Of a stretch of DNA of 64,000 nt, positions 1-64,000 are shown in pieces; position 1 is the stretch's first letter; each line of letters opens with the position of its first letter. The DNA lies in the NCBI RefSeq assembly GCF_008843145.1, contig NZ_CP030265.1, positions 5,573,001 to 5,637,000 of the forward strand. Direction: 5' to 3'. The stretch comes from Skermanella pratensis (lineage in GTDB: Bacteria > Pseudomonadota > Alphaproteobacteria > Azospirillales > Azospirillaceae). The position numbers and the translations under genes were made by a program. The notes beneath the pieces were generated by a model that saw nothing but the letters and a program-made list of their open reading frames with translations, had not been told where the DNA came from and did no database searches.

Positions 1-321
1 GGCGCCACCAGCCTCAAATACATGCTGGGCTATGACGACAGCCTGGACGCCTTCGGCGTGCATGGCGTCGGCGGCATCGTCGGCGCGGTCCTGACCGGCG
101 TGTTCGCCAAGGAAGCGATCGGCGGCTATCCAGGATTGCTGGAAGGCAACGGCGCCCAGGTCGTCACCCAGCTCTGGGGCATCGCCGCCACCATCGTGTG
201 GAGCGCCGTCGCCTCCTTCGTCCTGCTGAAGGTGATCGACGTGGTCGTCGGCCTGCGGGTCAGCGAGGACGTCGAGCGCGAAGGCCTCGACCTCGCCCTG
301 CACGGCGAAGCGGTCCACTGA
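1..321 (+). CDS. amtB: Ammonium transporter, C-terminal part (cut by window start)
   Basis: This is the last ~106 codons of an Amt/Mep/Rh-family ammonium channel, an inner-membrane trimer that passes NH4+/NH3. The frame is open from base 1 and stops with TGA at 319-321. The stretch DDSLDAFGVHGVGGIVGA is the conserved motif at the start of a late Amt helix and carries one of the pore-lining histidines. Two further hydrophobic segments follow (around AVLTGVFA and WGIAATIVWSAVASFVLLKV), then a short cytoplasmic tail (DVVVGLRVSEDVEREGLD) of the type contacted by GlnK in this family. A strong terminator lies 37 nt downstream, so this is the last gene of its transcript. A glnK gene would be expected upstream but is outside the window. 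Confidence 0.93.
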   Translation, partial: GATSLKYMLGYDDSLDAFGVHGVGGIVGAVLTGVFAKEAIGGYPGLLEGNGAQVVTQLWGIAATIVWSAVASFVLLKVIDVVVGLRVSEDVEREGLDLALHGEAVH

Positions 322-357
322 CCGCGGCTGCCCGATCCGGGCGCAAGAAAGTCCAAG

Positions 358-394
358 CCGCCGCCGGGGCTCCCCCGGCGGCGGTTTCTTTTTT
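358..394 (+). terminator. Rho-independent terminator after amt
   Basis: A perfect 12-bp inverted repeat (CCGCCGCCGGGG at 358-369, partner at 373-384) with a 3-nt loop is followed directly by TTTCTTTTTT. It lies just after the ammonium transporter stop codon and ends that transcript. Confidence 0.92.
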
Positions 395-473
395 GCTTCG
401 GCCGACCGGCTCGCTCCCGTACTTCAAAACTGATATGTTGTAGAACACACTGACGAAGGCGCAGGAGGCGCAC

Positions 474-761
474 ATGACCGGCGGTCAGGACATTCAGGCG
501 TTCGAGCACAACCCGAGGGTCGCCGAAGTGATCAGGGAGGCCAGGAACCGCGGCCTGCTGGACACCAGGAGCAAACCGACCGGCGGAAGGCTTTACGAAG
601 CCCTGCTCGAAGAGGCCAAGCGCGTATCGGGCATCACGGGCACGACGGAACTTCTGACCTATGCTTTGGCGAAGGTGGCGGTCGAAGACGATTTCGGCCA
701 GAAACTGCTTGCCAGGAAAGGCAAGGTGCCGAGGGGCACGTTCAGTGGAGACGGAGCTTGA
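474..761 (+). CDS. Small antitoxin-like protein upstream of a PIN toxin
   Basis: This 95-residue soluble protein starts at ATG 474 with a purine-rich RBS (GCAGGAGG) upstream. I do not recognise a named family. The sequence is mixed-charge and predicted mostly helical, with a basic stretch RGLLDTRSKPTGGRLYEA, and ends in a basic KLLARKGKVPRG segment. It overlaps by 17 nt a downstream PIN-domain gene in a different frame. That arrangement (small charged protein first, overlapping PIN protein second) is the standard VapBC-type layout, so an antitoxin and autorepressor role is inferred from context. An alternative is an uncharacterised partner of a PIN nuclease. Both frames are intact, unlike the broken toxin-antitoxin modules near 20-22 kb. 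Confidence 0.6.
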   Translation: MTGGQDIQAFEHNPRVAEVIREARNRGLLDTRSKPTGGRLYEALLEEAKRVSGITGTTELLTYALAKVAVEDDFGQKLLARKGKVPRGTFSGDGA

Positions 762-1311
762 AAAGGCGCTCCGGCGCATCAAGCCGGGGCGCCACAAGGG
801 AACATTGTCCCGGCGCCCGGACAGCGAACTGCCGTTCGTGGGCATCGACGAGCCCCCGCACCCTCTGCTTATCGACACGACCGTGTACGTCGATACCCTG
901 GAGGGAACTCTTCCACCCGAGGCGGAAAAGCTTCTCGAGATCCGAAGCCTGTTCCACCATACGGTCGCTCTCGGCGAGCTTGCACATCTGTTCGGACGGC
1001 TGAAGCCGGATCACGACGACACGGCCAGTCACCTCGATGAGTTGGCCGGGGTGATCGGAGACATTCCGGCGCACCGCCTGGAAAGCACGACGTCGCCCCG
1101 GGTCATGATCGAGGCCGGTATCGTCAACGGCCTCATGTTCCGGCTCGGGGGGTCCGCTCCGGGACAAGAGGTGGCCGCCCTCAACGACGCCACCCTCTAT
1201 CTTCATGCCCTGCACCGGGGATACACGGTTCTCACGCGCAACATCCGCGACTTCGACTTCATCAACCAGATCGTCCCTGCCGGGCGCATGCTCTTCTATC
1301 GGCGGATTTGA
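745..1311 (+). CDS. PIN-domain protein, probable VapC-type ribonuclease toxin
   Basis: This is a 188-residue PIN-domain protein. GTG 745 is chosen because GAGGGG (731-736) sits 8 nt upstream and it gives a compact overlap with the preceding gene; the frame is open further upstream. PIN features are visible: PLLIDTTVYVDTLEG early in the fold (first catalytic Asp), a helical middle, the acidic E/D in ALNDATLYLHALHRGY, and the C-terminal VLTRNIRDFDFINQI where the last Asp residues and the usual threat-strand occur. PIN proteins of this type cut tRNA or mRNA with Mg2+ and are neutralised by the linked antitoxin. It is longer than typical VapC (~130 aa) because of a ~40-residue basic N-terminal extension. 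The substrate cannot be told from sequence. Confidence 0.72.
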   Translation: METELEKALRRIKPGRHKGTLSRRPDSELPFVGIDEPPHPLLIDTTVYVDTLEGTLPPEAEKLLEIRSLFHHTVALGELAHLFGRLKPDHDDTASHLDELAGVIGDIPAHRLESTTSPRVMIEAGIVNGLMFRLGGSAPGQEVAALNDATLYLHALHRGYTVLTRNIRDFDFINQIVPAGRMLFYRRI

Positions 1312-1393
1312 ACCGGCATATCCGCCCCGTTCCTGATGTTCCATCGCAGCGACGGCCGATAATGCCGTGAAATTGCCGCCTTGATCAGGCATC

Positions 1394-3493
1394 GTGTCGG
1401 TGTGGATAAGCAACCTCCGAACAATCACCTTGAGCAAACCTCCAGAACGGCCGACCGACCGATCGTCCCGCAAGGCGTCCGCCGACCGCGGCACCGGCAA
1501 ACAGCGGACCCGTGACCGCAAGGCTTACGTCGTCCCGGCGGCCCGGCGCTCGATCCTGCGCGTGCTGGGGAGCTGGGCCGTGGTCGGCGCGATCTGGGCC
1601 GCCGTGGCCGGAGCATCCGTGGTCGCGTATTTCGCCTACGACCTGCCCGACGTGTCCCAGGTGGCCCAGGCCGAGCGCCGCCCCGCCGTCACCGTGCTGG
1701 CCGCCGACGGCAGCACGATCGAGCGCTACGGCGACATCCACGGCACCACGATCAATGCCGCCGACCTGCCGCCGCACCTGATCCACGCCGTGCTGGCGAC
1801 CGAGGACAGGCGCTTCTTCAGCCATTTCGGGATCGACCCCATCGGCCTGGCGCGCGCGGCCTTCGTCAATTTCCAGGCCGGGCGCGTCGTGCAGGGCGGC
1901 TCCACCATCACCCAGCAGCTCGCCAAGAACCTGTTCCTGACGCCCGACCGCACCATGGGCCGCAAGATCCAGGAGGCGATCCTGGCGATCTGGCTGGAGA
2001 GGACGTATTCCAAGAACCAGATCCTGACCGCCTACCTGAACCGGGTCTATCTGGGCGCCGGCACCTATGGCGTCGATGCCGCGGCGCAGACCTATTTCAA
2101 CAAGCCGGCGACCGGGATCAACCTGCGCGAGGCGGCCATCCTGGCGGGCCTGCTGAAGGCGCCGTCGCGCTATTCGCCGGCGGCCAATCCCGACCGCGCG
2201 GCCGAGCGGGCCGAGGTGGTGATCGCCGCCATGCTCGACGCCGGCTACATCACGCAAGCCGACATCCAGGCGATGCGGGCGGCCCCGCCGATGCCCCGGC
2301 GCAAGCCGGAGGGCGACGGCGACCGCTATTTCGCCGACTGGGTGGCCGATCAGATCGTGGGCTTCATCGGCAAGGAGCACGACGACATCACCGTCCACAC
2401 CACCATGGACCGGCGGCTCCAGCGCGCGGCGGAACGGCGGCTGGAAGCTTCCCTGTCCGGCGCCGGCCTCGCCGCCCGGGCCGAGCAGGGGGCGCTGGTG
2501 GCGCTCAGCCCGGACGGCGCGGTCCGCGCGCTGATCGGCGGGTCGAGCTACGGCGAGAGCCAGTTCAACCGGGCGACCCAGGCGCTGCGCCAGCCCGGCT
2601 CGGCGTTCAAGCCGCTGGTCTTCCTGGCGGCGCTGGAGAACGGCATGACTGCGGACTCGCTGGTGGACGACGCCCCGATCCGCATCGACGGCTGGCAGCC
2701 GGCCAATTTCGAGAAGGGTTTCCACGGCCCGATGCCGCTGCGCGACGCGTTGGCCCATTCGGTCAACACGGCGGCGATCCGGGTGCTGGACCGCACCGGC
2801 GTGGAGCCGGTCGGCACGCTGGCCCGCCGGCTCGGCATCACCTCGCCCATGGGCAAGGACCTGAGCCTGGCACTCGGCACCAGCGAGGTGACCCTGCTGG
2901 AGCTGGCCGGCGCCTATACCGCCTTCGCCAATGGCGGCCGGGCGGTCTGGCCCTACGCCGTCACCCGGATCGAGGATCGCGCCGGCCGGCTGCTCTACCA
3001 GCGCCGGGGCTCCGCCGGGGCCACCCCGGTGATCGACCCGGCGGACCTCGCGGAGTTGAACCGCATGCTGATGGCGGTGATCGAATACGGCACCGGCAAG
3101 TCCGCGAAGCTGGGCCGCATGGCGGCCGGCAAGACGGGCACCAGCCAAGAATACCGGGACGCCTGGTTCGTCGGCTTCACCGCCGACTATGTGGCGGGCG
3201 TCTGGCTCGGGAACGACGACAACGAGCCGATGAAGCGGGTCACCGGCGGCGGGCTGCCTGCCCGCATCTGGCGCGACTTCATGGTGGACGCCCACCAGGG
3301 CTTGCCCCCGCGCGAGATCCCCGGCCTCGACTATGCCCCGCCGCAGGCGAGCGCGCCGATGCTGGTGGCCGACGACCGGGATCCGGGATCGGCGGGGGAC
3401 CCGTCCGACCCGTTCTCCGGCCCGCTGTCCGACGTGCCGCTGCTGGGCCAGTTCCAGCGCCTGATCCGGAACCTGACCGGAGGCGGTGACTAG
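1394..3493 (+). CDS. Class A penicillin-binding protein (PBP1A family)
   Basis: This is a bifunctional peptidoglycan glycosyltransferase and DD-transpeptidase of 699 residues, acting in the periplasm on lipid II. A basic cytoplasmic tail (1-52) leads into one membrane anchor (about 54-82). The GT51 domain follows, with catalytic Glu in ATEDRRFF (about 137) and GGSTITQQLAKNL (168-180). The transpeptidase domain carries SAFK (403-406, acyl-enzyme Ser), SVN (456-458) and KTGTS (580-584), so both activities should be intact. The start is GTG 1394; TTG 1430 in frame would remove 12 residues and is an alternative. The TAG stop (3491-3493) coincides with the terminal TA of a MITE-like repeat. The gene is monocistronic as far as can be seen. 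Confidence 0.95.
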   Translation: MSVWISNLRTITLSKPPERPTDRSSRKASADRGTGKQRTRDRKAYVVPAARRSILRVLGSWAVVGAIWAAVAGASVVAYFAYDLPDVSQVAQAERRPAVTVLAADGSTIERYGDIHGTTINAADLPPHLIHAVLATEDRRFFSHFGIDPIGLARAAFVNFQAGRVVQGGSTITQQLAKNLFLTPDRTMGRKIQEAILAIWLERTYSKNQILTAYLNRVYLGAGTYGVDAAAQTYFNKPATGINLREAAILAGLLKAPSRYSPAANPDRAAERAEVVIAAMLDAGYITQADIQAMRAAPPMPRRKPEGDGDRYFADWVADQIVGFIGKEHDDITVHTTMDRRLQRAAERRLEASLSGAGLAARAEQGALVALSPDGAVRALIGGSSYGESQFNRATQALRQPGSAFKPLVFLAALENGMTADSLVDDAPIRIDGWQPANFEKGFHGPMPLRDALAHSVNTAAIRVLDRTGVEPVGTLARRLGITSPMGKDLSLALGTSEVTLLELAGAYTAFANGGRAVWPYAVTRIEDRAGRLLYQRRGSAGATPVIDPADLAELNRMLMAVIEYGTGKSAKLGRMAAGKTGTSQEYRDAWFVGFTADYVAGVWLGNDDNEPMKRVTGGGLPARIWRDFMVDAHQGLPPREIPGLDYAPPQASAPMLVADDRDPGSAGDPSDPFSGPLSDVPLLGQFQRLIRNLTGGGD

Positions 3494-3670
3494 TGGCTCG
3501 GCACAGTGGTTTTGATTGATTTATCGTAGGTCGGCCTCGGCCGAAGGCCGACGCCGACAGCGTGGCCGGAGCGTTGACGCAGGGTGTCGGCGTTCGCCCT
3601 GACGGGCGAAGGCCGACCTACGGCACTCCGCTCCGCCGAACGTCATCAAAAACACTGTGCAGGACCACTA
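3491..3670. repeat. MITE-like repeat A, copy 1 (complete)
   Basis: This 180-bp element is bounded by TA dinucleotides with 26-bp imperfect terminal inverted repeats (3491-3516 and 3645-3670; 22 of 26 positions match). The interior (3536-3631) is itself rich in inverted repeats (GTAGGTCGGC ... GCCGACCTAC). Positions 3536-3631 are identical, in reverse complement, to 21709-21804. TA-flanked, non-coding, TIR-bounded DNA of this size fits a MITE mobilised by an IS630/Tc1-type transposase; no transposase is in the window, so that assignment is inference. The left TA forms part of the stop codon of the upstream PBP gene. Confidence 0.8.
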
Positions 3671-3709
3671 GGGCGGTCGCGGAAGGGGCCGGCGGCCCCT
3701 TTCCGACGG

Positions 3710-5107
3710 TCAGTCGCCCGACGCGATCCGGTCGACCAGCTGCTTCACGGTCGGGATGAAGCCGTTCTCGTAGAACGGATCGTCGGAGAACCGGTAGGCG
3801 TTGTGGCCGGCGAACATCAGCTGCGTCTCGCAGTCATCCGAGTGGCTGATCTCCTGCAAGGTCTTCTGGATGCAGAAGGAACGCGGATCGGCCTTCTTGC
3901 CCGTCGAGCCTTCCTCGTTCTGCGCCCAGTTGGAGAACATGCAGGCCGACAGGCAGCCCATGCAGTTGATCTGGTCGGTCAGGATCTCGTTGGATTTCTC
4001 CGGCGTCACGAAGATCAGCGTGCCGTCGGGGGTCTTCAGCGCCTCCTTGAACCCGGCCTCGACCCAGCCGAAGGCCCGGTCGCGGTCGTGCGCGGTCAGG
4101 TAGACAGGCCGGCCGCGCGGACCGACGCGGAACTCCGTGTCGTGCTCGCCGACGGGCTTGACCGAATAGGCAACCTGCCGCTCGCCCCGGCCGCGAAGCT
4201 CCTGGATGAACGGGTTGTTCACCGCCGACGAGTAGAAGCCGGTCGGCGAGAACTTGTTCAGGAAGACGTCGCCCTCCTTCAAGGTCAGGAGCTTGCGCTT
4301 CCACGCCTCGGAGATCGGGCTTTCCCGGGTGAGCAGCGGACGGGTGCCGTACTGGAAGGCGATCGGCCCCAGATCCGGGTTGTCGATCCATTCCTCCCAC
4401 TCGCGCAGGTACCAGACGCCGCCGGCCATGATGATCGGCGTGTCGGTCAGCCCGAAGCTGTTCATCATCTGGCGCAGCGCCAGCACGCGGGGGAACGGAT
4501 CCTCCGGCGTCTCCGGGTCCTCGCTGTTGGACAGGCCGTTGTGCCCGCCCGCCCGCCAGGGGTCCTCGTAGACGACGCCGCCCAGGTTGTCGGCGAACCT
4601 GTGGTACGCCCGCTTCCACAGCGCGCGGAACGCCCGCGCCGACGAGACGATCGGGTAATAGTGGATGCCGTAGCGCACCGCGATCTCGGCCACCTTGTAG
4701 GGCATGCCGGCGCCGCAGGTGACGCCGTGGACCATGCCCTTGGCGCCTTCCAGGATGCCGTGCAGGATACGCTCGGCCGCGGCCATCTCCCACAGGACGT
4801 TCATGTGGATGCGGCCCTGGCCGTTGGAGACCTCGTGGGCGATGCGCGCCTGCGTGATCCCGCCGGCGATCGAATACGCGACCAGCTCCTCGTGCCGCTC
4901 GCGCCGTGTCCGGCCATGATAGACCTGATCGACGGGCTTGCCGCCGTCATCGAAGCTGTCGGCGTTCACGCCGGAAAACGTGCCGACCCCGCCTGCCGCT
5001 GCCCAGGCGCCGGAACTCTCGCCGTTGGACACGGAGATGCCCTTGCCGCCTTCGACCAGCGGCAGGACCTCACGACCCGAGATCAGCAAAGGCTTGAGCG
5101 CCTTCAA
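3710..5107 (-). CDS. Nitronate monooxygenase-family flavoprotein with a C-terminal Cys cluster
   Basis: This is an FMN-dependent TIM-barrel enzyme related to nitronate monooxygenase (2-nitropropane dioxygenase). Such enzymes oxidise alkyl nitronates; the true substrate here is unknown. TTG 5107 is preferred because GGAGG lies 5 nt upstream; an in-frame TTG at 5119 would overlap that RBS. From 5107 the protein has 465 residues. GGVGTFSGVNA near the N terminus and VHGVTCGAGMPYK plus PIIMAGGVW match the phosphate-binding Gly-rich loops of the family. It is longer than classic family members (about 320-370 aa). The extra C-terminal part has C-x2-C-x3-C (INCMGCLSACMFS) and a fourth Cys about 22 residues later, a pattern suggesting an iron-sulfur cluster. 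It is a single gene on the minus strand. Confidence 0.8.
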   Translation of the reverse strand: MKALKPLLISGREVLPLVEGGKGISVSNGESSGAWAAAGGVGTFSGVNADSFDDGGKPVDQVYHGRTRRERHEELVAYSIAGGITQARIAHEVSNGQGRIHMNVLWEMAAAERILHGILEGAKGMVHGVTCGAGMPYKVAEIAVRYGIHYYPIVSSARAFRALWKRAYHRFADNLGGVVYEDPWRAGGHNGLSNSEDPETPEDPFPRVLALRQMMNSFGLTDTPIIMAGGVWYLREWEEWIDNPDLGPIAFQYGTRPLLTRESPISEAWKRKLLTLKEGDVFLNKFSPTGFYSSAVNNPFIQELRGRGERQVAYSVKPVGEHDTEFRVGPRGRPVYLTAHDRDRAFGWVEAGFKEALKTPDGTLIFVTPEKSNEILTDQINCMGCLSACMFSNWAQNEEGSTGKKADPRSFCIQKTLQEISHSDDCETQLMFAGHNAYRFSDDPFYENGFIPTVKQLVDRIASGD

Positions 5108-5269
5108 CGAAACCTCCAAAAAGCTGCTTTATTCTTCGACCCGCAGACACGGACAGCCGCTCACCGGTTTCGCTCCGGCGGCGGCCACGGCCTGCCCTTA
5201 CTGCTCCATATATGAAAAATTTGCGACGCAGAAGAGTGGCAGTCGAATAATTATCGCGAATCCGTCCGC

Positions 5270-6007
5270 TCAGCCGCCCAGCACCGCCAGAATGTCACGG
5301 GGCCGGTCGGTGAAGACGGCGGCGACCCCGAGCCCCACCAGCCACTTCGCCCGCGCCGGATCGTTCACGGTATAGGCCAGCACGGGCCGGCCGGTCGCCA
5401 GGTATTCCGCTATGCCGCGGGCATTCTCGCGCGATGCGTTGACGTTGATGGTCGAAGCTTCCACCCGGTCGGCGACGGCCCGCCAGTCGCGCGGGCGCCG
5501 GTCGATCAGGTAGCCGCGCGGCCAGTCGGACATATGGTCGCGTGCCGTCTCCAGGCTCGGCACCTCGAAGCTGGAGACCAACGGGGCCGGCCGGCCGGCC
5601 GGCCACAGCGCCCGCGCCGCGTCGAGCGTGACCCGGGCGGTCTCGACCTCGCGCCCGGGGCACGGCTTGATCTCCAGGTTGATGCCCAGGTCCAGCTCCA
5701 GGACCAGCGCCAGCGTCTCCTCCAGCGTCGGGATGCGCTCGCCGGCGAACTCCGGCCCGAAGCGCACGCCGGCATCCAGATCCCGCAGGTCCGCGAAGTC
5801 CAGGCCCGCGACGGCGCCGCGGCCGTTCGTGGTGCGGTCCACGTCGTCGTCGTGCATCAGGACCGGCACGCCGTCGCGCGACAGCTTGACGTCGACCTCG
5901 ACCCAGCGGGCGCCCTGCCCGGCCGCGACGCGGATGCCGGCCAGCGTGTTCTCCGGCGCATAGGCCCTGGCGCCGCGATGACCGATGGTCCTTGGAAACG
6001 ACAGCAT
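5270..6007 (-). CDS. Glycerophosphodiester phosphodiesterase
   Basis: This enzyme hydrolyses glycerophosphodiesters to an alcohol and glycerol-3-phosphate. ATG 6007 gives 245 residues beginning MLSFPRTIGHRGARAYAPENT, the standard GDPD start, in which HRG and PENT carry the first catalytic His and the metal-binding Glu. WVEVDVKLSRDGVPVLMHDDDVDRTT supplies the E-x-D pair and the second catalytic His (HDD). LGINLEIKP and the C-terminal VLAYTVNDP and AVFTDRP are also typical. There is no signal peptide, so it is probably cytoplasmic and UgpQ-like. The frame is open upstream to 6136, but that part is not family-like. It is divergent from the EpmB-like gene, 127 nt away. Confidence 0.92.
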   Translation of the reverse strand: MLSFPRTIGHRGARAYAPENTLAGIRVAAGQGARWVEVDVKLSRDGVPVLMHDDDVDRTTNGRGAVAGLDFADLRDLDAGVRFGPEFAGERIPTLEETLALVLELDLGINLEIKPCPGREVETARVTLDAARALWPAGRPAPLVSSFEVPSLETARDHMSDWPRGYLIDRRPRDWRAVADRVEASTINVNASRENARGIAEYLATGRPVLAYTVNDPARAKWLVGLGVAAVFTDRPRDILAVLGG

Positions 6008-6134
6008 GATGACGGTTGGATCCCTGATCCGTTGAGCGAGCGGGTGGCATGCCGGGCGGCGCCGACCTATAGTCCGAACCGGCCGGTATAACCAGAATCC
6101 GGTATAGACCGAGTTACAGCACGAGTCCCCGATC

Positions 6135-7196
6135 ATGAAAAGTACCGCGACGGCGCGCAGCCTGGACGGCCTCGTCGCCGCCGGCGCCCTTTCGCCGGAG
6201 CGGGCCGCCGCCCTCGGGCGGGTGGCGGAACGCTACGCCATCGCCGTCACGCCGCACCTGCTGGACCGCCTCGGCGGCGCCGACCCGGACGGCCCGCTCG
6301 CCCGTCAATACCTGCCCTCGGAGCGGGAGCTCGAGATCGGCCCGGATGAGCTGGCCGACCCGATCGGCGACGCGGCCCATTCCCCCGTCAAGGGGATCGT
6401 CCACCGCTACCCGGACCGGGTGCTGCTGAAGGCGCTGCACGCCTGCCCGGTCTATTGCCGCTTCTGCTTCCGGCGGGAAATGGTCGGCCCCGGCGGCGAC
6501 GCGCTCGACCCGGCCGAACTGGCCGCGGCGCTCGACTATGTCGGCGCCCACGAGGAGGTCTGGGAGGTGATCCTGACCGGCGGCGACCCGCTGATGCTGG
6601 CGCCGCGCCGGCTGGCCGGCATCGTCGCCGCGCTGGACGCCATGCCCCATGTGGGGGTGGTGAGGCTGCACAGCCGCGTGCCGGTGGCCGAACCGGCCCG
6701 GATCGACGGCGCCGTGGTGGCCGCCCTGAAGGCGTCGGACACGGCGGTCTGGCTGGCGGTCCACTGCAACCACCCGGACGAGCTGACCCCGGAAGCCCGG
6801 TCGGCGCTGGCCAGGATCGCCGACGCCGGCATCCCGCTGGTCAGCCAGACCGTCCTGCTGCGCGGCGTCAACGACGATGCCGGAGTCCTGGAGGCACTGT
6901 TCCGGGCGCTGGTGCGCTCGCGGGTCAAGCCCTACTACCTTCATCACGGGGACCTGGCGCCGGGGACGGGCCATTTCCGGACCGATCCGGCGCGCGGCCG
7001 CGAGCTGGTGCGCAGCCTGCGCGGGCGGGTATCCGGCCTATGCCAGCCGACCTACGTGCTCGACATTCCGGGCGGCCACGGCAAGGCGCCGATCGGTCCC
7101 GACTACCTGGAGGGCGATGCAGGGACCGGCTACGTGGTCGAGGATTACCGGGGCAACCGGCACGCCTATCCGCCGAAGCGGCCGGGCGGCGCCTGA
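6135..7196 (+). CDS. epmB: EpmB-like lysine 2,3-aminomutase (radical SAM, PLP)
   Basis: This 353-residue radical SAM enzyme of the KamA/EpmB family isomerises L-alpha-lysine to beta-lysine. In EpmB the product is attached to elongation factor P by EpmA. The cluster motif C-x3-C-x2-C is CPVYCRFC (Cys 104, 108, 111), followed by VILTGGDPLM (SAM-binding GGE-like strand). LDIPGGHGKAPIG near the C terminus contains the PLP-binding lysine of the family. The length fits the short bacterial EpmB class rather than clostridial KamA (about 416 aa). No epmA (GenX/PoxA) gene is adjacent, so the link to EF-P modification is inferred from family resemblance. It is transcribed divergently from the GDPD gene. 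Confidence 0.87.
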   Translation: MKSTATARSLDGLVAAGALSPERAAALGRVAERYAIAVTPHLLDRLGGADPDGPLARQYLPSERELEIGPDELADPIGDAAHSPVKGIVHRYPDRVLLKALHACPVYCRFCFRREMVGPGGDALDPAELAAALDYVGAHEEVWEVILTGGDPLMLAPRRLAGIVAALDAMPHVGVVRLHSRVPVAEPARIDGAVVAALKASDTAVWLAVHCNHPDELTPEARSALARIADAGIPLVSQTVLLRGVNDDAGVLEALFRALVRSRVKPYYLHHGDLAPGTGHFRTDPARGRELVRSLRGRVSGLCQPTYVLDIPGGHGKAPIGPDYLEGDAGTGYVVEDYRGNRHAYPPKRPGGA

Positions 7197-7219
7197 TGTT
7201 CCGGCCGAACGGCCGTGCC

Positions 7220-7843
7220 CTACTCGATCGGCCGGACCATGGTCCCCGGCGGCTGGGCGCTGATGACGCCGGGCAGGGTGCCGAACCCGTCGGGGAAGAG
7301 CTGCTTGGCGATGTCGCTGACCAGGAAGCGGAAGCCGGCCTGGCCCGGCGACACGCTGCCCACCATGCGGTCGGTGGCGGTGTTCAGCGGTTCGCCGCCG
7401 TCGCAGAAGGCCGCGGTGATCCGCGTGGCCGCCATCAGGTCGGTCTGTTCCGGCGGGGGCGCCGCCTCCACGTCGTTGGTCCGGGTGCAGAGCGTCGGCG
7501 CCTCCATCATCTCCTCGCCGTGGAACGCGATGACCATGCGGTAGTCCTTGCCGCGGTCGAAACCGACGCCGGACGTGAAGTTGGTCTGCGGGTTCATCAG
7601 CGTGCCCGGCAACGCTTCCAGGACCTTGCGGCTGAACTCGTCCGGGGACGATCCCTTCATGACGCCGATGACGATGACGTCGAAACCGCTCTCCGGCGGT
7701 GTCGGGGCGGTGACCGGATCCTGCTGGACTTGGGCTTGGCCGCCGGTCTGCGGTTCGGTCTGGGCCATGGCGCCGGTCGCCCCGAACGCGATCATGGCAC
7801 AGGTCAGTCCGGCCGCGGCGGCACGGAAACAGGGCGTGCACAT
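7220..7843 (-). CDS. Secreted protein of unknown function
   Basis: The protein has 207 residues with a clear signal peptide (MCTPCFRAAAAGLTCAMIAFG, predicted cleavage after AMA). ATG 7843 is well supported by GAGGAG 7 nt upstream. I do not recognise the family. The mature protein starts with a Gln/Pro-rich linker, then a compact domain with strands such as FDVIVIGVMKG and YRMVIAFHGEE, two Cys (in LCTRT and AFCDGG) that could form a disulfide, and a proline-rich end. This suggests a periplasmic or exported protein. It converges with the EpmB-like gene (23-nt gap) and is followed upstream by a long AT-richer gap shared with the CheB/CheR kinase. Confidence 0.75.
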   Translation of the reverse strand: MCTPCFRAAAAGLTCAMIAFGATGAMAQTEPQTGGQAQVQQDPVTAPTPPESGFDVIVIGVMKGSSPDEFSRKVLEALPGTLMNPQTNFTSGVGFDRGKDYRMVIAFHGEEMMEAPTLCTRTNDVEAAPPPEQTDLMAATRITAAFCDGGEPLNTATDRMVGSVSPGQAGFRFLVSDIAKQLFPDGFGTLPGVISAQPPGTMVRPIE

Positions 7844-8247
7844 GGTATTCTCCTCGCTGGCGAGACGGCAGCCGATCAATGCCGCACGTCTCGACAAACG
7901 AACCATCCCTCCAGAAGTTCCTTCCAAGTCCAAACCGGACCCGGGTGGTGCAGCCATTGGAACGAAGTTTCCGGGGCAAGGACGGTCCGGGAATTTAAAG
8001 TAGTCGGCATGACATAGGCGGCAACTTGTCCGCGTCGATCATTCCCGATTTCCTTCAATATCAGACTAATAAATGTTAGTCAATGAAAGACCTGATCAGC
8101 CTTGCTTACAAAATAATAGAAGCGTACCGTGATCTACACCCTGTGGATCATCAAATTCGAACGCGCGCGGAATAGCCTTCTTATTAGTGCTGATCGGGCG
8201 ACACGACCCTAGAAGTCAGTTCACGGATCGGCGAGATTTGGGAGATC
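7844..8247. other. Divergent intergenic region, AT-richer than surroundings
   Basis: There is no credible gene in these 404 bases between the secreted-protein gene (minus) and the CheB/CheR kinase gene (plus). The section 8040-8160 is clearly AT-richer than the neighbours and contains an inverted repeat GACTAA (8064-8069) / TTAGTC (8076-8081). It most likely holds the promoters of both genes; I could not fix a convincing -35/-10 pair. Confidence 0.5.
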
Positions 8248-11200
8248 ATGGGCGTGGCGGGCATTTTTCCGATCATCGGCATTGGTGCATCGGCCGGCGG
8301 AGTCGAAGCGCTGACGTCGCTGTTCAAGCGCATGCCGCCGCAATCGGCCGCGGCCTTCGTCATCGTCACCCATCTGGCTGCCCATCGGGAAAGTCTGCTG
8401 CCGGAAATCCTGGCCCGCTGCACGGAAATGCCGGTCGCGACCGCCCAGGACGGCCAACGCGTCGAATGCGGCCACGTCTACCTGAATCCCCCCGACGCCG
8501 TCCTCACGGTCCGCGATCGATGCTTGTCGTTGACCGCCCATGACGGTGAACGCAATCTGATCGACATTTTCCTGGCATCGCTCGGCAGGAACGCGCGGGA
8601 CCGGGCGATCGGCGTCATCCTCTCGGGGACCGGCAGCGACGGGGCGATCGGCTTGAAGACCGTGCGCGAGTCCGGCGGCTTCACCCTCGCGCAGGCTTCC
8701 GACGCCACGGGGCCGGGCTATCACGGCATGCCGGACGCGGCCATCGCCACCGGCTTCGTCGACTGCGTGCTGCCGATCGAGGCGCTGGCCGACCGGCTGA
8801 CCGGCTATGTCGGCGCGTTCGGCGACGCGGATCCCCGGATGGACGGGATTTCGGACAAGGATGATCCGGCAAGGCTGGAAGGCGCGAAGAACGCCATCTA
8901 CGACACCCTGCGCCGCCGGGTCGGACATGACTTCAGCCATTACAAGGACAAGACTTTCCTGCGGCGCGTGGAGCGGCGCATGAAGGTGCGGCAGAGCGCC
9001 GGCCTGGAGGCCTATGTCGAATTGATCAAGGAGGACAGCGAAGAGGCCGTGGCGCTGTTCCGCGACCTCCTGATCGGCGTCACCAACTTCTTCCGCGACC
9101 CGGAATCCTTCGACCGCCTGGCCGAACTGGTCGTTCGACGCCTCCTCAAGGACAAGGGCCGGAACGAGACCGTCCGGATCTGGGTTCCGGGCTGCGCCAC
9201 CGGGGAAGAGGTCTATTCCATCGCGATGTTGCTGCGCGAACGGCTGGATGCCTGCCAGATCCCGCCAAACATACAGATCTTCGCCACCGACGTGCAGGAG
9301 AGCGCCATCGCCGTCGCCCGCGCGGGGCGTTATCCAGCAAGCCTTCTGGAAGCCATGTCGCCGGAGCGGCTGGCACGGTTCTTCACCCGCGCAGGCGACA
9401 GCTACACCGTCAACGCGGAAATCCGCGAGCTTTGCCTGTTCTCGCCTCACAGCATCGTCCGCGATCCGCCGTTCTCGCGGATCGACCTCGTCTCCTGCCG
9501 CAATCTGCTGATCTACTTCGACGCCGATCTGCAAAGGCGGGTCATTCCCCTGTTCCATTACGCGATCCGCCCCGGCGGATTCCTGTTTCTGGGCAATGCG
9601 GAGAATCTCAGCCAGCATACCGACCTGTTCTTTCCCCTGGATAAGAAATCCCGGATCTTCCAGCGGCGGGACAATGCCGGCCAATTCCCGGCCCTGCCGT
9701 TGTTCGGGCAGCCCCGGAACAGCTTCCGATCGCCCCGCGCCGGTCCGGGTGCGGTGGGCTCCGACCCTCCGGACGCCGTTCGCCTTCTGGAGCGGCGTGT
9801 GCTGGACCGGTACGCTCCTGCGCATGTGCTGGTCAACCGGGAGGGGGAGATCCTCCATTTCTCGGCAGGAACGGGCAAGTATTTCGAAGCGCCCGTCGGG
9901 GCGCCCAACCGGAACCTCCTTGCCCTGGCCAACAGCGGACTGAAACTGTTCCTTCGCTCGGCCCTTGCCGAGGTGCGCGAGACCGGATGTCCCGCGCTGC
10001 GGGAGAACATCTCGCTCGACGTGCACGGCGGCGTGCTGATGCTCGACATCGCGGTCGAGCCGCTGCCGGACGACGGCGGCGATGGCGCCTGCATGATCGT
10101 CTTCATCGATAACGGCCCCATCCAGAACCGCGGGCAGGCCATGACGGCCGGCCAGGACTTCAGGGCGGACCGCCGCACCGAGCTGCTGCGGCTGGAACAG
10201 GACCTGGTGAAGACCCAAGAGCTCCTTCAGATCTCGGTCGAGGAATACGAGACTTCGGCGGAGGAGCTGAGAGCAAGCAACGAGGAGTTGCTTTCACTGA
10301 ACGAAGAATTGCAGTCATCTAACGAGGAGTTGGAGACATCCAAGGAAGAGCTCCAGTCGGTGAACGAGGAAATGAGCACGGTCAACATAGAGCTGGCCAC
10401 GAAGATAGACGAGCTTCACCGGGCAAATGCCGACCTGGGGAACCTGCTGGACATCACCCGCCTTGCCACCATATTTCTCGATCAAGACCTCGTCATCCGG
10501 AACTTCACCCCGGCGACCACGGCCATCTTCAAGCTGGTTGCGAACGACCGGGGCCGGGCGCTGACCGACATCGTCAGCCTGATCGATTACGACCGGCTGG
10601 CCGAGGATGTCCGCACCGTGGTGGAGACATCCAGCCCGATCGAGAGAAACGTCTGCCGGCGCGACGGGCGAGTCCATTACCTTCTGCGGATCGTTCCCTA
10701 CCAGACGGTCTACGACAAGGTCGTCGGGGCGATCCTCACCTTCCTCGACGTGAGCGACATGGTCCGTGCCGAGGAGCACCAGCGCCTGCTGGTGGCGGAG
10801 TTGAACCACCGCGTAAAGAACATCCTGGCAGTCGTGGGATCGATGGCGACTCAGATGGCCCGGAGCTGCCGCACGGTCGAGGAGTTCGCCGAAGGGTTCA
10901 TCGGGCGGATCGACGGCCTGGCCAAGACCCATGACATCCTCTCCGCCAAGGAATGGGCCAACATCGATCTGGCCGAACTTCTGGCAGCCGAACTGGACGT
11001 TTTCCTTGTGGACGCCGACCGCAAGAGCCATGACGGCCCAGCCGTTTCCCTGGCCCCGAGAGTGGCGACCACGCTGGGAATCGTCATCCATGAACTGGCG
11101 ACCAACGCGACCAAATACGGGGCCTTCGCCAATACCGCCGGACGGCTGGAGGTGCGGTGGGGGATCGAGACCCTGGACTCCGGGCAATGCCTCGTGCTGC

Positions 11201-11397
11201 ATTGGCGCGAACGGGACGGTCCACCGGTAAGCCAGCCCAGGCATACCGGCCTGGGCACGGAGTTGATCCACCGCGGACTCAATTTCGAGCTGGATGGAAG
11301 CGCCGACATCGAGTACCGGCCCGAAGGCGTCGTCGCCACCCTGACCATCCCCATGACCGGTCACGAGATCTACGAGACAAGGGATGCGCCTCAATGA
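8248..11397 (+). CDS. CheB-CheR-PAS-HWE histidine kinase hybrid
   Basis: This is a 1049-residue multidomain sensor. CheB methylesterase (about 1-190) keeps its triad: Ser15 in GASAGG, His42 in VTHL, Asp131 in SGTGSDG. CheR methyltransferase (about 210-480) has RRVERRMKVR and the SAM loop WVPGCATGEEVYS, and ends in the family motif FLFLGNAENLS. A PAS-like region (about 510-620) leads to a long Glu/Leu-rich coiled coil (about 640-730), another PAS (about 735-850) and an HWE/HisKA_2-type kinase: ELNHRVKNILAVV with the phospho-His, then HELATNATKYGA as N-box. There are no membrane segments, so it is cytoplasmic. It overlaps the next gene (a response regulator) by 4 nt (ATGA). Similar proteins act in light or stress signalling rather than chemotaxis; the signal here is unknown. 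Confidence 0.93.
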   Translation: MGVAGIFPIIGIGASAGGVEALTSLFKRMPPQSAAAFVIVTHLAAHRESLLPEILARCTEMPVATAQDGQRVECGHVYLNPPDAVLTVRDRCLSLTAHDGERNLIDIFLASLGRNARDRAIGVILSGTGSDGAIGLKTVRESGGFTLAQASDATGPGYHGMPDAAIATGFVDCVLPIEALADRLTGYVGAFGDADPRMDGISDKDDPARLEGAKNAIYDTLRRRVGHDFSHYKDKTFLRRVERRMKVRQSAGLEAYVELIKEDSEEAVALFRDLLIGVTNFFRDPESFDRLAELVVRRLLKDKGRNETVRIWVPGCATGEEVYSIAMLLRERLDACQIPPNIQIFATDVQESAIAVARAGRYPASLLEAMSPERLARFFTRAGDSYTVNAEIRELCLFSPHSIVRDPPFSRIDLVSCRNLLIYFDADLQRRVIPLFHYAIRPGGFLFLGNAENLSQHTDLFFPLDKKSRIFQRRDNAGQFPALPLFGQPRNSFRSPRAGPGAVGSDPPDAVRLLERRVLDRYAPAHVLVNREGEILHFSAGTGKYFEAPVGAPNRNLLALANSGLKLFLRSALAEVRETGCPALRENISLDVHGGVLMLDIAVEPLPDDGGDGACMIVFIDNGPIQNRGQAMTAGQDFRADRRTELLRLEQDLVKTQELLQISVEEYETSAEELRASNEELLSLNEELQSSNEELETSKEELQSVNEEMSTVNIELATKIDELHRANADLGNLLDITRLATIFLDQDLVIRNFTPATTAIFKLVANDRGRALTDIVSLIDYDRLAEDVRTVVETSSPIERNVCRRDGRVHYLLRIVPYQTVYDKVVGAILTFLDVSDMVRAEEHQRLLVAELNHRVKNILAVVGSMATQMARSCRTVEEFAEGFIGRIDGLAKTHDILSAKEWANIDLAELLAAELDVFLVDADRKSHDGPAVSLAPRVATTLGIVIHELATNATKYGAFANTAGRLEVRWGIETLDSGQCLVLHWRERDGPPVSQPRHTGLGTELIHRGLNFELDGSADIEYRPEGVVATLTIPMTGHEIYETRDAPQ

Positions 11398-11837
11398 CGC
11401 AGAAGACCCCGACAGCGAGCGCCGCCGGGCAGCGGGTTCTCGTCGTCGAAGACGAGATGTTCATCGCCATGGGCATAAGCCTGCATCTGAAGGACGCCGG
11501 ATACCTCGTGATCGGCCCCGCCGGCCGCCTGGACAAAGCCATGGATCTGGCCAGGAGCGAAATGGTGGACGCGGCCTTGCTGGACGTCAATCTGAGGAGC
11601 GACACGGTTTATCCAGTCGCCGATATCCTCACGGCGCGCGACATCCCGTTCACATTCCTCACCGGTTACAACAGGGAGTCGCTTCCCGATCGCTTCGGTG
11701 ACGGGCACATTCTCAAAAAGCCTTTCCAGACCAAAGAGTTGATCAGAATCGTCGGAACCATGCTGGTCAAGAAGCGGGCGCCGGCCGATCGGGAAACCGC
11801 TTCCGGCGGTGCGAACGGCCAAGGTACCTCCCGCTAG
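11394..11837 (+). CDS. Single-domain response regulator
   Basis: This 147-residue receiver-only response regulator is the presumed phosphorylation target of the upstream HWE kinase, with which it is translationally coupled (ATG 11394 overlaps the kinase stop). VLVVEDEMFIAMG holds the acidic pocket, ALLDVNL holds the phospho-acceptor Asp (about residue 64), FLTGYN the conserved Thr, and ILKKPF the conserved Lys. No output domain follows; the last 25 residues are a low-complexity tail. Such stand-alone receivers often pass phosphate onward or act by binding partners, as in the general stress pathway of alphaproteobacteria. Its 3' end overlaps the convergent thermonuclease gene by 4 nt. Confidence 0.92.
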   Translation: MTQKTPTASAAGQRVLVVEDEMFIAMGISLHLKDAGYLVIGPAGRLDKAMDLARSEMVDAALLDVNLRSDTVYPVADILTARDIPFTFLTGYNRESLPDRFGDGHILKKPFQTKELIRIVGTMLVKKRAPADRETASGGANGQGTSR

Positions 11838-12289
11838 GGCAGTTGTGCGACCGAACACCAGGTCTGGCGGGACTTGCCGCCATAGGGACGGGCCAAGCCC
11901 GCCGCGATCAGCTGCTCGCCGATGTCGCGGCCGGACCGGGTGAGCACGCGGGCGCGGACCCGTCCGCCATACTTGTCATGCTGGATGTCGTGGAGCGTCA
12001 CGCCGGGCTCGGCCAGCAGCGTCTCGGTCAATTGCCGGGCCTGCTCGGCCATGTCCTTCTCGCGCTGGCACTTGCCGCGCTTCTCCGGCGTGTCGATGCC
12101 GTCGATCCGGACGCGGGTGACGACCTCCTGGTCCAGCCAGACCAGGACCCGGACCTCCAGCGTGTCGCCGTCGATCACCTGGGTGACCAGCCCGGACACC
12201 GGCCCCGACAGCCGTTCCGCCGCCCGGGCAGGCGCCTGGGCCGCGAGGAGGGAAAGAAGCAGAGCGGAAACGAGGAAGTGCGGGCGCAC
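11834..12289 (-). CDS. Secreted thermonuclease-family protein (SNase fold)
   Basis: The protein has 151 residues with a signal peptide (MRPHFLVSALLLSLLAAQAPARA, cleavage near ARA-AE) and a staphylococcal-nuclease-like domain. Family marks visible are VIDGDTLEV (Ca-binding Asp), VRIDGIDTPEKRGKC (active-site Arg and Asp) and HDKYGGRVRARVL (second Arg), so it may be an active Ca-dependent nuclease in the periplasm or outside the cell. Two extra Cys (KRGKCQRE and TWCSV) could form a disulfide. It converges on the response regulator. Many alphaproteobacterial relatives have no tested activity, so nuclease function is inferred from conserved residues. Confidence 0.88.
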   Translation of the reverse strand: MRPHFLVSALLLSLLAAQAPARAAERLSGPVSGLVTQVIDGDTLEVRVLVWLDQEVVTRVRIDGIDTPEKRGKCQREKDMAEQARQLTETLLAEPGVTLHDIQHDKYGGRVRARVLTRSGRDIGEQLIAAGLARPYGGKSRQTWCSVAQLP

Positions 12290-12460
12290 GGGAGCGGATC
12301 CAAGGGAGCGGCGGACGGAAATCGCCCGCCTATCGGAAGGATACTCGAATGCTAGGAACTACTCAAGTTTAATAGGTCGTATTTCCTACCTACGACCGTA
12401 TGACATAAGCATTCCGAAGGATGCTCGGACTCCGACCCTAGACGGGGACGCGAGTCCCCC

Positions 12461-12703
12461 TCAGAAGTCCGTGCAGCGTCCCTTGCTTTCCCAATCGCCG
12501 TACCGGGTCGGTTCCGGTCCGCGCGGACCGCCGATCTCCCCCGGCTTCTGCACGGGCACGCCGGGCTTCGGCGACGCGGCATCGTCTTCAGGAACGGAGT
12601 CTTCAGAAACGGAGTCTTCGGGAATGGGCTTGGCCGCGGCGGCCGGCTGGACAGCCGCCGCGGGATCTGCCGGCTTGCCGGCTTCTGTGTCGATATGGCT
12701 CAT
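12461..12703 (-). CDS. DUF1674 protein, SdhAF4-like succinate dehydrogenase assembly factor
   Basis: This is an 80-residue protein from ATG 12703. The C-terminal 26 residues (EIGGPRGPEPTRYGDWESKG and the final RCTDF) are the diagnostic DUF1674 signature. The eukaryotic homologue SdhAF4 (Sdh8) binds the free flavinated SdhA subunit and helps assemble complex II. The N-terminal half is a disordered Ala/Pro/Glu-rich linker with a near-repeat EDSVSEDSVPEDD. The frame is open much further upstream, but only this part is family-like. It is divergent from htpX, 120 nt away. The bacterial function is inferred from the mitochondrial homologue. Confidence 0.85.
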   Translation of the reverse strand: MSHIDTEAGKPADPAAAVQPAAAAKPIPEDSVSEDSVPEDDAASPKPGVPVQKPGEIGGPRGPEPTRYGDWESKGRCTDF

Positions 12704-12740
12704 GGATTGGATATGGCCCTGCCCGTGCGGGACGCCAAGA

Positions 12741-12771
12741 CTTGAACCTCTTGGGACAGGCTGCACATATC
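12741..12771 (+). promoter_or_regulatory. Candidate RpoH (sigma-32) promoter of htpX
   Basis: CTTGAA (12741-12746), a 17-nt spacer, then CACATATC (12764-12771) resembles alphaproteobacterial heat-shock promoters. It sits about 53 nt upstream of the htpX start, and htpX is a heat-shock or envelope-stress gene in several proteobacteria. The assignment rests on motif and context only. Confidence 0.45.
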
Positions 12772-12823
12772 GAGGGTTCAACCCGACCCTTCCGGGGGCC
12801 GGGACCGCGCAGAGGTGACCATC

Positions 12824-13678
12824 ATGACAAGCTATTTCCGTACCGCGACCCTGCTGGCCGGCATGACCGCGCTGTTCCTGGCCATCGGCTACCTGATCGG
12901 CGGGCAGGGCGGCATGCTGATGGCGCTGCTGTTCGCGGTCGGCACCAACCTCTTCGCCTATTGGAACTCGGACAAGATGGTGCTGAGGATGTACGGCGCG
13001 CGGGAAGTCGACGCCCGCTCCGCCCCGCAGTTTTACGGCATGGTCCAGCAGCTGTCGCAGCGCGCCGGCCTGCCGATGCCCAAGGTCTACATCATCGAGA
13101 ACGACCAGCCCAACGCCTTCGCGACCGGCCGGAACCCGGAGAACGCCGCGGTCGCCGCGACCAGCGGCCTGCTCCGCCGGCTGAACCACGAGGAGGTCGC
13201 CGGCGTGATGGCTCACGAATTGGCCCACGTGAAGAACCACGATACCCTGATCATGACCGTGACCGCGACCATCGCGGGCGCCGTGTCGATGCTGGCGAAC
13301 TTCGCGTTCTTCTTCGGCGGCAACAACCGCAACAACCCGCTGGGCATGGTCGGCACCCTGCTGATGGTCTTCCTGGCCCCGGTCGCCGCGATGATCGTGC
13401 AGATGGCGATCAGCCGCACCCGCGAGTACGAGGCCGACCGGATCGGCGCGGAGATCTGCGGCCGGCCGCTGTGGCTGGCGAACGCCCTGGTCAACATCCA
13501 GGAGAGCGCCGCCCGGATCGACAACGTCCAGGCCGAGAACAATCCCGCGACCGCCCACATGTTCATCATCAACCCGCTGCATTCGCGGTCGGTGGACGGG
13601 TTGTTCCGCACCCACCCCGCGACCGAGGAACGGGTGCGCCGCCTGCGCCTGATGGCCGGCCCCGGACGCGGGTTCTAA
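12824..13678 (+). CDS. htpX: HtpX membrane zinc metalloprotease
   Basis: This 284-residue inner-membrane M48 peptidase degrades damaged membrane proteins together with FtsH. ATG 12824 is preferred since AGAGG (12811-12815) lies 8 nt upstream; a GTG at 12815 overlaps that site. There are two N-terminal membrane segments (about 8-44), then the zinc motif HELAH (131-135), two further hydrophobic segments (about 140-195, the second around [17 protein letters not shown]) and the third ligand Glu in [10 protein letters not shown]. The C-terminal [14 protein letters not shown] is typical. A heat-shock-like promoter lies upstream. The gene is not in an operon; its downstream side is filled with repeats. 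Confidence 0.96.
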
Positions 13679-13689
13679 GTTCTTTTCGG

Positions 13690-13778
13690 GCCACGGATGG
13701 ACGCAGATGGGCTTCGGCATTCCGTCGGCATGACGGGCTGCGAAAACTCATCTGTGTCCTTATGCGTGCATCCGTGGC
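13690..13778. repeat. Hairpin repeat related to the 37.5-kb repeat C
   Basis: An 89-bp imperfect palindrome has GCCACGGATG (13690-13699) matching CATCCGTGGC (13769-13778) in inverse, and CAGATG (13704-13709) matching CATCTG (13749-13754). The CACGGATGGACGCAG style of the arms resembles the larger hairpin at 37451-37579. It ends exactly where MITE-like repeat B begins. Confidence 0.55.
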
Positions 13779-13980
13779 TAGAGCTGTGCCCGATCAGGTC
13801 GATCCGCCCGAGACAACTGATCCGATGCGTTGCGCTATGGGCGCAACCTACGATCGTCGGCCCGCATCACCTCCGCCCTGCATCGAACCGTAGGTTGCGC
13901 CCATGGCCCAACGCGACGCGGCGAGTGGAACGGCAGGCCGCGTGGACCGGAACGGATCGACGCGATCGGGCACAGCTCTA
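13779..13980. repeat. MITE-like repeat B
   Basis: This 202-bp element has TA at both ends. The 17-bp termini TAGAGCTGTGCCCGATC (13779-13795) are perfectly inverted at 13964-13980, and the match resumes for TCGATCCG after two mismatches. A 16-bp inner inverted repeat ATGGGCGCAACCTACG (13837-13852) has its partner at 13889-13904. No open frame inside is credible. The structure suggests a non-autonomous TIR element of a different sequence family from repeat A but with the same TA ends. Confidence 0.7.
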
Positions 13981-13991
13981 AGTAACGGAAA

Positions 13992-14393
13992 TCAATTGTC
14001 GCCCGGATAGCTGTCGACGCCGGGAATGTTGTCCAGCCACTTGATCCGGTGGGCGGTCCAGATCTCGTATTTCGGCGGCGGGAAGTCGGATGGGTCGTCG
14101 AACCCGCCCAGGGAGATCGAGACATAGTCGGCGCCGTCGCGCCGCCAGAACAGGGCCGACCCGCAGTGCGGGCAGAATTCGCGGGTCGCGAAGTCGGACG
14201 CCCGGTAGGCGCCCACTTCGCCCCGGACCATCTCGAAGCGGTCGAGCGGGAAGCTGGCGAAGGCCGGCAGCGGCGCGCCGGTCTGTTTCTGGCACTGGGT
14301 GCAGTAGCAGATATTGGTGTCGTTGGGGGCGCCGGTCGCCCGGTAGCGGACGGCGCCGCACAGGCATCCGCCCTCGTGGATGGCATCGGTCAT
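13992..14393 (-). CDS. GFA-family protein (Mss4-like zinc fold)
   Basis: This 133-residue protein belongs to the glutathione-dependent formaldehyde-activating enzyme / CENP-V family. Zinc-ligand cysteines are visible as GGCLCGAVRY near the N terminus, NICYCTQCQKQTGA in the middle and REFCPHCGS in the second half, the complete family pattern. The name is historical; for most members the enzymatic role is unproven, and some may bind glutathione or small thiols. There is no signal peptide. Its 3' end abuts repeat B, and its 5' side faces a 207-nt gap before the aminotransferase. Confidence 0.92.
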   Translation of the reverse strand: MTDAIHEGGCLCGAVRYRATGAPNDTNICYCTQCQKQTGAPLPAFASFPLDRFEMVRGEVGAYRASDFATREFCPHCGSALFWRRDGADYVSISLGGFDDPSDFPPPKYEIWTAHRIKWLDNIPGVDSYPGDN

Positions 14394-14600
14394 CGCTGGT
14401 TTCCTCCCATGATCGCCTTCCGGATCTTGCCCGGAGCGTCGCTCACACCGGCTCCCGCTTCAACATAGGCTTTCTCATGCCCGCATGAGAGGAATTCATG
14501 CCCCAGCGCGCTATACAAACAGGACGCTCCACGGTATGACGGTTGCAGCGTCAACCGAAGTCGGCGCACTCCCCCTCTTGCCACCAGGGTTGCCCGTCCC

Positions 14601-15776
14601 ATGACCACCGGTCCCGACATCCGTCCCGCGATCACGGCACTGCCCAACAGCCTCATCGGCGTGGTCGCCAACCATGGCAGGGGCCGCGACGGATTGATCC
14701 CGCTGTGGTTCGGCGAAGGCGACGTGCCGACGCCGGGCTTCGTCATGGACGCGGCGTACCAGGCGATGCGCGACGGCCATGTCTTCTACACTTGGCAGCG
14801 CGGCCTGCCGGAACTGCGGGAATCCCTGTCGGGCTATCACCGGCGGACATACGGTGCCGATGTCGCGACCGACCGGATCACCGTGACCGGCTCGGGCATG
14901 TCGGCCATCGCCCTGTCGATGCAGATCCTGATCGACGAGGGCGACGAGGTGGTCGTGGTCTCCCCCGTGTGGCCCAACGTGTTCGCCAGCATCAGGATCA
15001 TGGGCGGCGTGGTGCGTCAGGTGCCGCTGGCGCTGGAGAGCGGGAAATGGACGCTGGACCTGGACCGGCTGTTCGACGCCTGCGGCCCGCGCACCCGGAT
15101 GATCTTCGTCAACTCGCCCTGCAACCCGACCGGCTGGACCATCGGGACCGAGGACCAGCGGCGCATCATGGAGTTCGCCCGCAAGCGCGGGCTGTGGGTC
15201 ATGGCGGACGAGGTCTATTCCCGCCTGGTGTTCGACGGCGGCATGGACGGCAGCGGCCGCGCGCCCTCCTTCCTCGACGTCTCGGAGCCGGAGGACAAGC
15301 TGCTGGTCATCAACAGCTTCTCCAAGAACTGGGCCATGACGGGCTGGCGGCTGGGCTGGGTCGTCGCTCCGGCGGCGATGGGGCCGGTCTACGAGAAGAT
15401 GATCCAGTTCAACACCTCGGGCGTCGCCGGCTTCGTCCAGAAGGCGGGCCTGGCGGCCCTGGAGCAGGGCGAGCCGTTCCTGGAGGAGATGGTCGAGCGC
15501 TGCCGGACCGGCCGCGACATCGTGTGCTCGGCTCTGGAGACCCTGCCGCGGGTGCGGGTCCAGCGTCCCGACGCGGCCTTCTACGCCTTCTTCTCGGTCG
15601 AAGGCGCCGGCGACAGCCTTGAACTGGCGAAGCGCATCGTGGACGAGGCGCTGGTCGGGCTGGCGCCGGGTGCCGCCTTCGGCGACGGCGGCGAGGGCTA
15701 CCTGCGGCTCTGCTTCGCCAGCTCGCCGGAATGCCTCGCCCAGGCGATGGAACGTCTCGTCCCGATACTTCGGTAA
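14601..15776 (+). CDS. PLP-dependent aminotransferase, class I/II
   Basis: This 391-residue fold-type I aminotransferase is cytoplasmic. It has NSPCNPTG (about 171-178), MADEVYSRLVFDG with the PLP-contacting Asp and Tyr, and INSFSKNWAMTGWRLGW with the Schiff-base lysine (about 242). LRLCFASSPE near the end contains the Arg that usually binds the substrate carboxylate. ATG 14601 is the natural start. It resembles aspartate/aromatic aminotransferases that act on alpha-amino acids, but the amino donor cannot be named from sequence and there is no operon partner to help. Confidence 0.92.
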   Translation: MTTGPDIRPAITALPNSLIGVVANHGRGRDGLIPLWFGEGDVPTPGFVMDAAYQAMRDGHVFYTWQRGLPELRESLSGYHRRTYGADVATDRITVTGSGMSAIALSMQILIDEGDEVVVVSPVWPNVFASIRIMGGVVRQVPLALESGKWTLDLDRLFDACGPRTRMIFVNSPCNPTGWTIGTEDQRRIMEFARKRGLWVMADEVYSRLVFDGGMDGSGRAPSFLDVSEPEDKLLVINSFSKNWAMTGWRLGWVVAPAAMGPVYEKMIQFNTSGVAGFVQKAGLAALEQGEPFLEEMVERCRTGRDIVCSALETLPRVRVQRPDAAFYAFFSVEGAGDSLELAKRIVDEALVGLAPGAAFGDGGEGYLRLCFASSPECLAQAMERLVPILR

Positions 15777-15950
15777 CGAACTGCGTTAACCATGATTTGG
15801 TTGATCGCTAATTAACCAGCTATGGCATGGCCTCATGCCAACCATGTGGAAGCCGCACTTCTCGCAGGTGCAGCATGCCCCCATATTCCCGTTTGCAAGC
15901 AACGGCGGCCGGCGATCGACGCCGGCCTTATTCTATTGAGGACTCACATC

Positions 15951-16169
15951 ATGGCACTGGCAGTTCGCACGTCCGGTTACGCCGGTCGACGTTCGGCCGA
16001 CTCTTCCGCTGACCTTATGCAGCGGTTGACCGACACCCTGAAGACTTGGAAGTACCGCATCGTCAGCCGTCGTGAACTGATGGACCTGGATGCCCACATG
16101 CTGCGCGACATCGGCCTGACCGACCTGGAAGCGCAGTCGGAAGCCTCGAAGCCGTTCTGGCGCGCCTGA
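15951..16169 (+). CDS. DUF1127 small protein
   Basis: This is a 72-residue protein from ATG 15951. The C-terminal part WKYRIVSRRELMDLDAHMLR followed by DIGLTDLEAQSEA is the DUF1127 signature: Arg-rich helix, then a conserved LRDIGLT turn. Members in Agrobacterium and Rhodobacter have been linked to phosphate and carbon metabolism and to RNA binding or turnover. The N-terminal 25 residues are Ser/Arg-rich and not conserved. It is monocistronic and closed by its own terminator. The upstream gap (15777-15950) likely carries its promoter, but I could not place it. Confidence 0.9.
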   Translation: MALAVRTSGYAGRRSADSSADLMQRLTDTLKTWKYRIVSRRELMDLDAHMLRDIGLTDLEAQSEASKPFWRA

Positions 16170-16207
16170 CGCCACGCAGTGCCGCGCCGCATGGCCGATC
16201 GGATCGA

Positions 16208-16247
16208 GCCGCGCTCGTCAGTATCGAGTATACTGGGCGCGGCTTTT
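16208..16247 (+). terminator. Rho-independent terminator after the DUF1127 gene
   Basis: GCCGCGC (16208-16214) pairs with GCGCGGC (16237-16243), with an inner AGTAT/ATACT extension, followed by TTTT. It is placed 38 nt after the DUF1127 stop. Confidence 0.75.
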
Positions 16248-16411
16248 CGATTCCGGGCACCGCCATAGCGCCGGCAGCATGAACCGCGACCCGGATCGCA
16301 GATCGGCCTTCGCCTGAAAGGTGAACGCCGAAGGTATAAAACAACCTTGGAGTCCGTCGTCGGCGACGGCCCTGTGGGCCAAGGCCCACCCCTGCGAGCG
16401 GGAACCGGACG

Positions 16412-16816
16412 TTACTGGGGATCGCGCTTGAGCCCGCGCTTTTCCAGTTCCCGGAGATAGTCGGCCCACAGCTCGTCCTGGTGCTCTCCCAGCTCGTACA
16501 GGTACTTCCAGGAGAAGATGCCGCTGTCGTGCATGTCGTCGAACTGGATCCGGATCGCGTAGTTGCCGACCGGCTCCAGCCCCATGATTCCGACATGCCG
16601 GCGGCCGGAAACGATCTGCTTCTGGCTGGGAGCGTGGCCCTGGACCTCCGCCGACGGGCTCTCGACCCGCAGCAGCTCGGCGGGTAGCGAGAAGCGGCGG
16701 CCGTCGTCGAACTCGATTTCCAGCCGCTTCTCGGCCTTCTTCAGCCGCACTTCCACCGGCCAGTGCTGCGTGCCGAACGGATCGGTGGCGAAGGACTCGC
16801 CGGAGGCGGGCGTCAT
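16412..16816 (-). CDS. DUF971 protein (gamma-butyrobetaine hydroxylase N-domain-like)
   Basis: This 134-residue protein consists of the DUF971 domain: WPVEVRLKKAEKRLEIEFDD, then FSLPAELLRVESPSAEVQGH, and the end motif YAIRIQFDDMHDSGIFSW with YLYELG. In eukaryotes this fold precedes the dioxygenase domain of gamma-butyrobetaine hydroxylase; in bacteria the stand-alone form has been proposed to serve in iron-sulfur cluster handling, without firm proof. Its ATG overlaps the Trm112 stop by one base (TGATG), so the two are coupled. It is the last gene of the thioredoxin/LON/Trm112 operon. Confidence 0.88.
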   Translation of the reverse strand: MTPASGESFATDPFGTQHWPVEVRLKKAEKRLEIEFDDGRRFSLPAELLRVESPSAEVQGHAPSQKQIVSGRRHVGIMGLEPVGNYAIRIQFDDMHDSGIFSWKYLYELGEHQDELWADYLRELEKRGLKRDPQ

Positions 16817-17079
16817 CAGTGGCCCGCCGTCTTGGAGGAATGGCCGCCGGCCGGATGGGAGTGGGTGGGATGCGCGGTGTCGGCATCCAGCGTCCGGGCC
16901 TCGTCCACCAGCATGATGGGGATGCCGTCGCGGATCGGATAGGCCAGCCCCGCCTGGTCGCTGATCAGTTCCTGCGCCGCAGCGTCATAGCGGAGCAGCC
17001 CCTTGGTCAGCGGGCAGACCAGGATTTCCAGAAGCTTGGGGTCGACCTTCGCCGCCGACCCCGTTTTGGTATCGCTCAC
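16816..17079 (-). CDS. Trm112-family small zinc-finger-like protein
   Basis: The protein has 87 residues. [18 protein letters not shown] with [20 protein letters not shown] is the Trm112/UPF0434 fold, which in eukaryotes and archaea activates methyltransferases of tRNA and release factors. Of the usual zinc cysteines only the first (VCPLTKG) is obvious, so zinc may be absent, as in many bacterial members. A His-rich tail (about residues 69-87, with [11 protein letters not shown]) is an odd local addition that could bind metal. It is in the operon with DUF971 downstream and the LON-domain gene upstream (67-nt gap). Confidence 0.88.
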
Positions 17080-17146
17080 GTCCTCGTCCCCTCGATGCGG
17101 CCCGGCAGCCGATATTCCCCGTCCATTACCGGGATCGGTGCCGGGG

Positions 17147-17812
17147 TCAGTGCCGGGCCATGGTATCGCCGTCCCGCTTGTCGAGGACAGCCATTTCGAT
17201 GATGGCGATCATCATGCTGGCCCGTTCGGACAGAGTGCCGCATTCCAGCAGGGCCTGCTTCTCCGACGGCTCGAACGGGCAGATCATCGCGAGCGACGTC
17301 ACCAGACGTTCGTCCGGCGTCGATTCGATCGCGTCCCAGTTGGCCGAAATGCCCTGGATCTTGAAATACGTGCGCAACCCCTCGACCAGCCGCGCCCTGT
17401 CGAACAGGGCGGGGCCCGGCTCGCTCGGATCGCCGGCGAACCGCTCCCACGAGGCCGTGACGCGGCGGTAGCCGCGCACGATCGGCAGCTCGCGCACGAT
17501 CTCGAACCGGCTGACGCCGGTCAGCGTGATCAGGTAGCGGCCGTCGTCGGTCTCGGTGAAGCTGGTGATCCGGCCGGCACAGCCGATCGGATAGACCGGC
17601 GGAGCGCTGGCGCGGCTCAGGGGATCGGACGGCTGGATTATGCCGATAATCCTGTTGCCGGACAGCGCATCGTCGATCATCGCCAGGTAGCGGGGCTCGA
17701 AGATGTTCAGAGGCAACTTGCCCCGGGGCAGGAGCAGCACCCCGGCCAGCGGGAAAATCGAAATGATTTCCGGCAGTTGGTCGAAGGATGGGTCGAACGG
17801 GTTTGGGCTCAT
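17147..17812 (-). CDS. LON substrate-binding-domain protein
   Basis: This 221-residue protein contains only the N-terminal substrate-recognition domain of Lon protease, without ATPase or peptidase parts. [20 protein letters not shown] followed by [15 protein letters not shown] is the standard opening, and the central [18 protein letters not shown] and the helical C-terminal half ([14 protein letters not shown] onward) also fit. Stand-alone members are widespread in alphaproteobacteria beside a thioredoxin/TPR gene, as here; they are assumed to act as adaptors or binding proteins in protein quality control. Its ATG overlaps the thioredoxin gene stop by 4 nt, so the pair is translationally coupled. 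Confidence 0.92.
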
Positions 17813-18741
17813 GAAAATAAGATAGATGACAACTTCCGTCTTGCCATGACAGTCAGCTTGTCAGTCGGCCCGAAAGCCTCGAAAAATTTCACGAGCTGCT
17901 TTCGGGCCTGCTGATCGTTCCATTCCCGGTCACGGCGCACGATCTCCAACAGCTCCTCCACCGCGGCGTCGCGCTTGCTGCCGGCATAGAGCGCCATGGC
18001 GAGGTCGAAGCGGGTCTGGTGGTCGTCGGGGTCGCGGGCGACCCGGTCCATCAGCTCCGGGACCGGGCCGGCGGCGGCACTCTGCTCGGCCAGGTCAAGC
18101 GCGCTGCGGACGGCGGCCAGCTCGGGCGCCTTGGCCAGGTCGGGCGGCGCATTGTCCAGCATCTCGCGGGCGCGGGCGAAGTCCTGGGCCGTCATGAGGC
18201 AGCGCACCAGCCCGGCGAAGGCGGCGGCGTTGGTCGGCTCGACCGCCAGGATCTGGCTGTAGATCTCGCTGGCGGTGGCGGCATCCCCGTCCTCCAGGGC
18301 CTGGGCGGCGGCGTCGAGCGCTTCCTGGAGCCCGCCGTCGTCGGCGCCGCCGGCCAGCTTCGACAGCCGGTCGACGAACTGCTTGATCTGGGATTCCTGC
18401 TGGGCGCCGACGAAGCCGTCCACCGGGCGGCCCTGGAAGAAGGCGTAGACCGCCGGGATCGACTGGATGCGGAGCTGGCCCGCGACCTGCGGGTTCTCGT
18501 CGATGTTGATCTTGACCATCTTCACGGCGCCCTTGGCGGCCTTGACGGTCTTCTCCAGCATGGGCCCGAGCTGCTTGCAGGGGCCGCACCAGGGCGCCCA
18601 GAAATCGACGATCACCGGCACCGTGCGCGAGGCCTCGACGACGTCCGCCATGAAGGCGCGGTCGCTGGTGTCCTTGATCAGGTCGGCGGCCGGCTTGGGC
18701 CCGCCACCCGGCGCGCCGGGCATATTGAACATGGTCTGCAT
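17809..18741 (-). CDS. Thioredoxin-TPR co-chaperone (CnoX/YbbN type)
   Basis: The protein has 310 residues. The thioredoxin domain (about 20-130) has the active-site motif WAPWCGPCKQ (Cys 52 and 55) and the cis-Pro motif IQSIPAVYAFFQG. The C-terminal half (about 145-310) is helical with degenerate TPR repeats (ALEDGDAATASEIYSQILAV, then further ones). E. coli CnoX (YbbN) has this architecture and hands unfolded proteins to GroEL/DnaK; it has lost the CxxC, whereas this one keeps both cysteines and may be redox active, as in Caulobacter. It is the first gene of the four-gene minus-strand operon. Confidence 0.93.
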   Translation of the reverse strand: MQTMFNMPGAPGGGPKPAADLIKDTSDRAFMADVVEASRTVPVIVDFWAPWCGPCKQLGPMLEKTVKAAKGAVKMVKINIDENPQVAGQLRIQSIPAVYAFFQGRPVDGFVGAQQESQIKQFVDRLSKLAGGADDGGLQEALDAAAQALEDGDAATASEIYSQILAVEPTNAAAFAGLVRCLMTAQDFARAREMLDNAPPDLAKAPELAAVRSALDLAEQSAAAGPVPELMDRVARDPDDHQTRFDLAMALYAGSKRDAAVEELLEIVRRDREWNDQQARKQLVKFFEAFGPTDKLTVMARRKLSSILFS

Positions 18742-18822
18742 GAAGGCGTCCTGTTGCTGGAAAGCTGGCTGGTCTTGGTTTCGTGTATCGGATGGCTGCG
18801 TGTTTAGATGAGCCTTGCCGGA

Positions 18823-19374
18823 TTATCCAGCAAGGTCGGCGACCACGGCCTCGTGGCCGGTCGAAGACAGGAACTTCAGCAGGTCGGCCGAGCGGATCGC
18901 CGTCGTCCGGCCGTTGTCGAGCGGATGGTAGTTCAGCAGGTCGTGCGCCATCATCGCCTTTTCCAGCACCACCGTGACGCGGTGCCCGGTGTCGTTGATC
19001 ACGGCGAAGGGCGTCACCGAACCGGGCCGGACCCCCAGCACCTCCCGCAAAAGGTCGCCGTTGCCGAACGACAGGCGGGCCGAGCCGATCCGCTTGTCCA
19101 GGGTCTTCAGGTCGACCGCGCTGTCCTCCAGGGCGACGACCAGCCACAGGCGGCCCTTCTTGTCCTTCAGGAACAGGTTCTTGCAATGGCCGCCCGGCAG
19201 CGTCCCGCGCAGCGCCTGCGCCTCCTCCACCGTGAAGACCGGCGGATGGGAGTGGGTGGTGGTCTCGATGCCCAGGCCGTCCAGGTACGAGATGAGCTGT
19301 TCCGGCGAGGTCGGCAGCGTGTCGGTATTGGAGCCGGTGTCGGGACCGTTGTCGGTGTCGGCGTGGTCGGGCAT
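18823..19374 (-). CDS. Prolyl-tRNA editing protein ProX (YbaK/EbsC family)
   Basis: The protein has 183 residues from ATG 19374. Its YbaK-type deacylase domain removes alanine wrongly attached to tRNA-Pro. Family marks are THSHPPVFTVEEAQALRG, GGHCKNLFLKDKKGRLWLVV (with the conserved catalytic-pocket Lys) and GSVTPFAVINDT. The N-terminal ~20 residues (MPDHADTDNGPDTG and on) are a low-complexity Asp/Thr-rich lead that is not part of the domain; a shorter start is possible. It lies 81 nt upstream of the thioredoxin gene on the same strand and could share a transcript with it. Confidence 0.9.
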   Translation of the reverse strand: MPDHADTDNGPDTGSNTDTLPTSPEQLISYLDGLGIETTTHSHPPVFTVEEAQALRGTLPGGHCKNLFLKDKKGRLWLVVALEDSAVDLKTLDKRIGSARLSFGNGDLLREVLGVRPGSVTPFAVINDTGHRVTVVLEKAMMAHDLLNYHPLDNGRTTAIRSADLLKFLSSTGHEAVVADLAG

Positions 19375-19470
19375 GGCGGAAACCTCGGTGTTCCGGCGGA
19401 ATGTGGCGCCGCTGTTATAGCCGCTTCCGGCGAGGGCGCAAACCGGCGAGGAGGAATCGAAAAAAGGCCC

Positions 19471-19498
19471 TTGCAAAGGGGTCGGACTTCCGTATTAT
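19471..19498 (+). promoter_or_regulatory. Promoter of tRNA-Gly
   Basis: TTGCAA (19471-19476), a 16-nt spacer, then TATTAT (19493-19498) form a good housekeeping promoter. Transcription would begin near 19505, about 34 nt before the tRNA. Confidence 0.7.
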
Positions 19499-19538
19499 CC
19501 GCGCTCACCGCTGGTCACCACCCGGACCAGCCGCCGAT

Positions 19539-19613
19539 GCGGGCGTAGCTCAGGGGTAGAGCACAACCTTGCCAAGGTTGGGGTCGAGGGTTCGAATCCC
19601 TTCGCCCGCTCCA
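19539..19613 (+). tRNA. tRNA-Gly (anticodon GCC)
   Basis: This 75-nt cloverleaf has acceptor stem GCGGGCG (19539-19545) pairing with CGCCCGC (19603-19609), discriminator T, and an encoded CCA at 19611-19613. The anticodon arm CAACC-TTGCCAA-GGTTG places GCC at 19571-19573, reading GGC/GGU glycine codons. The T arm carries GGTTCGAATCC. A promoter lies upstream and a terminator 28 nt downstream, so it is a single-gene unit. Confidence 0.97.
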
Positions 19614-19640
19614 GTTTCAGACGACGGTTCAGAGTTCGTA

Positions 19641-19665
19641 AGCGTCCCTGCCGGGGCGCTTTTTG
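19641..19665 (+). terminator. Rho-independent terminator of tRNA-Gly
   Basis: AGCGTCCC (19641-19648) pairs with GGGGCGCT (19653-19660, one G-T wobble) around a TGCC loop and is followed by a T run ending at 19664. Confidence 0.8.
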
Positions 19666-19809
19666 CGTTCCGGGTCGGTCGTTGCCACCGTTGCCGTCCC
19701 CAATATCGTCATCAACCGGAAAGTCGTCGAGCGGGGATTTGCAGGATTGTCCCCGTTCGTAGTCATTCCTACAATGTCACCGTTCGCCGACATCTATTGG
19801 GACGCTTAG

Positions 19810-20124
19810 ATGCTTGTCCGCACCGCCATCGAGATCGGGCTGGTCATCCGGGAGCGGCGCCGGAGCCTGGGGCTGGACCAGGGGGAACTTGCCGGCTTGG
19901 CTGGTGTCAGCCGCCAGTGGATCGTCGAGATCGAAAAAGGCAAGCCGCGCGCCGAGATCGGCCTCGTTCTTCAAACGCTGAACGCACTGGGATTCGGCCT
20001 CTCCGTCGATGCCGCCGGCGGGCTCGGCGGGACCGAGGCGCCGCCGGCCGGTGCAATCCCGTCGCCCATCCCTTCGATCGATATCGACTGGCTCCTCGAC
20101 GATCTCGCGGCGAACCGATCGTGA
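19810..20124 (+). CDS. HipB-like XRE antitoxin/repressor
   Basis: This 104-residue protein has an HTH_3 domain (about 8-62): GLVIRERRRSLGLDQGELAG, AGVSRQWIVEIEKGKPRAEI, LVLQTLNALGFGLSVD. This is the compact y4mF/HipB class, which binds operator DNA as a dimer and inhibits the HipA kinase. Its stop overlaps by 4 nt a GTG-started frame that encodes only the first residues of HipA. The C-terminal 35 residues (Pro/Ala-rich, then IDWLLDDLAANRS) are not conserved. The antitoxin appears intact although its toxin is not. Confidence 0.85.
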   Translation: MLVRTAIEIGLVIRERRRSLGLDQGELAGLAGVSRQWIVEIEKGKPRAEIGLVLQTLNALGFGLSVDAAGGLGGTEAPPAGAIPSPIPSIDIDWLLDDLAANRS

Positions 20125-20282
20125 CCGGTGAACTCGTCGCCTTTTCGGCAGGCCGCGTCATGGGGACGGTAAGGCGCGATCGCAATGGCCGGCTGAGACT
20201 CCTCTATGACCAGGGTTGGAGGACGACCCCGGGCGCCTACCCCCTGTCGCATTCCATGCCGGTGGCAGTGGCGGAGCAGTAA
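20121..20282 (+). pseudogene. hipA remnant (N-terminal 53 codons only)
   Basis: GTG 20121 overlaps the hipB-like stop in the normal hipBA manner. The 53-residue product has the HipA N-terminal layout: GELVAF, GRVMGTVRRDRNGRLRLLYD, AYPLSHSMPVAV. HipA-family Ser/Thr kinases are about 400-440 residues, so the kinase domain with all catalytic parts is missing. Only 12 nt separate this stop from the 3' end of the convergent XRE gene, so the rest was probably removed by a deletion or by arrival of that gene. It should have no kinase activity. Confidence 0.8.
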
Positions 20283-20294
20283 GCCGCTTCGAGG

Positions 20295-20642
20295 TCAGGC
20301 TTTGGGCGGATTCTTGCGGCGATGCTCGATCAACAGCTTCACCTGCTTGATGGTCAACGACAAATCGTCGTCGGACAACGCGCGGGCATGAACCGCCAAT
20401 TCGTCTTCCATCCGCAGGCGAGCGCCCTCCGCGTCGGGCGGCGCATCGAACCCCAACAAATCGTTCGGCGACGTCCCCAGTACTTGGCAGAGGCGTAGAA
20501 GCGTGGCGTAGTCGGGACGGCGCGTACCCGCGACATAGTGGCCATAGCGTGGTTCCGTCAGACCGGCCCGACGCGCCACTTCCGCGTCGGTCATCCCAAG
20601 TTCGCGCGCCCGTTCCCGGAGTTTCGTGGTCAGCACATGCAT
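20295..20642 (-). CDS. XRE-family transcriptional regulator
   Basis: This 115-residue protein has an N-terminal HTH (about 6-65): LRERARELGMTDAEVARRAG, LTEPRYGHYVAGTRRPDYAT, LLRLCQVLGTSPNDLLGF. It resembles cI-type small repressors. The C-terminal half is acidic then basic (MEDELAVHARALSDDDLSLT, KQVKLLIEHRRKNPPKA) and helical, perhaps a dimerisation helix. It is not paired with a recognisable toxin: upstream lies a divergent poorly supported frame, downstream the hipA remnant. Base use is similar to the neighbours. Its target may include the palindrome at 20690-20703. Confidence 0.85.
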   Translation of the reverse strand: MHVLTTKLRERARELGMTDAEVARRAGLTEPRYGHYVAGTRRPDYATLLRLCQVLGTSPNDLLGFDAPPDAEGARLRMEDELAVHARALSDDDLSLTIKQVKLLIEHRRKNPPKA

Positions 20643-20689
20643 TCGGCATGTGTTGCGCGCGATGCTTGTAGCGTCTATGTACGAAATGG

Positions 20690-20703
20690 CAATAATACTA
20701 TTG
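20690..20703. promoter_or_regulatory. Candidate operator between divergent XRE gene and 20730 frame
   Basis: CAATA (20690-20694) and TATTG (20699-20703) form an inverted repeat with a 4-nt centre in an AT-rich spot 48 nt upstream of the XRE start. Position and symmetry suit an autoregulatory site; no experimental or comparative support is available. Confidence 0.35.
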
Positions 20704-20729
20704 TCGATCTGACAACGGAGATGTCAGCC

Positions 20730-21617
20730 ATGGGCGTGGCGGATAGACGGGCGCGCATGAGCCCGGCGATGATGGCATTGGTGGCAGGCGTATCTATCCC
20801 GACCGCAGCGATCGGGGAGGAGGACGGCGCTTCCTTCCTTGCCATGCAACGATGGCTGCATGCGGCCGATGTGGCGGCAAACGAGAGCGTCACTTACGAA
20901 ATCTGCGGCTGGGGCCAGATCGACTTGCGCACGCCTTTCCTGTCCGCCGCGATCAAGCAGGGCATCGATGTCCTGGCTTGGCATGAATTGGCGAAGCGGT
21001 ACGACAACGCGGCACTCGAACGTCGGCGGACGGAAGCTGTCTTGACGGCGCAGGGAGCGAACGCACCGACGCAGCGCACCAGCGGACTTTACCCCACAGG
21101 GGAATGCACCGATGCAGTTCGAGATGGAATAGAACAAAAGGCACTGATGCCCGGGACCTTGAAGACGCGGTATTTCCGTAAAGTAGATAAGCCAGCAGTT
21201 TTAGCCGGTTTCCGCCTCCGATGCTTCCCCGAGAACTTCTCCGAGACCCCGCAGACGCACTGCCGGATAGTCGGGCAGCTTCACGATCAGCTCCAATTTG
21301 CCGCCGACCGCCTCCACATAACTGCGGAGGGTCGAAAGATACATGTCGGCCTGCTTCTCGATCTTCGACACGGATGGCTGCTTGATGCTCAGGGTGGCCG
21401 CGATGTCGGCCTGCGCCTTCCCGGCGATCTGGCGCAACTCGCGCAGGCATTCCACATCCCGCTTCAGTTCCCGGTACTTCGCCTCGATGCGTTCCTGTCG
21501 CTCGGACGGAGGTTCGGCGATCACCTGGTCAATGCTCCGGCCCATCGGATCCGATCCCCTTCGCAGCTCTCAACAGTTCCGAATGGGCGGAAAATCGGCG
21601 GTCCGCCTCGTCGATGA
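20730..21617 (+). CDS. Uncertain hypothetical frame, probably only its 5' part was ever a gene
   Basis: ATG 20730 is preceded by AACGGAG at a good distance (9 nt), and the first ~120 codons read as a plausible protein: a hydrophobic stretch AMMALVAGVSIPTAAI that could be a signal peptide, then charged helical sequence such as LAWHELAKRYDNAALERRR. After about 21200 the frame runs antisense through the better supported HigA-like gene and loses protein-like character, ending at 21617. I read this as either a short gene whose true end was lost, or a chance open frame. No family was recognised. Confidence 0.25.
   Translation: MGVADRRARMSPAMMALVAGVSIPTAAIGEEDGASFLAMQRWLHAADVAANESVTYEICGWGQIDLRTPFLSAAIKQGIDVLAWHELAKRYDNAALERRRTEAVLTAQGANAPTQRTSGLYPTGECTDAVRDGIEQKALMPGTLKTRYFRKVDKPAVLAGFRLRCFPENFSETPQTHCRIVGQLHDQLQFAADRLHITAEGRKIHVGLLLDLRHGWLLDAQGGRDVGLRLPGDLAQLAQAFHIPLQFPVLRLDAFLSLGRRFGDHLVNAPAHRIRSPSQLSTVPNGRKIGGPPRR
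21201..21545 (-). CDS. HigA-like XRE antitoxin
   Basis: This 114-residue protein has a C-terminal HTH (about 32-90): LRELRQIAGKAQADIAATLS, IKQPSVSKIEKQADMYLSTL, RSYVEAVGGKLELIVKLPD. The order (helical lead with RIEAKYRELKRDVECLRELR, then HTH, then a short beta end) is that of the XRE antitoxins encoded downstream of Gp49/RelE-type toxins. It overlaps the toxin remnant by 17 nt, the usual higBA arrangement with toxin first. The antitoxin is intact although its toxin has lost its N-terminal half to a repeat insertion, and so is its natural promoter region. Confidence 0.85.
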   Translation of the reverse strand: MGRSIDQVIAEPPSERQERIEAKYRELKRDVECLRELRQIAGKAQADIAATLSIKQPSVSKIEKQADMYLSTLRSYVEAVGGKLELIVKLPDYPAVRLRGLGEVLGEASEAETG

Positions 21618-21768
21618 ATTTCCTGTAGAAGCGCTTCCCGCTCCCGCCGGATTTGTCGCCGACGACCAGAAGAACCGCCTTTCTTTCCGGATCAAAGGCG
21701 AAAGTGCCGTAGGTCGGCCTTCGCCCGTCAGGGCGAACGCCGACACCCTGCGTCAACGCTCCGGCCAC
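21529..21768 (-). pseudogene. HigB/Gp49-like toxin remnant fused to repeat A
   Basis: The 57 C-terminal residues, from 21702 down to 21529, are typical of Gp49-family (RelE-fold) ribosome-dependent toxins: FAFDPERKAVLLVVGDKSG, then KRFYRKFIDEADRRFSAH. Full toxins are about 115-120 residues, with the missing first half covering the early strands. Immediately upstream of codon F23 the frame runs into MITE-like repeat A (21703 onward); the first 22 codons of the open frame (GTG 21768) are repeat-derived. The chimera lacks an obvious RBS and half the fold, so toxicity is unlikely. The end of the gene also differs from homologues (SELLRAAKGIGSDG), reading into the higA overlap. Confidence 0.82.
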
Positions 21769-21838
21769 GCTGTCGGCGTCGGCCTTCGGCCGAGGCCGAC
21801 CTACGATAAATCAATAAAAACATTGTGCCGAACCATTA
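21703..21838. repeat. MITE-like repeat A, copy 2 (one end missing)
   Basis: It is the reverse complement of copy 1: 96 consecutive bases (21709-21804) are identical to 3536-3631. On the right, the terminal inverted repeat is present and ends in TA at 21837-21838, with a few mismatches to copy 1. On the left, homology stops at 21703, so the other terminal repeat (about 35 nt in copy 1) is absent and the sequence continues directly as HigB-like coding DNA. Confidence 0.82.
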
Positions 21839-21851
21839 TTTGGATACCGAT

Positions 21852-22049
21852 CTAGACAGCGACCTTGAATTCCACGGAAGACACGCCCTCGACGTTTTTC
21901 GATGCGTCGAGGATTTCCAACGCCACGAGGGCGCCTGTTCCGTCGTAGTCGAGGATTATGCCCGGCTTGTCCTCGTCGCTCTCAACCACCATGGCGTCAC
22001 GAAGCACGACTGACAGGGTGTCGGTTGCCGGGTGGTACGTGATCTTCAT
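21852..22049 (-). CDS. DUF2283 protein
   Basis: The protein has 65 residues. MKITYHPATDTLSVVLRDAM, the central GIILDYDGTGALVALEILDA and the final SVEFKVAV are the DUF2283 pattern, a small beta-rich fold. DUF2283 genes are very often found next to DUF4258 genes, and the pair is suspected to be a toxin-antitoxin-like module, without proven function. Here it overlaps the downstream end of a DUF4258 gene by 4 nt (ATGA) and follows it, as in other genomes. This member looks intact while its partner is frameshifted. Confidence 0.85.
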   Translation of the reverse strand: MKITYHPATDTLSVVLRDAMVVESDEDKPGIILDYDGTGALVALEILDASKNVEGVSSVEFKVAV

Positions 22050-22275
22050 GAGCCGCCCTCATACTTCGCAAGCTTTCCGGTGCGGTACGCCGCAGCCACG
22101 GCGGCCGGCACCCGGTCTGCATCGATGAAAACACGCACCAGAAAAGATCGGCCGGAGTCTGCTTCGATGATAAACCGTTGTGCGACCACTCGTCCGATCT
22201 GGACAATCCACGCCTTGCCATCCCGGCCAAGGCGTGATCGCTGAACGCGACGTCCCGCAGCCCGTCCCCCGTCAC
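22046..22275 (-). pseudogene. DUF4258 gene with a frameshift
   Basis: The N-terminal part is in the frame starting at GTG 22275 (VAFSDHALAGMARRGLSRS, the typical DUF4258 opening). The C-terminal part is in the neighbouring frame (VVAQRFIIEADSGR ... VFIDADRVPAAV, VAAAYRTGKLAKYEGG, the typical ending). The shift falls near 22185-22195, where the sequence appears to lack one base compared with an unbroken reading. Neither frame alone gives a full protein. The stop overlaps the DUF2283 start by 4 nt. A sequencing error would restore the gene; otherwise it is inactive. The upstream end overlaps the last codons of the cytochrome gene on the same strand. Confidence 0.75.
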
Positions 22276-25200
22276 TTCCCACCCTGCGCCGCCGCAGCCG
22301 TCACCGGCACCGCGCCGCTGTCCACCATCTTCAGCTTCCAGTCCTGCGCCTCGGTGCCGTCCAGGTTCAGGTGGCCGGCCAGGAACAGCAGGCGGTCGGT
22401 GTCGGCGCCCTTGGCGGTGCAGAAGCGGTCCTGGAGATAGTAGGGCGGCGTCGCCTGATAGTAGAGCGTCGCCTTGACCGACGCCGCGGTTCCCTTCAGG
22501 TCGGCCAGCGGCACGGCATAGACCAGCGTGTCGCCGCCGCCGTCGCGGTAGTCGGGATCGTCGCCCACCGCCGTGGGGGCCACGTCCTCGGCAAGGTCGG
22601 GGCCGGCGCCCAGCGCCTTGGCGATGGCGAGACGCTGGTCGAGCCCCAGGAAGCCGTGGGGCAGGATGCGGTTGTCCTTCACGTCGGCGCAGATCGACAG
22701 GAAGCTGGTCGTGAAATCGCCGGTCGGCTTCACGTCATGGCCGCAGACGGGGGCCTGGCCCGCCGGCAGGTTGGCGGGCGGCGCCGTCACCAGCTCCTGG
22801 TAGATCTGCGCCTGGTCCTGGCGGCTGACCACCTGGTAATGCGGCTGGTGCGGCAGGCTGCCGGCGTTGGCCCGGCCGGAGCAGTCGTCGTTCCACCACA
22901 GCTCGCCGGCGACCGGCTTGCCCGCCTCGTCCACGATGACGCCGGCGCCGTTGGTCCGGCCCGAGGCCCACAGCACGTTGCCGTTGGCGTCGAGCACGTC
23001 GAACTCGATGAAGGCGCGGCGGAAACCCACGCCGGACGGCAGCTTGTGCCCGGTCCTGCTGGTGACCGCGACGGTCGCCCGCAGGTTGCCGCCGTCCGTC
23101 TCCACCCCCGTCACCGCGATCGCGGCGGTGCCGCCGGAAGCCTGGTCGAGCATCGCCTGCTCGGTCCGGAGCAGCGGATCGACGCCCTTGGACACCAGCA
23201 TCGGGTCCTGGGTGCGGATGCCCAGGATGTCGGGGAACTGCTGGGCCATCTTGGTGAAGAAGACGTTCAGCCCGACCAGCGTGTGCTGGGCGAAGCCGTC
23301 GCGCACGGGCAGGTCGATGTCCTCGGGTCCCAGGTTGTTCTCGGCCTGGGGGAAGTTGGAATATTCCTGGATGCTCGCGATCTTGCTGCGGTACGGCTTG
23401 CCGTTCTCGTCCTTGCTCGGCATGTGGCAGTCCTGGCAGCTCGCGGGCGTGGCACCCGGCCCGCCGGGCAGCTTGCCGTCCACGCCCTCGCCGGTGCGGT
23501 AGGCGCTGAAGGCCCATTCCGGATATGTCGTCTGCTCGTAGACGTGGGTCAGCACCTTGCCCTTGTCGAGCACCGGCAGATGGACCGTATGGCAGGTGCC
23601 GCAGGTCTCGGAACTGGTGATCGCGGCGTGGTACTCGGGCCGGTTGCCGAGCGCCGCTTCCATCGGCTTGACCTTGGGGTCCTTGAAGGGGCCGAAGATC
23701 GTGTCCGGCCGGCCGACCAGGAAGCTGCCGGTAAAGGTCCGGGCGAAGCCGGTATTGTCCGGGTTCAGGAAGGCCTGCCGCTCGGCGATGCAGGCGTTCT
23801 GCGGCGCGTCCTTGAACTGCGCCGTCGCCTCCGCCCCCAGCGCCATGCGGTGGCAGGCGGTGCAGGAGACGCCGTCGCGCGCCAGCGCGCCGTACGGCGC
23901 GTGCCCGGCTGTCGGGTTGCCGGCGGGGAACGGCACCGCGTCGGCGAAGGAGCGCAGGAAGTCCTGGCACTGCCCGGTCTCGGCGAACTTGTCCACCGTG
24001 AACTGGCGCTGGCCCAGGATGCCGTGGCAGCCCAGGCAGGTGTTCTCCACCAGGGCCGCGCTCTCGGGGTGGAAGGTCTGGGTCTCGCTGGCGAGCTGGG
24101 CGAAGAAGATCGGGTCGCGCCCGGCCAGCCCCATGGGCGAGGTCCACCACGTGGCATAAGGCGACAGGTTGAGCAGCTTGGCGCCGTGGGGGTTCGGCCT
24201 GGTCATGTCGAACTGCAGGCCGGTGCTGCCGGCGTCGTGGCAGCCCATGCACTGGTCGGAGGTGACGAACTCGCTGGCGGCGCCGGGGGGGCCGGCCTTG
24301 ACCCAGACGCTGTCATAGGTCTGGGACGGCATCTTCGACACCGTCTCCCAGGTCGGCTTGGGCAGACCGGCGATCTTGAGGCCGCTGGCGATGTCGGTGT
24401 CGTAGCCGTATTGCGGCTGGCCCAGCCGCGCCGCGTCGTCGGTCGGCAGGCTGACCAGCCTGTGGTGGATCTCCGGCGCCGGGGCCTCGAAGAAATGCTG
24501 GCTGAGGAAGACCAGCGGCTCGCCCGGCTGGCCGAGCATGTTCTTCAGGCTGACGAAGGTATGATCGGCCTTGGCCGAGGCGTGGCAGTTCAGGCAGTAC
24601 TGGCCGAAGCCCATGTTGGCCAGCGGGTTGGTCGGCCCGGGCGGCCAGTCCGGCGCCCAGCCGCTCCAGCCGAACCAGCCCCAGAACCAGCCGTCGTGGG
24701 ACGCCTTTGCGTCGCGCACCATGATCGCGGCGCCGCTGGTCGGCAGCAGGTTGACCGGATCGACGCCGTCGCAGGCGGCGGCCGGCGCCGGGAACATCTC
24801 CTTGACCATGATCGCGCCGTCGGGGACCGGCGCCGGGTCCGCCGGGGCGGCGGCCTCGTCGGACGGGCGGTTGACCTTCAGCCACTCCACCATCTCGGGC
24901 GAGTACCAGATCACCACCGGCGCGTGGGTGCCCGCGTAGGTCCCGACCCATTTGCCGTCCTGGAGGCTGGCGGTATAAGGGCCGGTGTCGCGCACCCGCT
25001 TGTCCCGCACCCACCCGGCGGCCGTGTCCCGGTGGCAGAAGTTGCGCAGATAGTCCCCCAGCTTCGTCTCGTACTGGTCGAGCGGCAAGGCGCCCGGCTT
25101 GCGCACCGCCTCGGCCAGGGAGGCGCACAGGGCGCCGTCGGTCGGCACCAGCGGAGTAGGCCGGGCCGCCGTGCAGGCGGGCGCCGCGAGGGCCGGCCCC

Positions 25201-25292
25201 GCCGCGAGCAGGCCGCACAGGACCAGCGCGGGGGTGCCGGACAGGCGCGAGAGGACGGGAGCCAGGAGACGGGACAGGAAGGCTTGGGACAT
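22272..25292 (-). CDS. Six-heme cytochrome c with an N-terminal P460-like domain
   Basis: This is a 1006-residue exported electron-transfer or redox protein. The signal peptide is about 1-37 (cleavage near ALA-AP). The first domain (about 70-255) resembles cytochrome P460: VPDGAIMVKEMF, then GAAIMVRDAKASHDGWFWGW, and closing GFGQYCLNCHASAKADHTFV. Five more heme motifs follow: CMGCH (348), CLGCH (419), CTACH (477), CGTCH (564) and CQDCH (619), giving six CxxCH in all. The C-terminal third (about 690-1000) has no heme site and begins with a beta-rich part (LRATVAVTSRTGHKLPSGVG, with RRAFIEFDVLDANG) seen in multiheme oxidoreductases of the cytochrome c554 group. It is divergent from ccmDEFGHI, the machinery needed to attach its hemes. 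The substrate is unknown; hydroxylamine, nitrite or organic donors are all possible. Confidence 0.85.
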   Translation of the reverse strand: MSQAFLSRLLAPVLSRLSGTPALVLCGLLAAGPALAAPACTAARPTPLVPTDGALCASLAEAVRKPGALPLDQYETKLGDYLRNFCHRDTAAGWVRDKRVRDTGPYTASLQDGKWVGTYAGTHAPVVIWYSPEMVEWLKVNRPSDEAAAPADPAPVPDGAIMVKEMFPAPAAACDGVDPVNLLPTSGAAIMVRDAKASHDGWFWGWFGWSGWAPDWPPGPTNPLANMGFGQYCLNCHASAKADHTFVSLKNMLGQPGEPLVFLSQHFFEAPAPEIHHRLVSLPTDDAARLGQPQYGYDTDIASGLKIAGLPKPTWETVSKMPSQTYDSVWVKAGPPGAASEFVTSDQCMGCHDAGSTGLQFDMTRPNPHGAKLLNLSPYATWWTSPMGLAGRDPIFFAQLASETQTFHPESAALVENTCLGCHGILGQRQFTVDKFAETGQCQDFLRSFADAVPFPAGNPTAGHAPYGALARDGVSCTACHRMALGAEATAQFKDAPQNACIAERQAFLNPDNTGFARTFTGSFLVGRPDTIFGPFKDPKVKPMEAALGNRPEYHAAITSSETCGTCHTVHLPVLDKGKVLTHVYEQTTYPEWAFSAYRTGEGVDGKLPGGPGATPASCQDCHMPSKDENGKPYRSKIASIQEYSNFPQAENNLGPEDIDLPVRDGFAQHTLVGLNVFFTKMAQQFPDILGIRTQDPMLVSKGVDPLLRTEQAMLDQASGGTAAIAVTGVETDGGNLRATVAVTSRTGHKLPSGVGFRRAFIEFDVLDANGNVLWASGRTNGAGVIVDEAGKPVAGELWWNDDCSGRANAGSLPHQPHYQVVSRQDQAQIYQELVTAPPANLPAGQAPVCGHDVKPTGDFTTSFLSICADVKDNRILPHGFLGLDQRLAIAKALGAGPDLAEDVAPTAVGDDPDYRDGGGDTLVYAVPLADLKGTAASVKATLYYQATPPYYLQDRFCTAKGADTDRLLFLAGHLNLDGTEAQDWKLKMVDSGAVPVTAAAAQGGK

Positions 25293-25699
25293 CCGCGGTT
25301 TCCATCCGGAGAGACAACCCGGTGCGGTTGAACAGCGACCGGTTCCTTCCCGAGGGTATTAAACCTTCGTGGTTAAGTCCATCGGTCAAAGCCGGCCGCG
25401 GCCCCGGCACCGTTCGATTGTCACAGGCGCTGCTCGCCGGCTTGTCTGCAACCCTCCCCGCTGTCATAGTGCCGAAGGATCCCGGTAAGCGGCGAAGATC
25501 CGCCCCGACCTGCGTCATGGCGTCGCGACCCTGTGTCGGTCCGGACAATTCGGACCAAATGGGCAATGGACCGCCAAGACGGATTGCCTTTCAATCGGCG
25601 CATTCTGGTGGGATGACTGCTTGGTGGGAGAACTGGTAAGCATGAAGGCGGTCAAGGGCGCCCTCGAGAGCGCCCGGCGAGGGATCAATTGGCGGGATC
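25293..25699. other. Divergent regulatory region between cytochrome and ccm genes
   Basis: These 407 bases hold no convincing gene. Visible are an inverted repeat GGTCCG (25538-25543) / CGGACC (25551-25556) with a 7-nt AT-rich centre, a possible operator, and an AT-richer patch near 25355-25375. A 21-codon frame starts at ATG 25642 and ends TGA across the ccmD start (25700), so it could couple translation of ccmD, but nothing marks it as a true peptide gene. Confidence 0.45.
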
Positions 25700-25945
25700 A
25701 TGGCTGAGTTCTTTTCGATGGGCGGCTATGCCGCCTATGTCTGGCCGGCCTACGGGGTCGCGGCCGTCTTTCTTATGGGCATGCTGGTCGCCAGCCTGCG
25801 CGGCCTTCGCCGTCACGAAGCCCTGCTGAAGACCCTGGAGACGAGCCGCCCGCGGCGGCGCGACCGGAACCGCCGCGACGGCGCGCGCGCTCCATCGGCT
25901 CCGGCACCATCAGGATTGCCCGCCGCGGAAGGACACGAGGGATGA
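25700..25945 (+). CDS. ccmD: CcmD, heme exporter small subunit
   Basis: This 81-residue protein has one N-terminal membrane helix ([20 protein letters not shown]) followed by a basic cytoplasmic tail, the standard CcmD layout. CcmD helps release holo-CcmE from the CcmABC complex during cytochrome c maturation (System I). The tail here is longer than usual (about 45 residues, Arg-rich then Pro/Ala-rich). Position directly before ccmE with a 4-nt overlap confirms the assignment, since the sequence itself is poorly conserved. ccmABC, normally upstream, are absent from this locus. Confidence 0.88.
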
Positions 25946-26478
25946 CCCGCAAGAAACGCCGCCTCTACATGCTGGGCCTGGCCCTGCTCGGGCTTGGCAC
26001 CGCGACCGCGCTGGCGCTGACCGCGTTCGAGGACAACCTGGTCTTCTTCTACAGCCCGTCCGACCTCGCGGCCCAGCAGGTCGGCGAGCGCAGCTTCCGC
26101 CTGGGCGGGCTGGTCGAGGAGAACAGCGTCAAGCGCCTGCCCGATGGCCTGACCATGGAGTTCCGGGTCACCGACACCGCCCGGTCCGTCCCCGTCACCT
26201 ATGCCGGCATCGTGCCCGACCTGTTCCGCGAAGGGCAGGGCGTCGTCGCCGAGGGACGGCTGCGTCCCGACGGCGTGTTCGTGGCGCGCGAGGTGCTTGC
26301 CAAGCACGACGAGAACTACATGCCGCCCGAGGTGGCCGACGCGCTGACCCGCGCCGGCGCTCCCCAGCACGCGACCAAGTCGCTGGAGGCCCCCGTGCCG
26401 GCATCCGCGACGAGTCCCCTGACGACCGCCGCGCCCCTGACCGAAACCGCGCCCCTGTCCAGAACCGCTGAGGAGTAG
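25942..26478 (+). CDS. ccmE: CcmE, periplasmic heme chaperone
   Basis: The protein has 178 residues with one N-terminal membrane anchor (about 7-28) and an OB-fold periplasmic domain. The heme-binding His is in [10 protein letters not shown] (His 122, with Tyr 126), the classic H-x3-Y motif that carries heme covalently before transfer to apocytochromes. [13 protein letters not shown] and [18 protein letters not shown] are conserved. The C-terminal ~45 residues are a Thr/Ala/Pro-rich disordered tail with near repeats ([17 protein letters not shown]), variable among species. It lies between ccmD (4-nt overlap) and ccmF (4-nt gap). Confidence 0.95.
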
Positions 26479-26482
26479 CGCC

Positions 26483-28471
26483 GTGATCCCCGAACTGGGC
26501 CATTACGCCCTGGTCCTGGCACTGTTCCTGGCGCTGGTCCAGGCGACCCTGCCGCTGGTCGGCGCCGCGCGCGGCGACACCGCCTGGATGGACGTGGCGA
26601 AGCCGGCCGCGATCGGCCAGTTCGCCATGATCCTGGTCAGCTTCCTGGCGCTGACCTACGCCTATGTCGTGTCCGACTTCAGCGTTCTGAACGTGGTCGA
26701 GAACAGCCACTCCATGAAGCCGATGCTCTACAAGGTGTCGGGCGTCTGGGGCAACCACGAGGGCTCGATGGTCCTGTGGGTGCTGATCCTGGCCTTGTTC
26801 GGCGCCGCCGTCGCCCTGTTCGGCCGCAACCTGCCGCCGACGTTGAGGGCGCGGGTGCTGTCGGTCCAGGCCATGATCGGCGTCGGGTTCCTGCTGTTCA
26901 TCCTGGCGACCAGCAATCCCTTCATCCGGATCGATCCGGCGCCGCTCGACGGCAACGACCTCAACCCGCTGCTCCAGGACCCCGGCCTCGCCTTCCATCC
27001 GCCGTTCCTGTATTTCGGCTATGTCGGCTTCTCCATGGCCTTCTCGTTCGCCGTGGCCGCCCTGATCGAGGGCAGGGTCGATCCCGCCTGGGCGCGCTGG
27101 GTGCGGCCCTGGACGCTGGCCGCGTGGGCCGGCCTGACGCTCGGCATCGCGCTGGGGTCCTGGTGGGCCTATTACGAGCTGGGCTGGGGCGGCTGGTGGT
27201 TCTGGGACCCGGTCGAGAACGCCTCCTTCATGCCCTGGCTGGCCGGCACCGCGCTGCTGCACTCCGCCATCGTGGTGGAGAAGCGCGACGCGCTGAAGAG
27301 CTGGACCATCCTGCTCGCCATCCTGACCTTCGCGCTGTCGCTGATCGGCACCTTCCTGGTCCGGTCGGGCGTGCTGACCTCGGTCCATGCCTTCGCGGTC
27401 GATCCCGCCCGCGGCGTCTTCATCCTGGTGCTGCTCGTGATCGCCACGGCGGGGGCGCTGCTGCTCTACGCGATCCGCGCGCCGTCCATGAAGATGGGCG
27501 GGCTGTTCGCCCCGGTCAGCCGGGAAGGCTCGCTGGTGCTGAACAACCTGCTGCTGTCCACCGCGACCGCGACCGTGTTCCTGGGCACGCTCTACCCGCT
27601 GTTCCTGGACGCGATTGGCGCCGGCAAGGTGTCGGTCGGGCCGCCCTTCTTCAATTCCACGTTCATCCCGCTGATGGTGCCGCTGGTCGCGGCGATGTCG
27701 GTCGGGCCGTTGCTGGCGTGGAAGCGCGCCGACTTGGCCGGCGCCCTGTCGCGGCTCAAGTTCGCGGCCCTGCTGACCGTGATCTGCGTGCTGGGCGCCC
27801 TCTACGCCTACCAGGGCGGGCCGGTGCTGGCGCTGCTCGGCGTGGCGCTGGCGGCCTGGGCCTTCTTCGGCGCCATCGTCGAGCTGGCCGACCGGATCAA
27901 GCTGTTCCGCGCCCCCCTCGGGGAAAGCTGGCGCCGGGCCGCCGGGCTGCCGCGGTCGAGCTGGGGCATGACCATCGCCCATGCCGGCATGGGCATCGCG
28001 ATCGCCGGCATGACCGGGTCGGCGGCCTGGATGACCGAGCGCATCCAGCTGATGCGGCCGGGCGACACGGCGCAGATCGCCGGCTACGACATCCGGTTCG
28101 ACGAGGTCCACCAGCAGCAGGTCGCCAACTACCAGGCGAAGTCTGCCACCTTCACGGTCATCCGCGACGGCGAGGTGATCGCGACGCTGCACCCGGAGGA
28201 GCGCTGGTTCCCGGTCGCCCGCATGTCGACCACCGAGGCCGCGATCCGGACCAACTGGGTGTCCGACCTCTATATCGTGCTGGGGCAGGAGCAGGAAGGC
28301 ACCGGCGGCTACGCCACCCGCCTGTACCATCACCCGCTGGTCCCGTGGATCTGGATCGGCTGCGTGGTCATGGTGGCGGGGGGCTGCGTCTCGCTCAGCG
28401 ACCGGCGCTTCCGGATCGGCGTGCCGGAACGCCGGCGGAACCGGCCGCCCGTGCCCCAGCCTGCCGAATAG
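26483..28471 (+). CDS. ccmF: CcmF, heme lyase subunit
   Basis: This 662-residue polytopic inner-membrane protein starts at GTG 26483. It forms the CcmFGH heme-ligation complex that attaches heme from CcmE to CxxCH sites. The WWD motif is clear: ELGWGGWWFWDPVENASFMP (about 235-254). Periplasmic histidines flank it (GNHEGSMVLW before, LLHSAIVVEK after). Many hydrophobic segments are spread over the whole length, with the large periplasmic domain near the C terminus (about 510-615). Length matches the family (about 640-660). It is in the operon between ccmE and ccmG. Confidence 0.97.
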   Translation: MIPELGHYALVLALFLALVQATLPLVGAARGDTAWMDVAKPAAIGQFAMILVSFLALTYAYVVSDFSVLNVVENSHSMKPMLYKVSGVWGNHEGSMVLWVLILALFGAAVALFGRNLPPTLRARVLSVQAMIGVGFLLFILATSNPFIRIDPAPLDGNDLNPLLQDPGLAFHPPFLYFGYVGFSMAFSFAVAALIEGRVDPAWARWVRPWTLAAWAGLTLGIALGSWWAYYELGWGGWWFWDPVENASFMPWLAGTALLHSAIVVEKRDALKSWTILLAILTFALSLIGTFLVRSGVLTSVHAFAVDPARGVFILVLLVIATAGALLLYAIRAPSMKMGGLFAPVSREGSLVLNNLLLSTATATVFLGTLYPLFLDAIGAGKVSVGPPFFNSTFIPLMVPLVAAMSVGPLLAWKRADLAGALSRLKFAALLTVICVLGALYAYQGGPVLALLGVALAAWAFFGAIVELADRIKLFRAPLGESWRRAAGLPRSSWGMTIAHAGMGIAIAGMTGSAAWMTERIQLMRPGDTAQIAGYDIRFDEVHQQQVANYQAKSATFTVIRDGEVIATLHPEERWFPVARMSTTEAAIRTNWVSDLYIVLGQEQEGTGGYATRLYHHPLVPWIWIGCVVMVAGGCVSLSDRRFRIGVPERRRNRPPVPQPAE

Positions 28472-28507
28472 GCCGCCGATTGGACAGCCCGAACAGGAAA
28501 ACTTGAG

Positions 28508-29038
28508 ATGCGCCGCCTGATCTACATCCTGCCGCTGGGCCTGTTCGTGGTCCTGGCCGGGTACTTCGCCGTAGGCCTGACCCGCGACCCCTCGGTCGTG
28601 CCCTCGGCCCTGATCGACAAGCCGGTGCCGGAATTCGCCCTGCCGCCGCTCCTGAACGACGGCAAGGGCCTGGCGACGTCCGACCTGAAGGGCCAGGTCC
28701 AGCTGGTCAACGTGTTCGCCTCCTGGTGCGTGCCCTGCCGGGTCGAGCATCCCGTGCTGATGCGCCTCGCCCGGGAGCAGGGCGTCACCGTCAAGGCGAT
28801 CAACTACAAGGACAAGCCGGAGGACGCGGTCCGCTGGCTCAACCAGGGCGGCAACCCCTATGCCGCCATCGGCGCCGACCAGGACGGCAGGGCGTCGATC
28901 GACTGGGGGGTCTACGGCGTGCCGGAGACCTACGTGATCGATGCCGAGGGCCGCATCCGCTACAAGGTCGTGGGTCCCGTGATGCCCGACGAGGTCGAAC
29001 GGACGATCCTGCCGCTGATCAGGGAGCTCCAGGGATGA
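28508..29038 (+). CDS. ccmG: CcmG/DsbE, periplasmic thioredoxin for cytochrome c maturation
   Basis: The protein has 176 residues. An N-terminal membrane anchor (about 3-23) leads into a thioredoxin fold with FASWCVPCRVEHP (Cys 74 and 77), the WCxxC motif of DsbE, and GVPETYVIDAEGRI with the cis-Pro of the group. It keeps the CxxCH cysteines of apocytochromes reduced, taking electrons from CcdA/DsbD. Its stop overlaps ccmH by 4 nt. Confidence 0.96.
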   Translation: MRRLIYILPLGLFVVLAGYFAVGLTRDPSVVPSALIDKPVPEFALPPLLNDGKGLATSDLKGQVQLVNVFASWCVPCRVEHPVLMRLAREQGVTVKAINYKDKPEDAVRWLNQGGNPYAAIGADQDGRASIDWGVYGVPETYVIDAEGRIRYKVVGPVMPDEVERTILPLIRELQG

Positions 29039-29514
29039 GGGCGGGACTGCGGGCCTGCCTCGCCGCCCTCCTCCTGTTCATCTCCTCGCCCGCCCTGGCG
29101 GTCCAGCCCGACGAGGTGCTGAAGGATCCGGCGATGGAGGCGCGGGCGCGCGAGATCAGCAAGGAGCTGCGCTGCCTGGTCTGCCAGAACCAGTCGATCG
29201 ACGACAGCAACGCGCCGCTCGCCCGCGACCTGCGGGTGCTGGTGCGCCAGCGTCTGGTGGCGGGCGACGACAATTCCGGCGTCCTGGACTATGTCACCGC
29301 GCGCTACGGCGACTACGTGCTGCTGCGTCCGCCCTTCAAAGCCAGCACCTACGTGTTGTGGATCGGCCCGGCGGTCGTGCTGCTGCTGGGAGGGATCGGC
29401 GCGGCGCTGTTCCTGCACGGCCGCCAGCGCGCCGTGGCCGGAGGCGAGACCGCCGCCCCGCTGACTCCCGAGGAACGCCAGCGGCTGGACCGGCTGCTGC
29501 GCGAGGATACCTGA
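29035..29514 (+). CDS. ccmH: CcmH (CycL), thiol-reductase subunit of heme ligation
   Basis: The protein has 159 residues. Its signal peptide (about 1-22) is followed by the conserved block ISKELRCLVCQNQSIDDSNA with the LRCxxCQN motif (Cys 47 and 50), a three-helix domain, then one C-terminal membrane helix (YVLWIGPAVVLLLGGIGAAL) and a short tail. It reduces apocytochrome heme sites with CcmG. This is the short form; the TPR half found fused in E. coli CcmH is encoded separately as the next gene (ccmI). Confidence 0.95.
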   Translation: MRAGLRACLAALLLFISSPALAVQPDEVLKDPAMEARAREISKELRCLVCQNQSIDDSNAPLARDLRVLVRQRLVAGDDNSGVLDYVTARYGDYVLLRPPFKASTYVLWIGPAVVLLLGGIGAALFLHGRQRAVAGGETAAPLTPEERQRLDRLLREDT

Positions 29515-29518
29515 TACC

Positions 29519-30943
29519 ATGCTGTTCTGGATCGTCGCCGCCCTGATGACGGCGGCCGTGACCGCCCTGGTCCTCACCCCGCTGCTGCGCGCCCGGCAGT
29601 CGTCCGCCGGCCGTGCCCCCTACGACATGGAAGTCTACCGCGACCAGCTGGCGGAACTGGACCACGACCTTTCCCGCGGCGTCATCGACGAGCGGCAGGC
29701 CCAGGCCGCCCGCGCCGAGATCGGCCGCCGCATGCTGGCCGTCGCGGACGAGGACGAGGGCGAGCGCAAGGCCGCCTCTAGCGCCGCAGCACCCGGCCGG
29801 GGCGGCCGCTGGGTGGCGCTGGCGCTGTGCGCCCTGATCCCGCTGGGGGCGCTGGCCGTCTATGTCCCGACCGGCCATCCCAATCTGCCGGCCCAGCCCT
29901 TCGCTTCCCGCGAAGCCCCGCCGAACGGCGGCACGCCGGGCGAAGTGATGCAGGCCATCGCCAAGCTGGAACAGCACCTCAAGGAAGAACCCGGCGATCT
30001 CCAGGGCTGGCTGCTGATCGCCCAGACCTATACCCGCATGGGCCGGTTCGAGGACAGCGCGGAAGCCTACCGGAACGCCGTCGGCGTCAGCCAGGGCAAG
30101 GACACCGGCATCCTGTCCTCCTATGCGGAGGCCATGACCGCGGCCAACCAGGGCATGGTGCCGGAGGAGGCGGTCCGCACCTTCGACGCCGTGCTCCAGG
30201 CCGATCCGCGCGACGCCCGCGCCCGCTATTACCTGGCGCTCGCCCGCGCCCAGGCGGGCGACCTGCGCGGCGCGCTCGACCGCTGGGTCGCCCTGGCGGC
30301 GGAGAGCCCGGCCGACGCGCCCTGGCTCGCCACGGTGCGCCAGCGCATCTCCGACACCGCCAGCCAGCTCGGCGTGGACGCCGCCACGGTGATTCCCCAG
30401 CCGCTGCCGCCCTCGCAGGCCCAGGCGGCGCCCACTCCCGGAGCCCCCGGTCCGACGCGCGAGCAGATGGCCGGCGCCGCGGACATGACTCCGGAACAGC
30501 GCGACACCATGATCCGGAGCATGGTGGACGGCCTCGCCAGCCGCCTGAACGACAACCCGGACGACGCCGACGGCTGGCTCCGCCTGGGCCGCGCCTACAG
30601 GGTGCTGGGCGAGCGGGACAAGGCGACCGAGGCCCTGGCGTCCGGCGTCAAGGCCGCACCGGGCCGGGTCGACCTGCTGACCGCCTATGCCGACGCGCTG
30701 ATCGCGTCGGGCGGCGACCAGGACGCCCCGCCCGCCCCCGCCGTGGCGGTGCTGCGCGACGTGCTGAAGATCCAGCCGGACAACCCGCAGGCACTCTACT
30801 TCGTCGGCCTCGACGCCGCGCGCGCCGCCAACACCGCCGAGGCCTCCCAGCTCTGGGGCCGGCTGCTGACCCAGCTCCCGCCGGGCTCGCCCGAGCATGC
30901 CGAGGTCCAGTCGCTCCTGGAAAGGCTGAAGCAGGGCGGCTGA
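29519..30943 (+). CDS. ccmI: CcmI (CycH), apocytochrome c chaperone
   Basis: The protein has 474 residues. The first membrane helix (about 2-24) and a second one (about 97-115) enclose a short cytoplasmic loop containing YDMEVYRDQLAELDHDLSRG, the CcmI-1 signature. The periplasmic part has TPR repeats (LQGWLLIAQTYTRMGRFEDS, then ADGWLRLGRAYRVLGERDKA and others) that bind the C-terminal helix of apocytochrome c. It is the last gene of ccmDEFGHI; 4 nt separate it from ccmH. Length is within the alphaproteobacterial range. Confidence 0.94.
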   Translation: MLFWIVAALMTAAVTALVLTPLLRARQSSAGRAPYDMEVYRDQLAELDHDLSRGVIDERQAQAARAEIGRRMLAVADEDEGERKAASSAAAPGRGGRWVALALCALIPLGALAVYVPTGHPNLPAQPFASREAPPNGGTPGEVMQAIAKLEQHLKEEPGDLQGWLLIAQTYTRMGRFEDSAEAYRNAVGVSQGKDTGILSSYAEAMTAANQGMVPEEAVRTFDAVLQADPRDARARYYLALARAQAGDLRGALDRWVALAAESPADAPWLATVRQRISDTASQLGVDAATVIPQPLPPSQAQAAPTPGAPGPTREQMAGAADMTPEQRDTMIRSMVDGLASRLNDNPDDADGWLRLGRAYRVLGERDKATEALASGVKAAPGRVDLLTAYADALIASGGDQDAPPAPAVAVLRDVLKIQPDNPQALYFVGLDAARAANTAEASQLWGRLLTQLPPGSPEHAEVQSLLERLKQGG

Positions 30944-31103
30944 GCCGCCTCGTGATCGTTCCCAAGCTACGATTCTCAAGAAGAAGCGGACCGGCGGCGC
31001 GGCTTCGCCTCAAATTGGAGTAATGTGGAAAATCGGATTTGCGCTGCGGCGGCTGCCCGGATAGCCTGTTGCCGTCATATTCGCTAGCAGTCAGATCGGA
31101 AGC

Positions 31104-31913
31104 ATGGCCCTGTCACAGCCGCCGCCAGCGAACCAGATCCCCTGCCCCGATCCCGGGGCGGCCATCGTCGTCGAAGATCTCCACAAGCGGTTCGGACAGC
31201 TCGAGGTGCTGAAGGGCGTCTCCCTGGTGGCCCATGAGGGCGACGTGATCTCCATGATCGGGTCGAGCGGTTCCGGCAAGAGCACCTTCCTGCGCTGCAT
31301 CAACCTGCTGGAGACGCCCGACGAGGGCCGCGTCTGGGTCAACGGCGAGCTGATCCGCATGAAGCAGGGCCGCCACCACTCGGTGCCGGCGGACGCCCGC
31401 CAGGTCGACCGCATCCGGTCGCGGCTCGGCATGGTGTTCCAGGGCTTCAACCTGTGGAGCCACATGACGGTGCTCCAGAACGTGATCGAGGCGCCGGTCC
31501 ATGTCCTGGGCGTCCCGAAGGCCGAGGCGGTCGCGCGGGCCGAGGCGCTGCTCGAGAAGGTCGGGCTGGAGGCCAAGTCCAAGTCCTATCCCAGCCATCT
31601 CTCCGGCGGGCAGCAGCAGCGCGTCGCCATCGCCCGGGCGCTCGCCATGCAGCCAAAGGTGATGCTGTTCGACGAGCCGACCTCGGCGCTCGACCCCGAG
31701 CTGGTCGGTGAGGTGCTCCGCGTGATGCGCCAGCTCGCCGACGAGGGCATGACGATGATCGTCGTGACGCACGAGATGGGCTTCGCCCGCGAAGTGTCGA
31801 GCGAGGTCATCTTCCTGCACCAGGGCCGGATCGAGGAACGGGGACCGCCCGGCCAGGTGCTGGCCGATCCCCAGTCGGAGCGCTGCCGCCAGTTCCTGGC
31901 GCGCAATCTCTGA
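31104..31913 (+). CDS. Polar amino-acid ABC importer, ATPase subunit
   Basis: This 269-residue ATPase is of the HisP/GlnQ/OccP class. Walker A is GSSGSGKST (about 53-61), signature LSGGQQQR, Walker [16 protein letters not shown]-loop VTHEMGF, Q-loop [13 protein letters not shown]. The insert [20 protein letters not shown] between Walker A and Q-loop is longer than in GlnQ and typical of the HisP/OccP (basic amino acid or opine) branch. It is first gene of an ATPase - binding protein - permease - permease operon. The upstream 160-nt gap after ccmI should hold its promoter. Confidence 0.94.
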
Positions 31914-31988
31914 CCGATGAAAAAGACCGCCAACGAAAAAGACCGACAAGACAGCGACGACAAGTCGATGAACAGGAGAGACCGTATC

Positions 31989-32834
31989 TTGAAGAAGACC
32001 CTCGCAGCCGTCGCAACCGGCATGATCCTGATCGCCGTCGCCGGCGCCCCGCAGGCCCAGGCGCAGACCAAGGTGCGGATCGCCACCGAAGGCGCCTACC
32101 TTCCGTGGAACGGCATGGACGCCTCGGGCAAGCTGATCGGGTTCGAGATCGACCTGTCGGCCGAGCTGTGCAAGCGCATCGGCGCCACTTGCGAAGTGAT
32201 GGCCCAGGACTGGGACGGCATCATCCCGGGCCTCCAGTCGCGGAAATACGACGTGATCATGGCCGGCATGTCGATCACCGACGAGCGCAAGCAGGTCATC
32301 TCGTTCGCCGGCCCCTACGCCACCGAGCCGACCGTCTTCGCCGCCATGAAGGGTAGCCCGCTGCTCGATCTGAACCTGCCGACGACGGCGGTCGACATGG
32401 CCGAGATCAGCCCGGAAGAGCAGAAGCTGATCGACCAGACCGGTGCCGCGGTCAAGGGCAAGACCGTCGGGGTCCAGGTCTCCACCATCCAGCAGAACAT
32501 GCTCGAGCAGCTGATGCCCGGCGTCGAGGTCAGGACCTACGACAAGGTCGACAATCTCGGCCTCGACCTGGTGTCCGGCCGGATCGACGCCATCGTCGCC
32601 GACCGCTCGGCGATCGAGGGCCTGATCAAGGCCGGCGACCAGAACAAGGACATCACCAAACTGGGCCCCGCCTTCTCGCGCGGCGTCCTGGGCGAGGGCG
32701 TCGGCGCCGGCGTGCGCAAGGCCGACACCGAGCTCCAGGCCAAGCTGGACAAGGCGATCAAGGAGGCCACCGCCGACGGCACCATCACGAAGCTGACGAC
32801 CCAGTGGTTCGGCTACGACACCTCGATCAAGTAA
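31989..32834 (+). CDS. Periplasmic amino-acid binding protein of the importer
   Basis: This is a family 3 solute-binding protein. TTG 31989 is chosen because AGGAGAG (31974-31980) is 8 nt upstream and translation then begins directly with a signal peptide (KKTLAAVATGMILIAVAG, cleavage after AQA). In-frame ATGs at 31968 and 31917 would add charged residues before it. The product has 281 residues. The mature start VRIATEGAYLPWNGMDASGK, GFEIDLSAELCKR and YDVIMAGMSITDERK resemble LAO/HisJ/OccT-type proteins binding lysine, arginine, ornithine, histidine or opines. An insertion around LNLPTTAVDMAEISPEEQKL (also in octopine/nopaline relatives) hints at that branch. The ligand is not determined. Confidence 0.92.
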   Translation: MKKTLAAVATGMILIAVAGAPQAQAQTKVRIATEGAYLPWNGMDASGKLIGFEIDLSAELCKRIGATCEVMAQDWDGIIPGLQSRKYDVIMAGMSITDERKQVISFAGPYATEPTVFAAMKGSPLLDLNLPTTAVDMAEISPEEQKLIDQTGAAVKGKTVGVQVSTIQQNMLEQLMPGVEVRTYDKVDNLGLDLVSGRIDAIVADRSAIEGLIKAGDQNKDITKLGPAFSRGVLGEGVGAGVRKADTELQAKLDKAIKEATADGTITKLTTQWFGYDTSIK

Positions 32835-32869
32835 GGGTCCGGGGGTGACCGGAAGCCGGATCCCGCGCC

Positions 32870-33574
32870 ATGCTTGACCTGCTCGCCTGGGGCGACACCG
32901 GCTGGGGCGACGAGCTGGTCCGCGGCACGCTGATGACGCTTGCGGTGGCGCTCTGCTCGTTCGCGCTGGGCCAGGTGTTCGGGGTTCTGGGCGCCACCGC
33001 CAAGCTGAACGGCGGCATCGTCACCCGCGCCATCGCCGAGGTCTACACCACCGTGGTGCGCGGCGTGCCCGAGCTGCTGGTGATCTACCTGCTGTTCTTC
33101 GGCAGCGGCAACGCGATCATGGCGGTCGCCGCCATGTTCGGCTACACCGATTACATCGAGATCAACGCCTTCACCATCGGCGTGCTGTCGGTCGGGCTGA
33201 TCTCCGGCGCCTATTCGACCGAGGTGATCCGGGGCGCCATCCAGGCGGTGCCGTTCGGCCAGATCGAGGCCGGGCGCGCCGTGGGGATGCGCAGGAGCCA
33301 GATCTTCTTACGCATCCTGCTGCCCCAGACGCTGCGCTACGCCCTGCCCGGCCTCGGCAATGTCTGGCAGCTCACCCTGAAGGACACGGCGCTGATCTCG
33401 GTCACGGCCCTGGCGGAGCTGATGCGCTCCGCCCAGGTCGCGGCCGGCGTCACCCGCGACCCGTTCCTGTTCTACACGGTCGCGGCGGCGCTGTACCTGG
33501 TGCTGACGTCGCTCTCGACCGTCGCGTTCGACCGTGCCGAGCGCTATTCCAACCGCGGCGTAAGGCGGGCCTGA
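32870..33574 (+). CDS. Amino-acid ABC importer, permease 1 (HisQ-like)
   Basis: This 234-residue inner-membrane permease is of the HisQ/OccQ type, with about five hydrophobic segments. The EAA loop that docks on the ATPase is visible as QIEAGRAVGMRRSQIFLRIL followed by LPQTLRYALPGLGN. The early motif VVRGVPELLVIYLLFF is the family hallmark. A 35-nt gap follows the binding-protein gene, and 4 nt precede the second permease, so the four genes are one operon. Confidence 0.94.
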   Translation: MLDLLAWGDTGWGDELVRGTLMTLAVALCSFALGQVFGVLGATAKLNGGIVTRAIAEVYTTVVRGVPELLVIYLLFFGSGNAIMAVAAMFGYTDYIEINAFTIGVLSVGLISGAYSTEVIRGAIQAVPFGQIEAGRAVGMRRSQIFLRILLPQTLRYALPGLGNVWQLTLKDTALISVTALAELMRSAQVAAGVTRDPFLFYTVAAALYLVLTSLSTVAFDRAERYSNRGVRRA

Positions 33575-33578
33575 GACC

Positions 33579-34268
33579 ATGAACCTGTCGGTGATGTGGA
33601 GTGCGGTGCCGACGCTGCTGGCCGGCGTGCCGGTGACGCTCCAGCTCGTCGGGCTGGCGCTGCTGTTCGGCTTCGTGCTGGCGTCCGGCGTCGCCTGGAT
33701 GCGGCTGTCGGCCAGCCGGGTCCTGTCCGCGATCGCCGGGGCCTATGTGTTCGTCTTCCGGGGCACGCCGCTGCTGGTCCAGATCTTCCTGATCTATTAC
33801 GGGCTGGGCCAGTTCCAGGCGGTCCGCGCCAGCATCTTCTGGGAAATCCTGCGGGAGCCCTACTGGTGCGGCATCCTGGCGCTCACGCTCAACACGGCCG
33901 CCTATACCAGCGAGATGATCCGCGGCGGCATCCAGTCCGTGCCCCACGGCCAGATCGAGGCGGCGCGCGCCTGCGGCTTCTCCCGCTTCCTGGTGTTCCG
34001 CCGCATCGTGGCGCCGATCGCGGTCCGCCAGGCTTTGCCGGCCTACGGCAACGAGGTCATCCTGATGGTCAAGGCCAGCTCGCTCGCCAGCACCATCACC
34101 CTGCTGGAGATCACCGGCATCGCGCGCCGGATCATCTCCCAGACCTTCGCCGTGTTCGAAGTCTTCATCGTGGCGGGGGCGATCTACCTGCTGATCAATT
34201 TCCTGATCACCCGCCTGATCCGCTATGCCGAGTGGCGCGTCACCCCGCACCTGCGCCGCCCGGCATAG
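33579..34268 (+). CDS. Amino-acid ABC importer, permease 2 (HisM-like)
   Basis: This 229-residue inner-membrane permease is of the HisM/OccM type. It has the hallmark VFRGTPLLVQIFLIYYGLGQ and the EAA loop GQIEAARACGFSRFLVFRRI. It forms the transmembrane heterodimer with the preceding permease. ITLLEITGIARRIISQTFAV near the C terminus is conserved in the branch that handles basic amino acids and opines. It is the last gene of the operon; it converges on a small minus-strand gene 16 nt away. Confidence 0.94.
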   Translation: MNLSVMWSAVPTLLAGVPVTLQLVGLALLFGFVLASGVAWMRLSASRVLSAIAGAYVFVFRGTPLLVQIFLIYYGLGQFQAVRASIFWEILREPYWCGILALTLNTAAYTSEMIRGGIQSVPHGQIEAARACGFSRFLVFRRIVAPIAVRQALPAYGNEVILMVKASSLASTITLLEITGIARRIISQTFAVFEVFIVAGAIYLLINFLITRLIRYAEWRVTPHLRRPA

Positions 34269-34284
34269 CGGGCGGCGCTTCCGG

Positions 34285-34452
34285 TCAGTCCGGGTCGCGC
34301 TCGGCCGACTCGCCATCCGCCGGGTCGCCCGCCCAGCCCGATGAGATCCGGCCCGGCGAGACCCGGCCCTTGCCCCCGGCCGCGGTTCCCTCGTTCTCGT
34401 TGAGCGCCGCGTCGATGCCCATGAAATCCTCGAGGTCGTGGTAGCTCAGCAT
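34285..34452 (-). CDS. Possible 55-residue micro-protein, function unknown
   Basis: ATG 34452 is preceded by GGAG with 7 nt spacing (34460-34463 on the plus strand), a good RBS. The 55-residue product opens with MLSYHDLEDFMGIDAALNEN (acidic, amphipathic) and ends in a Gly/Ser/Asp-rich segment. No family was recognised. It lies in the 311-nt gap between the importer operon and the MFS gene, which otherwise looks empty except for an AT-rich patch near 34500-34520 that could be its promoter. It is too short for confident calling from one genome. Confidence 0.5.
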   Translation of the reverse strand: MLSYHDLEDFMGIDAALNENEGTAAGGKGRVSPGRISSGWAGDPADGESAERDPD

Positions 34453-34579
34453 CTTCTTTCTCCGGTGCGCGATCCTGGGACATTATCGACCATGGTGCGC
34501 GTCATAAATTAAAAATGTCATCGATCCCTGCCGGATGCGGCAATAGGCCGGTTTTTCGTCCGGTCGGAACCCCGGCCGA

Positions 34580-35842
34580 TCAGACCCTTCGTTCCTCCCG
34601 CACCGCAAACAACAGCACCAGACCCAACGCGAGCAATAGCACGATGGTTGCCATTCCGGCCCGTTGACTTTCGAAGGATTCCGTGGCCCACGCGAGGAGA
34701 AGCGGCCCCACGAAGGAGACAGCCCGCCCGGATAGCGCATACAGGCCGAACATCTCCGTTTCCATCCCCGGCGGCGACAGGCGGGCCATCATCGACCGCC
34801 CCGCCGCCTGGGCCGGCCCGACGAAGATCCCCAGTCCCAGCGCCAGGACCCAGAAGGCCGTCTGCGATTCGGCGAACAGCAGCGGAATGCCGAATCCGAT
34901 CAGCCCCGCCAGGCACCAGGCTATGGTCCGCTTCGGCCCGATCCAGTCGTCGATCCAGGCGAAGCCGAAGGCCCCGGCCGCCGAGGTGGCGTTCAGCGCG
35001 ATGGCGAACATCACGATCTGGTCGAACCCCATGCCGAACGTCCCGGCGGCATAGATGCCGCCGAACGCGAACAGCGTGTTCAGCCCGTCGCGATAGAGCG
35101 CGCTCGCGACCAGCCAGCGGGCGATGTTGGCATAGCGGCGGATCTGGCGCAGGGTGTCCGCCAGCGTTGCCAAGCCCTCCCGCACCGCCGTCCCGAGCGG
35201 GACCCCGGTGGACGGCTGGTCCGGCGTCAGCAGGAACAGCGGCAGGGCGAACACGCCGTACCACACCGCCACCAGCAGGGCGGTCGCCCGCACGTTCGCC
35301 TGCTCCGCCGTCCCCAGCAGGCCGAACAGCGGCGTTTCCGTCTGGACAAGCCCGAACAGCGACAGCACCAGGCAGCCGAGCCCGCCGACATAGCCCAGGC
35401 CCCAGCCCCAGCCGGAGACCCGGCCGGTATGGCCCGGCGGGGCCAGCGACGGCAGCATGGCGTTGTAGAAGACGTTCGCCAGTTCGAAGGTGACGCCGGT
35501 CAGCGCCACCAGCACCAGCGCCGGCATGACGGAGGACGGCTCCGGCGTGACGAACCACATCAGCGCCGTGCCCGCGACGGTCAGGGCCGTGAACAGGGCC
35601 AGCCAGGGCTTGCGCCGCCCGCCCCGGTCGGCGATGGCGCCCAGCACCGGGCTCAGCACGGCGACCGCCAACCCGGAAACGGCGACCGCCCTGCCCCACT
35701 GGGCGGTGCCCGCCACCTCGGACTCCGCCACCGCGCGGGTGAAGTACACGCTGAAGATGAAGGTGCCGATGACCGTGTTGTAGGCCGACATGGCCCAGTC
35801 ATAGAGGCACCAGGAGAAGATCGCGCCGCGCCGTCCCACCAA
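34580..35842 (-). CDS. MFS transporter of the UMF1/Atg22-like family
   Basis: The protein has 420 residues with about 12 hydrophobic segments. The start FSWCLYDWAMSAYNTVIGTF (about 9-28) is the signature of UMF1/Atg22-like MFS proteins (CLYDWANSAYxT), and SPVLGAIADRGGRRKPWL is the MFS loop motif A. TTG 35842 has GGGAG 6 nt upstream. Yeast Atg22 exports amino acids from the vacuole; bacterial substrates are unknown. It is a single gene on the minus strand, 59 nt from the HerA-like gene upstream, with which it may be co-transcribed. Confidence 0.92.
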   Translation of the reverse strand: MVGRRGAIFSWCLYDWAMSAYNTVIGTFIFSVYFTRAVAESEVAGTAQWGRAVAVSGLAVAVLSPVLGAIADRGGRRKPWLALFTALTVAGTALMWFVTPEPSSVMPALVLVALTGVTFELANVFYNAMLPSLAPPGHTGRVSGWGWGLGYVGGLGCLVLSLFGLVQTETPLFGLLGTAEQANVRATALLVAVWYGVFALPLFLLTPDQPSTGVPLGTAVREGLATLADTLRQIRRYANIARWLVASALYRDGLNTLFAFGGIYAAGTFGMGFDQIVMFAIALNATSAAGAFGFAWIDDWIGPKRTIAWCLAGLIGFGIPLLFAESQTAFWVLALGLGIFVGPAQAAGRSMMARLSPPGMETEMFGLYALSGRAVSFVGPLLLAWATESFESQRAGMATIVLLLALGLVLLFAVREERRV

Positions 35843-35901
35843 GATCCGCTCCCGTCCCGCCGGTCGAAGCGCCCCCGGCTCCGGAAACGGGCTCCGGCCG
35901 G

Positions 35902-37356
35902 TCAGCGCTTCATGATGGCACCCAGGATACCCCGCGCGATCTGCCGGCCCAACTGCGTTCCGAGGCTGCGCAGCGCGCTGTTGACCATCGCCTCCCCCGG
36001 GGACTGGCGCGGCGCCGCGGCGCGCGGCTGGCGTCCCGCACTCTTCTGCGCCTTAGCGGGCTCGATGACCGGCGCCTCCGCCCGCTCGCGCAGGTGCTCA
36101 TAGGCGGAATGGCGGTCGATCGGGTGGTCGTAGCGGCCCTTCACCGGGCTGCGGGCCAGCAGGTCGGCCCGCTCGGCGGCGCCGATCGGCCCCAGGCGGC
36201 AGCCGGGCGGCGCCATCATCACCCGGTCCACCACCGACGGGACGCCCTTGGCCTCCAGCAGCGAGACCAGCGCCTCGCCGACCGCCAGCTCCTGGATCGC
36301 CGTCGCGGCGCTGAATTTCGGGTTGGCGCGGAAGGTCTCGGCGGCGGCGCGCACCGCCCGCTGGTCGCGCGGGGTGAAGGCGCGCAGCGCGTGCTGGACC
36401 CGGTTGCCGAGCTGGCCCAGCACGTCCTCCGGGATGTCGAGCGGGTTCTGGGTGATGAAATAGACCCCGACGCCCTTGGAGCGGATCAGGCGGACCACCT
36501 GCTCGACCTTGTCGACCAGGGCCTTGGGCGCGTCGTCGAACAGCAGGTGCGCCTCGTCGAAGAAGAACACCAGCTTGGGCTTGGGCAGGTCGCCGGCCTC
36601 GGGCAGCTCCTCGAACAGCTCCGACAGCAGCCACAGCAGGAAGGTCGCGTACAGGCGCGGCGAGCGCATCAGCTTGTCGGCGGCCAGCAGGTTGACGATG
36701 CCGCGCCCGTCCGGCGCCACCCGCATCAGGTCGGCCAGTTCCAGCGCCGGCTCGCCGAAGAAGCCCTCGGCCCCCTGCTGCTCCAGCACCAGCAACTGGC
36801 GCTGGATCGCGCCGACCGATGCTTTGCTGACGGTGCCGTAGCGCGGCGCAAACGTCGCGGCGTTGTCCGCGACATGGGCCAGCATCGCCCGCAGGTCCTT
36901 CAGGTCGAGCAGCAGCAGGCCCTCGTCGTCGGCGACCTTGAAAGTAAGGTTCAGCACGCCTTCCTGGACGTCGTTCAGCTCCAGCAGGCGGGCCAGCAGC
37001 AGCGGCCCCATCTCGGAGACGGTCGCCCGGATGGGATGCCCCTGCTCGCCGAACAGGTCCCAAAGCACCGTCGGGCAGCCTTCCGACGCGGGATCCCCGA
37101 TCCCCAGCAGCGCCGTCCGCTCGGCGACCTTGGGGTTGGCTCCGCCGGGCTGGCTGATGCCCGCCAGGTCGCCCTTGACGTCGGCCAGGAAGACCGGCAC
37201 GCCGGCCCGGGAGAACCCCTCCGCCAGCACCTGGAGCGACACCGTCTTGCCGGTCCCGGTGGCCCCGGCGATCAGCCCGTGCCGGTTCGCATATTTGAGC
37301 GGGAGGACCTGACTTTCCTCCCCCTTGCCCACGAAGATGCCCTCGCCCCCAGCCAT
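35902..37356 (-). CDS. HerA-like ATPase (DUF853)
   Basis: This 484-residue P-loop ATPase is of the HerA/FtsK clan, DUF853 group (E. coli YjgR). Walker A is LIAGATGTGKTVSLQVLAEG near residue 30, and Walker B is KLVFFFDEAHLLFDDAPKAL. An Arg-finger-type region with VGVYFITQNPLDIPEDVLGQ follows. ATG 37356 has a GGAGAGGAG site upstream; the open frame continues 5' through a hairpin repeat and is not coding there. HerA proteins translocate DNA and often pair with NurA or SIR2-type partners, but no nuclease or defence gene is adjacent, and the YjgR group is a widespread core gene of unknown role. Confidence 0.92.
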   Translation of the reverse strand: MAGGEGIFVGKGEESQVLPLKYANRHGLIAGATGTGKTVSLQVLAEGFSRAGVPVFLADVKGDLAGISQPGGANPKVAERTALLGIGDPASEGCPTVLWDLFGEQGHPIRATVSEMGPLLLARLLELNDVQEGVLNLTFKVADDEGLLLLDLKDLRAMLAHVADNAATFAPRYGTVSKASVGAIQRQLLVLEQQGAEGFFGEPALELADLMRVAPDGRGIVNLLAADKLMRSPRLYATFLLWLLSELFEELPEAGDLPKPKLVFFFDEAHLLFDDAPKALVDKVEQVVRLIRSKGVGVYFITQNPLDIPEDVLGQLGNRVQHALRAFTPRDQRAVRAAAETFRANPKFSAATAIQELAVGEALVSLLEAKGVPSVVDRVMMAPPGCRLGPIGAAERADLLARSPVKGRYDHPIDRHSAYEHLRERAEAPVIEPAKAQKSAGRQPRAAAPRQSPGEAMVNSALRSLGTQLGRQIARGILGAIMKR

Positions 37357-37450
37357 GCGCCGCTCCTCTCCCCGGATGTAGCCCGTGATAGAATGCCAGG
37401 AATCCGGAGCGGATGCATATTGTGATAGGTCTCCGCACCGCGGAGGGGAG

Positions 37451-37579
37451 GGATCACGGATGGACACGGATAGGCACGGATAAACACGGATAGCGTTCGG
37501 AAAATCCTCGCCCCCGGTCAAGCCGCGGCGCATGTCGGTTCCGTGTCCATCCGTGCCTATCCGTGTGCATCCGTGATCC
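37451..37579. repeat. Intergenic hairpin repeat C
   Basis: This is a 129-bp imperfect palindrome. The left arm (37451-37490) and right arm (37541-37579) match in inverse over about 40 positions with few mismatches. Each arm is made of short direct repeats of the form ACACGGAT/GGCACGGAT. A shorter relative is at 13690-13778. It lies between the divergent HerA-like and miaB genes. Confidence 0.7.
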
Positions 37580-37781
37580 ATCGACCTGCCCGGCCCCAGG
37601 GCTCCCGCCGCCAGCCGGCACCCTGCCCCCGATACCGAGTCGTTGACTCCCCCTCCCTCCCCGGTGCTATTTTCCGGCCGACGCACGGGTGAAAAGCGCC
37701 CGGAGCGACCATATGCATTGATGCAAAGCCGCGTCGCCGCACCGGACGCGCCGGATAACACGGGTTTTCAGGGTTCAGCTT

Positions 37782-39215
37782 TTGACCAAGAAGAAACTGT
37801 TCATCAAGACCTGGGGCTGTCAGATGAACGTCTATGACAGCGCCCGCATGGCCGATGTGCTGGCGCCGCTGGGGTATCAGCCGGTCACGGCCTTCGAAGG
37901 GGCCGACATGGTCATCCTGAACACCTGCCATATCCGCGAGAAAGCCTCGGAGAAGGTCTTCTCCGAACTGGGTCGCCTGCGCCTGGAGAAGAACCGGCAG
38001 GCGACCGAAGGGGGCGGGCGCCGCATGATCATCGCCGTCGCCGGCTGCGTCGCCCAGGCGGAGGGCGAGGAGATCATGGCGCGGGCGCCGTTCGTCGACA
38101 TGGTGTTCGGCCCGCAGACCTACCACCAGCTCCCCGAGATGGTCGCCCGTGCCAGCCGCGCCGCCGGCGAGCGGGTGCTGAACACCGATTTCCCGGTGGA
38201 GAGCAAGTTCGACTTCCTGCCGGGCGAGAGCGCCGACGCCGGAGTTTCCGCCTTCCTGTCGGTGCAGGAGGGCTGCGACAAGTTCTGCACCTTCTGCGTT
38301 GTCCCCTATACCCGGGGCGCCGAGTTCTCGCGGCCCGCGGCCCAGATCCTCGCGGAGGCGCGGCGCATGGCGGCGTCCGGCACCCGGGAGATCACGCTGC
38401 TCGGCCAGAACGTCAACGCCTACCACGGCGACGGCCCGGCGGGCGGCACCTGGGGGCTGGGCCGGCTGATCCGCGAGCTGGCCGAGATCGGCGGCGTGGA
38501 GCGCATCCGCTACACCACGTCGCATCCGCGCGACATGGACGACGACCTGATCGCCGCCCATGGCGAGGTGCCGCAGCTGATGCCGTTCGTCCACCTGCCG
38601 GTGCAGAGCGGGTCCGACCGCATCCTAGCCGCCATGAACCGCAAGCATACCGCCGACGACTACCGCCGCGTGATCGACCGGATGCGCGCGGCCCGGCCGG
38701 ACCTCGCCCTGTCGTCCGACTTCATCGTGGGTTTTCCCGGGGAGCGCGACGCCGACTTCGCGGACACGCTGCGGCTGGTCACCGGGATCGGCTACGCCCA
38801 GGCCTATTCGTTCAAGTACAGCGCGCGGCCCGGCACCCCGGCCGCCGGTATGGGCGACGCCCAGGTGCCGGAGCCCGTGAAGAACGAGCGGCTCGCGGCG
38901 CTCCAGCAGCTGCTCAACGCCCAGCAGGTCGCCTTCAACCAGGCCTGCGTCGGCCGTGTCCTGCCGGTGCTGCTGGACCGGAGCGGCAAGCGGCCGGGCC
39001 AGCTGATGGGCCGCAGCCCCTTCATGCAGTCCGTCCCGGTGGCGGCACCGCAACGTCTGGCCGGAACGGTGGTTGATGTGCGTATCGGTGCTGCCCACGC
39101 CAACAGCCTCGCCGGCGATCTGGTGCTCGCCGACGGCGTGACGGTTTCCGGCCCGGAGGCTTCGACGCCGCCCGTGGACTTTTCCAACCCCCCAGCCTGG
39201 GAGGCAACTGCTTGA
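37782..39215 (+). CDS. miaB: MiaB, tRNA-2-methylthio-N6-isopentenyladenosine methylthiotransferase
   Basis: This 477-residue radical SAM enzyme methylthiolates i6A37 in tRNAs reading U-starting codons. It starts at TTG 37782 ([18 protein letters not shown], the usual opening). The first iron-sulfur cluster uses Cys 13, 49 and 89 (TWGCQ, NTCHIR, VAGCVAQ), the radical SAM cluster Cys 165, 169 and 172 ([17 protein letters not shown]), and a TRAM domain is at the end (about 380-445). Its stop overlaps the PhoH-like start by 4 nt, beginning the coupled miaB-phoH-ybeY-corC-lnt operon. Confidence 0.97.
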
Positions 39216-40261
39216 CGGGGTCCCCCGACCGTCGCATCGACCTGGCCTTCGACGACAACCGGCTGCTGCCGCTGCTCTATGGCGAGCATGACAGCCATCT
39301 CGCCCGGATCGAGACCCAGCTCGGCGTCTCGCTGATCAGCCGCGGCAACACCCTGACCATCGCCGGCCCGCCCGACGCGTCGGAAAGCGCCCGCGCGGCG
39401 CTCGACGCGTTGTGGGAGCGGCTGAAGCGCGGCATGGTGGTCGGCACGGCCGAGGTGGACGCGGCGCTTCGCATGGCGACCGGGGTCGGCGACGGCGCCG
39501 CCCGCGAGCTTGCCATGCAGGCGATCGCCCGGCCCGACTTCAACGTCAAGACCAAGCGCCGGTCGATCTCGCCGCGGTCGCCGACCCAGGCGGCCTACAT
39601 CCAGGCGCTGCAGGAGAACGAACTGGTCTTCGGGCTGGGCCCCGCGGGCACCGGCAAGACCTATTTGGCCGTGGCCCAGGCGGTGGTCATGCTGACCAGC
39701 GGACAGGTCGACCGGATCGTGCTGTCCCGCCCCGCGGTGGAGGCGGGCGAGCGGCTGGGCTTCCTGCCCGGCGACCTGCGGGAGAAGATCGATCCCTATC
39801 TGCGTCCGCTCTACGACGCGCTGTACGACATGCTGCCGGCCGAGCAGGTCGCCCGCCGGCTGGGCAACGGCGAGATCGAGATCGCCCCGCTCGCCTTCAT
39901 GCGCGGCCGGACCTTGGCCAACGCCTATGTCATCCTGGACGAGGCGCAGAACACCACGCCGATGCAGATGAAGATGTTCCTGACCCGCCTGGGCGAGAAC
40001 GGACGCATGGCGGTGACCGGCGACATCAGCCAGATCGACCTCCCCTCGGGCACCCGGTCGGGCCTGAAGGACGCTATCGAGATCCTGCACGGCGTGCCGG
40101 GCGTCAGCTTCGTCCATTTCGGCGATGCCGACGTGGTCCGCCACCCCCTGGTGGGCCGCATCGTCCGCGCGTACGACCGGCACGACGCCGAGCGCAAGGC
40201 AGGCCGGCCCGGAGAGGACATTCGTCGGGAGGATATGCGGCGGGAAGACAGGCGGCGATGA
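39212..40261 (+). CDS. PhoH-like ATPase (PhoL/YbeZ)
   Basis: This 349-residue NTPase starts at TTG 39212. Walker A is [13 protein letters not shown] (about 141-153) and Walker [21 protein letters not shown], both standard for YbeZ/Pho[17 protein letters not shown] is the third conserved block. The N-terminal ~110 residues form the small KH-like domain seen in this group. The protein is thought to act in 16S rRNA maturation or ribosome quality control with YbeY, whose gene follows with a 4-nt overlap. The C-terminal tail is strongly charged ([12 protein letters not shown]). Confidence 0.95.
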
Positions 40262-40875
40262 CCGCGACCGCCCGACCGCCGCTCGACATCTCGGTCAGCC
40301 TGGAAGCCGGCGACTGGGAAGACCTGGTCCCGGACGCCGGGCGGCGGGTCGAGGCGGCGGCCCGCGCCGCTTTCGCGGCGGCCGAGCACCCGGACGTCCT
40401 GCGCGACGCGGCGGCGGCGGAGATGAGCCTCGTGCTGGCCGACGACGACATGGTCCGGACCCTCAACCGGGACTACCGCGGCAAGGACAAGCCGACGAAC
40501 GTCCTTTCGTTCGCGTTACTCGATAATGCCGGGGACGCCGATGATGACTTGGCGGCGCATCCGGGAATGCCTATACTGATCGGAGACGTGATCATCGCCT
40601 GTGAAACCGTGCGGCGCGAAGCCCGCGAGCAGGGAAAGCCGGTCGGGGATCATCTGACGCACCTTGTAATTCATGGCGTGCTCCATCTTCTCGGTTATGA
40701 TCACGAAACCGACCCTGACGCCGACCGCATGGAACGACTGGAAACCAGCATTCTCGCCGGCATGGGCATCGCCGATCCCTATGCCGGGCCGTCGCCGCAT
40801 TCCGATCGATCGCCTGGCGATCGGCCGGACCCGGGCGACGGCGCGGATGGCGTCTCCAAACCCCAAACAATATGA
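40258..40875 (+). CDS. ybeY: YbeY, endoribonuclease in rRNA maturation
   Basis: This 205-residue zinc endoribonuclease is needed for 16S rRNA 3' end processing and 70S quality control. The zinc motif H-x3-H-x5-H is HLVIHGVLHLLGYDHE, and RDYRGKDKPTNVLSFA is the second family block. The length exceeds the usual ~155-170 residues because of an Ala-rich N terminus and a Pro/Asp-rich 35-residue tail (YAGPSPHSDRSPGDRPDPGD and on), likely disordered. Overlaps of 4 nt with both neighbours imply translational coupling. Confidence 0.95.
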   Translation: MTATARPPLDISVSLEAGDWEDLVPDAGRRVEAAARAAFAAAEHPDVLRDAAAAEMSLVLADDDMVRTLNRDYRGKDKPTNVLSFALLDNAGDADDDLAAHPGMPILIGDVIIACETVRREAREQGKPVGDHLTHLVIHGVLHLLGYDHETDPDADRMERLETSILAGMGIADPYAGPSPHSDRSPGDRPDPGDGADGVSKPQTI

Positions 40876-41789
40876 CGATGGCAGACATATCCGGCAGTAG
40901 GACGCCCCGTGAAGACGGGGCCGACGAGCAGAATTCCTTCACCGGCCAATTCCGCGGCTGGTTGAGGACCATCCTGGGGGGACGCGGCGACACGACGCTG
41001 CGCGACACCATCGAGGAACTGATCGAGGAACGGCGCGAGGCCGAGGGATCGATCGCCGCCGACGAGCGGGTGCTCCTCGCCAACATCCTCAAGCTGCGGG
41101 ACCGCACCGTCGTGGACACGATGGTGCCGCGTGCCGACATCGTCGCCGTCGACATCGACACGACGCTGCCCGAGCTGATCGAGCGCATGTCGCAGGAGGC
41201 ACACTCTCGGATGCCGGTCTACCGGGAGACCCTCGACGACGTCGTCGGCGTGGTCCACATCAAGGACGTGCTGTCCGCGGTCGCGCGGAAGACGCCTTTC
41301 CAGCTCAAGGACATCACCCGCGACGCGGTGATCGTGGCGCCCAGCATGCCGGTCCTCGACCTGCTGCTCCAGATGCGCCAGTCGCGCCAGCACATGGCGC
41401 TGGTCGTGGACGAGTTCGGCGGCATCGACGGGCTCGTGACGATCGAGGACCTGGTCGAGGAGATCGTCGGCGAGATCGAGGACGAGCACGACGAGACCGA
41501 GGAGCCGATGCTGGTGACCCGGCCGGACGGCACCATGCTGGCCGACGCCCGCGTTCCGATCGACGACTTCCTCAGCCTGGTCGGACCCGTCCTGGACGAC
41601 GGCGAGCGGGAGGACTTCGACACCCTCGGCGGGCTGGTGTTCAACCTCGCCGGCCGCGTGCCGAGCCGGGGCGAGCTGCTCAAGCATCCCTCGGGCCTGG
41701 AGTTCGAGGTGGTCGACGCCGATCCGCGGCGGATCAAGCGCCTGCGGGTCCGCAACCTTCCGGAGCCCGTCAACGCAACCCATGGATGA
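40872..41789 (+). CDS. CorC/HlyC-family CBS-domain protein
   Basis: This 305-residue soluble protein lacks the DUF21 membrane domain. A short N-terminal helical part leads to two CBS domains (about 75-195; RDRTVVDTMVPRADIVAVDI and later LVVDEFGGIDGLVTIEDLVE), then the transporter-associated CorC_HlyC domain (about 210-295). Annotated as CorC, LetB-adjacent or hemolysin in many genomes; suggested roles are Mg/Co efflux or regulation of lipoprotein acylation through the adjacent lnt gene. ATG 40872 overlaps ybeY by 4 nt; a second ATG at 40878 is possible. Confidence 0.93.
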   Translation: MTMADISGSRTPREDGADEQNSFTGQFRGWLRTILGGRGDTTLRDTIEELIEERREAEGSIAADERVLLANILKLRDRTVVDTMVPRADIVAVDIDTTLPELIERMSQEAHSRMPVYRETLDDVVGVVHIKDVLSAVARKTPFQLKDITRDAVIVAPSMPVLDLLLQMRQSRQHMALVVDEFGGIDGLVTIEDLVEEIVGEIEDEHDETEEPMLVTRPDGTMLADARVPIDDFLSLVGPVLDDGEREDFDTLGGLVFNLAGRVPSRGELLKHPSGLEFEVVDADPRRIKRLRVRNLPEPVNATHG

Positions 41790-43428
41790 CGCCTCCCTGC
41801 GCCTCCCGGGCTCGGGCGGGAGTGCGGGCGACGCGGTCGCAGGCGGCCGGACCTCCCGGGAACGGGGCGGCCTGCCCGTTGCCGCGCGCTTGTCCGCCCT
41901 GGCCGGCTGGCGCCGCTGCCTCGCGGCGGCGGCGTTCGGCGGCCTCGCGACCCTCGCCCTGCCGCCGGCCTTCGCCGTGCCCGTGCTGCTGCTGGCCTTT
42001 CCCGGCCTGCTCTGGCTGCTCGACGGTGCGGCGACCCGCCGCTCCGCCTTCTTCACCGGCTGGTGGTTCGGCTTCGGGCATTTCCTGCTGGGCCTCTACT
42101 GGATTTCCTTCGCGCTGCTGACCGACATCGCCCGCTTCTGGTGGATGATGCCTTTCGCCGCCGCGGGACTGCCGGCGCTGCTCGCCGTCTTCGTCGGTCT
42201 GGCGACGCTGGCCCTTCACGTCCTGTCGCGGCGGTTCCGCCTGGGCGGCCTTTCCCGCGTGCTCGCCTTCGCGATGCTGTGGACGATGGCGGAGTATCTG
42301 CGGGGGCATGTCCTGACTGGCTTCCCCTGGAACCTGATCGGCTATTCCTGGGTCGGCTTCCTGCCGGTGCTGCAGAGCGTCGCGGTGATCGGCACCTACG
42401 GCCTGGGTCTCCTGACGGTCGCGGTCGCGGCCACGCCTGCCCTGTTCGGGGATCCGGCCGAGTCGCGGCGCCGGGCGGCCGGATCGGTGGCGGTCGGCCT
42501 GCTTCTGGTCGCAGCGATCGGCGTCGCCGGGTGGGTCCGATTGTCACAGGGCGACGGGTCGACCGTTCCCGGCGTAGTGGTGCGGATCGTCCAGCCGAAC
42601 ATCGCGCAGACGCTGAAATGGAACCCGGCCGAGCGGGCGCGGAATTTCGAGCGTCTGCTGGAAATGACGGCCGAAAGCCCGGCCGGGGGCGGCCCGGCGC
42701 CCACCCACGTGGTCTGGCCGGAGACAGCGGTCCCCTTCTTCCTGGAGCGCGACGCGGCGGCCCGCCAGGCAATCGGGTCGGTGACCCCGCCGGGCGGCAG
42801 CGTCATCACCGGCGCCCCGCGGGTCAGGACCGAGCCGGACGGCACCAACCGGTTCTGGAACAGCCTGCATGCGGTGGACGGCAGCGGCGCGGTGGTCGCC
42901 AGCTACGACAAGTTCCACCTGGTGCCGTTCGGCGAGTACATGCCGCTCAGGGGCGTCCTGCCGGTCGCGTCCATCGCCGCCGGAACGACGGACTTCTCGG
43001 CCGGGACGGGCCCAAAGACGCTTGACGTGGGCGGACTGCCGCCGTTCAGCCCGCTCGTCTGCTACGAGGTGATCTTCCCCGCCGCGGTGAAGGACCCGGA
43101 ACGGCGGCCGGAATGGCTGCTCAACGTGACGAACGATGCCTGGTACGGCATCAGCGCCGGCCCCCACCAGCATTTCGCGATAGCCCAGGCCCGCGCCGTG
43201 GAGGAAGGTCTGCCCATGGTGAGGGCGGCGAATACCGGGATATCCGGCGTCGTCGACGGCTACGGCCGGATCTCCGCATATCTTGAGTTGGGTTCTCGCG
43301 GAGTCGTTGACGCAACACTGCCGAAATCGCTCGACAACACCCCGTACGGTCGAATCGGCGACTGGATATTGGTGGTACTTCTTATGAGTTTCGGCATCAG
43401 CACAACCATCGCTCGACACACCCCTTGA
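41782..43428 (+). CDS. lnt: Apolipoprotein N-acyltransferase Lnt
   Basis: This 548-residue inner-membrane enzyme adds the third acyl chain to lipoproteins. Around eight hydrophobic segments lie in the first ~225 residues, then a periplasmic nitrilase domain with the catalytic set: Glu in VVWPETAVPFFL, Lys in YDKFHLVPFGEYMP, Cys in PLVCYEVIFP. LLNVTNDAWYGISAGPHQHF is also conserved. It overlaps the CorC-like gene by 8 nt and closes the miaB operon. The N-terminal 35 residues are Gly/Ser/Arg-rich and not conserved, so a later start is possible. Confidence 0.96.
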   Translation: MDDASLRLPGSGGSAGDAVAGGRTSRERGGLPVAARLSALAGWRRCLAAAAFGGLATLALPPAFAVPVLLLAFPGLLWLLDGAATRRSAFFTGWWFGFGHFLLGLYWISFALLTDIARFWWMMPFAAAGLPALLAVFVGLATLALHVLSRRFRLGGLSRVLAFAMLWTMAEYLRGHVLTGFPWNLIGYSWVGFLPVLQSVAVIGTYGLGLLTVAVAATPALFGDPAESRRRAAGSVAVGLLLVAAIGVAGWVRLSQGDGSTVPGVVVRIVQPNIAQTLKWNPAERARNFERLLEMTAESPAGGGPAPTHVVWPETAVPFFLERDAAARQAIGSVTPPGGSVITGAPRVRTEPDGTNRFWNSLHAVDGSGAVVASYDKFHLVPFGEYMPLRGVLPVASIAAGTTDFSAGTGPKTLDVGGLPPFSPLVCYEVIFPAAVKDPERRPEWLLNVTNDAWYGISAGPHQHFAIAQARAVEEGLPMVRAANTGISGVVDGYGRISAYLELGSRGVVDATLPKSLDNTPYGRIGDWILVVLLMSFGISTTIARHTP

Positions 43429-43469
43429 TTATCGCACATATTTTCGTATGCGCGTGCACAAGAATGCGC

Positions 43470-43520
43470 TAGTACGTACTATTGAATGCATACACGTGCA
43501 TGACTAGTTAGAGTACTAAC
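43470..43520 (+). promoter_or_regulatory. Promoter with flanking palindromes before the XRE gene
   Basis: TTGAAT (43482-43487), 17 nt, TAGTTA (43505-43510) is a possible promoter. A perfect 12-bp palindrome TAGTACGTACTA (43470-43481) abuts its -35 and a second inverted repeat GTTAG (43507-43511) / CTAAC (43516-43520) overlaps its -10. The two sites share a GTACTA core, as expected for operators of the XRE protein encoded at 43542. Confidence 0.5.
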
Positions 43521-43541
43521 ATTCAACAGGGGTTTGAGGGC

Positions 43542-44021
43542 ATGCAACCACAGACACGAGGCCGGCGTGGAACCGGCGGGCGGCCCAAGACCGGCAAGCC
43601 GAATCCGATCGACGTACATGTCGGATCGCGGGTAAGGCTGCGCCGTACTCTCCTCGGCATGAGCCAGGAGAAGCTGGGCGAGGCGATCGGCCTGACATTC
43701 CAGCAGGTCCAGAAATACGAGCGGGGCGCGAACCGGATCGGTGCAAGTCGCCTGTTCGACCTCAGCCGCGTCCTGGACGTCCCTGTTTCGTTCTTCTTCG
43801 ACGACATGCCGGCAGACTCGGACGCGATCGTTTCGGGCGAGCCTTCCCATGGCGGTTTCGGCGAGGAGAAGTCAGGTTCGTTCGAGCCCGACCCGATGGC
43901 CAAGCGGGAAACCCTGGAGCTGGTCCGGGCATACTATCGCATCACCGACCCGCAGGTCCGCAAGCGCCTGTTCGAATTGACCAAGTCGGTCGCCAACGCG
44001 GCGAACACCGAAGGCGGTTGA
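43542..44021 (+). CDS. XRE-family regulator upstream of metK
   Basis: This 159-residue protein has a basic N terminus (QPQTRGRRGTGGRPKTGK), an HTH_3 domain (about 25-85): VGSRVRLRRTLLGMSQEKLG, EAIGLTFQQVQKYERGANRI, GASRLFDLSRVLDVPVSFFF, and a linker with a C-terminal helix (about 120-150, LELVRAYYRITDPQVRKRLF). This size and layout are common in alphaproteobacteria, where one such gene often lies beside metK. It sits between lnt and metK, and palindromes at its own promoter suggest autoregulation. Control of metK is possible but unproven. Confidence 0.9.
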   Translation: MQPQTRGRRGTGGRPKTGKPNPIDVHVGSRVRLRRTLLGMSQEKLGEAIGLTFQQVQKYERGANRIGASRLFDLSRVLDVPVSFFFDDMPADSDAIVSGEPSHGGFGEEKSGSFEPDPMAKRETLELVRAYYRITDPQVRKRLFELTKSVANAANTEGG

Positions 44022-44101
44022 CCGGCGGCGAGTCGCCCTGGCCAGGGTTCCGGCCGGCCCTGCGGAGCGTGGGCCGGCAGCAGGGCAGTGCCGGAGGGGC
44101 G

Positions 44102-44265
44102 ATCTCATGAGATTTCGAAACAGTTTCTGCCGCCCAGCCGTGCACGATGCCCGGATCGCAGGTTCCGGATCAAGTCACTTGACCCGGAAGGTTCGGATTG
44201 CGAAAAGAGTGATAATGCCCGTCGCTCCAGTGGCGGGCTGATTATCTTCGTCTGTCATCAATCCG
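44102..44265 (+). promoter_or_regulatory. Structured leader of metK (candidate cis-regulatory RNA)
   Basis: A perfect DNA palindrome ATCTCATGAGAT (44102-44113) is followed by two RNA-type hairpins. Hairpin 1: TTCCGG (44163-44168) with CCGGAA (44184-44189) and TCAAG (44170-44174) with CTTGA (44178-44182), 3-nt loop. Hairpin 2: outer CGGATTG (44194-44200) / CAATCCG (44259-44265), middle GATAAT (44211-44216) / ATTATC (44241-44246), inner GCCCG (44217-44221) / CGGGC (44234-44238). No T run follows either. The metK RBS (GAGG, 44275-44278) lies 9 nt after hairpin 2. The consensus of SAM-II or SAM/SAH riboswitches is not seen. Confidence 0.55.
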
Positions 44266-44284
44266 CAACGCGCCGAGGCAACCT

Positions 44285-45446
<1,162 letters not shown>

Positions 45447-45454
<8 letters not shown>

Positions 45455-46205
45455 TCGTCGTCCCGGCCCGCGCGACGACGCGCCGGCCGATCTGCGGGAA
45501 AAAGTCTACGGCCGCCGGCGCGGCCGTAGACTGCGCCTTTACAAGACCAATCTGCTGGAATCGCTGCTGCCCCGACTGGTCATCGACCCGCCGGCGGAGG
45601 GCCAGCGCCTCGATCCGGTCTCGCTCTTCGGGGCGCCGGCGGACGGTCCCGGGATCGGGCGCGGCATCGGGGACGTGTGGCTGGAAGTGGGCTTCGGCAG
45701 TGGCGAGCACCTGGCCGGCCAGGCGGCCGCCCATCCCGACATCGGCATGATCGGCTGCGAACCGTTCCTCAACGGCGTCGCCAATCTCCTGGAACACATC
45801 GATGCCGGCGGGCAGCGGAACATCCGCATCCTGGCCGACGACGCCCGGCCGCTGATCGACGCCCTGCCCGACGCGTCGATCGGCCGCTGCTTCGTGCTGT
45901 TCCCCGACCCCTGGCCCAAGATCCGCCACCACAAGCGCCGCTTCATCGGACCGGAGAACCTGGCCCGGCTGTCGCGCGTGCTCAAGGACGGGGCCGAACT
46001 GCGCATGGCGAGCGACGTCATGGGCGTCGCCATGTGGATGCTGGAGCATACCTGGTGCCATCCCGACTTCGAGTGGCTCGCCAGGACGGGGGAGGATTGG
46101 CGCCGCCGGCCGGACGATTGGCCCCAGTCGCGCTACGAGCAGAAGGGTATCGAAGCCGGCCGCAAGCCTGTGTTCCTGCGCTTCAGGCGGAAACCGCGGG
46201 GCTGA
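45447..46205 (+). CDS. trmB: TrmB, tRNA (guanine-N7)-methyltransferase
   Basis: The enzyme makes m7G46 in tRNA. TTG 45447, overlapping the metK end by 8 nt, gives 252 residues starting [20 protein letters not shown]; the frame is open further upstream but only inside metK. Conserved blocks: [34 protein letters not shown] (SAM loop), [37 protein letters not shown] and the C-terminal [17 protein letters not shown]. The start codon is uncertain because no clear RBS is visible. It is co-transcribed with metK; the rimP promoter lies after it. Confidence 0.94.
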
Positions 46206-46290
46206 CCCGGCGGGCCGCATGGGTCGGGGGCGCCCGGGAAGCGGGCGGGAAAGTACCGGAAAGCCGCAGGGAAAGTATTGTGGAAAATCC

Positions 46291-46318
46291 TTGCGGCCTG
46301 CCTCAACTTCGCTATATT
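46291..46318 (+). promoter_or_regulatory. Promoter of the rimP-nusA-infB operon leader
   Basis: TTGCGG (46291-46296), a 16-nt spacer and TATATT (46313-46318) make a good housekeeping promoter, with transcription expected near 46325. Confidence 0.65.
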
Positions 46319-46324
46319 CCATTC

Positions 46325-46413
46325 CGTGATCCCATACGATCCGGTGGTCCCGCCAAAACGGGTCGCGCTGGATCGCATCCGGGTGGGCCACTGGCCCACT
46401 TTTTTGTTTTTTG
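46325..46413 (+). ncRNA. Structured leader / candidate attenuator RNA before rimP
   Basis: From the predicted start near 46325 a ~90-nt non-coding RNA runs to the terminator at 46383-46413. It contains a GATCC / GGATC stem (46340-46344 and 46371-46375) with an inner CCCG / CGGG pair. A promoter and a terminator flanking about 90 nt directly ahead of the rimP operon fits either a free small RNA or, more likely, an attenuated leader; rimP-nusA leaders with premature terminators are known in other proteobacteria. Boundaries are predicted, not measured. Confidence 0.5.
46383..46413 (+). terminator. Strong terminator-like hairpin upstream of rimP
   Basis: GTGGGCC (46383-46389) and GGCCCAC (46393-46399) form a 7-bp GC-rich stem with a 3-nt loop, followed by TTTTTTGTTTTTT. 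It lies between the trmB stop and the rimP start, so it can end metK-trmB transcripts and also acts on any transcript from the 46291 promoter. Confidence 0.85.
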
Positions 46414-46473
46414 TCTACAGGTGTTTTGAGCCGGGCTCCTCAAGCTCGGTCATATTGCCTCAAGTCAGGTGGA

Positions 46474-46958
46474 ATGGACGCAACCGACCGGATACAACAG
46501 ATCATCGCCCCTCGGTCGAAGCCATGGGCTACGAGATCGTGCGGGTGCAGGTGTCGGGCACGCAGCGGCCCACCTTGCAGGTGATGGCCGAGCGGAAGGA
46601 CAATGCCGCCATGACCGTGGAGGATTGCGCAGACATCAGCCGTGCTGTGTCGGCCATCCTCGACGTCGAGGATCCGATTTCTTCCGCCTACACGCTGGAA
46701 GTCAGCTCGCCGGGGATCGACCGGCCGTTGACCCGGCTGAAGGATTTCGAACGGTTCGCCGGCTTCGAAGCGCGCATCGAAACTCGCTTCCCGCTGGACG
46801 GCCGCAAGCGGTTCCGCGGCGTGCTGAAGGGCGTCGGGGACGGGTCCGTGCTGATCGAGACCGATACCGGTCCGGCCACCGTCCCGTTCGACGCCGTGCA
46901 GCGCGCCAAGCTGATCCTGACCGACGCGCTGATCGCCGCCACCGCGGCTCAGCAGTAG
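46474..46958 (+). CDS. rimP: RimP, 30S ribosome maturation factor, apparent frameshift near the start
   Basis: The factor assists 30S subunit assembly. ATG 46474 opens with [13 protein letters not shown], exactly the expected RimP start, but after 12-13 codons the frame breaks: from 46512 the homologous continuation ([16 protein letters not shown], then [20 protein letters not shown] and so on to AATAAQQ) is in another frame. One base seems missing in the C run at 46508-46511. The full RimP content (about 161 residues) is present if that base is restored. If the shift is real, translation would have to begin at a later start such as ATG 46524, losing the first helix. It is the first gene of the operon with nusA, infB, rbfA, truB. 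Confidence 0.85.
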
Positions 46959-47016
46959 CCGGCCTTTTCGCCTCACGTCCGAGTGCCTACTCTAACGAAC
47001 GCCAGGGACTTCTGGA

Positions 47017-48531
47017 ATGGAACTGCTACAAGTAGCCGACGCGGTCGCCCGCGAGAAGAACATCGACCGGGATGAGGTCCTGGAAGCGATGGAGCAGGCG
47101 ATTCAGAAGGCAGGCCGCTCCAAGTACGGACACGAACACGACATCCGGGCGCGGATCGACCGCAAGACCGGCGACATCCACCTGATGCGCTATCTGGAGG
47201 TGGTCGAGGAGGTCGAGAACGAGACGACCCAGCTTACCGTCCGCGAAGCCCAGCGCATGAAGAAGGACGCCGCCGTCGGCGAGTTCCTGACCGACGAGCT
47301 GCCGCCGATCGACTTCGGCCGCATCGCGGCGCAGACCGCCAAGCAGGTCATCGTCCAGAAGGTCCGCGAGGCGGAACGGCAGCGCCAGTTCAAGGAATAC
47401 AAGGACCGCGTCGGCGAGGTGGTCAACGGCCTGGTCAAGCGGGTCGAGTACGGCAACGTCACGGTCGACCTGGGCCGGGCGGAGGCGATCCTGCGCCGCG
47501 ACGAGCTTCTGCCCCGCGAGCACTTCAAGAACGGCGACCGCGTACGCGCGTACATCTATGACGTACGGGCCGAGGCCCGCGGCCCGCAGATCTTCCTGTC
47601 TCGCACCCATCCCACTTTCATGGCGAAGCTCTTCTCCCAGGAAGTGCCCGAGATCTACGACGGCATCATCGAGATCAAGTCGGTCGCCCGCGACCCCGGC
47701 TCGCGCGCCAAGATCGCCGTGCTGAGCCACGACAGCTCGATCGACCCGGTCGGCGCCTGCGTCGGTATGCGCGGCAGCCGCGTCCAGGCCGTCGTCGGCG
47801 AGCTCCAGGGCGAGAAGATCGACATCATTCCCTGGTCCCAGGACCCGGCGACCTTCGTCGTCAACGCCCTGGCCCCGGCCGAAGTGGCCAAGGTCGTGAT
47901 GGACGAGGAAAGCAAGCGCATTGAAGTCGTGGTTCCCGATGACCAGTTGAGTCTTGCGATCGGACGCCGCGGCCAGAACGTGCGTCTCGCCAGCCAGCTG
48001 ACCGGCTGGGACATCGACATCATGACCGAGAACGAGGAGTCGGAGCGGCGCTCGGAAGAGTTCAAGACCCGTTCCCAGCTCTTCATCGACGCCCTGGACG
48101 TGGACGACGTGATCGCCCACCTGCTTGTCGCCGAAGGCTTCTCGTCGGTCGAGGAGATCGCCTTCGCCGAGACCAACGAGCTCGCCGAGATCGAAGGCTT
48201 CGACGAGGACGTGGCCGAGGAGTTGCGCGAGCGCGCCCGGACCTTCCTCGACCAGCAGAACAGCGAGATGACCGAGCGGCGCCAGGCGCTGGGCGTCGCC
48301 GACGAGATCGCGGAGATCGAGGGCCTGAGCCCCGTCATGCTGGTCAAGCTTGGCGAGAACGGCGTCAAGACCCTGGACGACCTGGCCGACCTCGCCGGCG
48401 ACGAGCTGCGCGAGATCGTCGGCAAGGACGCCATGACGCTGGACGACGCCAACGCCACCATCATGGCGGCCCGCGCCCACTGGTTCACCGAGGACGGCGA
48501 ACCGGCGACCGCCTCGACCGAACAGCACTGA
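47017..48531 (+). CDS. nusA: NusA, transcription termination/antitermination factor
   Basis: The protein has 504 residues. An N-terminal RNA-polymerase-binding domain (about 1-125) is followed by an S1 domain (about 133-200, [20 protein letters not shown]), two KH domains (about 230-345, with [20 protein letters not shown] and [20 protein letters not shown]) and two C-terminal helix-hairpin-helix acidic repeats (about 360-495), in which [10 protein letters not shown]-like elements recur ([12 protein letters not shown] and [12 protein letters not shown]). It binds RNA polymerase and controls pausing, termination and rRNA antitermination. 58 nt separate it from rimP. In E. coli NusA represses its own operon at a leader terminator, which would fit the leader seen here. 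Confidence 0.97.
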
Positions 48532-48598
48532 CCCTGGTCTTTCCAGGACTACCGCTTCCGAACCCGAGATCCCGAACCAAGGACCGACCCTGCACCGG

Positions 48599-49342
48599 AT
48601 GACATCACTGAACGCCCACCCCACCCTGCCCCACGAGGCAGCCGCCCCGCCCGACGCGTTCGAGCCCGGTCTCCCCGGGCACGAACCGCTTGAGGAGGAG
48701 GCGATCGGCGGCCGGCGCAGCCCTTTGCGGCGCTGCATCGTCACCGCAGTCGTCGCCGACCGCCAGGGCATGATCCGGTTCGTCGAGTCGCCTGAAGGCG
48801 CCGTCGTCCCGGACCTGGAGGGCACGCTGCCCGGACGGGGCCTGTGGGTCACGGCGGACCGGCAGATCCTGGCCAGGGCGGTCGCCAAGAACCAGTTCTC
48901 CAAGGCCGCCCGCCGCAAGGTCAAGGTCGATCCCGGCCTGGCCGACAGGGTGGAGGCGTTGCTCAAGCGGCGCTGCCTCGACTCGATCGGCCTTTGCCGT
49001 CGCGCCGGGGTGGCCGTCTCGGGATTCGAGAAGGTCCGCGAGGCGTTGCGCAAGGGCAAGGCGGGCGCGCTGATCGCCGCGGCCGACGGGGCGGAGGACG
49101 GGCGCGGCAAGATGCGGGCGCTGGCCGGGGAGGCGCCCGTCGTCGACCTGTTCGACGCGGCCGATCTCGGCCACGCCTTCGGCCGCGACCATGTGGTGCA
49201 TGCGATGCTGGCGCCCGGCCGATTGGCCGCGCGCTTCCTGGAGGAGTGCCGGCGGTATGCCGGTCTTCGACGGGGTGCCTCGGGTGAAGGCAATTGCGGT
49301 CCGGCATCGGCCGGCCGGGCAACAGATACAACGACGAGCTAG
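48599..49342 (+). CDS. YlxR-L7Ae fusion, RNA-binding protein
   Basis: This 247-residue protein has two RNA-binding domains. The YlxR/DUF448 part (about 40-120) includes [20 protein letters not shown] and [20 protein letters not shown]. The ribosomal L7Ae-like part (about 125-205) begins [20 protein letters not shown], then [20 protein letters not shown]. The two are separate genes in many Gram-positives and fused in alphaproteobacteria. In some bacteria YlxR binds RNase P RNA. The acidic Pro-rich N terminus and Gly/Ser-rich tail are species-specific. It lies between nusA and infB in the usual order. Confidence 0.93.
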
Positions 49343-49352
49343 TCGGACACAG

Positions 49353-52091
49353 ATGACTGACAGTAACGACCAGGACCGCAAGAAGGTTTTGAGCCTCCCC
49401 ACCAAGGGCAAGCTCGAACTGAAGAACAAACCCGCCGATGCCGCCTCGGTTCGGCAGAGCTTTTCCCATGGCCGGTCGAAGACCGTGACCGTCGAGGTCA
49501 AGCGCAAGCGGACGATCGAGAAGGGCGCCGCGCCCGGTGTGGCCGATGGCGGCGCCGCGGCCCGCCGCGCGGCCGAGGGCCTGCCCCTCAAGGGCGCGCC
49601 CGGCGGCAGGGGCCAGCGTGGCCAGCCCGCCGTCCGGCAGCTCACCAAGGAGGAGCGCGACGCCCGTCTGCGCGCCCTCCAGGGTGCCATCCGTTCCGAC
49701 GAGGAGCGGCGGCAGGTCGAGGCCGAGCTGGCCGAGGCGACCATCCTCGATGAGCCGGTGGCCGTCGAGGAGGCGCCCGAGCCCCAGCTCGATGCCGAGG
49801 CCCTGCGCCGGCGCGAGCTCGAAGAGCTGAAGAGCATCCAGGAAGATGAGCGCGCCAAGGCCGAGGAGGCCGAGCGCAAGCGCCAGGAAGAGGAAGCCAA
49901 GCGCAAGGAGGCGGAAGCCGCCAGGCGCCCGGCCGCCAAGGCTCCGGCCCGCGACGAGGAGGAGGCTCCGGCCGCCGCCCGCTCGGGCGAGGACGACCGC
50001 CGCAGGACGCCGGCGGCGCCCCGCGCCGCGGAAGCCGCTATCGGCAAGGCGGCCGGCATGATCGTCCGCGCCGGCGAAGAGGAAGACGACGGCCGCGGCC
50101 GCCGCAAGACGGCTCCCGGTGCCGGCGGCGGCGCCGCGAAGGCTCCGGCCAAGCCGCCCGCGGCTCCCAAGGGCAAGGCGGGCGACCGCCGCCGCGGCAG
50201 CGGCAAGATGACGGTCACCCAGGCGCTGAGCGGCGACGAGTCCGAGCGGACCCGCAGCATGGCGGCGCTGCGGCGTGCCCGTGAGCGCGAGAAGCAGCGC
50301 CTGAACAGCCGGCAGGAGACCCAGAAGGTCACCCGCGACGTGGTGGTGCCGGAAGTCATCACCGTCCAGGAGCTGGCCAACCGCATGGCCGAGCGCGGCG
50401 CCGACGTGATCAAGTCGCTGATGCGCATGGGCGTGATGGCGACCATCAACCAGACGATCGACGCCGACACGGCGGAGCTTGTCGTCGCCGAGTTCGGCCA
50501 CAGGATGCGCCGCGTTTCCGAAGCGGACGTCGAAGTGGGGCTGAAGGGGGAGCAGGACATCGAGGAGAACCTCATCTCGCGCGCTCCGGTCGTCACCGTC
50601 ATGGGCCACGTCGACCACGGCAAGACCTCGCTGCTGGACGCCCTGAGGTCGACCGACGTCGCCAGCCGCGAGGCGGGCGGCATCACCCAGCACATCGGCG
50701 CCTACCAGGTGCAGCTGGGGTCGGGCGGCAAGATCACCTTCATCGACACCCCGGGCCACGCCGCCTTCACCGAGATGCGGGCGCGCGGCGCCAACGTCAC
50801 GGACGTGGTGGTGCTGGTGGTGGCCGCCGACGACGGCATCATGCCGCAGACGATCGAGGCCATCCACCACGCCAAGGCGGCCCAGGTGCCGATCATCGTG
50901 GCGATCAACAAGTGCGACCTGCCCGACGCGAACCCCGACCGGGTCCGCCAGGAGCTGCTGCAGCACGAGCTGGTCGTCGAGGAGATGGGCGGCGACGTGC
51001 TGGCGGTCGAGGTTTCGGCCAAGACCCGCATGGGCCTCGACCGGATCGAGGAGGCCATCCTCCTCCAGGCGGAAATCCTGGAGCTGCGCGCCAACCCGAA
51101 CCGCGCCGCCGAAGGCGTCGTGATCGAGGCCAAGCTGGAGCGGGGCCGCGGCTCGGTCGCGACCGTGCTGATCCAGCGCGGCACCCTGTCGGTCGGCGAC
51201 ATCTTCGTCGCCGGCGCCGAATGGGGCCGCGTCCGGGCACTGGTCAACGACCGCGGCGCCAGCGTCGACACCGCCGGTCCGGCGATGCCGATCGAGGTGC
51301 TGGGCCTGAACGGCACGCCGCTGGCGGGTGACGAGTTCGCGGTGGTCGAGACCGAGGCGCGGGCCCGCGAGATCACCGAGTTCCGTCAGCGCAAGCGGCG
51401 GGAGGCGGCGGCTTCGGCGGCGTCGCGCGGCACCCTGGAGCAGATGTTCACCCGCATCCAGGCGGGCGAGGCCAAGGAACTGCCGATCGTCATCAAGGGC
51501 GACGTGCAGGGCTCGATCGAGGCGATCAGCGGCGCCCTGGAGCGCCTGACCGCCGCCAACACCGAAGTGAAGGTGCGGGTGCTGCACAGCTCGGTCGGCG
51601 CGATCAACGAGTCCGACGTGACCCTGGCGAACGCCTCCAAGGCGATGATCTTCGGCTTCAATGTCCGTGCCAATCCCCAGGCGCGCGAGATGGCGAAGCG
51701 GGACGGCATCGAGATCCGCTACTACTCGGTGATCTACGACGTCATCGACGACGTGCGGGCCGCCCTCACGGGCATGCTGTCGCCGATCCTGCGCGAGCGG
51801 TTCCTGGGCAATGCCCAGATCCGCGAGGTGTTCAACATCACCAAGGTCGGCAAGGTCGCCGGCTGCATGATCACCGAGGGCGTGGTGAAACGCGGCGCCG
51901 GCGTCCGCCTGCTGCGCGACAACGTGGTCATCCACACCGGCACGCTGAAGACCCTGAAGCGCTTCAAGGACGAGGTCCGCGAGGTTCGCGAAGGGTACGA
52001 ATGCGGCATGGCGTTCGAGAACTACGACAACATCCAGGCAGGCGACGTGATCGAAGCCTACGAGATGGAAGAAGTGGCGCGGCAGCTCTGA
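49353..52091 (+). CDS. infB: InfB, translation initiation factor IF-2
   Basis: The protein has 912 residues. ATG 49353 gives a long Lys/Arg/Glu/Ala-rich N-terminal region (about 1-290, coiled-coil with [20 protein letters not shown]), a short IF2_N element (about 330-385), then the GTPase domain: G1 [15 protein letters not shown]3 DTPGHAAF, G4 NKCDL. Domains II-IV follow to the C-terminal [20 protein letters not shown], which holds the fMet-tRNA binding fold. It guides initiator tRNA to the 30S subunit. It is in operon with rbfA, with a GC hairpin between them. Confidence 0.97.
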
Positions 52092-52109
52092 CCGGGCGCC
52101 GTCGCGGAA

Positions 52110-52142
52110 AGGCCTTGCGGCGCCCGAGGGCGCCGCGGGCCT
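52110..52142 (+). promoter_or_regulatory. GC-rich hairpin between infB and rbfA
   Basis: GCGGCGCCC (52117-52125) pairs with GGGCGCCGC (52128-52136) and the stem extends with AGGCC / GGCCT outside. There is no T run, so it is not a classic terminator; it may protect the infB 3' end or mark a processing site. Confidence 0.4.
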
Positions 52143-52273
52143 CTTCCGATTTCGGGGCTTCTTGAAGCCCGCGAACAGGAACAAGGGCATGAAGCCCGCC
52201 GGCGGGTCAGGCTATACCCCCGTCGGTACCGACCGGCGCCCCGCGCGCGGCCGGTGGAAGAGGAAGTAAACCC

Positions 52274-52957
52274 ATGAGCAGCAAACGCGCAGGACGCAAC
52301 CCGTCGCAACGCCAATTGCGGGTCGGGGAGGAGTTGCGCCATGCGCTGGCGGAAGTGCTCCGCCGCGGCGATTTCCGCGATCCCGACCTGCAGAACCTGA
52401 ACGTCACCGTGACCGAGGTCCGGATCAGCCCCGACCTGCGCAACGCGACCGCGTTCATCACCCCGCTGGGCGGCGGCCACTCCGAGGAGACGGTGGCGGC
52501 GCTCCGCCGCGCCGCGGCCTTCTTCCGCAGCCAGATTGCCCGCGCGGTCAAGTTGCGCTACGTTCCCACCCTGTCGTTCGAACCCGACACCTCGTTCGAG
52601 TACGCCGACCACATCAACCGCCTGCTGCACGACCCCGAGGTCGCGCGCGACCTGGACGATGACGATCAGGACGACGACGAGGATGCCGGGGAGACCCACA
52701 ACGGCGGCACCCACGACGGCATGAACGGCGATGGCCCCGGCCACGACGAGCCGGACTATGAGGACGAGGACGACCTCGACGACGAGGAAGACGAGGAAGA
52801 GGCCGAGTTCGAGGACGATCTCGACGACGACGACGACGACGACGACGAGGACGAGGACGTCGAATACGAGGAGGACGACGAGGAGGAGCCCGACAAGCCC
52901 GCTCCCTTGAAATCCTCCAAATCCTCCCCCGGCGGCCGAGGCCCCCGTGGCGCGTAA
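52274..52957 (+). CDS. rbfA: RbfA, 30S ribosome-binding factor, with a long acidic tail
   Basis: The protein has 227 residues. The KH-like RbfA domain is residues 1-125 (RQLRVGEELRHALAEVL, then VTVTEVRISPDLRNATAFIT, then RYVPTLSFEPDTSFEYADHI). After about residue 127 comes a ~75-residue almost purely Asp/Glu segment with a His/Gly/Asn-rich interruption, then a basic Lys/Ser/Arg tail. RbfA is a cold-shock 16S maturation factor of usually 120-140 residues, so the tail nearly doubles the protein. It overlaps truB by 11 nt. Confidence 0.94.
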   Translation: MSSKRAGRNPSQRQLRVGEELRHALAEVLRRGDFRDPDLQNLNVTVTEVRISPDLRNATAFITPLGGGHSEETVAALRRAAAFFRSQIARAVKLRYVPTLSFEPDTSFEYADHINRLLHDPEVARDLDDDDQDDDEDAGETHNGGTHDGMNGDGPGHDEPDYEDEDDLDDEEDEEEAEFEDDLDDDDDDDDEDEDVEYEEDDEEEPDKPAPLKSSKSSPGGRGPRGA

Positions 52958-53888
52958 GCGCAAAGGCGTGCCCGTCCACGGCTGGCTGGTGATCGACAAG
53001 CCGGCCGGCATGACGTCCACCCAGGTGATGTCGCGGGTCCGCCGCCTGCTCAACGCCGAGAAGGCGGGGCATGGCGGCACCCTCGACCCGATCGCCACCG
53101 GCGTGCTGCCGGTCGCCTTCGGCGAGGCGACCAAGACCGTGGCCTATGCCATGGACGGCGCCAAGACCTACCGCTTCCGCCTTCGCTGGGGCGAGCAGAC
53201 CACCACCGACGACCTGGAAGGCAGCGTCATCGCGACCAGCCCGAAGCGTCCGACCGAGGACGAGATCGAGGCGGCGCTGGAGGCGTTCCAGGGCGAGATT
53301 TCCCAGGTGCCGCCCCAGTTCTCGGCGATCAAGGTCGACGGCGAGCGCGCCTACGACCTGGCCCGCGAGGGCGAGACGGTCGTGCTGGCGCCGCGCATCG
53401 TGCGCATCGACGGTTTCCACCTGATCGGGCTTCCGGACGCCGATCACGCCGATTTCGAGGTGGAATGCGGCAAAGGCACCTATATGCGGAGCCTGGCGCG
53501 CGATCTTGCCCTCGCTTTGGGCACCGTCGGGCACATAACGCGCCTGCGGCGGCTCAACGTGGGCTCTTTCACGCTCGAAAACTCGATTTCCCTGGACGAT
53601 CTGGCGGCCATGGAGCATGGTGCCGCCGTCGAAAGACTTCTGCTTCCGATCGAGACGGCGCTGGACGACATCCCGGCGTTCGCCCTGACCGAAGCCGAAG
53701 CGCACCGACTGAGACTTGGCCAAACGGTGGCGCTGTTGCGCCGGCAGGATCGCGAGAGGCTGGAAAGCCTCGATTACGATCCGTCGGGCGGCGGTGCTGT
53801 CGTTTTAGCCGTTTCCGGCGGCAAGCCGGTTGCGCTGGCCCGCGTCGAAGGGGCGGAGATCCGCCCGGTGCGCGTATTGAACCTGTAA
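52947..53888 (+). CDS. truB: TruB, tRNA pseudouridine-55 synthase
   Basis: The enzyme has 313 residues and starts at GTG 52947, which overlaps the rbfA end by 11 nt. The catalytic block GHGGTLDPIATGVLPV has Asp at about 47. GAKTYRFRLRWGEQTTTDDL and ECGKGTYMRSLARDLALALG are the further TruB blocks. A C-terminal PUA-like extension (about 235-313) is present, as in longer members. It makes the universal psi55 of tRNA T arms. It precedes rpsO by 30 nt. Confidence 0.96.
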   Translation: MARKRKGVPVHGWLVIDKPAGMTSTQVMSRVRRLLNAEKAGHGGTLDPIATGVLPVAFGEATKTVAYAMDGAKTYRFRLRWGEQTTTDDLEGSVIATSPKRPTEDEIEAALEAFQGEISQVPPQFSAIKVDGERAYDLAREGETVVLAPRIVRIDGFHLIGLPDADHADFEVECGKGTYMRSLARDLALALGTVGHITRLRRLNVGSFTLENSISLDDLAAMEHGAAVERLLLPIETALDDIPAFALTEAEAHRLRLGQTVALLRRQDRERLESLDYDPSGGGAVVLAVSGGKPVALARVEGAEIRPVRVLNL

Positions 53889-53918
53889 GCATCAACCAGA
53901 CCCGATTGGAGAGACCCG

Positions 53919-54188
53919 ATGTCGATCACTGCCGAGCGCAAGCAGGAGCTGATCAAGGAATACACCACCGGTGCCAACGATACCGGTTCCCCCGAAGTGC
54001 AGGTCGCGATCCTGTCCGAGCGGATCCGGAACCTGACCGAGCACCTGCAGACCCACAAGAAGGACTTCCACAGCCGCCGCGGCCTGCTGGTCATGGTCGG
54101 CCAGCGCCGCAGCCTGCTGGACTACCTCAAGCGCAAGAATGTCGGCCGCTACGAGCAGCTCATTCAGCGTCTCGGCCTGCGCCGCTAA
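53919..54188 (+). CDS. rpsO: RpsO, 30S ribosomal protein S15
   Basis: The 89-residue S15 binds 16S rRNA central domain. Sequence is standard: [60 protein letters not shown], and the end [13 protein letters not shown]. It lies 30 nt after truB and 332 nt before pnp, as in E. coli and most proteobacteria. Confidence 0.98.
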
Positions 54189-54200
54189 GGCCGGGGCCTT

Positions 54201-54347
54201 TCGCACACCGCCCACCGGACAATTCCGTTTGCCGAGACCAGCCCGGATCCCCGACCGTACAGGCTCCGCTTCGCGGAGCGGGCGGCGGGCTGCGGTGTGC
54301 ACGGGATCGTTCCGCCCGCGAGGCATTTTTTCGCGGGCGGATGATCC
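54201..54347 (+). promoter_or_regulatory. Folded rpsO-pnp leader, possible RNase III/PNPase autoregulation site
   Basis: A large fold is visible: outer stem GCACACCGC (54201-54209) with GCGGTGTGC (54292-54300), enclosing GCTCCGC-TTC-GCGGAGC (54263-54279). A second hairpin follows, CCGCCCGCG (54312-54320) with CGCGGGCGG (54332-54340), lengthened by GGATC / GATCC outside; its T run is in the loop, so it is not a normal terminator. In E. coli the pnp leader is a long hairpin cut by RNase III and destabilised by PNPase itself. The 54201-54347 fold is at the same place. Confidence 0.6.
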
Positions 54348-54520
54348 TTTCGGCTCCATTTCATTGATGAGCTTTGCCTGCCGGCCCGGACACGCTCCCG
54401 GTCGGTTTTCTGCCTGTGCTCATGCAGGATCGTTTTCAAGCGGGGTCGACAACGACTGAGGACCCCGGCCCGGTCCATCCAATCCGGGATGGCTTGGGCG
54501 TCGGATGGAAGGAAGAAACA

Positions 54521-56632
54521 ATGTTCAAAGTCTACAGAAAAGAAATCGATTGGGGCGGACGCAAGCTGGTGCTGGAGACCGGCAAGGTCGCCCGCCAGGC
54601 CGATGGCGCCGTGATGGCGACGTACGGCGAGACGACCGTGCTCTGCACCGTCGTCGCGGCCAAGGCGGCCAAGCCCGGTGTCGATTTCTTTCCGCTGACC
54701 GTCAACTACCAGGAAAAGGCGTTCGCCGCCGGCAAGATCCCGGGCGGCTTCTTCAAGCGTGAAGGCCGTCCCTCCGAGAAGGAGACGCTGGTCAGCCGCC
54801 TGATCGACCGGCCGATCCGCCCGCTGTTCGCCGACGGCTTCCGCAACGAGACGCAGGTCATCTGCACCGTGCTGAGCCACGACATGGAGAACGATCCCGA
54901 CATCGTGGCCATGGTCGGCACCTCCGCCGCCCTGACCATCTCGGGCATTCCCTTCCTGGGCCCGATCGGCGCCGCCCGCGTCAGCTACCGGAACGGCGAA
55001 TACACGCTGAACCCGCTGGTCGACGACGAGGAAGGCGACCTGGACCTGGTGGTCGCGGGTACGCGCGACGGCGTGCTGATGGTCGAATCCGAGGCCAACG
55101 AACTGTCCGAGGACGTCATGCTCGGGGCCGTCATGTTCGGCCACCGCGGCTTCCAGCCGGTCATCGACGCCATCATCGAGCTGGCCGAGCAGTGCGCCAA
55201 GGAGCCCTGGGACATGCCCGCGGCCCCCTATGACGCCGCCGCCGTCAAGGCCCGCGTCAAGGAGACCGTCGGCGAGGACATCAAGGCGGCATATTCCGAG
55301 ATCCGCAAGCAGGACCGCCAGAACAAGCTGGGCGCCGCCAAGCTGAAGGCGCTGGAGGCCCTGACCTCGGACGAGATCCCCGCCGAGGCGATCGCCGGCA
55401 CCTTCAAGGACGTCGAGAGCGACGTGCTGCGCGGCACCGTCATCGACACCGGCCGCCGGATCGACGGCCGCTCGACCACCGACATCCGCCAGATCGTGGC
55501 CGAGGTCGGCGTGCTGCCCCGCGCCCACGGCTCCGCCCTGTTCACCCGCGGCGAGACCCAGGCCCTTGTGGTCGCGACGCTCGGCACCAGCCAGGACGAG
55601 CAGATCATCGACGCCCTGGAAGGCGAGTACCGCGAGAGCTTCATGCTCCACTACAACTTCCCGCCCTACTCGGTCGGCGAGGCGGGCCGCGTCGGCTCCC
55701 CCGGCCGGCGCGAGATCGGGCACGGCAAGCTGGCGTGGCGCGCGGTCCGTCCGCTGCTCCCGACCAAGGAGCAGTTCCCCTACACCATGCGCATCGTGTC
55801 GGAGATCACCGAGTCCAACGGCTCCTCGTCGATGGCGACCGTCTGCGGCGCCTCGCTGGCCCTGATGGACTCCGGCGCTCCCCTGCCCCGTCCGGTGGCC
55901 GGCATCGCCATGGGCCTGATCAAGGAGGACCGCGGCTTCGCCGTGCTGTCCGACATCCTGGGCGACGAGGACCACCTGGGCGACATGGACTTCAAGGTGG
56001 CGGGCACCGAGAAGGGCGTCACCGCGCTCCAGATGGACATCAAGATCACCTCGATCACCGAGGAGATCATGCGCGTCGCCCTCGACCAGGCGCGCGGCGG
56101 CCGTCTGCACATCCTGGGCGAGATGGCCAAGGCGATCGGCGGCGCCCGCGATGCGGTCAACCAGAACGCCCCGCGCATCACCGTGATCAACATTCCCAAG
56201 GAGAAGATTCGCGACGTGATCGGCTCCGGCGGCAAGGTGATCCGCGAGATCGTGGAGCAGACCGGCGCCAAGATCGACATCGAGGACGACGGCACGGTCA
56301 AGGTCGCGGCGGTGGACGGCAAGGCCAGCCAAGCCGCCATCGACTGGATCCGCGGCATCGTGGCCGAGCCGGAGCTGGGCGTGGTCTACACCGGCAAGGT
56401 CGTGAAGGTGGTCGATTTCGGCGCCTTCGTGAACTTCCTGGGCTCGCGCGACGGCCTGGTCCACATCTCCGAGCTGAAGAACGAGCGCGTCGGCAAGGTC
56501 GGCGACGTGGTCAAGCAGGGCGACGAGGTGAAGGTCAAGGTCCTGGGCTTCGACGACCGCGGCAAGGTCAAGCTGTCCATGAAGATGGTCGACCAGGCCA
56601 CCGGCGAAGACCTGAGCAAGAGGGCCGAGTAA
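54521..56632 (+). CDS. pnp: Pnp, polyribonucleotide nucleotidyltransferase
   Basis: The 703-residue enzyme degrades RNA 3' to 5' using phosphate and is part of the degradosome. Two RNase PH domains (about 10-220 and 325-545), a helical linker, then KH (about 555-615, [20 protein letters not shown]) and S1 (about 620-690, [20 protein letters not shown]). The active-site region [14 protein letters not shown] and [20 protein letters not shown] is intact. ATG 54521 has GGAAGGAAG upstream. The length matches the family. Long structured leader upstream; a GC hairpin follows. Confidence 0.97.
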
Positions 56633-56643
56633 CCCGCGGGAAC

Positions 56644-56669
56644 GGCGCCGCCCCGGTCCGGGCGGCGCC
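56644..56669 (+). terminator. Hairpin after pnp, no T tract
   Basis: A perfect 10-bp stem GGCGCCGCCC (56644-56653) / GGGCGGCGCC (56660-56669) with a 6-nt loop lies 12 nt after the pnp stop. Without a T run it more likely protects the 3' end, or works with Rho. Confidence 0.5.
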
Positions 56670-56808
56670 GGCCCCGCGTTGGTCGCATTCGGAACGATGG
56701 CCGGCGAACCTTGATTGATCTGCAACGATCCGGGCCTGGCGCTGGCAAGGCCGATGCCCGGACCGGACGCTCGGCGACGGGGTGGAGGGTCTTGCCACGG
56801 ATGGCCCC

Positions 56809-57294
56809 CTACACCCTCATCATGAAGTAGCGCCCCGGCCGGACCGTCTCCGGCAGGCGCAGCGGCTCCCATTGGGGCATGCCCAGGTCCTGGTCGCTGA
56901 CCACGACGCCGCCGCGTGCCATCAGCTTGTGCAGGCGCGGCGCCAGGAAAGCCGCCAGTTCGGCGTTGGCTCCGGGATCGCCGGAGCCGATATCCACATG
57001 GGCCAGGGCCGCGGGCGCTTCGATCACGGCGCCTGCCGACTCCAGCGTCTCGAACAGGTCGCCCAGCAGCAGGCACTCGGCCGGCGGGATGCAGTCGGGA
57101 TGGGCGGCGACCTGCCGCTCGAACACGAAGATCGTGCGATCCGGCAGCAGCGAGCGCAGATGGTCATAGGTGCGGCCGTTGCCCAGGCCGAACTCCAGCA
57201 CCGGGCCGGGGATGTTGCGGACCAGGTCCGCGGCGGCGTTGAGGCAGTCGCGCTGGGCGCTGACCCGTCTGATGAAACTGTCCAACCGGCTCAT
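56809..57294 (-). CDS. Class I SAM-dependent methyltransferase-like protein
   Basis: This 161-residue protein has a Rossmann-like SAM fold: GPVLEFGLGNGRTYDHLRSL (motif I with GxGxG spacing), TIFVFERQVAAHPD (acidic end of strand 2), ALAHVDIGSGDPGANAELAA and a late strand GGVVVSDQDLG. It is short for a full methyltransferase (usually 200+), lacking an obvious target-recognition part. The C-terminal part LPETVRPGRYFMMRV is characteristic but not one I can assign. It is last in a three-gene minus-strand group with the cNMP-binding gene (21-nt gap) and the aberrant ABC gene. Substrate unknown. Confidence 0.75.
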   Translation of the reverse strand: MSRLDSFIRRVSAQRDCLNAAADLVRNIPGPVLEFGLGNGRTYDHLRSLLPDRTIFVFERQVAAHPDCIPPAECLLLGDLFETLESAGAVIEAPAALAHVDIGSGDPGANAELAAFLAPRLHKLMARGGVVVSDQDLGMPQWEPLRLPETVRPGRYFMMRV

Positions 57295-57315
57295 GAACCG
57301 CCTTCTTTGGATACG

Positions 57316-57780
57316 TCATGTCTGGTGCGAGGCACCGTGTGCGACGGCTTCGCGCAGTTGCCGGGTCGTATTCTCCAGGCGCTGCGCCAGCACCCTCATG
57401 ATCTCCACCGCCATCTGCGGAAACTCGGTGACCATGCGGAAGAACAGGTCCTTCGAAATGCACAGCGTGGTCATGTCGGTGACGGCGACCACGCTGGCGG
57501 TACGCGGCACGTCGCACAGGATCGCGATCTCGCCGATGAAATCGTTGCGGCCGACCTTGGCGACCGTCAACGGCCCGTTCGGCGTATCGACCGTTACGTC
57601 CGCCTCGCCGTCCACGATGATGAACGCGCTGTTGCCCATTTCGTTCTGGGTGAAAAGCATGTCGCCCGCGTGGAAGGCGACGCGCTCGCTGGTGAAGGCC
57701 AGCAGCTTCAGCTTGCTGATCTCCACGTTGGCGAACATGGGGATCCTGCGCAGCAGTTCGACTTCTTCGGCAAGGCTCAC
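57316..57780 (-). CDS. Cyclic-nucleotide-binding (cNMP) domain protein
   Basis: This 154-residue protein contains one CRP-type cNMP-binding domain and no DNA-binding or kinase part. RIPMFANVEISKLKLLAFTS opens it, then FHAGDMLFTQNEMGNSAFII, VDGEADV, and the phosphate-binding-cassette region VGRNDFIGEIAILCDVPRTA. The PBC glutamate is present (GEIAIL) and the Arg of R-T-A is kept, so cNMP binding is plausible. A C-terminal helix (MVTEFPQMAVEIMRVLAQRL) with a short tail follows. Such stand-alone domains regulate partners in trans; the adjacent ABC gene (44-nt gap) is the natural candidate. Confidence 0.88.
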   Translation of the reverse strand: MSLAEEVELLRRIPMFANVEISKLKLLAFTSERVAFHAGDMLFTQNEMGNSAFIIVDGEADVTVDTPNGPLTVAKVGRNDFIGEIAILCDVPRTASVVAVTDMTTLCISKDLFFRMVTEFPQMAVEIMRVLAQRLENTTRQLREAVAHGASHQT

Positions 57781-57824
57781 GACACGCTACTCCCGTTTCC
57801 GGCTGCTCATCATCCAACTGTTCA

Positions 57825-60464
57825 TCATTCGGCCGCCAGCAACTCGTGCATGACGGTGCCCGGCTTGTCCAGGTCCTGATAGCTCCCGTGCTCGGCGATC
57901 TGGCCTCCCCGGAGCACAAGGGTCTGGTCGAACCGCCGGGCGATGCTGGGCCTGTGCAGGACCCAGAGCACGCCGCGGCCCTGGCGCTCCTCCAGGATCG
58001 CGTCATGGATGCGCGTCTGGCTGGCGCCGTCCAGTCCGGCGGTCGCCTCGTTGATCACCAGCAAATCGGGGTTCTTCAGGATGGCGCGGGCCAGCGCCAC
58101 CTTCTGCCGCTGCACCCGGGACAGCCGCGACCCCGAGACGCCGACATAATGGTCCAGCCCGATCTCCTGGATGGTCTCGCGCAGGTGCAATTCCTCGATC
58201 ACCTGGGCCACCAGCCGGCCGACCTTGCCGCCAACCTGGGCCTGGCCGTACGCGACCTTTCCGAACAGGATGTTGTCCTGGATCGTCGAGGCCGAGTTGT
58301 AGCTGTCCTCGACGAAGAACTCGATGCTCTCGCGCAAGCCGTCCGGCAGGTCGCGGGCGAAGACGTGGCGCGCCTCCAGCAGGCGCCGCTCCATGCCGTC
58401 GTCGATCAGGCCCAGTCGGTGGCGGGCCGGGATCAGCTTGAAGGGCAGCGCCATCAGCCGGCGCTTCTCCTCCGGCTTCAGGCTGTCGACGCCCTCCTTG
58501 TCCGCCTTCGCCACCATCGGCTGGAAGTCGGGCAGCTCCTCCGAGCTGATGAAGCTGAACTGCTCGAAGAACTGGTGGCCCGGCGGCAGGTCGGCGAACA
58601 GTTCGATCATCGTGCGGGCGACCTGGACGCCCATGTTCAGGAAGTCGCGCGTCAGCCCGACCTTCTCCAGCACGCCCAGCACATAGGTGTTCTCCGCCAT
58701 GCTGTCGATCGCGAAGACCGGCCCGACCGGGCTGCCGAACAGAAGGTTCTCGGCCACCGTCGCGTTGTTGTTGAACCGGTCGGGATGCCAGATCTCGACC
58801 AGCGACCGCATCGCCGGCTGGGCCAGCTCGGCCCTCAGCGCCGTCCGCGCCTCCAGGATGCGCGCGACGACGTCCCCGTCTCCACCCTTCGCCAATGTGC
58901 CGTTCAGGCCCAGCCGGTAGACGTCGTCCGCCAGGTCGACCATGTCCAGCACGGCGAGCGTGCGCCGGCGCAGGCTTTCGGGACCGTCGCAGCCGGCGGC
59001 GACATAGTCGATCCAGTCCGCATCCAGCGGAAAATCGGTGTTGCCGGCGGCCTGTGACTCGGAAGCCCGGCGGCGGTGCTCGGCGGCCGCCCTCTCGTCC
59101 CCTTCATGCACCGCCAGCGGGCGGTGCCGCAGCCCGTAATAGAGGTTGTCGCGCAGGCTGGAGGTGAACATGTAGCTGTTCTGCCCGACATAGGCGATGC
59201 GCCGCCCGGTGACGGCCTCCGGCAGATGCGCCATATCCTGCTCGCCGATCCGGATGCGGCCGGCCGTCGGCATCAGCAGCCGGGCGGCCAGCATGGCGAA
59301 CTCGTCCCGCCCGGCGCCGCCGACGATCGCCGTGTGCCCGTCGAGCGGCAGCGTGCAGGACAGGCCGTCCAGGATCTTCGGCCCGTTGTCCTCGCCCAGC
59401 GAGACGTTGGTGAAGACCATCGGCCCGGTCAGCCTCGTGTCCGGACCGGCGTCGGTGGCGATCAGGCCGGCGGCCATCAGTTCGGGCACGTCGAACTGCT
59501 CGATCACCTGCTCGTACTTGATCCGGATGTCTTCCTTCATCTGGTAATAGTCCAGCAGCTCCTTCCACGGTCCCGCCAGGTCCTTGTAGGCGGCCAGCAC
59601 GGCGACCAGCGAGCCGAAGCTGATGCTCCCCTGGATCACCAGATACCCGCCGATCGAGTAGAAGAAGAAAGGCGTCAGCTGGTTGATGAAATTGTTGAGA
59701 AATTTTATGAAGAACTTGCGCTGGAAGATTTCGAACCGGATATCGTAGACGTCGCCGTAGCGATGCGAGATGTCCGCCAGATGCCAGGCCGAGGTGTCGT
59801 GGGCATGGATCTCCTGCACGCCGGAGACAGATTCGCCGATCCGGTCGGAGATCTGGCGCATCGCCCGCACCCGCTGCTTGCCCAGTTGGTTGACCTTGCG
59901 CTGCAACCGGGGGATCAGCCAGCCCTGGAGCGGATAAAGCGAGATCGCCGCCGCTCCCAGGATGGGGTCCTGCATGAAGATGAAGACCAGGTAGACCAGC
60001 AGCGTGCCGCCCTGGAACACCGGCAATGCTATCGAGTCGCCGATGAAGCCGCCCAGCGGCTCGACCTCGGCGGTGATCATCGGGATGATTTCGCCCTGGC
60101 TGACCTTGCGGAACCGGGGCAGAGGGAATCGCAGCACCCTGAGATACAGCTCGTAGCGGAGCCGCCGCAGCATGCGCTCGCCCAGCCGCCCCTTCAGGGT
60201 GTTGATCCGGAACTTGAAGGCGCCGTTGATCAGGACCAGCGTCAGGAACATTCCTGACAGCAGCATCAGGTACGGCACCTGTTCGAACTGGAAACCAAGG
60301 AATTCCTTGGGGAAATTCTGCCCGCCGATGGCGTCGTTGACGATCTGCTTCGGCAGTTCCAATGAATAATAAAGGAACGGGAACGAGGACAGAGTGAGCA
60401 GGAGAATGACCACCTGCTGCCGCGTACTATAGCGCAGCACGAAGCGAAAGATGCTCTTTTCCAT
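57825..60464 (-). CDS. Aberrant ABC transporter: membrane domain plus expanded, degenerate ATPase domain
   Basis: The protein has 879 residues. The N-terminal half (about 1-330) is an ABC exporter membrane domain with about six hydrophobic segments. The ATPase half starts normally, but Walker A is VGGAGRDEFA (381-390), lacking the usual Lys-Ser/Thr. The Q-loop (VGQNSYMF) is at 426-433, while the signature (SGSRLSRVQRQ) comes only at 777-787, about 345 residues later instead of ~60. Walker B is LLVINEATAGLD (801-812; Asn for the Asp, catalytic Glu kept), H-loop LHRPS (His 837). The insert has three similar DN-x-x-x-G blocks at about 435, 568 and 726, suggesting repeated copies of one sub-domain. 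ATP hydrolysis at this site is doubtful. No substrate can be named; it may be a half transporter or a regulatory protein. Grouped with cNMP-binding and methyltransferase genes. Confidence 0.82.
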   Translation of the reverse strand: MEKSIFRFVLRYSTRQQVVILLLTLSSFPFLYYSLELPKQIVNDAIGGQNFPKEFLGFQFEQVPYLMLLSGMFLTLVLINGAFKFRINTLKGRLGERMLRRLRYELYLRVLRFPLPRFRKVSQGEIIPMITAEVEPLGGFIGDSIALPVFQGGTLLVYLVFIFMQDPILGAAAISLYPLQGWLIPRLQRKVNQLGKQRVRAMRQISDRIGESVSGVQEIHAHDTSAWHLADISHRYGDVYDIRFEIFQRKFFIKFLNNFINQLTPFFFYSIGGYLVIQGSISFGSLVAVLAAYKDLAGPWKELLDYYQMKEDIRIKYEQVIEQFDVPELMAAGLIATDAGPDTRLTGPMVFTNVSLGEDNGPKILDGLSCTLPLDGHTAIVGGAGRDEFAMLAARLLMPTAGRIRIGEQDMAHLPEAVTGRRIAYVGQNSYMFTSSLRDNLYYGLRHRPLAVHEGDERAAAEHRRRASESQAAGNTDFPLDADWIDYVAAGCDGPESLRRRTLAVLDMVDLADDVYRLGLNGTLAKGGDGDVVARILEARTALRAELAQPAMRSLVEIWHPDRFNNNATVAENLLFGSPVGPVFAIDSMAENTYVLGVLEKVGLTRDFLNMGVQVARTMIELFADLPPGHQFFEQFSFISSEELPDFQPMVAKADKEGVDSLKPEEKRRLMALPFKLIPARHRLGLIDDGMERRLLEARHVFARDLPDGLRESIEFFVEDSYNSASTIQDNILFGKVAYGQAQVGGKVGRLVAQVIEELHLRETIQEIGLDHYVGVSGSRLSRVQRQKVALARAILKNPDLLVINEATAGLDGASQTRIHDAILEERQGRGVLWVLHRPSIARRFDQTLVLRGGQIAEHGSYQDLDKPGTVMHELLAAE

Positions 60465-60673
60465 AGCACTGATGTCCGAAAAAGCGTTCCTGCGCTGGTC
60501 CGCCCGGGCAGGAAAAAAGTGGGACCGAGAGTACCTGATGGTGTGGCACCCGGCAATTCACATGGTCGATACCCAGCTATTCTGCTAGAGACAGACGATG
60601 GCATTGACCCCTATGGGTTCCAGGCTTCACAGGTTGGCCGAACTGCCGGAGTGGACACCGTGAGCAGACGCAC

Positions 60674-61939
60674 ATGAGCAACCGCATCGGGGCAGGCCGG
60701 GAAGACATCCGGGAACAGGTGCGCGAACAGACGCGCGAGCACAGCCGCGTGCTGATCTACAGCCACGACACCTTCGGCCTCGGCCATCTGCGCCGCTGCC
60801 GGACCATCGCCCATGCGCTGGTCGAGCAGCACAAGGACATGTCCGTCCTGATCCTGTCGGGGTCGCCGATCATCGGCAGCTTCGATTTCCGGAGCCGGGT
60901 CGATTTCGTCCGGATTCCCGGGGTGATCAAGCTGCGCAACGGCGAGTACACCTCGCTGAACCTGCACATCGACATCGAAGAGACGCTCGCCATGCGGGCA
61001 TCGATCATCCGCCACACCGCGGAGATCTTCGATCCCGACCTGTTCATCGTCGACAAGGAGCCGCTGGGCCTGCGGGGCGAGGTGCTGGAGACCCTCCAGG
61101 TGCTCAAGGCCCGCGGCACGCCTCTGGTGCTGGGCCTGCGCGACGTGATGGACGAGCCGTCGGCCCTGGGGCCGGAATGGGAGCGCAAGAAGGTGATGCC
61201 GGCCCTGGACAAGCTCTACGACGAGTTGTGGGTCTACGGCCTGCCGCAGATCTGCGACCCGCTCGACGGGGTCCGGGTGCCGCCCTCGGTGCGCCGGAAG
61301 ATGGTCTATACCGGATACCTGGAACGCAGCGCCCCCGTCCACCCGGCACTTCCGGACATGCCGGACGAGCCGTTCATCCTGGTCACGCCCGGCGGCGGCG
61401 GCGACGGCGAGAACTTGGTCGACTGGGTCCTGCGCGCCTACGAGCACGATCCCAGGCTGCCCCACCGCGCCTTGATCGTGCTCGGCCCCTTCATGCAGCG
61501 CGAACTTCAGAACGAGTTCGCGGCGCGGGCGGCGGCATTGCCCAAGGTCGAGACGCTGACCTTCGAGGCCCAGCTCGAAAGCCTGATGGCGAAGGCGATC
61601 GGCGTCGTCGCGATGGGCGGCTACAACACCTTCTGCGAGATCCTGTCGTTCGACAAGCGGGCGCTGATCGTGCCGCGCATGGTTCCCCGGCTGGAACAGT
61701 ACATCCGCGCCAGCCGGGCGCAGGAGCTTGGCCTGGTCAGCATGCTGCCCGACGACAGCGTGCGCGACCCGGGCGCCATGGCGACGGCGCTGCGCCAGCT
61801 GCCGCAACAGCAGGTTCCTTCCGACGTGATCGTCCCCGGCCTGCTCGACGGGCTGGAGAACGTCAACCGCCTGGCCGCCCGCCATCTGGCGGAACCCCGG
61901 CGCCCCGCGCGCCGCGCCACCCTGCGCCGCAGGGCCTGA
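60674..61939 (+). CDS. MurG-like glycosyltransferase family protein
   Basis: The protein has 421 residues from ATG 60674. The opening VLIYSHDTFGLGHLRRCRTI with the GLGH loop is the nucleotide-sugar or acceptor loop of GT-B enzymes such as MurG and the family 28 group. The C-terminal half has EPFILVTPGGGGDGENLVDW (hinge with Gly-rich turn) and KAIGVVAMGGYNTFCEILSF, the donor-binding GGYNT motif of this group. No membrane segments; peripheral cytoplasmic enzyme likely. It is first of a run of glycosyltransferases, divergent from the aberrant ABC gene. Function is probably in polysaccharide or glycan synthesis; exact sugar unknown. Confidence 0.85.
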   Translation: MSNRIGAGREDIREQVREQTREHSRVLIYSHDTFGLGHLRRCRTIAHALVEQHKDMSVLILSGSPIIGSFDFRSRVDFVRIPGVIKLRNGEYTSLNLHIDIEETLAMRASIIRHTAEIFDPDLFIVDKEPLGLRGEVLETLQVLKARGTPLVLGLRDVMDEPSALGPEWERKKVMPALDKLYDELWVYGLPQICDPLDGVRVPPSVRRKMVYTGYLERSAPVHPALPDMPDEPFILVTPGGGGDGENLVDWVLRAYEHDPRLPHRALIVLGPFMQRELQNEFAARAAALPKVETLTFEAQLESLMAKAIGVVAMGGYNTFCEILSFDKRALIVPRMVPRLEQYIRASRAQELGLVSMLPDDSVRDPGAMATALRQLPQQQVPSDVIVPGLLDGLENVNRLAARHLAEPRRPARRATLRRRA

Positions 61940-61950
61940 CCCATAGGCTG

Positions 61951-63186
61951 TTGATCTTGACCGTCTGCGTCGTCGTCAAAGGCTGGCCCCGGCTGTCCGA
62001 AACCTTCATCGCCCAGGAACTGGTGGGGCTGGAGCAGCGCGGGGTCGACCTCGCCCTGTTCTCCCTGCGCCACCCGACCGACAAGACCACCCACGCGCTG
62101 CACCACCAGCTCCGGGCGCCGGTGACCTACCTGCCGGAATATCTCCACGACGAGCCGGCCCGGCTCGCCCGCGCGCTGGGGGCCGCCCGCGCGCTGCCGG
62201 GCTGGAGACGGGCGCGTGCGGTCTGGCTCCGCGACCTCGCGCGCGACCGCACCCGGAACCGGGTCCGCCGATTCGGGCAGGCGGCGGTGCTGGCGGCCGA
62301 GCTGCCGCCGGGCACCAGCAGGATCTACGCCCATTTCCTGCACACCCCCGCCAGCGTCGCCCGCTACGCCGCCCTGATGCGGGGCCTGCCCTGGAGCTTT
62401 TCCGCCCACGCCAAGGACATCTGGACGATCCCCGACTGGGAGAAGCGGGAAAAGCTGGCCGAGGCGCGCTGGGGCGTCACCTGCACCCGCCTCGGCCATG
62501 CCCATCTGGCGGAGCTGGCGCCCGTGCCGGACCGGGTCCGGCTGCTCTACCACGGGCTGGAGTTCGACCGCTTCCCGGCCGAGGTGCCGGCGCGGCCTCC
62601 CCGGGACGGCAGCGACCCGGCCGACCCGCTGGTCCTGCTCTCGGTCGGCCGCGCGGTGGAGAAGAAGGGGTTCGACGTGGCGCTGGAAGCCCTTGCCAGG
62701 CTTCCCGCCGGGCTGCACTGGCGCTGGGTCCATGTCGGCGGCGGCACCGGGCTGAAGGCCCTGAAGGCGGAGGCCGAACGGCTGGGCCTCGCCGGCCGGA
62801 TCTCCTGGGAGGGCGCCCGGTCCCAGGACGTGGTGATCCGGCACTATGCCGAGGCCGACCTGTTCTTCCTGCCCAGCCGGCTGGCGCGAGACGGCGACCG
62901 CGACGGCCTGCCCAACGTGCTGATGGAGGCCCAGGTCATGGGGCTGCCGGTGGTCGCGACCCGGATGGCCGCCATCCCCGAGCTGGTGGTCGAGGGCGAG
63001 ACCGGCATCCTGGTCGATCCAGGCGATGCCGCCGGCCTTGCCGAAGCCCTCGCCGCCCTCGGCCGCGATCCCGAAGCGCGCCGCCGTCTGGCGGCGGCCG
63101 GCGGCAGCCGGGTCCGCGGGCGGTTCAGCGCCGGGGCCGGGCTCGACCATCTGGCCGGGCTACTGACCTCCGGCGGTCCGGAGTAA
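61951..63186 (+). CDS. GT4-type glycosyltransferase
   Basis: The enzyme has 411 residues from TTG 61951 (VCVVVKGWPRLSETFIAQEL, the typical start of this sub-group, in which SETFI is conserved). The frame is open upstream inside the previous gene but not protein-like. C-terminal GT4 domain: LLSVGRAVEKKGFDVALEAL, LHWRWVHVGGG, and the donor-binding E-x7-E region FFLPSRLARDGDRDGLPNVL followed by MEAQVMGLPVVATRMAAIPE. The layout resembles exopolysaccharide glycosyltransferases such as those of colanic acid type (WcaL/AmsK). It follows the preceding gene by 11 nt. Confidence 0.9.
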   Translation: MILTVCVVVKGWPRLSETFIAQELVGLEQRGVDLALFSLRHPTDKTTHALHHQLRAPVTYLPEYLHDEPARLARALGAARALPGWRRARAVWLRDLARDRTRNRVRRFGQAAVLAAELPPGTSRIYAHFLHTPASVARYAALMRGLPWSFSAHAKDIWTIPDWEKREKLAEARWGVTCTRLGHAHLAELAPVPDRVRLLYHGLEFDRFPAEVPARPPRDGSDPADPLVLLSVGRAVEKKGFDVALEALARLPAGLHWRWVHVGGGTGLKALKAEAERLGLAGRISWEGARSQDVVIRHYAEADLFFLPSRLARDGDRDGLPNVLMEAQVMGLPVVATRMAAIPELVVEGETGILVDPGDAAGLAEALAALGRDPEARRRLAAAGGSRVRGRFSAGAGLDHLAGLLTSGGPE

Positions 63187-63201
63187 AGGGGCCGGCCCGG
63201 C

Positions 63202-64000
63202 ATGAGGATCGCCTTCTACGCTCCCCTCAAGGCGCCGACGCACCCCACGCCCTCGGGCGACCGCCGCATGGCGCGGCTGCTGATGGCGGCGCTCGGCCAT
63301 GCCGGGCACCGGGTCGATCTGGCCTGCGGCTTCCGGAGCTGGGACGACGGCAAGCGGCCCGGCCGGCACCGGCGCCTCGCCGACCTCGGGGGTCGCTTGG
63401 CGGACCGGCTGGCCGCGCGGCTGCGGCGCGACCCGCCCGACCTGTGGTTCACCTATCACCTGTACCACAAGGCGCCGGACTGGCTGGGACCCGCCGTCAG
63501 CGCCGCGCTGGGCATCCCCTATGTGGTCGCCGAGGCCTCCTTCGCGCCCAAGCAGGCCGGCGGCCCCTTCGCGCTCGGCCATGAAGCGGCGGCGGCAGCC
63601 ATCGCCCGCGCCGACGCCGTGATCTCCCTCAACTCGGCCGACGCGGAGTGCCTGTATCCCCTGCTCCGGTCGCCCGGCCGGCTGACGCTGCTGCGCCCCT
63701 TCGTCGAGCCGCCGGCCCCGCGCGACCGCGCCGCGGACCGCGCCGGACTCGCCCGCTCGCTGGGGCTGGACCCGGAGGTGCCCTGGCTGCTGGCCGTCGG
63801 CATGATGCGGGGCGGTGACAAGCAGCGCTCGTTCCGCGTCCTGGCGCGCGCCCTGGAACGGCTGGGCGGCCACGACTGGCGGCTGCTGGCGGTGGGCGAC
63901 GGGCCGCGCCGGGCTTGCGTCGAGGAAAGCTTCGGCCGCGTCGATCCCGGCCGCCTCCGCTTCCTGGGCGCCCTGCCGCCCGACCGGCTGGCCGCCTGCT
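63202..64000 (+). CDS. Glycosyltransferase, N-terminal part (cut by window end)
   Basis: ATG 63202, 15 nt after the previous stop; 266 codons are visible with no stop before the window ends. MRIAFYAPLKAPTHPTPSGD and RRMARLLMAALGHAGHRVDL are a GT-B N-terminal start with a Pro/Ser-rich loop; IPYVVAEASFAPKQAGGPFA and AAAIARADAVISLNSADAEC are conserved middle parts. EVPWLLAVGMMRGGDKQRSF opens the C-terminal donor domain. Operon with the two preceding glycosyltransferases. Confidence 0.85.
   Translation, partial: MRIAFYAPLKAPTHPTPSGDRRMARLLMAALGHAGHRVDLACGFRSWDDGKRPGRHRRLADLGGRLADRLAARLRRDPPDLWFTYHLYHKAPDWLGPAVSAALGIPYVVAEASFAPKQAGGPFALGHEAAAAAIARADAVISLNSADAECLYPLLRSPGRLTLLRPFVEPPAPRDRAADRAGLARSLGLDPEVPWLLAVGMMRGGDKQRSFRVLARALERLGGHDWRLLAVGDGPRRACVEESFGRVDPGRLRFLGALPPDRLAAC

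Follow-up and report, generated by a model that had tools for sequence, protein, structure and literature searches.

Background

CFTR and SbmA provide parallels for the conversion of a pump into a ligand-controlled membrane protein. Several described systems depart in related ways from the ATP-driven type IV ABC exporters such as MsbA, PCAT1, TmrAB and P-glycoprotein. According to the abstract of PMC13316013, the ABC-exporter-type membrane domain of SbmA and the SLiPT proteins needs no ATPase of its own. HetC, as portrayed in passages of PMC10986499, combines a peptidase domain and an N-terminal cyclic-nucleotide-binding (CNB) domain with an ATPase that is required, and its CNB domain bound ppGpp, not cAMP. 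In the degenerate-site exporters (TAP, ABCC, Pdr5 and TM287/288) Walker and signature residues are altered, but one of the two sites is canonical in the excerpted text of PMC7756269. Finally, parts of two reports (PMC3687685, PMC12239276) describe MsbA2 of S. meliloti as a pSymB-encoded ABC exporter lying beside glycosyltransferase genes, and associate it with an unidentified polysaccharide as well as with symbiosis.

Here we analyse a 64,000-nucleotide stretch of the Skermanella pratensis genome (the window), which encodes a protein that we term the pseudo-ABC exporter protein. It shares with the type IV exporters the ABC_membrane family, matches to the half-transporter fold and recognizable NBD elements, but differs from them in its eroded ATP-site residues, its three copies of the Q-loop-to-signature segment and its inverted pattern of conservation. 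The SbmA/SLiPT proteins, on the account cited above, have a TMD lacking its own ATPase, a condition comparable to that of the NBD-less relatives of the present family; the pseudo-ABC protein itself, however, has kept and enlarged its NBD, and Pfam detects only ABC_membrane and no SbmA_BacA match in it, placing it outside the SLiPT sequence family. HetC and other CNB-bearing exporters likewise unite the exporter fold with a CNB domain, whereas in the present family, with its eroded ATPase, this domain is the product of a separate gene or is fused at the C terminus. Unlike the degenerate-site exporters, the family has the full set of catalytic residues in none of 99 aligned proteins, and its gene neighbourhoods yielded no canonical partner. 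Proximity to glycosyltransferase genes recalls MsbA2, as far as the cited excerpts describe it. In cyclic-nucleotide-gated channels a CNB domain is joined to a pore domain and gates it; in the present family a CNB domain is encoded next to the membrane protein or fused to its C terminus, where it may act on a membrane domain of the ABC type and not on a K+-channel pore.

Results and Discussion

Domain layout of the pseudo-ABC protein

An earlier sequence-only reading had correctly delimited the reading frame, which lies on the minus strand and has an 879-residue product (Table 1). Pfam places ABC_membrane (PF00664) at residues 64-291 (E 4.2e-18) and recovers ABC_tran as a split match, while the best NCBIfam score, 181.7, compares with a cut-off of 602. 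In Foldseek searches half-transporter matches span the chain, with TM-scores by target of 0.63 (8vox_A) and 0.62 (5mkk_B) for a predicted monomer in which TMD stretches 161-174 and 284-296 are poorly predicted; the rmsd of 13-15 in these matches arises because of the large insert and differing domain angles. Together, the Pfam and Foldseek matches identify an ABC-exporter membrane domain. Promoter and terminator scans over positions 56500-60800 gave nothing above shuffles.

Table 1. Features of the locus, in window coordinates
Feature	Position	Strand	Details
Methyltransf_17 SAM methyltransferase, 161 aa	56809..57294	-	Pfam E 3.3e-56
CNB partner, 154 aa	57316..57780	-	Pfam cNMP_binding E 9.8e-20; no further Pfam domain
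CNB phosphate-binding cassette, residues 83-96	57493..57534	-	GEIAILCDVPRTAS
Pseudo-ABC exporter protein, 879 aa	57825..60464	-	ORF and Pfam
H-loop VLHRP, residues 835-839	57948..57962	-	His 837 retained
Walker B, residues 801-812	58029..58064	-	LLVINEATAGLD; Asn805 replaces Asp, Glu806 retained
Degraded LSGGQ signature, residues 780-788	58101..58127	-	RLSRVQRQK
Unit C, residues 690-770	58155..58397	-	LEAR helix, strand, block STIQDNILFG 726-735, helices; signature next
B-C linker, residues 614-689	58398..58625	-	No match to ordinary exporters
Unit B, residues 533-613	58626..58868	-	LEAR helix, strand, block ATVAENLLFG 568-577, helices
Unit A, residues 418-532	58869..59213	-	Strand, Q-loop (Gln 428), SSLRDNLYYG block at 435-444, then a pair of helices
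Walker A region, residues 382-388	59301..59321	-	GGAGRDE; Arg replaces Lys, Asp replaces Ser/Thr
A-loop position, residues 358-359	59388..59393	-	Glu-Asp; alignment with ordinary exporters
Transmembrane domain (TMD), residues 1-325	59490..60464	-	Best-conserved portion of the protein
Divergent glycosyltransferase, GT28-C/MJ1255 kind	60674..61939	+	Pfam E 1.8e-5; NCBIfam MJ1255 7.9e-9, under cut-off
ORF with C-terminal GT4 glycosyltransferase	61177..63186	+	Glycos_transf_1 E 1.6e-31, residues 481-642
Second GT4-like glycosyltransferase, leaves window	63202..63999	+	Glyco_transf_4 E 1.3e-5, 25.7 bits, below cut-off 28.5

Erosion of the ATP site

The window protein retains three of six catalytic residues, namely the Gln of the Q-loop, the Glu of Walker B and the His of the H-loop. 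The sequence-only reading had already pointed to the absence of the Walker A Lys and to Asn in place of the Walker B Asp; indeed, the window protein departs from GxxGxGK[ST] in Walker A, and it also has LSRVQ in place of LSGGQ. The motif GxxGxGK[ST] is present in 24/24 ordinary exporters, in a scan that picked reading frames partly by this same motif.

The protein belongs to a large proteobacterial family, of which we found no previous description. All six catalytic residues occur together in none of its 99 aligned members and five of them in only two. Retention of the individual residues (counts out of 99) varies widely: Walker A Lys 56, the Ser/Thr following it 16, Gln 30, Walker B Asp 12, catalytic Glu 64 and His 42. 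The combination of Lys with Ser/Thr (GK[ST]) persists in 7, and Gly at one of the two Gly positions of the LSGGQ signature also in only 7. No member has the A-loop aromatic residue; an acidic residue occupies position 358 in 92, while the equivalent position is Tyr in all five ordinary exporters aligned. Divergent members score under the cut-off of 25 for the Pfam NBD model, at 21.6 and 19 bits. The state of the Walker A Lys changed at least 16 times on the membrane-domain tree, which was built by a quick method and has 35 weak branches among its 95 inner ones.

The sequence-only reading had named homologues with an intact Walker A as evidence against itself, and on this point the outcome is adverse: with Lys in 56 members and Lys plus Ser/Thr in 7, loss of the Lys is not a family constant. 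The constant feature, as none of the 99 has all six residues, is a defect at one place or another in the site. Erosion of the ATPase in the family is well supported, although, given the retained Lys, Glu and GK[ST] and the two members with five of the six residues, some members may still bind ATP or hydrolyze it slowly.

Triplication of the Q-loop/helical unit

The long gap between Q-loop and signature that had been noticed earlier is real, though it measures 352 residues (428 to 780) rather than the approximately 345 proposed. The corresponding distance is 58-64 in 16 of 24 ordinary exporters, the same pattern scan having given no value for six and a nonsensical negative value for two. The three blocks singled out in this region lie exactly at the residues claimed, as do the segments trailing them (509-520, 602-613 and 759-770).

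Units B and C align across 77 columns (E 5.7e-18) with a profile score of 91.3, against a maximum of 19.0 in 40 column-permuted controls. The A-C score of 31.5, from an alignment spanning the Asn block only, and the A-B score of 27.1, from one spanning the trailing helices only, also exceed their permuted maxima (17.2 each, 40 controls each). Against the Q-loop/post-Q-loop segment of ordinary exporters, units A, C and B score 55.6, 31.9 and 22.8 (permuted maxima 18.2, 17.3 and 18.1), with unit B as the weakest link (E 0.0048), and the B-C linker scores 9.3, below its permuted maximum of 17.1. The Asn residues of the repeats are retained almost without exception (N440 in 98/99 family proteins, N573 and N731 in 99/99). 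Judged by these profile comparisons, the three blocks are real repeats, and all three units find their counterpart in one Q-loop/helical segment of the ordinary exporters. The internal duplication postulated earlier, giving three modules of this kind in one NBD, is thus borne out by the profile scores and by the secondary structure of the model, which is also compatible with the repeated sub-domains expected in a structure prediction. These modules may, as that reading supposed, couple to the membrane domain. A sequence search with the insert alone matched none of the solved structures up to an E of 5, and nothing in a phage collection.

The CNB partner and the glycan gene cluster

The CNB gene starts 44 bases past the pseudo-ABC gene and is followed after 21 bases by the Methyltransf_17 gene, which is found downstream at 45 of the 99 loci. 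A CNB domain is encoded at 91 of these loci, by an adjacent gene at 82 and as a C-terminal fusion to the pseudo-ABC protein at 9, and the membrane-domain tree implies at least two changes between the fused and separate states. Its phosphate-binding cassette retains the Gly and the ligand-binding Arg in 91/91 cases and the Glu in 84/91. At 7 of the 99 loci no CNB gene was found within reach, profile search included, two of these being second copies in their own genome. The closest solved chains to the partner are cGMP-dependent protein kinases, and it matches the SthK domain in sequence (E about 4e-9). In a collection of 72,556 plasmid records, 247 contain the insert and 245 the CNB partner, with equal counts in the four leading genera. 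We consider the partnership of the two proteins well supported. The genome that includes the window has 14 cyclase-domain matches.

On the other side, a gene of the GT28-C/MJ1255 kind lies divergently upstream at 62 of the 99 loci; the true start of the GT4 gene that follows in the window is probably near 61940, inside the ORF listed. Among the 50 loci (of 78) with at least 14 kb of sequence, GT4 is found at 47, a second GT28-like gene at 43, a histidine phosphatase at 40 and a polysaccharide-deacetylase-like gene at 23. No GT28a was recognized at 22 of the 99 loci, and the Tistrella locus and second copies are among those whose glycan genes are absent or not recognized. The cluster is widespread in alphaproteobacteria and occurs in symbionts, among them Rhizobium and Sinorhizobium. 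The relative on pSymB of S. meliloti is not MsbA2: the presumed msbA2 ORF (941302-943101, 600 aa, placed by the published coordinates) matches the pseudo-ABC protein over a short NBD stretch only (32% over 138 residues) and has no CNB gene near it, and the family member in strain R14 is another gene. A supposed family member near SMb20478 in strain 1021 was likewise discarded, as no match lies there.

Inverted constraint and NBD-less relatives

The ratio of NBD to TMD identity is 0.71 in the family (0.40-1.06, 4734 pairs) as against 1.55 in ordinary exporters (0.90-2.55, 77 pairs); constraint is inverted, with the TMD, which has many invariant polar and charged residues, better conserved than the NBD. 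The gene is under purifying selection, its dN/dS against three congeneric relatives being 0.06-0.13 with the minimum in the membrane domain. Furthermore, relatives without an NBD exist, and therefore a TMD of this kind can occur in proteins that lack their own ATPase. The NBD-less relatives are located in copper islands.

Functional interpretation

The eroded ATP site, the three segments, the CNB partner and the glycan enzymes together make a signal-controlled gate possible, rather than an ATP pump. The regulated non-pump of the sequence-only reading, perhaps a channel or a scaffold, fits the presence of the CNB partner; that reading, whose underlying observation is confirmed, is partly supported as a whole, and it made no mention of this partner, of the fusions, of the glycan cluster or of relatives lacking an NBD. 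We tentatively propose, at somewhat less than even chances, a pseudo-ATPase of the exporter fold, with its state governed by a nucleotide-binding partner, that handles a glycan or glycolipid. By its sequence, this membrane protein descends from an ATP-driven ABC half-transporter and has retained an NBD enlarged by two extra Q-loop/helical copies; its ATP site, which has lost catalytic residues, would no longer act as a motor. Gene order and fusions show that it and the CNB protein form one functional unit; the two would bind physically, and the enlarged NBD may furnish a docking and lever surface. As to gating, transport and substrate, we infer that the CNB protein may bind a cyclic or related nucleotide and thereby set the membrane domain open or closed, and that the TMD may pass or flip a glycan or glycolipid product of the adjacent glycosyltransferases, either down its gradient or, like SbmA, by using an ion gradient.

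Part of this evidence could also be accommodated by a flippase that is still driven by ATP through an unorthodox site, with the CNB partner as an add-on regulator as in HetC, where a CNB domain is coupled to a working ABC exporter (PMC10986499, in part). The catalytic Glu, Lys and His persist in 64, 56 and 42 of the 99 members, and heavily altered sites are tolerated in heterodimeric exporters such as Pdr5; but in the cases described in the cited portion of PMC7756269 the second site is canonical, whereas a homodimer of the pseudo-ABC protein would have two altered sites, because a single half-transporter carries the changes in both its Walker motifs and its signature. The incomplete residue set and missing A-loop aromatic in 99/99 members, the near-absence of the signature Gly and the loss of the Pfam NBD match in divergent members also oppose such a flippase, which we regard as unlikely. 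A canonical half-transporter encoded elsewhere, with the pseudo-ABC protein as a regulatory half like SUR or as one side of a degenerate-site heterodimer, would have candidates in the 12 other ABC_membrane proteins of the genome. This pairing is very improbable, as the loci of four annotated relatives and the Pfam-scanned neighbours include no canonical exporter half, and the pseudo-ABC protein, with both signature and Walker motifs altered, would spoil both composite sites.

The lost ATP site, intact CNB site and glycan-related neighbours would also suit a membrane protein that transports nothing and acts instead as sensor or scaffold of the glycan enzymes, its CNB domain reporting a second messenger to the glycosyltransferases; the conservation of the TMD, with its invariant polar and charged residues, suggests more than anchoring and renders this improbable. 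Loss of catalytic motifs might even be taken for gene decay, but the frame is open in 99/99 proteins and the repeat Asn residues are invariant, and the low dN/dS rules decay out, leaving it virtually no chance.

The proposal of a partner-controlled pseudo-ATPase can be extended to a broader, somewhat unlikely scenario, in which ABC exporters gave up ATP and became nucleotide-gated, the enlarged pseudo-ATPase with its three Q-loop/helical modules serving as a lever, the CNB protein, often separately encoded and fused on at least two occasions, replacing ATP in the role of ligand so as to open and close a passage for a glycan or glycolipid, and the NBD-less cousins having gone one step further. 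If true, the passage from pump to ligand-controlled membrane protein would be visible as a large natural series, with members having most of the ATP site, little of it, a fused CNB domain or no NBD. It would also offer a direct test of the role of the Q-loop/helical module once freed from ATP hydrolysis, and supply a regulated exit step for a widespread alphaproteobacterial glycan cluster.

Two automatic names are corrected by this analysis: the NBD-less proteins are called 'ABC transporter ATP-binding protein', and the CNB partner 'Crp/Fnr family transcriptional regulator', despite having no helix-turn-helix DNA-binding domain, with Pfam giving only cNMP_binding in the proteins of 154 and 155 aa.

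A triplicated segment within the nucleotide-binding domain

The sequence-only reading had described the pseudo-ABC exporter of the window as an ABC protein with a defective Walker A motif, and each of the features it named was located at the residues claimed for it. In NCBIfam it matched only general exporter models, with scores far below the cut-offs. An AlphaFold2 model, built with 71 sequences as input (mean pLDDT 86.2, pTM 0.82), retrieved ABC exporters in Foldseek, such as the half-transporters 8vox_A and 5mkk_B, which scored TM 0.62-0.63 by target length and ~0.42 by query length. The enlarged segment between the Q-loop and the signature (the insert) was modeled with pLDDT of 71-97 per ten-residue block, mostly ~90, while the membrane-domain stretches 161-174 and 284-296 fell below 50.

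Features of the pseudo-exporter, its partner and relatives lacking the nucleotide-binding domain
Feature	Location	Strand	Details
Pseudo-ABC exporter gene	57825-60464	-	879 residues
CNB partner gene	57316-57780	-	44 bases after the ABC gene; 154 residues, cNMP_binding domain
ABC_membrane	residues 64-291 of the window protein		Pfam E 4.2e-18
ABC_tran	residues 712-809 of the window protein (better piece)		Pfam; split in two pieces
Unit A elements	strand 423-426, helix 437-445, helices 495-508 and 512-520		AlphaFold2 model
Unit B elements	helix 530-547, strand 556-558, helix 570-575, helices 593-602 and 605-623		AlphaFold2 model
Unit C elements	helix 689-704, strand 714-716, helix 728-733, helices 744-758 and 762-769		AlphaFold2 model
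Relatives in copper-resistance islands	L158:5764-7068, L159:5770-7029, L034:4267-5628		Nucleotide-binding domain absent

The Q-loop/helical segment is triplicated within the insert-bearing domain, as had been read from the sequence. Profiles of the three copies (units A, 418-532; B, 533-620; C, 690-778), derived from a family alignment of 99 proteins, were compared pairwise along with 40 column-permuted controls. Units B and C aligned over 77 columns (E 5.7e-18; score 91.3 versus 19.0 for the best control), A and C matched with E 2.4e-5 (31.5 versus 17.2), and A and B with E 1.6e-4 (27.1 versus 17.2). A preliminary run on 18 sequences ranked the pairs alike, and its control comparisons with flanking segments gave 0.038 to 0.6. 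All units also matched the Q-loop/post-Q-loop stretch of 14 ordinary exporter nucleotide-binding domains (NBDs; A, E 1.1e-8; C, 6.2e-5; B, the weakest, 0.0048), as against 0.68 for the linker between B and C (residues 614-689). Invariant columns fall in register between B and C (R540/R699, N573/N731, G577/G735), and almost every protein retains the Asn of each block (98, 99 and 99 of 99 for A, B and C, respectively). These alignments and in-register columns indicate, at the level of sequence, that B and C form a duplicate pair, each a copy of the Q-loop/helical segment, B being the most diverged. In the predicted structure the three units share the order of their secondary-structure elements.

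Extent of the family and decay of its ATP site

The family set comprised the query and 98 relatives, the query's second copy and eleven duplicates having been dropped and near-identical congeners retained. Its sources were 21 full-length or near-full-length copies from 59 relatives' genomes and the best 80 of at least 496 relatives encoded among at least 591 matching contig stretches. Carriers among the matches listed include Azospirillum, Inquilinus, Thalassobaculum, Nisaea, Tistrella, Sneathiella, Reyranella and Pelagibius, and metagenome-assembled genomes labeled Beta- and Gammaproteobacteria. In a sample of 398 genomes across the phylum, the insert was present in 31, namely the window's own and 30 others, all of the same class; plasmid-borne members occur in Rhizobium, Sinorhizobium and others, mostly at 34-39% identity. 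No published description of the family was found in the literature listings searched, which cover few subscription journals.

Of six catalytic residues the window protein retains Q428, E806 and H837; the Walker A Lys is replaced by Arg, the following Ser/Thr by Asp and the Walker B Asp by Asn. Of the 99 aligned proteins, 56 retain the Walker A Lys, 16 the following Ser/Thr and 7 both. The Q-loop Gln survives in 30 and the His in 42; in Walker B, 12 proteins have the Asp and 64 the Glu, and 7 have Gly at the third position of the signature. No protein has all six catalytic residues, two have five and eight have none. The A-loop position is Glu/Asp in 92/99 and aromatic in none, as against Tyr in 5/5 ordinary exporters aligned alongside; GxxxxGK[ST] was found in 24/24 ordinary exporters of the same and related genomes, in a pattern scan biased toward frames with the motif. 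The ratio of NBD to membrane-domain (TMD) identity averages 0.71 over family pairs with a TMD identity of 0.3-0.75 (4734 of 4851) versus 1.55 in ordinary exporters (77 pairs from 14 proteins, TMD identity > 0.2), the two ranges touching between 0.90 and 1.06. On a TMD-only tree (98 rows, seven near-duplicates left out), the Walker A Lys changed state at least 16 times, by a quick method, 35 of 95 inner branches being weak. Erosion of the ATPase in this family is very likely. The dN/dS values of the ABC gene against three congeneric relatives are 0.062, 0.112 and 0.126 (0.03-0.06 within the TMD), and the broken ATP site lies inside a retained, constrained domain.

Relatives of 419-453 residues, 42-46% identical to the TMD, gave no ABC_tran match; they occur in Azospirillum relatives and on plasmids next to copper-resistance genes, and the three placed on the TMD tree form a single branch. 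Since such relatives exist, the membrane domain can persist without an ATPase in its own gene. Their copper islands, on alphaproteobacterial plasmids and in one genome of the window's genus, also encode plastocyanin/azurin, a multicopper oxidase and CusA-type efflux. Some are misnamed 'ABC transporter ATP-binding protein', and no ATP-binding domain was found in them. Another free-standing TMD relative (L037:5045-5986; 313 residues, ~30% identity) lies a few genes away from putative SufD- and SufS-like genes, so named by their first residues.

A linked cyclic-nucleotide-binding protein

A cyclic-nucleotide-binding (CNB) domain is encoded adjacently in 82/99 loci (79 by script and three, L012, L101 and L125, with an overlapping long reading frame), is fused C-terminally in 9, absent in 7 and beyond the contig end in 1. 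The eight loci lacking one were also searched with a profile, which gave no hit. In two of the seven (L031, L032) the ABC gene is a second copy, and the other copy in the same genome does have the partner. Fusion requires at least two changes on the TMD tree, with one additional fused protein (L163) included. A search of 72,556 plasmid records gave 247 with the insert (E up to 1e-10) and 245 with the partner (E up to 1e-15). Both were equally frequent in Rhizobium (144), Sinorhizobium (80), Ensifer (9) and Phyllobacterium (5); the agreement is one of genus counts rather than of individual records, many of which are close strains. There is little reason to doubt that the CNB protein is the partner of the ABC protein. 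Its site is intact: the phosphate-binding cassette retains Gly in 91/91, Arg in 91/91 and Glu in 84/91.

Among solved structures the closest chains belong to cGMP-dependent kinases, and no DNA-binding domain was found in the window partner's 154 residues. For HetC, PMC10986499 reports binding of ppGpp by its CNB domain. The window's genome has 14 cyclase-domain matches. Partners at L161:9809-10273 and L160:9815-10282 are annotated as Crp/Fnr family or putative transcriptional regulators; that of R. etli has cNMP_binding as its sole Pfam domain despite such an annotation.

Genomic neighborhood and a possible mechanism

Glycan genes are neighbors of the family. A GT28-like glycosyltransferase lies divergently upstream in 62/99 loci (same direction 5, absent 22, out of reach 10), and a Methyltransf_17 protein downstream in 45 (absent 43, out of reach 11). 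Among 50 of 78 named loci with at least 14 kb of sequence, GT4 was found in 47, and a second GT4 query matched in 45 (each query can match the other's genes). A second GT28-like gene was present in 43 of them and a histidine phosphatase in 40; less often the loci contained a polysaccharide-deacetylase-like gene (23), a YejE-like permease (6) or a cyclase-like gene (4). The annotated order in Sulfitobacter is glycosyltransferases, histidine phosphatase, polysaccharide deacetylase and then the fused protein; in Rhizobium etli two glycosyltransferases lie 5' of the family gene and the CNB gene 3'. On balance we favor a link of the family to glycans.

A tentative scheme is nucleotide gating of the pseudo-exporter: ATP would no longer drive it, the ABC protein and its CNB partner would bind each other, nucleotide would gate the membrane protein, and the cargo might be a glycan or glycolipid. 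PMC13316013 describes SbmA as having an exporter-type membrane domain that is proton-energized, which offers a precedent for drive without ATP in such a domain.

An oligopeptide (Opp/Yej-type) ABC importer adjoins the family member at L122, L124, L108, L160, L161 and L162, which are beta-, gammaproteobacterial and rhizobial loci and one fused Azospirillum copy. Elsewhere in the window, a 1006-residue reading frame (22272-25292, minus strand) has a single weak match, to Cytochrome_P460 at 153-245, and 8248-11397 (plus strand) encodes a 1049-residue CheB-CheR-PAS-HWE histidine kinase fusion protein.
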